A DNA stretch of 34,151 bases, taken from Candidatus Goldiibacteriota bacterium. Its GTDB lineage: Bacteria > Oederibacteriota > JAAXVQ01. Positions 1-34,151 of the stretch are shown one piece after another (within the stretch, counting starts at the first letter, position 1; each line of letters begins with the position of its first letter). The notes under the pieces were generated by a model. It did not search any database and was not told the origin of the DNA. It worked only from the letters and a program-made list of their open reading frames with translations. Location: contig JAGVPM010000047.1 in NCBI GenBank assembly GCA_020052235.1, positions 1 to 34,151 of the forward strand, given 5' to 3'. The translations under genes and the position numbers were made by a program.

Positions 1-1
1 A

Positions 2-169
2 GACGCAGGCAAAGTGTTGAAGGCCATGAAGCCCGAAGACGCGGGCAAGATCCTGACGGCCATGAAGCCTGAAGATGCGGGCAAAGTAGTGGCGACGCTT
101 AAGGTGGAAGACGCCAACAAAATGCTGAGCACGATGAAAGTGCAGGATGCGGACAAAGTGACGGCCGCG
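2..169 (+). repeat. 12-aa (36-nt) tandem repeat, consensus (M/L)K(P/V)EDAGK(I/V)(L/V)xxM, within giant CDS
   Basis: Units at 26-61 (MKPEDAGKILTA), 62-97 (MKPEDAGKVVAT), 98-133 (LKVEDANKMLST), 134-169 (MKVQDADKVTAA), preceded by a partial unit DAGKVLKA at the window edge. Confidence 0.88.
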
Positions 170-3100
170 AGCAAAGTGGTGCAGGGCAGTTCGGTGACGG
201 ACGGGACCATGCTGGCGGAAAACGGCGGGAAAAAGGCGGCCAAGACGACGGTGGTAGGGCTGGACGGGGAAACCGCCACAACGCGCATGCGCTCAACCGC
301 GACGAGTTTGGGGCAGACGAATCCAAACGGCAATGCGACCGTAAAGCCGACAGGGACAATGAATTGGAACGGAAGCTTCAACCCGCAATTGGAGCAGCGT
401 TTTATACGGCCGCAAGTAGCGACTGTTGTGTATGTGAAAGACGTGAGTTACGTTCGCACCACGCAGCCGACCATGAAAGCGGCGGCAAACTTGGTGGCCA
501 CAACCGTATTGGACAATCCATTATCGGACAATGCGCTGGATTCCGGGTCTTCGAATTGGGCGCGGGCATATGAAGCAGCCACGGGCCGCGGTCCGACAAC
601 GACGGGCCCTCCGTCCCTGACGCAAGTGGTGCAGGATACGGCCGTAAGGGTGCAAGGCACACAGACAACGCAAGCGCCGCCGCGGCCGGAAGTAACGACG
701 CACGGGACGTCGCAGACGTGGAGCCAGCCGACGAACACGGATCCTGGCGGGCGGAATTTAGGCGGACAGCACGAACACAAAAGGCAAAAATCCGAAAAAC
801 CGAAAGAACCGAGCGGATGCGCGAAATTCTTTGCGTCCCCCATAGGCAAAATTTTGATGTTTGTGGTGTCGGTAATTCTGACGGTGATAACAGTTGGAAC
901 CGCGGCGCCGTTGTTGCTGGCACTGTGCATCATGCTGCTCTTCATCACAACGTTTGTGCCCCTGCCCAAAGGCTGGGCCATGGCGCTGTCGATCTTGACC
1001 GCGGCACTGGGCGGTTGGGCGTCGGCAATACAAGCGGCGGGCACCACTATAGCCTTCACGGCCATCTCGGCTCTGATTAAGACTCTGTCGAGCTCGGCGG
1101 TATGGACCAGTATCCTCAAGGCCGTCATTCGTGAAGCCATTATTCTGTATTTCATGGATAAATTCCAAGATGCCAGTCCGATCTTCTTTGTATTGGTGTC
1201 CTTGTGCGCAAGCGTGGTAGCCGGCGCGTTGGCCAATGGAATTGTGGGTTTGTTTGCAGATACCAAATCCATGTGGGATGGGTTGAAAGACTCGTTGCGG
1301 GACTTGGTCGGGATGAAAGACGGTGTAAGTTATACGATATTCAGGGCCGTGGCATCGCCATTGGCGATTTCCTTAGGATCCGTTTTGATTCAAGTAGGTG
1401 TTTCAGCCATTCTTGAAAAAAACACGGACATGAACCAAGCAGACCGGACGATGGTCAGTTCCATGGCCGGAACGCTCGTCATGGGCGCGGCGGCATTTGG
1501 CGCCAGCGCCATGTCCCCAGTGGATACAATGGCGGGATCCTCAGCCTTGAAGAGCACAGGGCAGTTGTTTATGTCGTATGTCGTCAGGCCTATGATTCAA
1601 ACCGCAGCTTCAACGGCTTTTTCAGTTTACGTAGCACCGGCGTTTCAGCAGCAGGGGTACGCGTCGGTGCAATATCAGCAGATGGCGCAAAGCCTCGGAC
1701 AGTTTGCTTCCGGATTGATGCCTGCCTCAATGACGGGCGATCCGTCGATATTAACACAGTTCTCGCAATCAATAAAAGCGCTTGACGGCACCAACGGACA
1801 AACGGGCAATGGCAATGGAACGGGCAATGGCAATGGAACAGGCAATGGAACAGGCAACGGCACAGGGACAGGGACGGGGCCGAATTTAAACGGCGTTACA
1901 GTGACAGAAAATCCGATCCCGGGATTAAACGCGGGGGTGAGCGAAGGCACGACTGACAAAGGCACTGGTACCACGGGAGCGGGCTTGGGTAAAGGCTCGG
2001 TACCGGTCGGAAGCGTGTCTACAGCGGAAAATGCGATTGTACCGGCAGAGTCGTTGGCCAACAATGGCGTGTCTGATTCCAGCGGCGCCATGAACAGGGC
2101 GAAAACGGAGATGGCATCCAGCACGGCCGGCGGGGCATCGTCATCATCGTCACAGCAGCCCAGCAATACTGAAAAGAAATTGCCGGAAAACATGAAGACC
2201 AATAATCCGGTGAACAAACCGGTGGATACTCCGCAGAATACTCCGCAAAATAACCCAGTGCAAAATCAGGCGCAAACACCGGAAACCACTGGTTTGAATT
2301 CCGCACAACAAGTGAAAAATGAACCCAATAGGGAAATGTCTCCGCAAAATGTAGAACCAGTGGAAATGAAGGTTGCCAAAGATAATAGTGAGCCGGCAAA
2401 AATTGTCGACTTGAACGGCGCCAAAGATGCGTCGGCTAATAACAAAACCAACCCGAGTCCCTTGCGGCGGAATGATGAAACCAAAACCGTGGTGGGTAAT
2501 GTCACGACAGGCGGCGGGACAGGTGGGAACGGGACAGGCGGAAATGGAACAGGCGGCAGTGGAACCAGCGGCAGTGGAACCAGCGGCAGTGGAACCAGCG
2601 GTTCGGGGGTTGATCTCCAGAACGTACAAGCCCTGTCCGACGCGGTTGCACCTAGGGATGGTTCGCAAGCGCCTGTAACTAAAGTGAATAGTTCGGGTTT
2701 GGCCAATGGCAGCAGTGCCAACAATACGCAGTTCAAGCAATTACAGCAGCAGATGGATAAAAACGGAACACTGCCCAGCGGAAATTTTGACGTGCAAGTG
2801 TCCACGTACCAAAATGCGGCAGGACAAAATGTAACCCTGATGGCGGCAACTGATGCACAAGGCAATCAAGTGATCAGCGCGCAAATCAGCGGCGGAGGAA
2901 AGCCTGCAGTTAATTTGGTGATGTCACAAACCGGCAGCGGCAATACTGCGGCGCTTAAAGTTGCGGAATTTGCCGGCGACAATACAACCCCGGTCAAAGA
3001 TCAGACCTTCAGCAAGGCCGCGGGTCCCAATGGTGTTAATGGCGGTGGCGTGAACGGCGGCGGCGCGAGCGGTTCCAGCTCACCTGGGGAACGTCTTAAT

Positions 3101-6100
3101 GGAGATAAAACACCGGCGCAGAATTTGAAGGCATTGCTGTCGGGCATGGCTCCGGGAGAAAACGTGGTGCCGAATTCGGCCAAGGGCAGCGGAGATGCGA
3201 ACAACGGCGGAGCCAACAACGGTGGGGGCAAGGGCAGCGGGTCGGATAATGGCGGGACGAAAAACGCTTCCAATAATGCAGGAGAACCCTTAAAAATTGA
3301 TGGTCTTGATTCAAAAATCAAACCTGAAGGCCACGGCCTGTTGGGGGCGGCATATCGAGGCATATTTGGCGGCGAACCGAGCGGAGGACCGAGCAATAAT
3401 GCCACCGCATCGTTTAATGCCAATGGGACAAAGGTTGATTTGGACTACCAGATTCCTGTGAATAGCAACAATAGGTCCATCACGGCCAAGGGCAGTGATG
3501 GCAATAACTATCAGCTGCAATTAAACCAAAACGGCACGGTCAAAGCGGTTTTGGGGCGCGAGACCACGGTTGGAAACGGATTGTCCAATTTCTTCTCTAC
3601 GGAAAATCATACGGGTTTCCAGGCCGCGGGATCCAAAGATATTAGTGTTCAAACTTCGCACGGCGAACAAGTATACCGCTCGGATGGTAAAGGCGGCTCC
3701 AAATTGGTTGCCGACACACAAAGTATGCAAATACCAGGCCCCAATGGACAGACACAGACATTGACAGGGTTAGTGCCGGAAGGTACTCCCGCCAACTTGA
3801 AGGAAGCCACTATATTGGCCAACCAGTCGCCCAATGCATTGGCGCAGAATCAGAGCGTATTGCGCGAAGCTTACGACAAAGGCATTAAAGAAGGATCGGC
3901 GGATTTCCAGAAGCTCGTTATGGACAAGTACCAAGCGGTTGCCAAGGACGTGCCTGAACAGATTTACTCCAAGGTCGGGCAGAATAACTCACCTCAGGCC
4001 AATGGTTTGCTGGCCAAGGCTGATCAGATGATCATTGCGCGTGAAGGCAGCACCAATCCGGCAAATCTTCAAAAGTTTGTCGACCATGCTGTTGCCAGCG
4101 GCAATCCCGCGCTCATGCAGCAGGCATCAGTTATGAAGATGAGCCTGGGCGACGTGTCCGGGGCGCAGAAAACCGCTTTGGCGGCTTACAATGCAGGTAT
4201 CAAAATGCCGGAAATATCCCGGACTGATTTGGCCCTGCAAACGTTGGATGTTTTAAATAAAACAGGAATGAGTCCAAAATCTCCGGAATATGAGGCCGTG
4301 GCGAAAACGGCAATTGAAGGCGTGCGCAGCGATATCGCTACCAATAAATTGAGCACGGAAAATTTTGCCCGTGCCTTGGAATTGAACGGTGTCATGGGCA
4401 AGGATGTGCTTAATTTAAGCAACATGTCGACGGAAATCACCCAGCGAGTTATTGCTGAGGGAGATAAACTGACGCCGGGAAAGACAGTCAACGTTGAAGG
4501 TATTGGGACCGTGGTCAAGGCGGCGGACGGTTCCTTGCATTTGCAGCAGCAAGCGGGCGACCGGCTGATTACTATGGATTTCGTCAAGGGCAAGGATAAT
4601 GCAGTTAGCTTGACGCGTGTTACGGTGACCGATGGACGTGAAAAACCGGTTGCGGTTTATTCCACCAATGGCGGAGCAACGCTTACATTGATGGAAACGC
4701 GGCATAGTGTGTCGGTCACAATTGATGGTAAAACTTCAGTTCAGGACGTTATGATAATTAAGGGGCAGACATCCGGCGAGATCATAGTGGGTGGAAAAAT
4801 TTATGAAGTTGCCATTGATCCCGTGACGCATCAGGTGGGGTCTGTGGATATTTCTCGGCAGCCTCAGTTTGTTGACCTGAGCGCCATTCGGGAACCTGGT
4901 AAATTGGTGTTTGAAAATGGACAGCCTATAGTGATCATGCCGGATGGTACCAAGGTGTCGGCACCTAAATTGGATGGTGCCGCTTTAGAAACCAGCGTGG
5001 TCGCCTCACTTGTGGCCAAAGGGATGTCGCCGGATCAGGCAAAAATTCAGGCTGATCGCATGATCGCGGGTTTGAAACTGGAGCCGGGTGCTCAAATTTA
5101 TCAAGCAGGTTCCAGGTTGTTTATCGGGAAACCCGAGGACTTCGTTGCCGGCAATTATCGTACAGCGGAAGTGAATAGATTCTCAACCAAAGCCGATGCC
5201 CAGATGACGATTTGTATTGCTGAATACAAAGATGGAAAAATTGCGGTAGCATATTTGGGCGCTGAGTACAAAGACGGAAAACTCGTGGCACCGGCCAAGG
5301 TTATTATGCCGCAGAGCTATAATGCCAATGGTTCCGTTAAGGATTTTGTAGCAACCCAGCGCGACTCTGTCACTAATCGTGAATATGTTTCACAGTATAA
5401 AGACGGAAAACTTGTAACCGGCGAGTTGCGTATGAAAAATTTTGGCCCTGTGGTTTTGCAATTTGATCCTAAGGGTGATCTTACACCCGAGTGTAGAGCG
5501 TATTTGAAGGCTAACAGCGGCCATGGTTATACCTTCACCGACATTCAAGGCGGCTTTGAGTTGACCGGTTTGGCCGGTGAAAAAGCGGCATTCACAAACA
5601 GCGGGCGTGTAATAAACCGTTCTGCGGATGGAGTCAATGCCAATGCTTCGGCCAACAGCGAATCCGGCCCATACATGCAGAGCACGACTATTGAATTTGA
5701 TACTCAGCAAAACGTCACCTATAATTTTGCCAAGTACAATAGTCAAGAAGGCGAAAGTATTACACTGGTGAACAGCACCAAGCAAACCATGTCAATTCAG
5801 CATACGGCCGAGGGCGGCTTAATTCGAACCACAACGACTTCAACCGTCTTTGGCGTTTGGGCCAAGACACAAACTGATTATTTAACCAATCATACGGTGC
5901 GCGATGCCACCACGGGCATTGAAGTTAAACATTTTGCCGGCGAGACCGTGGTTTCCACTCCCGCGGGAAGTAAAATTACACGCGGGTATGAAGTAAGCAC
6001 ATTCACCCGGGATCATGAAACCCTTGATGCCACGACCGGCGTGAAAGTGAATCATTACGCCGGTGAACAAGTGGAAAGTTCCAGCAAAGGCAGTAAGATC

Positions 6101-9100
6101 ATTGCAGGGACAGAGATTACAACCTTTACCGTTGAGTACTCGACCACTGATTCTGTCAGCGGTGTTAAAGTAACTCATTCTGCTGGCGAGACCGTGGAAA
6201 GCACCAAGGACGGAAGCCATATAACTAATGGCAAGGAGACTACGGTTTTTACCAAGAATTATACGACAACCGATTCCGCGACGGGTGTTAAAGTTGATCA
6301 CATTGCGGGTGAAACATTAGAAAGCACCAAAGATGGAAGCAAAATTACCGCAGGGCGTGAAGTTACCACGTTTACCAAGAATTATACGGTGACGGATGAC
6401 AAGACCGGGGTTAAGGTTGATCACATCGCGGGTGAGACGGTGGAAAGCACCAAAGATGGAAGCAAGATCACCGCGGGAAGTGAAATTACCACGTTTACCA
6501 AAGACTACAAAGTGACGGATGATAAAACCGGTGTCGTTGTAGAGCATTATGCCGGCGAAACACTGGAAAGCAAACCAGAGGGTACGAAAATCACCGCAGG
6601 CAAAGAAAAAACTTCGTTTACACTGGATTATAGCGTGACGGATGAAAAAACAGGCGTAGTGGTAAAACATTTTGCCGGGGAACAACTTGTCAGCACCAAG
6701 GACAGCACTAAGATAGTTGATGGAAAAGAAACCGCAACTTTTACGCAAGACTATACCAATTTGGACGCAGCAACAGGAATTGAAAGTAAGCATTATGCAG
6801 GAGAAGTCGTGCAAAGTGACGCAAAAGGTTCGCGTATTACCACGGGCCATGAAACAACGACATTCACACGGAAATATTCCCAAACCGATGGCAAAACTGG
6901 GGCGATAATTACCCATTCCAAAGGCGAAGTGGTGGAGAGCAATGCCAAAGGAAGCAAAATTATTTCGGGATATGAGTCCACGTATTTCACGCGCGACTAT
7001 ACTTCCAATGAAGCTCACGGAGTTCAAGTCACACACTACAAAGGTGAAACGCTGGTTACGGATGCATCCGGAAGCCGTATTACGGCCGGATATGAGGATA
7101 CCAAGTTCACGCAAGAGTATACGGCGCCGATTGATAAAGCAACCGGCGTGCAGATTACGCATCGGGCCGGTGAAGTGATCCGCAGCGACAAGAGCGGAGG
7201 CAAAATTATTGCAGGCAGTGAAGAATCCTTGTTTACCCGGGAGTATTCCGTGACGGATAAAACTTCGGGCGCGGTAATTAAACATGAAGTCGGAGAAGTG
7301 GTTGCTTCCACCGGCGACGGGAGCAAGATAATTAAGGGCCGCGAAACCATGACTTATAGCAAGCAATATACCGCGTTGGATGAAAAAACTGGTGTGCAGG
7401 TAACTCATTTCGCCGGAGAAGTGGTTGCTTCCACCAGCGAAGGGAGCAAGGTAATTAAGGGCCGCGAAACCACGACTTATACCAAGCAATATACCACGCT
7501 GGATGTAAAAACCGGCATGCGGGTAACTCATTTTGCCGGTGAAATCATTACCACTACGCCTGAAGGCAGCAAGCTTACCGCAGGTCGTGAGAAGATAGAA
7601 TTTACCCGTAATTATGAAACAACAGACAGTAAAACCGGTATTAAGATTACTCACTTTGCCGGTGAAACCGTGGAGGCAAGTACTACTGGAAGTAAGATAA
7701 TCGCCGGCCGCGAGACCACAACCTTTACTCGGGATTATGCGGTTTCGGATGATAAAACCGGGGTCAAGATCACGCATAAAGCCGGGGAAGTGGTGGAAAG
7801 CAGTTCGGCGGGGACAAAAATTATTGCGGGTATGGAGTATACCAATTTTACCCGGGACTATGAAACTACTGACGCTGCCACGGGTGTTAAGGTGAAGCAT
7901 TTTGCAGGCGAAATGATTATGGCCAACTCAAAGGGCAGCGAGATCGTGGGTGGACATGAAGTCACGACCTTTACCAAGGACTATACGGTTATGGATGAAA
8001 AAACCGGGGTTCGGGTGGTGCATTCTGCCGGACAAAAAATTGACAGCAGCAGTGCGGGACAGAAGATTATCGAAGGAAAACAAGCGACCACCTTTACCCG
8101 CGATTACACAGTGACCGGGGAAGATGGCAAACCCGTTGTCCATAAGGCGGGCAAGACGATTACCACGGAAATTATGAATTTGGAAGGCGGCAAGGCGGAA
8201 GTCACCAATGTCAGCCAAGGCGGCAATAATGCCGTGTTTATCAATGGCAAGCAAATTAGTATGGGCAATCAAGTCAATGTTTCGGTGCATGATGGAAAAA
8301 TAGTGCTTCTGGATGAACGCGGGGTTGAAAAGACGTTCAATGGCAAAGGACAAGATGTTACCGGTTTCTGGCAGGATAAAGCCAACAGTTGGCACGGGTT
8401 TACCGATACCTTCGTCAAAGCCGCAGATGCGTTCTGGACGAACGTGATCGGTAATTTCAGCGAGTCGTGGAATTCTTTTGACGGTTGGGCGCGCGTTGGC
8501 ATGTTGGTTTTGAGCACCGTCGCGGTCATCGGCGAATTTGTTATTTACGGAGTGAAGACTATTGTAGGTGCCGCGGTGATGGTGTTGGATATGGTCGGTT
8601 CGACAGTGGGGACGGCCTTGGAATGGTATATTGATTTGAGCACGCCGGGGGCCTTGGAGAAGCGCTTGACTACCGGAGAATCGGTGGGGCGAGAGGCTAT
8701 CGGCGAAATTCGTGAAGGACTCAAAGTGGTTTCCGAAGTCATGGAAAAAGGATTTAAATGGGTTGGTGATAAGTTTCAGTGGGTCGCGGACCAATACATC
8801 AAAATGGCGGAAGCGTCCTTTAACGCGGGCGGTTTCTGGGGAACGGCCGGAGGGTTGCTGTGTACGCTGTTGGCTACGACATATCAGTCCATTGGCCAGA
8901 ATCTGCAGATCATCGTAATCACAGTTTTGGTCATAGCTTTCCCGTGTGTGGGAGGAATAATCGCGACCGCAATGATGGCCAAAGACGCGGTTATTAATGG
9001 GTTGGGCAGTATGTTCAAATCGTTCTTTGTGGATCCATTCGTCAAATTAGGGAATGGGTTCGCACAAATGGGAAACTTGATCATGGGGAATGTGGAAGCG

Positions 9101-12100
9101 GGTGCATCGAAAGTGCGCGCATTCGTGAATGCTACGTCGGAAATTATCGGCGCGGCGGTGGGCATTTATTTTGCGTGGCAAATGGTTAAAGCAGCCGTGG
9201 GCGAGGCGAAGGCGGCCCGGGGTGAAGTGTTGCTGGAAGGTGCCTTGGAGCGGATTCAATCGGGCCTGCGCGACGGTTCGATCCGGCCCGAGGAATTGGC
9301 CACGAAGACGGTAGGCGAAGTATTGGGTTTAAAAACCGCTCCGTCTTTAATGGACCGGGTAGGGCAGATATTCGGCAAGGAAAAAGCAGATTGGGCCGGG
9401 CAATCGTTCGGGGATGTATTGCTCAAAACGGAAAATGGCATGATTAAAGTCAGTGAACTGCTGGGTAAGGAAAATGGGGCAGCCATGCTGAAGGAGATGT
9501 TGACCTCCGAAGGGTTTAAAATGGGTGATTTGAACCTGGAGGTCAAAGCGCCTAAGGATGGAATGATCAAAAAGCAATTCGACAAATGGCTGGACCGGCC
9601 CGGGGGCTCGGCGATGGTGCCGAGGCGGATAACGGAAATGGTCAAACCCGCGCAAGTGGGACGGGGAATGAGTACGGTAGGAACAGGGGTAGGGCTGACC
9701 ACGTTCGTAAAAACATTCGCATTGCACCAGGTGGAGCAATTCACCAACATATATAAAATCCTGGAATCGAAGTTTGGGCGTCAGGAAGTGGGACAAGCGC
9801 GTTCAGCGGACGGACTCTTGGCCGAGACGAAGTTGACGGCCGCGGAAGTGGAGACTAAGATCGCGGACGTGGACGCAGCCAAGGCGGCTTTGGAAGGTAG
9901 GGCGCAGGAATTAAAGGGCGGATTGTCCGAGAAGAGCAGTACGCAAACGCCGCAAGAACGTGTGAGTGCACAAAAGAAATTGCAAAATACGCAGCGTGCC
10001 ATTGAGGCGAAAGTGGCGGAGCGTGGGCAACTGGAACAGTTGAAGAACACGGTATCGGAACTGAAGCAAGCGCGAAGCACGGCGGCTAATCCGGAGTTGA
10101 CGGCGCAAGCCCGGGCGGAAGCGGCGACGCGTGCCGCTACGTTGGATGTGGAAGCAAAGCTGTGTGAAACAAAAGCCAACGCGTTGAATGTGGAAGCCAA
10201 GATAGCGGATTTGAACGCAAAAGCAGTGGACGGGAAGGTCGACTCGCAGGCGAGGTCGGAATTGGCAAAGCAAGCGGATGCCATGCAGCGGCAAGCCAAG
10301 AATCTGGAAGCCATTCAAGCCGCAAGTGAACGGCTCAGCGCCTCAGAAACACAATTGAGTTCGGCCAAGGAAGAATTGGCCAAGTCCAAGGAAGCGCAAA
10401 GCGAAAAAACCAAAACGCAGGAAGCGCAAAGCGAGAAGTCCATGACCAAGTTGGAAGCTGAAGTGAAGCGGGCTGAATCCGAAGTCCGCAAGGCGTCCAC
10501 GGAATTGACGGAAAAGACAGTGGATCAGGCCATGGAAAAGGCCGCGTCCTCGAAAGCGTTGGGGGACTTGATGAAGTTAAAGTCCGAGGTGCAGGCGCAG
10601 GCGGCCCGGGCGGAATTTGCGGAGCGGCAGACGCAGGAAAAGTTTGATAAAGCCCTGGCAAAAGAAGCGGAAGCTAAGATTAAGGATTTAGTGACTAAGG
10701 CCAAAGTGGAGGGAATGACGGAAGGGCAAGTTAGATCCGCGATAGAAAAAATCTCGAATGAACCGGGTATGAGCCAGGGTGAAAAAATGGCATTGCAAAA
10801 AGCTCTGGCCGAAAGTACAAATGGAAAAATTACAAATGAGTCCTTGAAACAATTCCAAGGTGATAAAGGGCTAACCCGGTTGCAAGGTATGGTGGAAAAC
10901 GGATTTGGAAAACAGGCTCGGGAAATATTGAAGTTGCTATGTAAGGCTGAGGGTATCAAGGATAGTCAAGTCAGAGCCGCCATAGAAAAACGGCTGGGGA
11001 TGGATTCAAGAGTTAACACGGAGAATGTGAACACGGCGAAGCTGGATCAGGCCATGAGCCAAGTGTTTGGCGGAGAAGGCAGTCATTCATTGGCTCTGAC
11101 CCGGAGTATGGCGCAAGCGCAAAACGGTGAAATCCGTCAAGCGCTGAAAGATTTCTATAATGAACTTGGAAATAAGGATGCAACCGTGGAATCCGCGTTG
11201 CGTAAGAATAAGGGAGTCAATGAGGCCCTTAATAAATTGGAAAAAGTTGAAGGCAAAGAAACAGTACAGGAACTGGCGCGTAATTTAAAGCCTGACCAAC
11301 TGCAGGCACTATTGGGCGCGGCGGATCCTATGGCGGCGTTGTTGAATATGAAGAAATCGCAGGCCGGCCGTTCCTTGGCGGAAGTTAGAGCCGGGGAACA
11401 GAGGACGGAAGGTATAGAGAAAGTGGCGGAAAAGGGCATGGCTGAGACCAAGACCAGTGAAATGGCGAGGGTCGAAGGTAAAACACCCAGTGTGGAAACT
11501 GGCGCCCAGGAACATGGGACGACTGTAGCTGAACGCAAGACCGGGCAGATGGAAAATCCCCTGGCGCGCGAAACCGTGAAAAGCACGGAGCGCGGTCAAG
11601 GAACGCAGGTTGAAGGCAGTGGGAAGACCCTGATGCAAGAAAAGGTAAAAGGTTCTTCCGTGGCTGAAGGACTTGAGGCCGCCAGTAGTGCTGGGGAACA
11701 GGTTAAAGCAGCTCAGAAAGGGAGCATTACTGAAATGATGAGCGAGGGAACGGCTCCTGAATCCTTACTCAAACGCAGTCTTCAGGTTCAAAAAGCTGCC
11801 AATGAACTCAATATGCGCATTGCGGAACGCAACCAAGCCACTACGGCCGAAGCGCGTCAATTGGCAGAGCAGCACATTACCAGCGCGGAAAACCGGTTGC
11901 AGAAAGCGCAGGAATTGGCACGGATCAAGCCCGACGCAGGCTATGTATTCCGCCCAGGTGAATTGAAGGCGCGTTTTGAATCCGGGAGATCTGGAATGGG
12001 AACCAACCCGGCCATGATGATTGACGTGAAAATGGCGCTTGAAGGGCTATCGCCGGAACAGGCTAAAGTACTGCGTCCAAAGTTGGAGGCGTGGAACCGG

Positions 12101-15100
12101 CAGCAGGAAACCATAGCCGCGGGCTCTGATTTGTCGGGCACCACGGGATGGCAGCGCCTGGTTACTAGATTGATATCGCCTTTCCAGGGTGAAGGCAGTG
12201 TTATGGGACGGGTGCGCAACATGTTTCTGACCGAGGCTGGTATGCAGCGTGCTGTGGAAGCACGGAAGCAGACGATCATGGAAATTCGCGAATCGGGTGG
12301 AGGAGATCAATTGTTGCGGGCGGCGAAACTGGAAGGCATGACCGATTTCCGGCCCGAAGCAATTGAAAAAATCGGTTCAACCATGCAGACACTCATGGAA
12401 GGCATGCGCGCGGAATTGGGTGGAAAGGTTCAATTATCTGAAAAACAGATGTCCCAGATGAAGGAAATGCTGGTTGAAAAAATCAGCGCGGAAATGCCTG
12501 AATTAAATGCGCAAAGCGTCAAGATCATGGGTGAATTGATGGTGCGGTTCCAGATGGATGGGAAGTACAATGGGTTTACGCTGGATCCGCCTATGTTGAG
12601 CTTTTTATTCCGTCAGGCAGAGTTGCATTACCTTAACATGGAACTGAAGGGCAAAAATCCGGTGGCGAAGATGTTGATCGGTGAAGCCCTGCAACTGGCT
12701 ATGGGCGGCGGCAAGTCGTGCTCGCCGTTGGCTTTGGAAGTGGCGCGGGAATTGTTCAAGGCCAACAATCCCGGCAAACCGGTGCCGGCGCAATTGTACA
12801 TGACCAACGTCGGCTTGGTGGATCCGATCTTAGGAGAAGGTCCGTTTAAAAAGATGGTAAGTGAGGGCAGAGGTGACTTGGTGGTTTTGACCAAGGAAAC
12901 TGCCCAAGAAGTAATTAAAAATGGGTTTGCGGAAAACAAAGTATATGTAATGGATAATGAGACCCTGAAGCACGCGGTATTGGAAATGCGCAGCCAGGGT
13001 AAGAGTGATGCTCAGATTTCGCGGACTTTGCAGGGACGTTTGGGTACCGTAGCCTGGGACGAATTTCACGCTGCGTTCCACACGACGGATACCATTATTG
13101 GAGCTTCGGGCGTGTTTACACATTTGAGCGATGTGGCCAAAATGCAATTGTCCACCATGGCCGTGGATCATGTGGCAACATATGCCAAAGTGAGGGAATG
13201 GTTCATGGATCAGGTAAAAGATCCGGTTACCGGAACCATTGACAAAGGCAAGTTTATTAAATTGTTTGAAAATATAGAGCGGGGTCCGGCGCAAGAGGTC
13301 CGCAATCAACTGCAATTTACCAGTGAAGCGTGCGAAGCGATCAAGCAGGCTACGGGCTTGGATTTCCGTAAAGCCGGCGATGCGATGATCCTGGAGAAAA
13401 TGGCACGGGTGTTGACCACTAAGAACGGGCGCGAATGGACTGGGTCGTTGGATACACGCGATGGCAGCACTCATTATGGCACGGCCGAGGGCGGTGTGGG
13501 CAAACCGAATACCATTTTCGGCGACCAGCTGCAGGCGGCATTCACGAATGCGGAGATTTTCCTGTCCGAAACCGGCACGAAGGCGTCGCAGATCCACGGC
13601 CGCGAATTTGCCAGGCGGAATCCAAAGTTTGTGGAATCAGTGGTGGAAGCATTGGTGCATACCACCACGGAGCGAGTGACCATGATGGAAGCTATGAATT
13701 TATTAGGCGCGCAGAATGTCGTCGGATTTTCAGGAACGTTTGAAGGTATGAAAGGTGCTTTAGGATCGTGGGGCAAACAAGTGGTGGCCATCAACAGGGA
13801 ACCCGTGATTGACATGCATCAAATTATGGATGGCGAAGCGTATTTCAAAATTAAAGTCGGCGAAGATGTCGTGATGGTGAAACGTTCAGCCGAAGGTAAG
13901 CTGATCATGGAATGGGCGCCGGAAGGGTTTAATGAGCAAGCCTTTTTTGTCAAGTATGCCCAGGAATTAATGGGCAGTCCAAGTGCGGTTAAAGGCCGGA
14001 CAGTAACTCAGCAGATTTTTACGCACAACGATAATCCTGTTTTAGCTGAGACCCGTCAGCGCATGCAAGAAGCTTTGGGTAAGGAACGCACGGAAATGGT
14101 GACAATCAGCACGGACACTGTGGAAACGTTCATCAAAGAATCCGGCATGAAAGTGGAGCGCATTGACGGCAAATTAAGCGATGTTTCGTCGAAGACGGTA
14201 ATTAAAGAATTGTTACGGGTTCAAGGCGAAGGCAAGACCCAATTGATTTTGATTGATGGTATGTCTCCGGATTTATGGAGCTCGGCTATGCAAGTGCTGA
14301 AGGGCGAAATTCAGGCTTCGGGCGGATGGCAGCAACAACGCATGATTTTTGCTCCCAAGATCGGCGAAGGGCTAAATACCTTGGAAATCAAGGGCAGCGA
14401 AATGGTGAATATGGGCGCGGCTTTGCACCAAATGGATATGCGCCCCTTGGATGTATACCGGCAGACCATGAAACGCTTGAATGTAACTGATGCTGTATTG
14501 GAGGGCGGATACAAGCGCGCCAAAGGTTTGACGGGTATGAGTTTGGATTTTAATGACATCAATAATGTGACGCGGGGTGAAGCGCGTGAGTTTGCCCAAC
14601 TAATCTCGCGTGTGAAAGAAACCATGCAGGCCCAAGGAACGCGCACAATCGAGGTGGATTTGTCCGAAGGTACACGTTTGGACGGTTCTAAAGGCTTGGT
14701 CATGGCAGACACACAGTCGGCGAAATATTTCCGGGAATTCAATGACATGCTGGTGGGCGAAGGACGGAAAATTGGTGAGGGTGCTCAAGTTGAAGTCGTG
14801 GGTATAGCGAAGCGGATCTTGAACGAAGTGGATGCTCAAAAAATCAGCAGTTCGCTGCAGACGCAAGCAGGGATCAAGACCGAGGAAACAGTGAGGGTGT
14901 CGGTGGAAAAAGGTTCGGCAGAATATATGCCGGAATTGGCCCGGACCATTGAACGCAACATGCCGGAGTTGATGAGGAAATACCAAGGCGTTTCGGACTT
15001 GGTGGCGCGCACGGAAGTAGGGCGTTCACAGATGGTGGATACACCATGGTTTAATCCTGGCGGACTGAAGAATGGAGTCACGTTGCCTGCACTGGTCGGA

Positions 15101-17458
15101 TCGATAGGCAACTACATTGATCAAAGGAAGGATGCGATCAAGGTATCGGGTTCTAAGATCGCATTGACCAGGGCATATGCAGAATCGTGGCAGAATCCCA
15201 CGTGGCTGCAAAATAATTCTGCACATGTGGCCGAATACCAGGCGAAGTATGGCGAAGCATGGTTTGAACCCGCTATGCGCGATCGTTTTGGCGCGGATTG
15301 GAAGATGTACTCCGGCCTGGGCCAGGCAGGGAACGTGGTGAGCCAGATGTTCACCCTGTCTCGGCAGCAGAGCCGGATCGAGACGGAATATGGGAAGCTG
15401 AACCAGAGTGCGGCTGAATTGGGTCAGCTGGTACAAAGTGGACAAGAGACAGTGGTATTCCAAGGGAAGTCCATGACAGTTCCGCAGGCGGAAAAGTTGA
15501 TGACTAACCTGCAATACGCGGCGGCAGACCTGGGACAGCGCTACAACATCACCGGGGAACGGACGGGTATCCTGGCGACCATCCAACATCCGATCCAGCA
15601 AATGGGCCAAGCCATCAATACTTTGCGCCAGCAACCGTTGTCTGAGTTGCTGCAAAAACCCGTTGCGGCAGTAGCTGGTGTGGCGGCAGCTGTGGCGATT
15701 ACATTGGGCGGTTTCTCAGGTGTTTCAGCAGGGGCATTGTCCTCGAATTGGAGTGCTTCCATTATGGCGCGGCTGAGCGGACAGTCGGCGGTTGTAGAAA
15801 CGCTTACACCGGAAACCGAAGCAGCGGCTGTGGTTGCCGGTACGTCCAAGGCAAAGGAAAGCGCGGATCCAACCCAGCCGGGACTTGCAGTGTCGACCCC
15901 GGGGCTTGCAACTGTGCACACGGCCAAAGTCAATGGCAGCTTGGTCGAAGCCTGGAAACAGCAAGTGGGAGAAAATCGCGACGGTCAACAAGCGGTGTCG
16001 AGCCTGTCGGAGTTGTTGAACGAGCGCGGGATAACGCTGAAGACCGGAACCGAAGCGCGGTATTACGGGCATATGCACTTATTGGCCTCGGCGCTGTCGT
16101 TGCTGGAAAAAGGACCGGTATCATTGCAGGAATTGTTCCGCACCATCAGCGTGGCGGATGCATCCCAAGCCAATAACGGGCTCTTTGTGCCGAAAACCGC
16201 GGCCGGGTTCTTTGCCAGCCAGAGGTATGTAAACGTAGTTATGAACCAAGCTGCGTTGAAGATCGCGGATGAGATTGCCAAGAGCACGCCTGAAGCTGAT
16301 GCGGCAGTAAGAAAGTTAGGCTTCATGGGCATGTTTAAGGATTATCAAATCGGCCAGCATCCGGATGTTTGGATGGCGGAATTCGTGAAGAATTATATTC
16401 TAAACGGCGACGAATTGCGGGCGGATATGAAGGCGTGGCCGAACGGTGAACAAAAAGTTTTGATTCAGGAAGCCTATACCGCCATTCAGAAAGCGTTCAA
16501 GAATGTGGAATATGGCGAAAAGGATCTGGCGGAAATGGCCAAAGCCGTGCAGAGCATGGAAAAAGACGCCGGTGCTTTGATGGCCAATGCGGAACGTTCC
16601 ATCCAAAGTGATTTGGCCAAGGCTGATGCAGGCGACCGTACGGCCTTGAAAATCGCCAAGGACGAGGAATTTGAAATGCGGTTTGGCATTACCCGGACGG
16701 ATTACCAGCAGATGTCCCGGATGCCATTGGGCCTGAGGATGGCGCAATGGTTGTCGGATGAAACGGCTTTGCGGGCAAATCCCATCCGGGAATCGAATAT
16801 ATCGGGGCTGAAGTTGGCCGGGTTGGGAGTTGCGGTTGCCGCATTGGGCGTATTTGCCGTGGCTGGGGCGGCGACTATAGCTGCAGTTGGAGCGTTTGCC
16901 ATGGCTGCAGGGCTGGCCATGGGCGGGTTGTTTATCATGGCGCAGGCGGATCAGATCGCCTGGAGCATGAACCCGGGTGATTATATTATGACCCGGTTGA
17001 ATAAGGGGGCCTACAAAGAATTTGGTGCAGGTTTGTTGGCGGACAATGAATTTAAGCAAGCCGTTGGTGGTCTGAGGGTTCCCGGCACGCAGCGGGTGGT
17101 TTCGGAAGAAAACCGCACGCGGGCCATCCGGATAGTATTGGATCATCTGCTAAAGACAGCGCAAGCCAATTCCGCGAACGATGCGAAGTTGGAGCCGCAA
17201 ATCCGCAGCGCAGCTGGTGTGCTGCAGATGCTGCAGTTCAACGTGGCTACGGAAATATCCAAATCCGGTGCCGCCAACGGGCAGTTGTCGGTTCAAATGA
17301 CGCCGACAGTTCAACCGTCCAAAGCCTTGATGATGGACGATAAATTCAAACGGGTGGTTGAACAAATTAATTTCTTGGGCATCATTAACATCAATCTTCC
17401 CGCGCGTTGGGAACAGCAGAAGCCCATGAAGTTGAAGACCTCGGACAGCGCCGCCTAA
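2..17458 (+). CDS. Giant multidomain repeat protein, 5' end outside the window; contains SecA-like ATPase module, 41-aa repeat array, coiled-coil and hydrophobic segments
   Basis: Uninterrupted frame. The track starts it at a GTG (nt 14), but the frame is open back to nt 2 and encodes DAGKVLKA, the tail of the same 12-aa repeat that follows, so the real start is upstream. Stop TAA at 17456-17458 is followed by a strong terminator. Confidence 0.93.
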   Translation, partial: DAGKVLKAMKPEDAGKILTAMKPEDAGKVVATLKVEDANKMLSTMKVQDADKVTAASKVVQGSSVTDGTMLAENGGKKAAKTTVVGLDGETATTRMRSTATSLGQTNPNGNATVKPTGTMNWNGSFNPQLEQRFIRPQVATVVYVKDVSYVRTTQPTMKAAANLVATTVLDNPLSDNALDSGSSNWARAYEAATGRGPTTTGPPSLTQVVQDTAVRVQGTQTTQAPPRPEVTTHGTSQTWSQPTNTDPGGRNLGGQHEHKRQKSEKPKEPSGCAKFFASPIGKILMFVVSVILTVITVGTAAPLLLALCIMLLFITTFVPLPKGWAMALSILTAALGGWASAIQAAGTTIAFTAISALIKTLSSSAVWTSILKAVIREAIILYFMDKFQDASPIFFVLVSLCASVVAGALANGIVGLFADTKSMWDGLKDSLRDLVGMKDGVSYTIFRAVASPLAISLGSVLIQVGVSAILEKNTDMNQADRTMVSSMAGTLVMGAAAFGASAMSPVDTMAGSSALKSTGQLFMSYVVRPMIQTAASTAFSVYVAPAFQQQGYASVQYQQMAQSLGQFASGLMPASMTGDPSILTQFSQSIKALDGTNGQTGNGNGTGNGNGTGNGTGNGTGTGTGPNLNGVTVTENPIPGLNAGVSEGTTDKGTGTTGAGLGKGSVPVGSVSTAENAIVPAESLANNGVSDSSGAMNRAKTEMASSTAGGASSSSSQQPSNTEKKLPENMKTNNPVNKPVDTPQNTPQNNPVQNQAQTPETTGLNSAQQVKNEPNREMSPQNVEPVEMKVAKDNSEPAKIVDLNGAKDASANNKTNPSPLRRNDETKTVVGNVTTGGGTGGNGTGGNGTGGSGTSGSGTSGSGTSGSGVDLQNVQALSDAVAPRDGSQAPVTKVNSSGLANGSSANNTQFKQLQQQMDKNGTLPSGNFDVQVSTYQNAAGQNVTLMAATDAQGNQVISAQISGGGKPAVNLVMSQTGSGNTAALKVAEFAGDNTTPVKDQTFSKAAGPNGVNGGGVNGGGASGSSSPGERLNGDKTPAQNLKALLSGMAPGENVVPNSAKGSGDANNGGANNGGGKGSGSDNGGTKNASNNAGEPLKIDGLDSKIKPEGHGLLGAAYRGIFGGEPSGGPSNNATASFNANGTKVDLDYQIPVNSNNRSITAKGSDGNNYQLQLNQNGTVKAVLGRETTVGNGLSNFFSTENHTGFQAAGSKDISVQTSHGEQVYRSDGKGGSKLVADTQSMQIPGPNGQTQTLTGLVPEGTPANLKEATILANQSPNALAQNQSVLREAYDKGIKEGSADFQKLVMDKYQAVAKDVPEQIYSKVGQNNSPQANGLLAKADQMIIAREGSTNPANLQKFVDHAVASGNPALMQQASVMKMSLGDVSGAQKTALAAYNAGIKMPEISRTDLALQTLDVLNKTGMSPKSPEYEAVAKTAIEGVRSDIATNKLSTENFARALELNGVMGKDVLNLSNMSTEITQRVIAEGDKLTPGKTVNVEGIGTVVKAADGSLHLQQQAGDRLITMDFVKGKDNAVSLTRVTVTDGREKPVAVYSTNGGATLTLMETRHSVSVTIDGKTSVQDVMIIKGQTSGEIIVGGKIYEVAIDPVTHQVGSVDISRQPQFVDLSAIREPGKLVFENGQPIVIMPDGTKVSAPKLDGAALETSVVASLVAKGMSPDQAKIQADRMIAGLKLEPGAQIYQAGSRLFIGKPEDFVAGNYRTAEVNRFSTKADAQMTICIAEYKDGKIAVAYLGAEYKDGKLVAPAKVIMPQSYNANGSVKDFVATQRDSVTNREYVSQYKDGKLVTGELRMKNFGPVVLQFDPKGDLTPECRAYLKANSGHGYTFTDIQGGFELTGLAGEKAAFTNSGRVINRSADGVNANASANSESGPYMQSTTIEFDTQQNVTYNFAKYNSQEGESITLVNSTKQTMSIQHTAEGGLIRTTTTSTVFGVWAKTQTDYLTNHTVRDATTGIEVKHFAGETVVSTPAGSKITRGYEVSTFTRDHETLDATTGVKVNHYAGEQVESSSKGSKIIAGTEITTFTVEYSTTDSVSGVKVTHSAGETVESTKDGSHITNGKETTVFTKNYTTTDSATGVKVDHIAGETLESTKDGSKITAGREVTTFTKNYTVTDDKTGVKVDHIAGETVESTKDGSKITAGSEITTFTKDYKVTDDKTGVVVEHYAGETLESKPEGTKITAGKEKTSFTLDYSVTDEKTGVVVKHFAGEQLVSTKDSTKIVDGKETATFTQDYTNLDAATGIESKHYAGEVVQSDAKGSRITTGHETTTFTRKYSQTDGKTGAIITHSKGEVVESNAKGSKIISGYESTYFTRDYTSNEAHGVQVTHYKGETLVTDASGSRITAGYEDTKFTQEYTAPIDKATGVQITHRAGEVIRSDKSGGKIIAGSEESLFTREYSVTDKTSGAVIKHEVGEVVASTGDGSKIIKGRETMTYSKQYTALDEKTGVQVTHFAGEVVASTSEGSKVIKGRETTTYTKQYTTLDVKTGMRVTHFAGEIITTTPEGSKLTAGREKIEFTRNYETTDSKTGIKITHFAGETVEASTTGSKIIAGRETTTFTRDYAVSDDKTGVKITHKAGEVVESSSAGTKIIAGMEYTNFTRDYETTDAATGVKVKHFAGEMIMANSKGSEIVGGHEVTTFTKDYTVMDEKTGVRVVHSAGQKIDSSSAGQKIIEGKQATTFTRDYTVTGEDGKPVVHKAGKTITTEIMNLEGGKAEVTNVSQGGNNAVFINGKQISMGNQVNVSVHDGKIVLLDERGVEKTFNGKGQDVTGFWQDKANSWHGFTDTFVKAADAFWTNVIGNFSESWNSFDGWARVGMLVLSTVAVIGEFVIYGVKTIVGAAVMVLDMVGSTVGTALEWYIDLSTPGALEKRLTTGESVGREAIGEIREGLKVVSEVMEKGFKWVGDKFQWVADQYIKMAEASFNAGGFWGTAGGLLCTLLATTYQSIGQNLQIIVITVLVIAFPCVGGIIATAMMAKDAVINGLGSMFKSFFVDPFVKLGNGFAQMGNLIMGNVEAGASKVRAFVNATSEIIGAAVGIYFAWQMVKAAVGEAKAARGEVLLEGALERIQSGLRDGSIRPEELATKTVGEVLGLKTAPSLMDRVGQIFGKEKADWAGQSFGDVLLKTENGMIKVSELLGKENGAAMLKEMLTSEGFKMGDLNLEVKAPKDGMIKKQFDKWLDRPGGSAMVPRRITEMVKPAQVGRGMSTVGTGVGLTTFVKTFALHQVEQFTNIYKILESKFGRQEVGQARSADGLLAETKLTAAEVETKIADVDAAKAALEGRAQELKGGLSEKSSTQTPQERVSAQKKLQNTQRAIEAKVAERGQLEQLKNTVSELKQARSTAANPELTAQARAEAATRAATLDVEAKLCETKANALNVEAKIADLNAKAVDGKVDSQARSELAKQADAMQRQAKNLEAIQAASERLSASETQLSSAKEELAKSKEAQSEKTKTQEAQSEKSMTKLEAEVKRAESEVRKASTELTEKTVDQAMEKAASSKALGDLMKLKSEVQAQAARAEFAERQTQEKFDKALAKEAEAKIKDLVTKAKVEGMTEGQVRSAIEKISNEPGMSQGEKMALQKALAESTNGKITNESLKQFQGDKGLTRLQGMVENGFGKQAREILKLLCKAEGIKDSQVRAAIEKRLGMDSRVNTENVNTAKLDQAMSQVFGGEGSHSLALTRSMAQAQNGEIRQALKDFYNELGNKDATVESALRKNKGVNEALNKLEKVEGKETVQELARNLKPDQLQALLGAADPMAALLNMKKSQAGRSLAEVRAGEQRTEGIEKVAEKGMAETKTSEMARVEGKTPSVETGAQEHGTTVAERKTGQMENPLARETVKSTERGQGTQVEGSGKTLMQEKVKGSSVAEGLEAASSAGEQVKAAQKGSITEMMSEGTAPESLLKRSLQVQKAANELNMRIAERNQATTAEARQLAEQHITSAENRLQKAQELARIKPDAGYVFRPGELKARFESGRSGMGTNPAMMIDVKMALEGLSPEQAKVLRPKLEAWNRQQETIAAGSDLSGTTGWQRLVTRLISPFQGEGSVMGRVRNMFLTEAGMQRAVEARKQTIMEIRESGGGDQLLRAAKLEGMTDFRPEAIEKIGSTMQTLMEGMRAELGGKVQLSEKQMSQMKEMLVEKISAEMPELNAQSVKIMGELMVRFQMDGKYNGFTLDPPMLSFLFRQAELHYLNMELKGKNPVAKMLIGEALQLAMGGGKSCSPLALEVARELFKANNPGKPVPAQLYMTNVGLVDPILGEGPFKKMVSEGRGDLVVLTKETAQEVIKNGFAENKVYVMDNETLKHAVLEMRSQGKSDAQISRTLQGRLGTVAWDEFHAAFHTTDTIIGASGVFTHLSDVAKMQLSTMAVDHVATYAKVREWFMDQVKDPVTGTIDKGKFIKLFENIERGPAQEVRNQLQFTSEACEAIKQATGLDFRKAGDAMILEKMARVLTTKNGREWTGSLDTRDGSTHYGTAEGGVGKPNTIFGDQLQAAFTNAEIFLSETGTKASQIHGREFARRNPKFVESVVEALVHTTTERVTMMEAMNLLGAQNVVGFSGTFEGMKGALGSWGKQVVAINREPVIDMHQIMDGEAYFKIKVGEDVVMVKRSAEGKLIMEWAPEGFNEQAFFVKYAQELMGSPSAVKGRTVTQQIFTHNDNPVLAETRQRMQEALGKERTEMVTISTDTVETFIKESGMKVERIDGKLSDVSSKTVIKELLRVQGEGKTQLILIDGMSPDLWSSAMQVLKGEIQASGGWQQQRMIFAPKIGEGLNTLEIKGSEMVNMGAALHQMDMRPLDVYRQTMKRLNVTDAVLEGGYKRAKGLTGMSLDFNDINNVTRGEAREFAQLISRVKETMQAQGTRTIEVDLSEGTRLDGSKGLVMADTQSAKYFREFNDMLVGEGRKIGEGAQVEVVGIAKRILNEVDAQKISSSLQTQAGIKTEETVRVSVEKGSAEYMPELARTIERNMPELMRKYQGVSDLVARTEVGRSQMVDTPWFNPGGLKNGVTLPALVGSIGNYIDQRKDAIKVSGSKIALTRAYAESWQNPTWLQNNSAHVAEYQAKYGEAWFEPAMRDRFGADWKMYSGLGQAGNVVSQMFTLSRQQSRIETEYGKLNQSAAELGQLVQSGQETVVFQGKSMTVPQAEKLMTNLQYAAADLGQRYNITGERTGILATIQHPIQQMGQAINTLRQQPLSELLQKPVAAVAGVAAAVAITLGGFSGVSAGALSSNWSASIMARLSGQSAVVETLTPETEAAAVVAGTSKAKESADPTQPGLAVSTPGLATVHTAKVNGSLVEAWKQQVGENRDGQQAVSSLSELLNERGITLKTGTEARYYGHMHLLASALSLLEKGPVSLQELFRTISVADASQANNGLFVPKTAAGFFASQRYVNVVMNQAALKIADEIAKSTPEADAAVRKLGFMGMFKDYQIGQHPDVWMAEFVKNYILNGDELRADMKAWPNGEQKVLIQEAYTAIQKAFKNVEYGEKDLAEMAKAVQSMEKDAGALMANAERSIQSDLAKADAGDRTALKIAKDEEFEMRFGITRTDYQQMSRMPLGLRMAQWLSDETALRANPIRESNISGLKLAGLGVAVAALGVFAVAGAATIAAVGAFAMAAGLAMGGLFIMAQADQIAWSMNPGDYIMTRLNKGAYKEFGAGLLADNEFKQAVGGLRVPGTQRVVSEENRTRAIRIVLDHLLKTAQANSANDAKLEPQIRSAAGVLQMLQFNVATEISKSGAANGQLSVQMTPTVQPSKALMMDDKFKRVVEQINFLGIININLPARWEQQKPMKLKTSDSAA
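820..1515 (+). other. N-terminal hydrophobic, probably multi-pass transmembrane block of giant protein
   Basis: Translated segments ILMFVVSVILTVITVGTAAPLLLALCIMLLFITTFVPL, MALSILTAALGGWASAI, IFFVLVSLCASVVAGALANGIVGLFA and MAGTLVMGAAAFGASAM. Confidence 0.7.
1798..1880 (+). repeat. In-frame (TGNGNG)n / (TGNG)n low-complexity linker
   Basis: Translation QTGNGNGTGNGNGTGNGTGNGTGTGTG; DNA built from ggcaatggaacg/ggcaatggaaca units. Confidence 0.85.
2508..2608 (+). repeat. In-frame GTGGN / GTSGS low-complexity linker with three exact 15-nt copies
   Basis: GGCAGTGGAACCAGC occurs three times head-to-tail at 2555-2599, following GGNGTGGNGTGGSGTSG-type coding repeats. Confidence 0.85.
5879..8092 (+). 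repeat. 18 tandem 41-aa repeats (123-nt period) inside giant protein, consensus FTRDYxxTDxKTGVKVTHxAGExVESxxxGSKIxAGxExTT, plus a truncated 19th unit at 8093-8190
   Basis: Repeats aligned by eye; 5879-8092 is 2214 nt = 18 x 123. Only two units deviate in length (one of 40 aa, the next of 42 aa). Confidence 0.93.
8485..9200 (+). other. Central hydrophobic/amphipathic block of giant protein (candidate membrane segments)
   Basis: VGMLVLSTVAVIGEFVIYGVKTIVGAAVMVLDMVG, GTAGGLLCTLLATTY, LQIIVITVLVIAFPCVGGIIATAMM and IIGAAVGIYFAWQMV. Confidence 0.65.
9820..10720 (+). other. Long Ala/Glu/Lys/Gln-rich predicted coiled-coil region of giant protein
   Basis: TKLTAAEVETKIADVDAAKAALEGRAQELKGG...LEAEVKRAESEVRKASTELTEK...; no prolines over long stretches, heptad-like spacing. 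Confidence 0.75.
12540..14560 (+). other. Divergent SecA/SF2-like ATPase module within the giant CDS
   Basis: Walker A-like LQLAMGGGKS (GGGKS codons 12704-12718), DExH-like GTVAWDEFH (13058-13069), and NVVGFSGTFEGMKGALGSWGKQVVAINREPVIDM, which parallels the SecA segment LAGMTGTA...VVVIPTNRPVIR (SGT at 13730-13738). Confidence 0.72.
15640..15750 (+). other. Hydrophobic segment of giant protein (candidate TM)
   Basis: LLQKPVAAVAGVAAAVAITLGGFSGVSAGAL. Confidence 0.6.
16805..16950 (+). other. C-terminal hydrophobic hairpin of giant protein (candidate TM pair)
   Basis: LAGLGVAVAALGVFAVAGAATIAAVGAFAMAAGLAMGGLFIMA. Confidence 0.65.
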
Positions 17459-17474
17459 ACGAAAGAAATCCGTG

Positions 17475-17513
17475 AAAACGCCCGGTCGGGAAACCGATCG
17501 GGCGTTTTTTTTA
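17475..17513 (+). terminator. Rho-independent terminator of giant gene
   Basis: aaaaCGCCCGGTCGG-gaaa-CCGATCGGGCGtttttttt: 11-bp stem with one G-U pair, GNRA-type loop, U-tract. Confidence 0.95.
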
Positions 17514-17573
17514 TTATAATTCCCATAAAAAAGTTTATAATACCATTCAAGTTAAGTTTAATCATCCAAGGAT

Positions 17574-19262
17574 GTGAACCGAACCATGACGGTTGAATCC
17601 ACATTCCCGAACGCGTCAAGCGAGCCAAACCCTGAGGAGCATAAATTTAATCATATAATTTCCACTACCACCCGGGATTTGGACTCCCAGGAACCAACTC
17701 CTTTGCAACAAATTATTCAAACGCTTGCTGCCGATGAAAACAAATTAAAACCAAATGCCGAGCGTATGACTGAAGGTGTGATCATTGTTTCTGGTTCAAC
17801 GGTTGAGTGGATGAATAATGCGGCTGCGATTATTTTTGATTTTTCGCGGGGGGAATTACCGGGTCAACCCTTGGAGGCTTTTTTCTCACCGGAGGATGCG
17901 GAAATTTTTTTAGGACAATTAAAAAAAATAAAAAGTGAAAAGGCCCGGTTTCGGCAGATCGAATTTGGAATTCGGCGCCCCAATGGGCAGCATAGATATT
18001 TTGATGTCAGCACCTCTTCGATCGCAGGCGCGGGTGATGAGAAGCAGGCGATAATTTTTCGCGATGTCACGGATCGCCGCCGGTCTGAAGAAGAAAATAA
18101 AAAAATGGAATTAAAGGTCCAGCAGGCACAGAAACTTGAAAGCCTAGGTGTTTTAGCCGGCGGGATTGCCCATGATTTCAATAATTTGTTAATGACCATT
18201 TTAGGCAATGCCAGTTTGGCGCTGTTGGAATTGCCCTCGGATTCATCGGCGCGGCAAAGCATTGAACAAATTGAAACCGCCGCCATTCGCGCCGCCAATT
18301 TAACCAATCAATTATTGACTTATTCGGAAAAAAATCGCTTTGTTATGCAGCCGACGCAATTATCCCGTTTGGTCGAAGAAATGGTTCAGCTATTGCAAGT
18401 TTCCATATCAAAAAAAGTAGTGCTGCAATTTAAACTGGAAAAGGATATTCCTACCGTTGAAGTGGAACCCACCCAGATTCGGCAGGTTATTATGAATCTC
18501 ATCACCAATGCGTCCGAGGCCATTGGTGATGAGGAAGGATTGATAATTCTGAGTACGGGTATGGTTGAAGCCGACCGAGCTTATTTGGATGAATGTTATT
18601 TGGGAGAAGAATTGCCGACGGGGCGTTTTATTTTTGTGGAGGTTTCGGATACCGGTTGTGGAATGGATGCGGGCACACAGGCGAAAATTTTCGATCCGTT
18701 TTTTACCACCAAATTTACCGGCCGGGGTTTGGGGTTGGCTGCTGTTCTGGGAATTATGCGGGCGCACAAAGGTTCCATTCGCGTTACCAGCCTTCCCGGT
18801 CAGCAAACTGTTTTTCGGATATTAATTCCGTATTCAGCAGTTTTAACGCCGGTTGCCGAAGCGCCGAAACAGGCTTTGATTAATTGGCGCGGCCAGGGGC
18901 TGGTATTGGTGGTGGATGACGAAGAGGGTGTGCGGAAAGTAGTGAAAATGATTCTGGAAGAATACGGGTTCAGTATTCTTACGGCCACGGACGGATGTGC
19001 CGCCATCGAGGCATTCAAAGAGCATACCTCGCAGGTCGTGGCTGTGATATTGGATTTGACCATGCCCCGTCTGGATGGACTAAAAACGTTTCAGGAACTT
19101 CGCCGAATGCGGCATGATGTTAAAGTGATCCTTTCCAGCGGTTACAGTGAAGAAGAGGCCGTAAGCCGGTTTGTCGGCGAGGGATTGGCCGGATTTATCC
19201 AAAAGCCGTATAATGCCATTGGTTTGCTCGAAAAAATGCAGCGAATTTTAGGAAAAATTTAG
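17574..19262 (+). CDS. PAS domain - histidine kinase - C-terminal receiver (hybrid sensor kinase)
   Basis: H-box LGVLAGGIAHDFNNLL, N-box QVIMNLITNASEAI, G motifs DTGCGMD and GRGLGLAAVLGIMRAHKG, receiver VLVVDDEEGVRK...VILDLTMPRLDG...QKPY. Start is GTG 17574 or ATG 17586. Confidence 0.95.
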   Translation: MNRTMTVESTFPNASSEPNPEEHKFNHIISTTTRDLDSQEPTPLQQIIQTLAADENKLKPNAERMTEGVIIVSGSTVEWMNNAAAIIFDFSRGELPGQPLEAFFSPEDAEIFLGQLKKIKSEKARFRQIEFGIRRPNGQHRYFDVSTSSIAGAGDEKQAIIFRDVTDRRRSEEENKKMELKVQQAQKLESLGVLAGGIAHDFNNLLMTILGNASLALLELPSDSSARQSIEQIETAAIRAANLTNQLLTYSEKNRFVMQPTQLSRLVEEMVQLLQVSISKKVVLQFKLEKDIPTVEVEPTQIRQVIMNLITNASEAIGDEEGLIILSTGMVEADRAYLDECYLGEELPTGRFIFVEVSDTGCGMDAGTQAKIFDPFFTTKFTGRGLGLAAVLGIMRAHKGSIRVTSLPGQQTVFRILIPYSAVLTPVAEAPKQALINWRGQGLVLVVDDEEGVRKVVKMILEEYGFSILTATDGCAAIEAFKEHTSQVVAVILDLTMPRLDGLKTFQELRRMRHDVKVILSSGYSEEEAVSRFVGEGLAGFIQKPYNAIGLLEKMQRILGKI

Positions 19263-19283
19263 GCGCTATACAGTGGGAGGCCC

Positions 19284-19308
19284 GGGCGATCACAAGGATC
19301 GCCCCTAC
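19284..19308. repeat. Short palindromic intergenic repeat (GGGCGATC-acaag-GATCGCCCCTAC)
   Basis: Perfect 8-bp inverted repeat 19284-19291/19297-19304, followed by the CCTAC edge also seen at 33287-33315. Confidence 0.75.
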
Positions 19309-19366
19309 AAAAGCCAATAAATCATCGGAATTTATGGGGTAGAAGCTTTTTTTTCGTGGGGGCAGC

Positions 19367-20471
19367 ATGAAAGCTAAAAAAAATACACGTCAGTGGTTGT
19401 GGTGCGCCGCACTTACATGGCTTGCCGTCGCACTGTTTTATTTTACCGGTCCTTTGATCCACTTGGAATGGTTGGCTACGGATCGTTTGGAACAATGGCA
19501 AGCTAAAAATTCGCCGCTGTGTCAGGATCTGCAGTTCGTGGTGTTGGATCAGCGCAGTTTGGAAGCCGGAGCCAAGGAGTATGGGCTTTCGTGGCCTTGG
19601 CCGCGGGAAGCCTATGCGCAAATATTGGATTACTTAAAGCGTGCAGGCGCCCGGTTGGTTATCTTGGATTTTTTATTCACCGAATCCTATTCAAATGCCT
19701 ACGGCCCCGAGGACGATGCCCAATTGGTGGCCGCGCTGCAGAATCAGGGCAAAGTTTATATTCCGTTTATAACCAAAAAAAAGGGTGCTCCCCATGAGGC
19801 TGAACGTTTATTTGAAGTTCGTCCGGATTTGGGGATTGAATTTATTGGCTCCAATTGGGCGCAAGATGCCCAACAGGGCGTAAGCGTTTCATTGCCATCC
19901 ATTTTGACGGCGTTGCCCGGCGTATCCGGCCATTTTGGCTTTTGGATAAACATTTGGTTCCCAGCCTGGGATTTGCGCCTTTGGTTGGTCCGGGGGCGCA
20001 TCGGGTTTGGGCAGAGGGAAACTGGCTGCATTTGGATTCACAAAAATGGCCCATGGACAGTGAAGGCAACATTTTGCTCCGCTATCGCGCTTGGAGGGTG
20101 TGAATAAATTTTATGAGACTTCGATTTTAATAAGCCAAGAGACGCATGCGGCCTTGGGAGCGCGTTTGGTGACCCGGGAATTGGATTACATCCGCGTGAA
20201 GGGAAAACAGGATCCCACACGGATCTATGAAGTGATGGCTGAACCCGGGGAATTAACCGATGCGCAAAAGGCATTTTTGGGGCATTATCAAGCCGGGCTG
20301 GAAGCGTTTTGGCAGCGCGCATTCGGCAAAGCCCGCAAGCAATTGATGCAAGCGTTGCGCCATAGGCCCGCTGATTTCCCGGCCCGTATGTTTTTAGAGC
20401 GGTGTGACCGGTATATCAAACGGGCGCCGGGGCCCCGGTGGGACGGCGTGACTATTTTAAAATCCAAGTGA
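19367..20471 (+). pseudogene. Degraded CHASE2 - class III adenylate/guanylate cyclase gene (catalytic core missing, three reading frames)
   Basis: Frame 19367-~19943 encodes TM + CHASE2 start; 19945-~20090 in another frame encodes LDKHLVPSLGFAPL...PMDSEGNILLRYR (CHASE2 end); 20091-20471 in the third frame encodes LEGVNKFYETSILISQETHAALGARLVTRELDYIRVKGKQDPTRIYEV (extreme C-terminus of class III cyclases). Confidence 0.82.
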
Positions 20472-20481
20472 GGTGGATGCC

Positions 20482-20958
20482 ATGAAAAGGATCGTGGTTT
20501 GCTTTATTCTAATGCTCCTGCCACTTAGCCTTTGGGCTGAAGTGCGTCATGTTCAGGTGGAAAAAACACGGTTGCTTAAAAAACCTACGTCATTTAGTCC
20601 GGTTGCAGCCACCTTGAATTACCGCACGGCCGTGGAGGTGGTAAGCAAACAAGGCGGTTTTTATTGCGTGCAAACCAAACAAGGCCGGGGGTACATTTCA
20701 GAAGCCTCGTTGACGGTCAAGCAACCTAAATTTTCTTCAAAACTTTCAGGCGAATATGTCTCCTCCGAGGAAGTGGCTACGGCCACCAAAGGCTTTAATG
20801 CGCAAGTGGAATCCGAATACCGGAAAAGCAATCCGAATTTACAATATGCGGTTGTGGACCAGATTGAATCGCATACCCACTATGCTAATCCGCAAACTGC
20901 TTTTTCCGCCTTTAGAAAACAAGGGAAATTGGGCGAGTTTCAAGGCGGGGGTGAATAA
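20482..20958 (+). CDS. Secreted SH3b-like domain protein
   Basis: Signal peptide MKRIVVCFILMLLPLSLWAE; then VEKTRLLKKPTSFSPVAATLNYRTAVEVVSKQGGFYCVQTKQGRGYISEASL, an SH3b pattern. ATG 20482 preceded by gtgaggtgg; the track starts 9 nt earlier at a GTG. Confidence 0.8.
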   Translation: MKRIVVCFILMLLPLSLWAEVRHVQVEKTRLLKKPTSFSPVAATLNYRTAVEVVSKQGGFYCVQTKQGRGYISEASLTVKQPKFSSKLSGEYVSSEEVATATKGFNAQVESEYRKSNPNLQYAVVDQIESHTHYANPQTAFSAFRKQGKLGEFQGGGE

Positions 20959-20960
20959 AT

Positions 20961-21827
20961 ATGAAAATCATGCGCGCTGTTTTGGGTGTTTGCCTATTCA
21001 TCAGCCTTGGCCTGACCGGGTGTGCTACCTTGGGAAAAGCAGTCAAGGTTGGGGGGCAATTAGCCGGGTATCAGGAATTGGAAAGCATGGGCGATAGTAT
21101 GGAAAAATCAGACCGGGAGTTTACCGAGGAAGAAAAATATTATATTGGACGTACGGTCGGAGCCAGCTTGTTGGCTGACGCCCCTTGGAAAAACGAAGCG
21201 CAGTTGACGTTATACCTCAATGAAGTGGGAAATACTTTGGCCATGGCTTCTTCACGCCCGGAAATGTATCATGGATATCATTTTGCTGCTTTGGTGGAAA
21301 AAAATGCCAATGCCTTTGCCTGTCCGGGCGGATTTTTATTTATTTCTACCGGATTGCTGGGGATTTGCCAAACGGAAGACGAGTTAGCGGCGGTTTTAGC
21401 CCATGAAATAGCCCATATTATTATGGAACATCCCATGGAAGCTATTCAAGCCAGCCATCAGCGGGAAGCAGCGGCCTCATTGGTTAAATTTGGGTTACGC
21501 AAAGCCGGGGAATCCCAAGGGGAATTGCAGCAATTATCCGGGTTGTTTGATAATGTGGTTAAAGATGTGGTGAAAGCAGTGGCTCAGGGTTATTCCAGGG
21601 AAAAAGAGCAAGATGCGGATCTTTTAGCTGTGGAGATTCTGTGCCAAGCCGGATACTCGCCTAAAGCCTTGGCGGATGTTTTGGGGCGTATGGAAGGACA
21701 CTCGGGATATCATGGGGACCCCAAAGTTCGTGCCAAAAAAATTCTGGAGACCATAGAAACAAAGGGTAAGACACCTGCTGTTTATGCTCAACGGGATAAA
21801 AGGTTCAAGCAAGTTTCCGGCCATTAA
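20961..21827 (+). CDS. M48-family metallopeptidase lipoprotein
   Basis: Lipobox LGLTGC; zinc motif AVLAHEIAHIIMEH; downstream EKEQDAD. Confidence 0.93.
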   Translation: MKIMRAVLGVCLFISLGLTGCATLGKAVKVGGQLAGYQELESMGDSMEKSDREFTEEEKYYIGRTVGASLLADAPWKNEAQLTLYLNEVGNTLAMASSRPEMYHGYHFAALVEKNANAFACPGGFLFISTGLLGICQTEDELAAVLAHEIAHIIMEHPMEAIQASHQREAAASLVKFGLRKAGESQGELQQLSGLFDNVVKDVVKAVAQGYSREKEQDADLLAVEILCQAGYSPKALADVLGRMEGHSGYHGDPKVRAKKILETIETKGKTPAVYAQRDKRFKQVSGH

Positions 21828-21847
21828 ATAAAAACATTATTTTTTTA

Positions 21848-21877
21848 TTGACATCCAGGCATCATTTGTAATAATAT
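21848..21877 (+). promoter_or_regulatory. Sigma70-type promoter upstream of rpoB
   Basis: TTGACA 21848-21853; -10-like TAATAT at 21872-21877 (18-bp spacer), or ATAATA with a 17-bp spacer. Confidence 0.6.
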
Positions 21878-21959
21878 TCCGTTTCTTTGTATCCTCGATT
21901 TTAAAATACATAAATATATGATTTCCCCTATTTAGAACTTAGGGCCAGGAGGAGATTGC

Positions 21960-24900
21960 ATGCCCAAATCGTTTTTTGATCCGCGAAATCGCCGTAGTTA
22001 CAACAAGCTTCAAGAAATCATGGAAATTCCGAACTTGATGGAAATTCAGAAGAAGTCGTACAACGACTTCATTCAGAAGGCCATCTTGCCGGAAAATCGC
22101 AAAAACCAAGGTCTGCAAGCGGTTTTTCAAAGCGTATTTCCCATTTACGACTTCAACAACAATTCAAGCTTGGAATTTGCGGGCTTCAGCTTTGGAGAAC
22201 CCAAGTATTCCGTGGAGGAATGCCGGGAACGGGACATGAGTTTTTCCGCCCCGCTCAAGGTGACCTTGCGGCTGGTAGTCCGGGAAAGCGATCCGGAAAC
22301 CAAGGTCAAACGCATTAAGGATATCAAAGAACAAGAAGTATTCTTTTGCGAATTGCCCTTGATGACCAGCAAAGGGACTTTCATTATTAATGGCGCCGAG
22401 CGCGTCATTGTGTCCCAGTTGCATCGTTCTCCCGGTGTTTCGTTCGACGAAGACGAAAGCAAAGGGCAAACCATGGGACGCCGTTACTTGGTGGCCCGGA
22501 TCATTCCTTATTGGGGTTCGTGGTTGGAGTTTGAATACGATACCAACAATATTGTGTACATCCGTATTGACCGGAAACGCAAGATTTTGGCCACGACTCT
22601 TTTGAAGGCCATTGGATTTTCAACGCAGCAAAAAATCCTGAGCTTGTTTCATGAAACCGAAAATGTTGCGACCAATGATTCAGCCGTGGATCGCGTGCTT
22701 ATGGATGACGTGGCGGATGCCGGTACCGGGGAAGTAATTGCCGAATGCAATACCTTGTTAACCTCGGAAATCATTCAAAAAATCAGGGCTGCCAAAATTA
22801 ATAAAATACCCGTGGCCGTGGCCGGAGTGGACGAATTACTGTCACTGCATTATACCTTGGCTAAGGATAATACGCGTTCCAAGAACGAAGCCATGATCGA
22901 AATCTACCGGAAGATGCGTCCCGGCGATCCGCCCACGGTGGAAAGCGCCGCGGCATTGTTGGAGGGTTTATTTTTCAACCCCAAACGGTATAACCTGTCC
23001 AAGGTGGGACGCTACAAGCTGAATAAACGCTTGGGGCTGACCATCCCCATGGACCATACGACATTGAAAAAAGAAGACGTGGTTGAGGTTATGAAGTATT
23101 TGGTGAAACTCAACAATGAGCAGGGCGAAAAGGATGACATTGACCATTTGGGCAACCGCCGCATCCGTTCCTCGGGTGAACTTTTGGAAAATCAATTCCG
23201 CATCGGATTGGCCCGCATTGAACGTGCCGTGAAGGAACGCATGTCCATTTTGGACATTGACACGGCCATGCCTTCGAATCTCATTAATGCCAAACCGGTG
23301 GCGGCTGCGGTCAAGGAATTTTTCGGTTCCTCGCAGTTGTCCCAGTTCATGGATCAAACCAATCCCTTGGCGGAGTTGACGCACAAGCGCCGCTTGTCCG
23401 CGCTCGGCCCCGGCGGTTTGAATCGTGAACGCGCGGGTTTTGAAGTGCGCGACGTGCATCACACGCACTACGGGCGTATTTGCCCCATTGAAACACCGGA
23501 AGGCCCGAACATCGGTTTGATTTCTTCGCTGGCCACTTTTGCGCGTGTCAATGACTATGGGTTCATTGAGACCCCGTATTTAAAAGTGGAAAACGGCAAA
23601 GTTACGGATGAAATCCGTTACTTGGTGGCGGATGAAGAAGATGAGTACGTTATTGCCCAGGCCAATGCCCCGGTGGATAAAAACAGCCATTTGGTGGGTC
23701 CGGTCATTTCAGCCCGTTTGCGCGGTGATTTTCCCTTGGTCAATCCCAAGGAAGTTCACTTCATGGACGTGTCGCCGAAACAATTGGTGTCCATTGCCAC
23801 GGCCTTGATTCCGTTCTTGGAGCACGATGACGCGAACCGCGCCTTGATGGGTTCCAACATGCAGCGCCAGGCCGTGCCCTTGCTGCGCACCGAAGCGCCC
23901 CTGGTGGGAACCGGGATTGAAGGCAAATGCGCCTATGACTCCGGAGTTATGATTTTGGCCAAGCACGATGGTATTGTTGAGAAGGTAGGCTCGGATCAGA
24001 TCGTGGTTTCCTGGGAAGATAAAAAAGACGGCAAAGTCCGCCTGGATGTTTATAATCTGACCAAGTACCAGCGCTCAAATCAAGATACCTGCATCAATCA
24101 AAAACCGGTTGTACGCAAAGGGGAGCATGTCCGTAAAGGACAAGTTCTGGCCGACGGTCCGTCGACCTCCGGCGGTGAGTTGGCGTTGGGTCAAAATATC
24201 CTGATGGCATTCTTGCCCTGGCAAGGTTACAACTTCGAGGACGCGATTATCGTTTCCGAGCGTTTGCTGAAGGAAGACCGTTTCACCTCGGTGCATATCG
24301 AGGAGTTCGAATTGGAAGCCCGTGATACCAAACTGGGCAAGGAAGAAATTACGCGCGATATTCCCAATGTCGGGGAAGATGCTTTGAAAGATTTGGATGA
24401 GACCGGCATTATCCGCATGGGCGCGGAGGTTGGCCCGGGGGACATTTTGGTGGGCAAAGTAACGCCCAAAGGTGAAACCGAGCTGAGCCCGGAAGAAAAA
24501 TTGTTGCGCGCCATTTTCGGCGAAAAATCCGGCGATGTGCGCGATGCCTCGCTGAAGGTTCCGCCCGGGATCGAAGGCAAGGTGATTGACGTCAAGGTCT
24601 TCTCGCGGCGTGAACGTGATGAAAAAATCCGCGCGCGCGATTTGGACCGGATCAAGAAATTGGAAAAAGAACGCATGCGTTTGGAAGCTCGCTTGGATCA
24701 GAATCGTGCCGCTCAAATTGCGGACATAGAGAAAAAATTAGTCGAAGACCTGGCTGAATTGAAAAAAGGCGGCAAGGGCGATGCCGCGGAACTGAAAGAA
24801 ACGGCCGTGTCCGAAATTAATAAGACCGAGCAAATCAGCGAGGAAATGAAAGATAAGCTGAATAATGACTACGAGCGGATGATCCTTAAGATTCGCAAAG

Positions 24901-25769
24901 GCGATGAGTTGCCGCCGGGAGTCATCAAGCTGGTCAAAGTTTACGTGGCGAAAAAACGTAAATTGTCCGTAGGCGATAAGATGGCCGGACGTCACGGTAA
25001 CAAGGGTGTGGTTTCCCGCGTGGTGCCGGAAGAAGATATGCCGTATTTGGCCGATGGCACCCCGGTGGATATTATTTTGAATCCCCTGGGCGTTCCTTCC
25101 CGCATGAACGTGGGTCAGATTTTGGAAACCCACTTGGGGTGGGCCGCGCATCATTTGAACATTCACGTGGCTACTCCGGTTTTTGCCGGTGCCACGGAAG
25201 GTGAAATTAAATCAGCTTTGCAGGAAGCAGGCTTGCCGGAAACCGGCACGATTGCACTGCACGACGGCCGGACCGGGGAAACATTTGATAACCCCGTGAC
25301 CGTGGGCTTCATGTACATGCTGAAACTGGCGCACTTGGTGGACGATAAGATCCATGCTCGTTCCATCGGCCCCTACTCGCTTATCACGCAACAGCCGTTG
25401 GGCGGTAAGGCGCAGTTCGGCGGTCAGCGTTTCGGGGAAATGGAAGTGTGGGCCCTGGAAGCGTATGGCGCGGCCAATACCCTGCAAGAGTTGTTGACGG
25501 TCAAATCCGATGATGCGGCCGGGCGCACCAAAATTTATGAAGCTATCGTAAAGGGTAAAAACGCTCCGGATTCCTGCATTCCGGAATCCTTTAATGTCTT
25601 GGTTAAAGAATTGCAAAGTTTATGTTTGAACATTGAACTGTTGCGCAATTCCAAAGAAACGGCGGAGAAATTGGCCGCGGCCGAAGCGGCGGGCAAACCC
25701 GCCGAAAAGGAAAAGGAAAAAGCAGCAGCGAAACCTAAGAAGCGCAAGCAAGCCAAGGAGGACGCATGA
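21960..25769 (+). CDS. rpoB: DNA-directed RNA polymerase subunit beta
   Basis: [82 protein letters not shown] aggaggag before ATG. Confidence 0.99.
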
Positions 25770-28700
25770 GAATGGATGGCGGCTTAACTGAAAAAATGAC
25801 GTTGCTCCAACGGGAGCGCGAGAAAGAACGCGAATACCACGAATCGCGCGTGGCGGGCATGTTTGACGCCATTCGCATTTCATTGGCTTCGCCCGAAGTC
25901 ATTCGTAATTGGTCCAAAGGGGAAGTGAAAAAACCCGAGACCATTAATTATCGTACGTTTAAACCTGAACGCGAAGGTTTGTTCGATGAACGTATTTTCG
26001 GTCCCACCAAGGATTGGGAGTGCGCGTGCGGCAAATATAAGCGTATCCGCTACAAAGGCGTGGTCTGCGACCGTTGCGGAGTGGAAATTACCCAGGCTAA
26101 AGTCCGGCGCGAACGTTTGGGGCATATTGAATTGGTTTCCCCGGTCACGCATATTTGGTATTTCAAAGGCGTGCCTTCACGGATTGCGTACCTGCTGAAC
26201 GTCGGTACCCGTATTTTGGAAAAGATTATCTATTATGAAAATTACATTGTCACCGATCCCGGGGACACCCCGCTGGCTAAAAAACAGATTTTGACCGAGG
26301 AAGATTACCGGGGTTTCCGCGAACAATACGGCAATGCCTTCACGGCCAAGATGGGCGCTGAATCCATCCGTGATTTGTTGCGCGAGTTGAATTTGGAAGA
26401 AATGTCCGAGAAGTTGCATAAGGACATGGAAACTGCTTCCGTGCAAAAACGCAAGGAAATCGTGAAGCGTTTGAAAGTGGTGGAGGCTTTTCGTAAATCG
26501 GGCAACAAACCCGAGTGGATGGTGCTGGAAGTTGTTCCTGTTCTTCCGCCCGAGTTGCGCCCCCTGGTGCCGTTGGACGGCGGGCGTTTTGCCACCTCGG
26601 ATTTGAATGATTTGTACCGCCGGGTCATCAACCGCAACAACCGGTTGAAAAAATTGATTGATCTCAAAGCGCCGGATGTTATTGTGCGCAATGAAAAGCG
26701 CATGCTGCAGGAAGCGGTGGATGCCTTGTTCGACAATGGCCGCCGCGGCCATGCGGTCAAGGGTCCGGGCAACCGCCCCTTGAAGTCGCTTTCCGACATG
26801 CTCAAGGGCAAGCAAGGCCGTTTCCGCCAAAACTTGCTCGGCAAGCGCGTGGACTATTCCGGACGTTCGGTCATCGTGGTGGGTCCGGAATTGAAATTGT
26901 GGCAGTGCGGTTTGCCCAAGAAAATGGCGTTGGAATTATTCAAGCCCTTTATTATTAAAAAGCTTGAAGACAGAGGATATGTCCATACCATCAAGAGCGC
27001 AAAAAAAATGGTGGAAAAGGTTAAACCCGAAGTTTGGGATATTTTGGAAGAAGTTTTGGAAGACCATCCGATTCTGCTCAACCGCGCCCCCACTCTGCAC
27101 CGCCAGGGGATTCAGGCATTCTTGCCGGTGTTGGTTGAAGGCAAAGCTTTGCGTATTCACCCTTTGGTCTGCGCTGCGTTTAACGCTGACTTTGACGGTG
27201 ATCAGATGGCGGTACATATTCCGCTTTCATCCGAAGCGCAATTGGAAGCGCGTGTGTTGATGATGTCTACAGCAAACATTATATCGACCGCCAGCGGCAA
27301 ACCGATTATTTCACCTTCGCAGGATATTGTTTTGGGGAATTATTACCTCACCAAAGAACGGGCCAGCGAAGGCAAGGAACGGCATGTGTTTTCTTCGCCG
27401 CAGGAAGTAATGATTGCCTTGGATGCCAACGAAATTTCCTACCACGCGTTGGTGAAGGTTCGCATGCATGGGAAATTGGTGGAGACGACACCAGGACGCG
27501 CTTGCTTTAACGAACAAGTGTTGCCGGAAAAGATGCGTTATGTCAACAAAGTGCTCAACAAGAAAGAATTGACCAACTTGGTGGCGCGTTGCCATAAAGA
27601 ATTAGGCACCTATGAAACCGTATTGATGCTGGACCGCATGAAGGAAGTGGGTTTCTTTTTTGCGACCAAGGCCGGATTTACGGTTGCAATTAATGATATG
27701 CGTATCCCGGAAAATAAATGGGTTATGATTGAAGCGGCCAAAAAGGAAGTAACGGCCATTGAAAAACAATATCAGCAAGGCGTCATTACCGATGGCGAAC
27801 GTTACAACAAAGTCATTGATATTTGGACGCATACCACTGATTCCATTGCCGAATTCATGATGGACGATTTGAGCCAGGATCGTGAAGGCTTCAATCCCAT
27901 CTTCATGATGGCGGACTCCGGCGCCCGCGGTTCTAAAATGCAGATCCGTCAGTTGGCCGGTATGCGCGGTTTGATGGCCAAACCGCAGCAGAAAATTACC
28001 GGTGCTACCGGTGAAATTATTGAACAGCCCATTATCGCCAACTTCCGCGAGGGTTTGACCGTGTTGGAGTACTTTATTTCCACTCACGGTGCGCGTAAAG
28101 GTTTGGCCGATACAGCCTTGAAAACCGCCGACGCAGGTTACTTAACGCGCCGTTTGGTGGACGTGGCGCAGGAAGTGATTATTTCCGAGGAAGATTGCGG
28201 AACCTTGAACGGTATTTCCATCGGTGCCATTCGCGAAGGCTCGGAAGTCATCGAACCTTTGAAGGAACGTATCCTGGGCCGCGTGGCTTTGGACAACGTG
28301 GTTGACTTGTTGACCGATGAAGTGCTGGTGCGTTCGGGCCAGATGATCAACGAGGAAATTGCCGAGAAGATTGAAAATGCGGTGGTGGAAAAAATCCGCA
28401 TCCGCTCCGTGTTGACCTGCGAAAGCCGCCGCGGTGTTTGCGCCCAGTGCTATGGACGCAATTTGTCGACGGGACGCAAAGTTGACATCGGCGAGGCGGT
28501 CGGCATCATTGCCGCCCAGTCCATCGGCGAACCCGGTACCCAGTTGACGCTGCGTACCTTCCACATCGGCGGTACGGCCAGCCGCGTGTTGGAAGTTTCG
28601 AAAATCGAAATCAAGAATGATGGTATAGCCCGTTATCAGAATTTGCGCTCCATTCAAAATTCTTCGGGTGATTGGATTGTTTTGAACCGCAACGCGGAAT

Positions 28701-29887
28701 TGGGCGTATACGACAACCGCGGTGCGGAACGTGAATTGTACCCCGTGCCGTATGGAACTGTATTAAAAGTGAAAGACGGCTCGCCGGTTAAAAAAGGCGA
28801 GGTAGTGGCTTTGTGGGATTTGTACAACGTTCCGATCTTTACGGAAGTCGCCGGCCGGGTCCACCTGGAAGATATTATTGACGGTGTGACCATGAAGGAA
28901 CAGACCGATGAATCAACTGGGTTGATCGGGCGTGTGATCATCGAACACCGCGAAGAGAATTTGCATCCGCAGATTGTTATTCGCGACAAGGAAGAACACG
29001 TTTTAGCCACCTATGCCATCCCCACGGGCGCTTATTTCACCGTGGAAGACAACATGGACGTGAAAGCCGGAGATATTATCTCCAAGATACCGCGTGAAAT
29101 ATCCAAGACCCGCGACATCACCGGCGGCCTGCCGCGCGTGGCGGAATTGTTCGAAGCGCGCAAACCCAAGAGTGCGGCTGCGATTTCTGAAATCGACGGT
29201 ACCGTGCATTTTGAGGGCATGGTGCGCGGTATGCGGAAAGTGATCGTGCGCCACGAAACAGGCACTGAGAAGGAATACTTAATTCCGGGCGGTAAGCATT
29301 TGAATGTCCGCGACGGTGACCGCGTGCAAGCCGGCGAACCGTTGACTGACGGCCCGATCAATCCGCACGATATTCTTGAGATCAAGGGTGAGAATGAAGT
29401 TCAGGAATACCTGGTAAACAAAGTTCAGGAAGTTTACCGTCTGCAGGGTGTTACCATCAACGACAAGCACATTGAAGTTATTGTGCGCCAGTTGTTGCGC
29501 AAGGTTGTGATTGAAGACGCCGGCGACACGGAGTTCCTGGTCGGCACGCAAGTGGACCGCTTTGCATTCCGCGATGAAAATGAGCGGGCCATCAAGATGG
29601 GCGGCAAGCCGGCAACGGCGCGTCCGATTCTGTTGGGTATTACCAAGGCCAGCTTGGGCACGGACAGCTTCATCTCGGCGGCATCCTTCCAGGAAACAAC
29701 CAGGGTGCTGACAGAAGCGGCCGTAGCGGGAAAAGTGGATGATCTGCGCGGCTTGAAAGAGAACGTAATTATGGGACATTTGATTTCAGCCGGCACGGGT
29801 ATGCCTCACTTGGTCAAGATCCGCAAGGATTCTGTCAAGAAGGAAGAGGTGGCGTTGGCGGCTGAACAAATAGAAGTAAAAAATTAA
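25766..29887 (+). CDS. rpoC: DNA-directed RNA polymerase subunit beta'
   Basis: [12 protein letters not shown], zinc-binding [36 protein letters not shown]; 4-nt ATGA overlap with the rpoB stop. Confidence 0.99.
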
Positions 29888-29897
29888 TAAAAAAATA

Positions 29898-29926
29898 TTG
29901 ACATAGGAAAGATGTTTTTATATAAT
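29898..29926 (+). promoter_or_regulatory. Perfect consensus sigma70 promoter
   Basis: TTGACA 29898-29903, 17-bp spacer, TATAAT 29921-29926; begins 10 nt after the rpoC stop. Confidence 0.9.
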
Positions 29927-29932
29927 TTCGAC

Positions 29933-30194
29933 TCCTTTCACGGCAAGCCATTGTGCATGTGACCATGGCAAGACGCGAAAGGAAAGTACGTCCGGTTGTA
30001 CCAGGGAGCTCACGGCTTTAGGCCACGGCGATTATCCGTGCAGCTGTGAGGAGAAGAAACCACGCTTCGCAGAAGTACATTGGAGCGCAGGTCTTCCTGC
30101 AGTACATTTTTGTGTAGGCATTTGGTTCTAGTGATCCGCGAGGATCATTTTACCATTCACAAAAAAGACGGATGTTATCCGTCTTTTTTGTTTT
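29933..30194 (+). ncRNA. Candidate structured RNA (independent ncRNA or attenuating leader) between rpoC and rpsL
   Basis: Five helical domains found by eye: TCCTTTC/GAAAGGA with inner GCCAT/ATGGC; GTAC/GTAC; CTCACGGCT/AGCTGTGAG with inner CACGG/CCGTG; GTAC-GCAGG-tctt-CCTGC-GTAC; TTTTTGTG/CACAAAAA with inner TGATCC-GCGA-GGATCA. It ends in an intrinsic terminator. No supported ORF. Confidence 0.72.
30161..30194 (+). terminator. Intrinsic terminator inside the rpsL leader
   Basis: AAAAAAGACGGAT-gtt-ATCCGTCTTTTTTgtttt: perfect 13-bp inverted repeat with U-tract. Confidence 0.92.
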
Positions 30195-30203
30195 GTAAAG
30201 GCA

Positions 30204-30223
30204 GTAGAGAAAATCATCTCTAC
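30204..30223 (+). promoter_or_regulatory. Hairpin just upstream of the rpsL ribosome-binding site
   Basis: GTAGAGA-aaatca-TCTCTAC perfect 7-bp stem; SD agggagg at 30235-30241. Confidence 0.6.
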
Positions 30224-30248
30224 GCAAATTTCACAGGGAGGCCAGTTC

Positions 30249-30623
30249 ATGCCGACCATTAGTCAATTGGTTCGTAAAGGCCGCGAAATGATGCGGAGCA
30301 AGACTTCGTCCCCGGCGCTGAAAGGTTGCCCTCAGCGCCGGGGTGTTTGTGTGCGCGTTTATACCGTCACGCCGAAAAAACCAAACTCCGCGTTGCGTAA
30401 GGTTGCGCGCGTGCGTTTGACCAACGGGATGGAAGTTACTTGCTACATTCCGGGTGAAGGGCATAACCTGCAGGAACACTCGATTGTTTTGATCCGTGGT
30501 GGCCGTGTCAAGGATCTTCCGGGCGTGCGCTACCACATTGTTCGCGGAACATTGGATACAGCCGGTGTTCAAAATCGTAAACAGAGCCGTTCGAAGTACG
30601 GCCTGAAGCGTCCCAAAAAGTAG
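30249..30623 (+). CDS. rpsL: 30S ribosomal protein S12
   Basis: [11 protein letters not shown]...[60 protein letters not shown]. Confidence 0.99.
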
Positions 30624-30645
30624 GGAAGGGTTTCAAACCCTTCCC
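30623..30645 (+). other. Perfect hairpin in the rpsL-rpsG intercistronic gap
   Basis: GGGAAGGGTTT-c-AAACCCTTCCC, followed by tttgg rather than a U-tract. Confidence 0.8.
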
Positions 30646-30669
30646 TTTGGATTCAGGAGGATGTAAAGC

Positions 30670-31140
30670 ATGCCTAGAAAAAAGATGAATTGCCTGCGCG
30701 AAGTTGGGCCGGATTACCGGTATCACAGTCCGTTGGTTTCGAAGTTTATTAATTCAATCATGGACCAGGGCAAGAAGAGCACGGCTGAACAAATAGTTTA
30801 TGGCGCCCTGGAAATTATCAAGAAAAAGAACGGCGATCCCACGTTGAACACCTTCAAGCAAGCGGTGGAAAACGTAAAGCCGTCCTTGGAAGTCAAGTCG
30901 CGCCGTGTTGGGGGAGCCAACTATCAGGTGCCGATTGAAGTCCGCCCTGAGCGTAAGTTGTCGCTGGCGTTCCGTTGGATTCGTGAAGCGGCCCGGGCAC
31001 GCAAGGGATTGAGCATGCAGGAACGCCTGGCGGCTGAGTTGCTCGAAGCTTCCGCCAACCAAGGCGCGGCCGTGAAAAAGCGTGAAGATACGCATAAAAT
31101 GGCCGAAGCCAATAAAGCATTTGCGCATTACAAGTTTTAA
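30670..31140 (+). CDS. rpsG: 30S ribosomal protein S7
   Basis: MPRKK...[23 protein letters not shown]...[27 protein letters not shown] aggagg. Confidence 0.99.
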
Positions 31141-31145
31141 CCCCG

Positions 31146-31167
31146 GCAAGCCCGTATGGCGGGTTGC
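31146..31167 (+). other. Hairpin in the rpsG-fusA gap
   Basis: GCAA(g)CCCG-tatgg-CGGGTTGC, 8-bp stem with one bulged G; no U-tract. Confidence 0.55.
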
Positions 31168-31197
31168 TTAGAAATCTTTGTTTAAGAGGGTAAGAAG

Positions 31198-33282
31198 TTG
31201 TCACAGACATTGGATCTCAACAAATACCGGAACATCGGCATCATGGCGCACATTGATGCCGGAAAAACCACGTTGACCGAACGGGTTTTGTTTTATACGG
31301 GCAAACTGTATAAAATCGGTGAAGTGCATGATGGGACTGCTACCATGGACTGGATGGTCCAGGAGCAGGAACGCGGCATTACCATTACCTCGGCCGCGAC
31401 GACTTGTTTCTGGAAACATCAGCGTATCAATATTATTGATACGCCCGGTCACGTGGATTTCACGGTGGAAGTGGAACGTTCTTTGCGCGTGCTGGACGGC
31501 GCCGTGGCAGTGTTTGACGGTGTGGCCGGCGTGCAACCCCAGTCGGAGACTGTATGGCGCCAAGCGGATAAATATCATGTTCCGCGTTTGGCCTTTATCA
31601 ATAAGATGGACCGCGTGGGTGCTAATTTTATGCATGCGGTCGGCACGATCCGCGACCGTTTGGGCGCGCGCGCAGTTCCGATTCAATTACCGGTGGGCTC
31701 GGAATCCGGCTTTAAAGGCGTCGTGGATTTAATTGAAATGAAACAGTATGTCTGGAACACCGAAGGCATGGGTGATGACTATGATACTGTTGATATTGAT
31801 GAAGAATTATTTTTGACTGCCCGTTCCAAACGCGAAAAATTAATTGAAGCGTTGGCTGATTTTGATGACGCCATCATGGAGAAATTTATTGGCGGTAATA
31901 CGGATGTTTCAGCCATGGACATCAAAGTTGCGCTCCGCAAAGCTACGTTGACCGGTAAATTGGTGCCTGTGCTCTTGGGCACGGCTTTTAAAAATAAAGG
32001 CATTCAACCCTTGTTGGATGCCGTGACCTTGTACTTGCCCTCGCCGCTGGATAAACCGCCGATGGAAGGCGTTTTGCCGGATAGCGACACAAAAGAAGTT
32101 CGTCTGGCTGATGTGAAGGCACCTTTCTCGGCTTTGGCTTTTAAAATCATGAGCGACCCGCACGTTGGCCGTTTAACTTACTTCCGCATTTATTCGGGGT
32201 CTTTGTCCACTGGTTCCTATATTTATAATTCAACCCGCGGCAAACGTGAACGTCTGGGACGCTTGCTGGAAATGCACGCCAATAAACGTGAAGAAATTGA
32301 CAATGCTTCGGCCGGGGATATTGTGGCTGCGGTGGGCTTGAAATACACCTATACCGGAGATACGCTTTGCTCCGAAGAGCAACCAATTATTTTGGAATCC
32401 ATGACCTTCCCGGAACCGGTTATCTCGGTTGCCATTGAACCGAAGACCAAGGTGGATCAGGAAAAGATGGGCCAGGCGTTGCAACGCTTGTCTGAAGAAG
32501 ATCCCACGTTCCGCATCCGTACCGATGAGGAAACCGGCCAGACCTTGATTTGGGGCATGGGCGAGTTGCATTTGGAAATCATCGTGGACCGCATGATGCG
32601 TGAATTCAAAGTGGAAGCCAATGTCGGCAAGCCGCAGGTGGCTTACCGTGAAACCATCCGCAAAGCGGTTGAGCAAGAAGGCAAGTTTATCCGCCAAAGC
32701 GGCGGCCGCGGCCAGTATGGCCATGTTTGGATTAAGCTGGAACCGCAGGAACCCGGCAAAGGTTATGAATTTGAAAATAAAACTGTTGGTGGTTCCATTC
32801 CAAAAGAATATGTTGAACCCGTCAATAAGGGCATTCAAGAAGCCATGCAATCCGGTGTTTTGGCCGGGTATCCTGTGGTTGATTTTAAAGTTGTGCTGTT
32901 TGATGGTTCGTATCACGATGTCGATTCCTCGGAAATGGCCTTTAAAATTGCCGGTTCCATGGCATTTAAGGAAGGCTGCCATAAAGCGCAACCCGTGTTG
33001 CTGGAACCGGTTTTCTCCATTGAAGTGGTCACACCGGAAGATTATATGGGCGATGTGATGGGTAATTTGAATTCGCGCCGCGGACGCATTGAAGGCATGG
33101 AAAAACAAGGAAATACCCAAATGATTCATGGACATGTCCCTCTGGGTGAAATGTTTGGATATGCCACGGACCTGCGTTCCATGACTCAAGGCCGTGCAAC
33201 GTTTACAATGCAGTTTTCGCACTACGCTGAAGTACCCCGGAGCATTTCCGAGGCGGTTGTAGCTAAGGTGCAGGGTAAATAA
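31198..33282 (+). CDS. fusA: Elongation factor G (TTG start)
   Basis: [67 protein letters not shown] preceded by agagggtaag. Confidence 0.98.
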
Positions 33283-33286
33283 TTTT

Positions 33287-33315
33287 GTACGGGCGGGGAT
33301 GAAACCCGTCCCTAC
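33287..33315. repeat. Short palindromic intergenic repeat (GTACGGGCGGG-gatgaaa-CCCGTCCCTAC)
   Basis: Imperfect 11-bp inverted repeat (one mismatch, one G-U); same CG(C/T)CCCTAC edge as the element at 19284-19308. Confidence 0.75.
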
Positions 33316-33341
33316 GGTAAACCTCATGGGAGGACGAACTA

Positions 33342-34151
33342 ATGGCGAAGCAGAAGTTTGAACGCAATAAGCCGCACGTAAACATCGGCACGATCGGCCA
33401 CGTTGACCACGGCAAGACCACGTTGACGGCGACGATCACGATGTATCTGTCGAGCAAGGGCATGGCGTCGGTGAAGAAATACGACGAAATCGACAATGCG
33501 CCGGAAGAAAAAGCACGCGGAATAACGATCAACACGGCACACGTTGAGTACGAGACCACGAAGCGCCACTATGCGCACGTGGACTGCCCCGGGCACGCGG
33601 ACTATATTAAGAACATGATCACTGGAGCCGCGCAGATGGACGGCGCGATCTTGTTGGTCTCGGCGACTGACGGCCCCATGCCGCAGACGCGCGAACACAT
33701 TTTGTTGGCCCGCCAGGTGGGTGTGCCGCAGATGGTTGTGTTCATGAACAAAGTGGACCAGGTAGATGATCCGGAATTGCTGGACCTGGTAGAAATGGAA
33801 ATTCGCGAGTTGCTGACGAAGTATGAATTTCAGGGAGACAAGACCCCGATCATTCGCGGCAGCGCTTTGAAAGCCATGGAAAAAGGTTTGACCGGCGTGT
33901 TCACGGGCCCGGAATGGGAACCGATCCAGAAGTTGATGGATGCGGTGGACGAATACATCCCGACCCCGACGCGCGACGTAGACAAACCGTTCTTGATGGC
34001 CGTAGAAGACGTATTTTCGATCACGGGCCGGGGAACAGTGGCCACGGGCCGTGTGGAACGCGGTAAGGTGAAAGTGGGAGACGAAGTTGAATTGGTCGGC
34101 ATCATGGACACGAAGAAGAGCGTGGTGACCGGGGTGGAAATGTTCCGCAAG
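33342..34151 (+). CDS. tuf: Elongation factor Tu, 3'-truncated by window end
   Basis: Frame from ATG 33342 reads [42 protein letters not shown]...[60 protein letters not shown]. Missing from the ORF track, presumably because no stop is in the window. Confidence 0.98.

Follow-up and report, generated by a model that had tools for sequence, protein, structure and literature searches.

A structured leader RNA between rpoC and rpsL in a Candidatus Goldiibacteriota bacterium and its probable role as a transcription attenuator

Genes and signals around the rpoC-rpsL gap

The window analyzed here, a stretch of 34,151 nucleotides from contig JAGVPM010000047.1 of a Candidatus Goldiibacteriota bacterium, carries rpoB (21960-25769) and rpoC (25766-29887), the latter forming the upstream border of a gap that is filled by an exact promoter, a leader of ~258 nt and a strong intrinsic terminator. 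Beyond the gap lie rpsL (S12; 30249-30623), which is the first gene of the operon under proposed control and has its Shine-Dalgarno sequence at 30236-30241, and then rpsG, fusA and tuf (30670-34151), with tuf cut by the contig end; these genes and the features of the gap described below are on the + strand. The first-pass annotation had reported an exact TTGACA-17-TATAAT promoter, and this was indeed found at 29898-29926 with 12/12 matches (-35 element at 29898-29903, spacer of 17 nt, TATAAT at 29921-29926). The comparison set comprised 45 genomes of the phylum, eight of them in the same taxonomic order, and the promoter is kept as TATAAT or TATACT in all eight. Judging from the promoter, transcription would start at ~29933.

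Across the eight genomes of the order, 28-72 nt separate the terminator from rpsL, and no promoter was recognizable in this interval in any of them, the 28-29 nt available in two genomes being too short for one; thus, transcription of rpsL must depend on read-through, either from the leader promoter or from rpoBC. In G001, G013 and G017, which are all three of the genomes whose contigs extend that far, the contig that carries rpsL also has rpsJ ~4 kb further downstream, followed by rplC, rplD and further S10 genes, as well as by spc genes in G001 and G013 (the S10 and spc genes of these relatives were named from their sequences and order). Because rpsJ and the S10 and spc genes follow and no promoter is recognizable past the terminator, the leader probably heads a str-S10-spc superoperon. 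Knowledge of how the str operon is controlled comes mainly from E. coli. S7, L4 and S8, the regulators of the str, S10 and spc operons in that species, are among the candidate ligands of the leader.

Several minor features of the window were also observed. A hairpin (GTAGAGA/TCTCTAC, 30204-30223) is located between the terminator and rpsL, and a similar form occurs in G001. The contig stops within tuf (33342-34151), and the contigs of several relatives stop a few kb past rpsL, perhaps because of a second tuf copy. Upstream of the rpo genes, a giant open frame (2-17458; >5,800 aa) contains long repeats and gave no more than a weak, sub-threshold Pfam match, and a CHASE2-domain ORF followed by a second ORF in an overlapping frame (19367-20471) is perhaps a frameshifted gene.

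Conserved structure of the leader

In all eight genomes of the order the element occurs as a single copy, invariably 5' of rpsL, and it is absent from the rest of the 45. The eight share one layout: TTGACA and, after a 17-nt spacer, TATAAT or TATACT; then a leader ~220-285 nt long; and lastly a terminator built around GACGG...CCGTC. DNA similarity picked up the terminator region in the rpoC-rpsL gap of every other genome of the order; across the phylum, past the genus, no match was obtained outside that region. An alignment of the eight leaders (A1) yielded a consensus three-way junction of P1, a variable P2 hairpin and P3, and this P1-P3 core is the portion of the leader conserved across the order. 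P1 pairs 29998-30008 (GUAC plus CAGGGAG) with 30093-30105 (CUUCCUG, CA and GUAC); its consensus is GUAC/GUAC and GGGAGG/CUUCCC, and CAGGGAG/CUUCCUG is the version in the window. P2 (30009-30050), which varies in length and sequence, has the stem CTCACGGCT/AGCTGTGAG at 30009-30017/30042-30050, and P3 (30059-30092; ACC-A-CGCUUC / GGAGCG-CA-GGU in the window) has the consensus ACC-A-CGUUCC / GGAACG-AA-GGU. The conserved J2/3 together with the start of P3 reads GAAGAAACCACG (30053-30064). The invariant blocks of A1 are GAAGAAACC and AGGUCUUCC; at the junction, GAAGAAACC and CG are invariant in 8/8, with one A position replaced by C in two genomes.

Two ways in which the leader could act through translation bear on these conserved sequences. 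A translational leader, in which the 3' strand of P1 (CUUCC) masks the Shine-Dalgarno sequence of rpsL (GGAGG), is suggested by the identical recurrence of CAGGGAG from the P1 5' strand at that Shine-Dalgarno (30234-30240); however, CUUCC pairs with any Shine-Dalgarno sequence, and a strong terminator, kept in 8/8, intervenes, and we consider this mode of control very improbable. Likewise, a leader-peptide attenuator, in which translation of a short ORF (MKKPR...) beginning at AUGAAGAAACCACGUUC controls termination, would fit the AUG followed by AAG AAA CC(A/C) CG in seven of the eight genomes. Yet the window's own genome has GAG instead of AUG, the ORFs run for 6 to 46 codons and share no C-terminal part, the invariant GGUCUUCC block is spread over three reading frames, and the AAG AAA codons lack synonymous variation, which fits RNA conservation. 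The leader peptide was dropped on the evidence of the start codon and the frames, and it is a very unlikely basis of control.

Comparison of the eight sequences, a number that keeps the covariation modest, revealed compensatory changes in P3 at alignment pairs 117/149, 119/147 and 120/146 and one more in P1. Paired cells amounted to 96.7%, against 40-49% in slid controls, and double changes were observed in 4 pairs and 7 cells, against 2.3 in shuffles, none of 500 shuffles reaching 7. Covariation among relatives, which had been put forward as a check on the candidate RNA, is therefore present in this order, and the feature that marks an r-leader, a covariation-supported structure consistently upstream of ribosomal-protein genes, was found. 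A covariance model of the leader (R1), which is sequence-heavy, gave one match in each of the eight genomes, without exception within the rpoC-rpsL gap. In the 37 other genomes of the phylum it gave a single chance-level match (17.9 bits, E ~1), and in 80 rpsL loci of other phyla the window itself was the sole match.

Folding placed all of the stems named in the first-pass annotation, namely a 7-bp 5' helix, a 9-bp stem, a hairpin with a GCGA loop (30131-30148) and a perfect terminator. The 5' hairpin (29933-29983) has the stem TCCTTTC/GAAAGGA (29933-29939/29977-29983), and a linker hairpin with the GCGA loop is positioned at 30130-30149; both differ among relatives, the 5' stem being absent from G016 and G017 and the linker being occupied by a hairpin of other sequence. 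The terminator, AAAAAAGACGGAT-GTT-ATCCGTCTTTTTT (30160-30190; 13 to 15 bp), is kept in 8/8. The RNA from 29933 to 30194 has a folding energy of -96.8 kcal/mol, compared with -73.7 +/- 4.7 in shuffled sequences (z = -4.96). Because the junction core (29984-30105) by itself is no stabler than shuffles (z = -0.94), the stability of the whole leader comes partly from the terminator, and the structural case therefore rests on the comparison of relatives.

Searches against Rfam, also proposed as a check on the first-pass reading, detected no known class at gathering score in the window or at the loci of five relatives. At E up to 10, matches were sub-threshold only, the best being STnc50 over the terminator region (30.5 bits vs 55). 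The first-pass annotation had recognized no hallmark motif of tmRNA, RNase P RNA, SRP RNA or 6S RNA. For 29850-30300, no SRP model scored even with E allowed up to 10, and RNase P RNA, 6S RNA and tmRNA were rejected as identities of this RNA since their family models do not match here; their genes reside on different contigs of this genome. A search of the genome with the small SRP model (RF00169) detected no SRP RNA. In a search for rRNA mimicry, R1 reached at best 10.3 bits against the genome's own 16S and 23S, on the minus strand, and purely structural mimicry would escape R1.

A putative terminator/antiterminator switch

Immediately 5' of P1 lies a segment, ACGUCCG in the window and CAUCCGU in most relatives, that is complementary to the terminator's 5' arm and loop. 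As a complement of the terminator arm, with 7 to 13 bp, this segment outdoes all other leader windows in six of the eight genomes. In the window, the putative antiterminator joins ACGTCCG (29988-29994) to CGGATGT (30169-30175), the latter overlapping the terminator 5' arm and loop. When the RNA was folded only to the terminator loop, the antiterminator formed in 6/8, the window included (7/7 pairs), and in full-length folds the terminator form was stabler in 7/8 (-97.1 vs -88.7 for the antiterminator form in the window). In these folding models, the behavior of truncated and full transcripts is that of an attenuator decided during transcription. By the criteria for rpsL-leader attenuators, a terminator is found in 8/8, and an exclusive antiterminator is clear in 6/8 and weak in two, G001 (G-G mismatch) and G017 (bulge). 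Changes in the antiterminator among the eight genomes are one-sided only (G-U), and the 7-bp antiterminator of the window, taken alone, is within chance (p = 0.23 vs shuffled leaders). The structure, the fixed position, the terminator and the antiterminator are supported by these computations.

Of the two roles that the first-pass annotation had offered for the RNA, attenuator/riboswitch of the str operon or stand-alone ncRNA, that of an attenuator is well supported by its single copy, its position 5' of rpsL in 8/8, the exclusive antiterminator and the lack of a recognizable promoter past the terminator. An abundant stand-alone ncRNA with its own promoter and terminator, lying between rpoC and rpsL by chance, would account for the perfect promoter, strong terminator and stable fold, and the lack of an Rfam match leaves room for an unknown ncRNA. 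Nevertheless, the element occurs nowhere but 5' of rpsL in 8/8, rpsL has no recognizable promoter past the terminator, the conserved complementarity between leader and terminator arm would be pointless in a simple ncRNA, and the RNase P, 6S and tmRNA genes sit elsewhere; hence this role is unlikely and was not favored. A metabolite riboswitch of the transcription-attenuation type over a translation operon would also fit a three-way fold with an invariant junction joined to an antiterminator/terminator platform. However, the element is confined to one operon and occurs at no other gene in the 45 genomes of the phylum, and ribosomal proteins are the effectors of the known leaders of such operons (PMC10931766, PMC4538822), so that a metabolite as the effector appears improbable.

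We therefore favor, with a probability of about three in four (0.76), a transcription attenuator acting in cis on the rpsL operon over a stand-alone ncRNA, and the attenuator is probably autoregulated by a ribosomal protein. In the proposed mechanism, an RNA started at ~29933 would form the nascent three-way junction P1-P2-P3, and the emerging 5' arm of the terminator would pair first with the segment 5' of P1 (29988-29994 with 30169-30175). With this antiterminator in place, polymerase would continue into rpsL-rpsG-fusA-tuf and the S10 and spc genes; if it were blocked or broken, the stabler terminator would form and transcription would end at ~30190. What the ligand is and which sign the control has are our inference: one of the operon's ribosomal proteins, when exceeding free rRNA, would most likely bind the conserved junction and block the antiterminator, resulting in negative feedback. 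P1 and the antiterminator do not overlap, which counts against a ligand of P1-P3 opposing the antiterminator. In the RNA of the window, a GUAC...GUAC hairpin (29986-30001) could mask the antiterminator strand and P1 together as a possible anti-antiterminator; its upstream GUAC is lacking in relatives.

Comparison with known leaders and other families

Naville and Gautheret (2010; PMC2965389) characterized the rpsL leader as a multiform attenuator that has putative antiterminators and lacks any shared feature, following earlier predictions of rpsL-leader attenuators by Merino and Yanofsky (cited in PMC2965389). The described cases, in Listeria, Xanthomonas, Pseudomonas, Rickettsia and streptococci, share neither sequence nor structure (PMC2965389). 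Like them, the present leader combines an intrinsic terminator with a putative antiterminator upstream of rpsL at the head of the str operon, but it differs from them in its P1-P3 junction, which was found in one order only. The novelty claimed for this RNA holds accordingly in part: its structure is absent from Rfam, whereas diverse attenuating rpsL leaders were already described (PMC2965389), so that the structural version is what is new. A survey table of 20 new r-leaders contains no rpsL leader (PMC7247131).

The rpsL motif of Candidatus Pelagibacter ubique is a three-stem junction in the rpoC-rpsL position that heads a str-S10-spc superoperon (Meyer et al., 2009; PMC2704228). Compared by topology and place alone, it resembles the present leader in its rpoC-rpsL position, the bulged P1 leading to a three-stem junction and the conserved J2/3, but it has no terminator by the criteria of PMC2965389. 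In the B. subtilis rplJL leader, L10(L12)4 controls expression by r-protein attenuation, the protein stabilizing a defined anti-antiterminator (PMC4538822). The choice between terminator and antiterminator upstream of a ribosomal-protein operon is similar here, but the operon and ligand are other ones, and the sole candidate for an anti-antiterminator is the GUAC/GUAC hairpin in the window RNA. In E. coli, S7 controls the str operon at the level of translation, with the rpsL-rpsG gap as its site of action (PMC10931766); the operon is the same, but that control is translational and lacks a 5' attenuator like the one proposed here.

Among the rpoC-rpsL gaps of other families in the phylum (L107-L128), several combine a promoter of their own with a short, unrelated leader and a terminator. 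Some of these leaders have a segment that complements the terminator arm or loop, such as that of L124, in which UAACAGCUCUUUUU is complementary to GAAAAGAGCUGUUG over 14 bp. Among the six f13 and f15 loci, such complementarity had p ~0.015 to 0.06 in five, whereas L127 was read at a different terminator; f10 leaders have terminators, and no promoter was found in their gap. These sequences suggest that the attenuation site persists in the phylum while the sensor changes. A more far-reaching proposal, which we regard as doubtful, holds that the junction is a distinct sensor of a ribosomal protein, not described so far and perhaps identical as a ligand-binding RNA to the Pelagibacter rpsL motif, serving as one attenuator over a str-S10-spc superoperon of at least 20 genes, with the sensor swapped in other families at the kept site.

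To our knowledge, predictions of rpsL attenuators in many bacteria have provided neither a common structure nor an identified ligand. What the present leader offers is a defined sensor, backed by covariation and joined to a clear terminator/antiterminator platform, in an order whose str, S10 and spc genes all seem to be driven from a single promoter. The leader is short enough for in vitro work with purified S7, S12, S8, L4 or S10, which makes the controlling protein of rpsL leaders directly testable, and the differing leaders at one site in other families would allow sensor replacement under constant regulatory logic to be studied. Within the operon itself, the rpsL-rpsG gap of the window (30624-30669) contains a perfect hairpin, GGGAAGGGTTTCAAACCCTTCCC, and the E. 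coli S7 site sits within the corresponding gap (PMC10931766).
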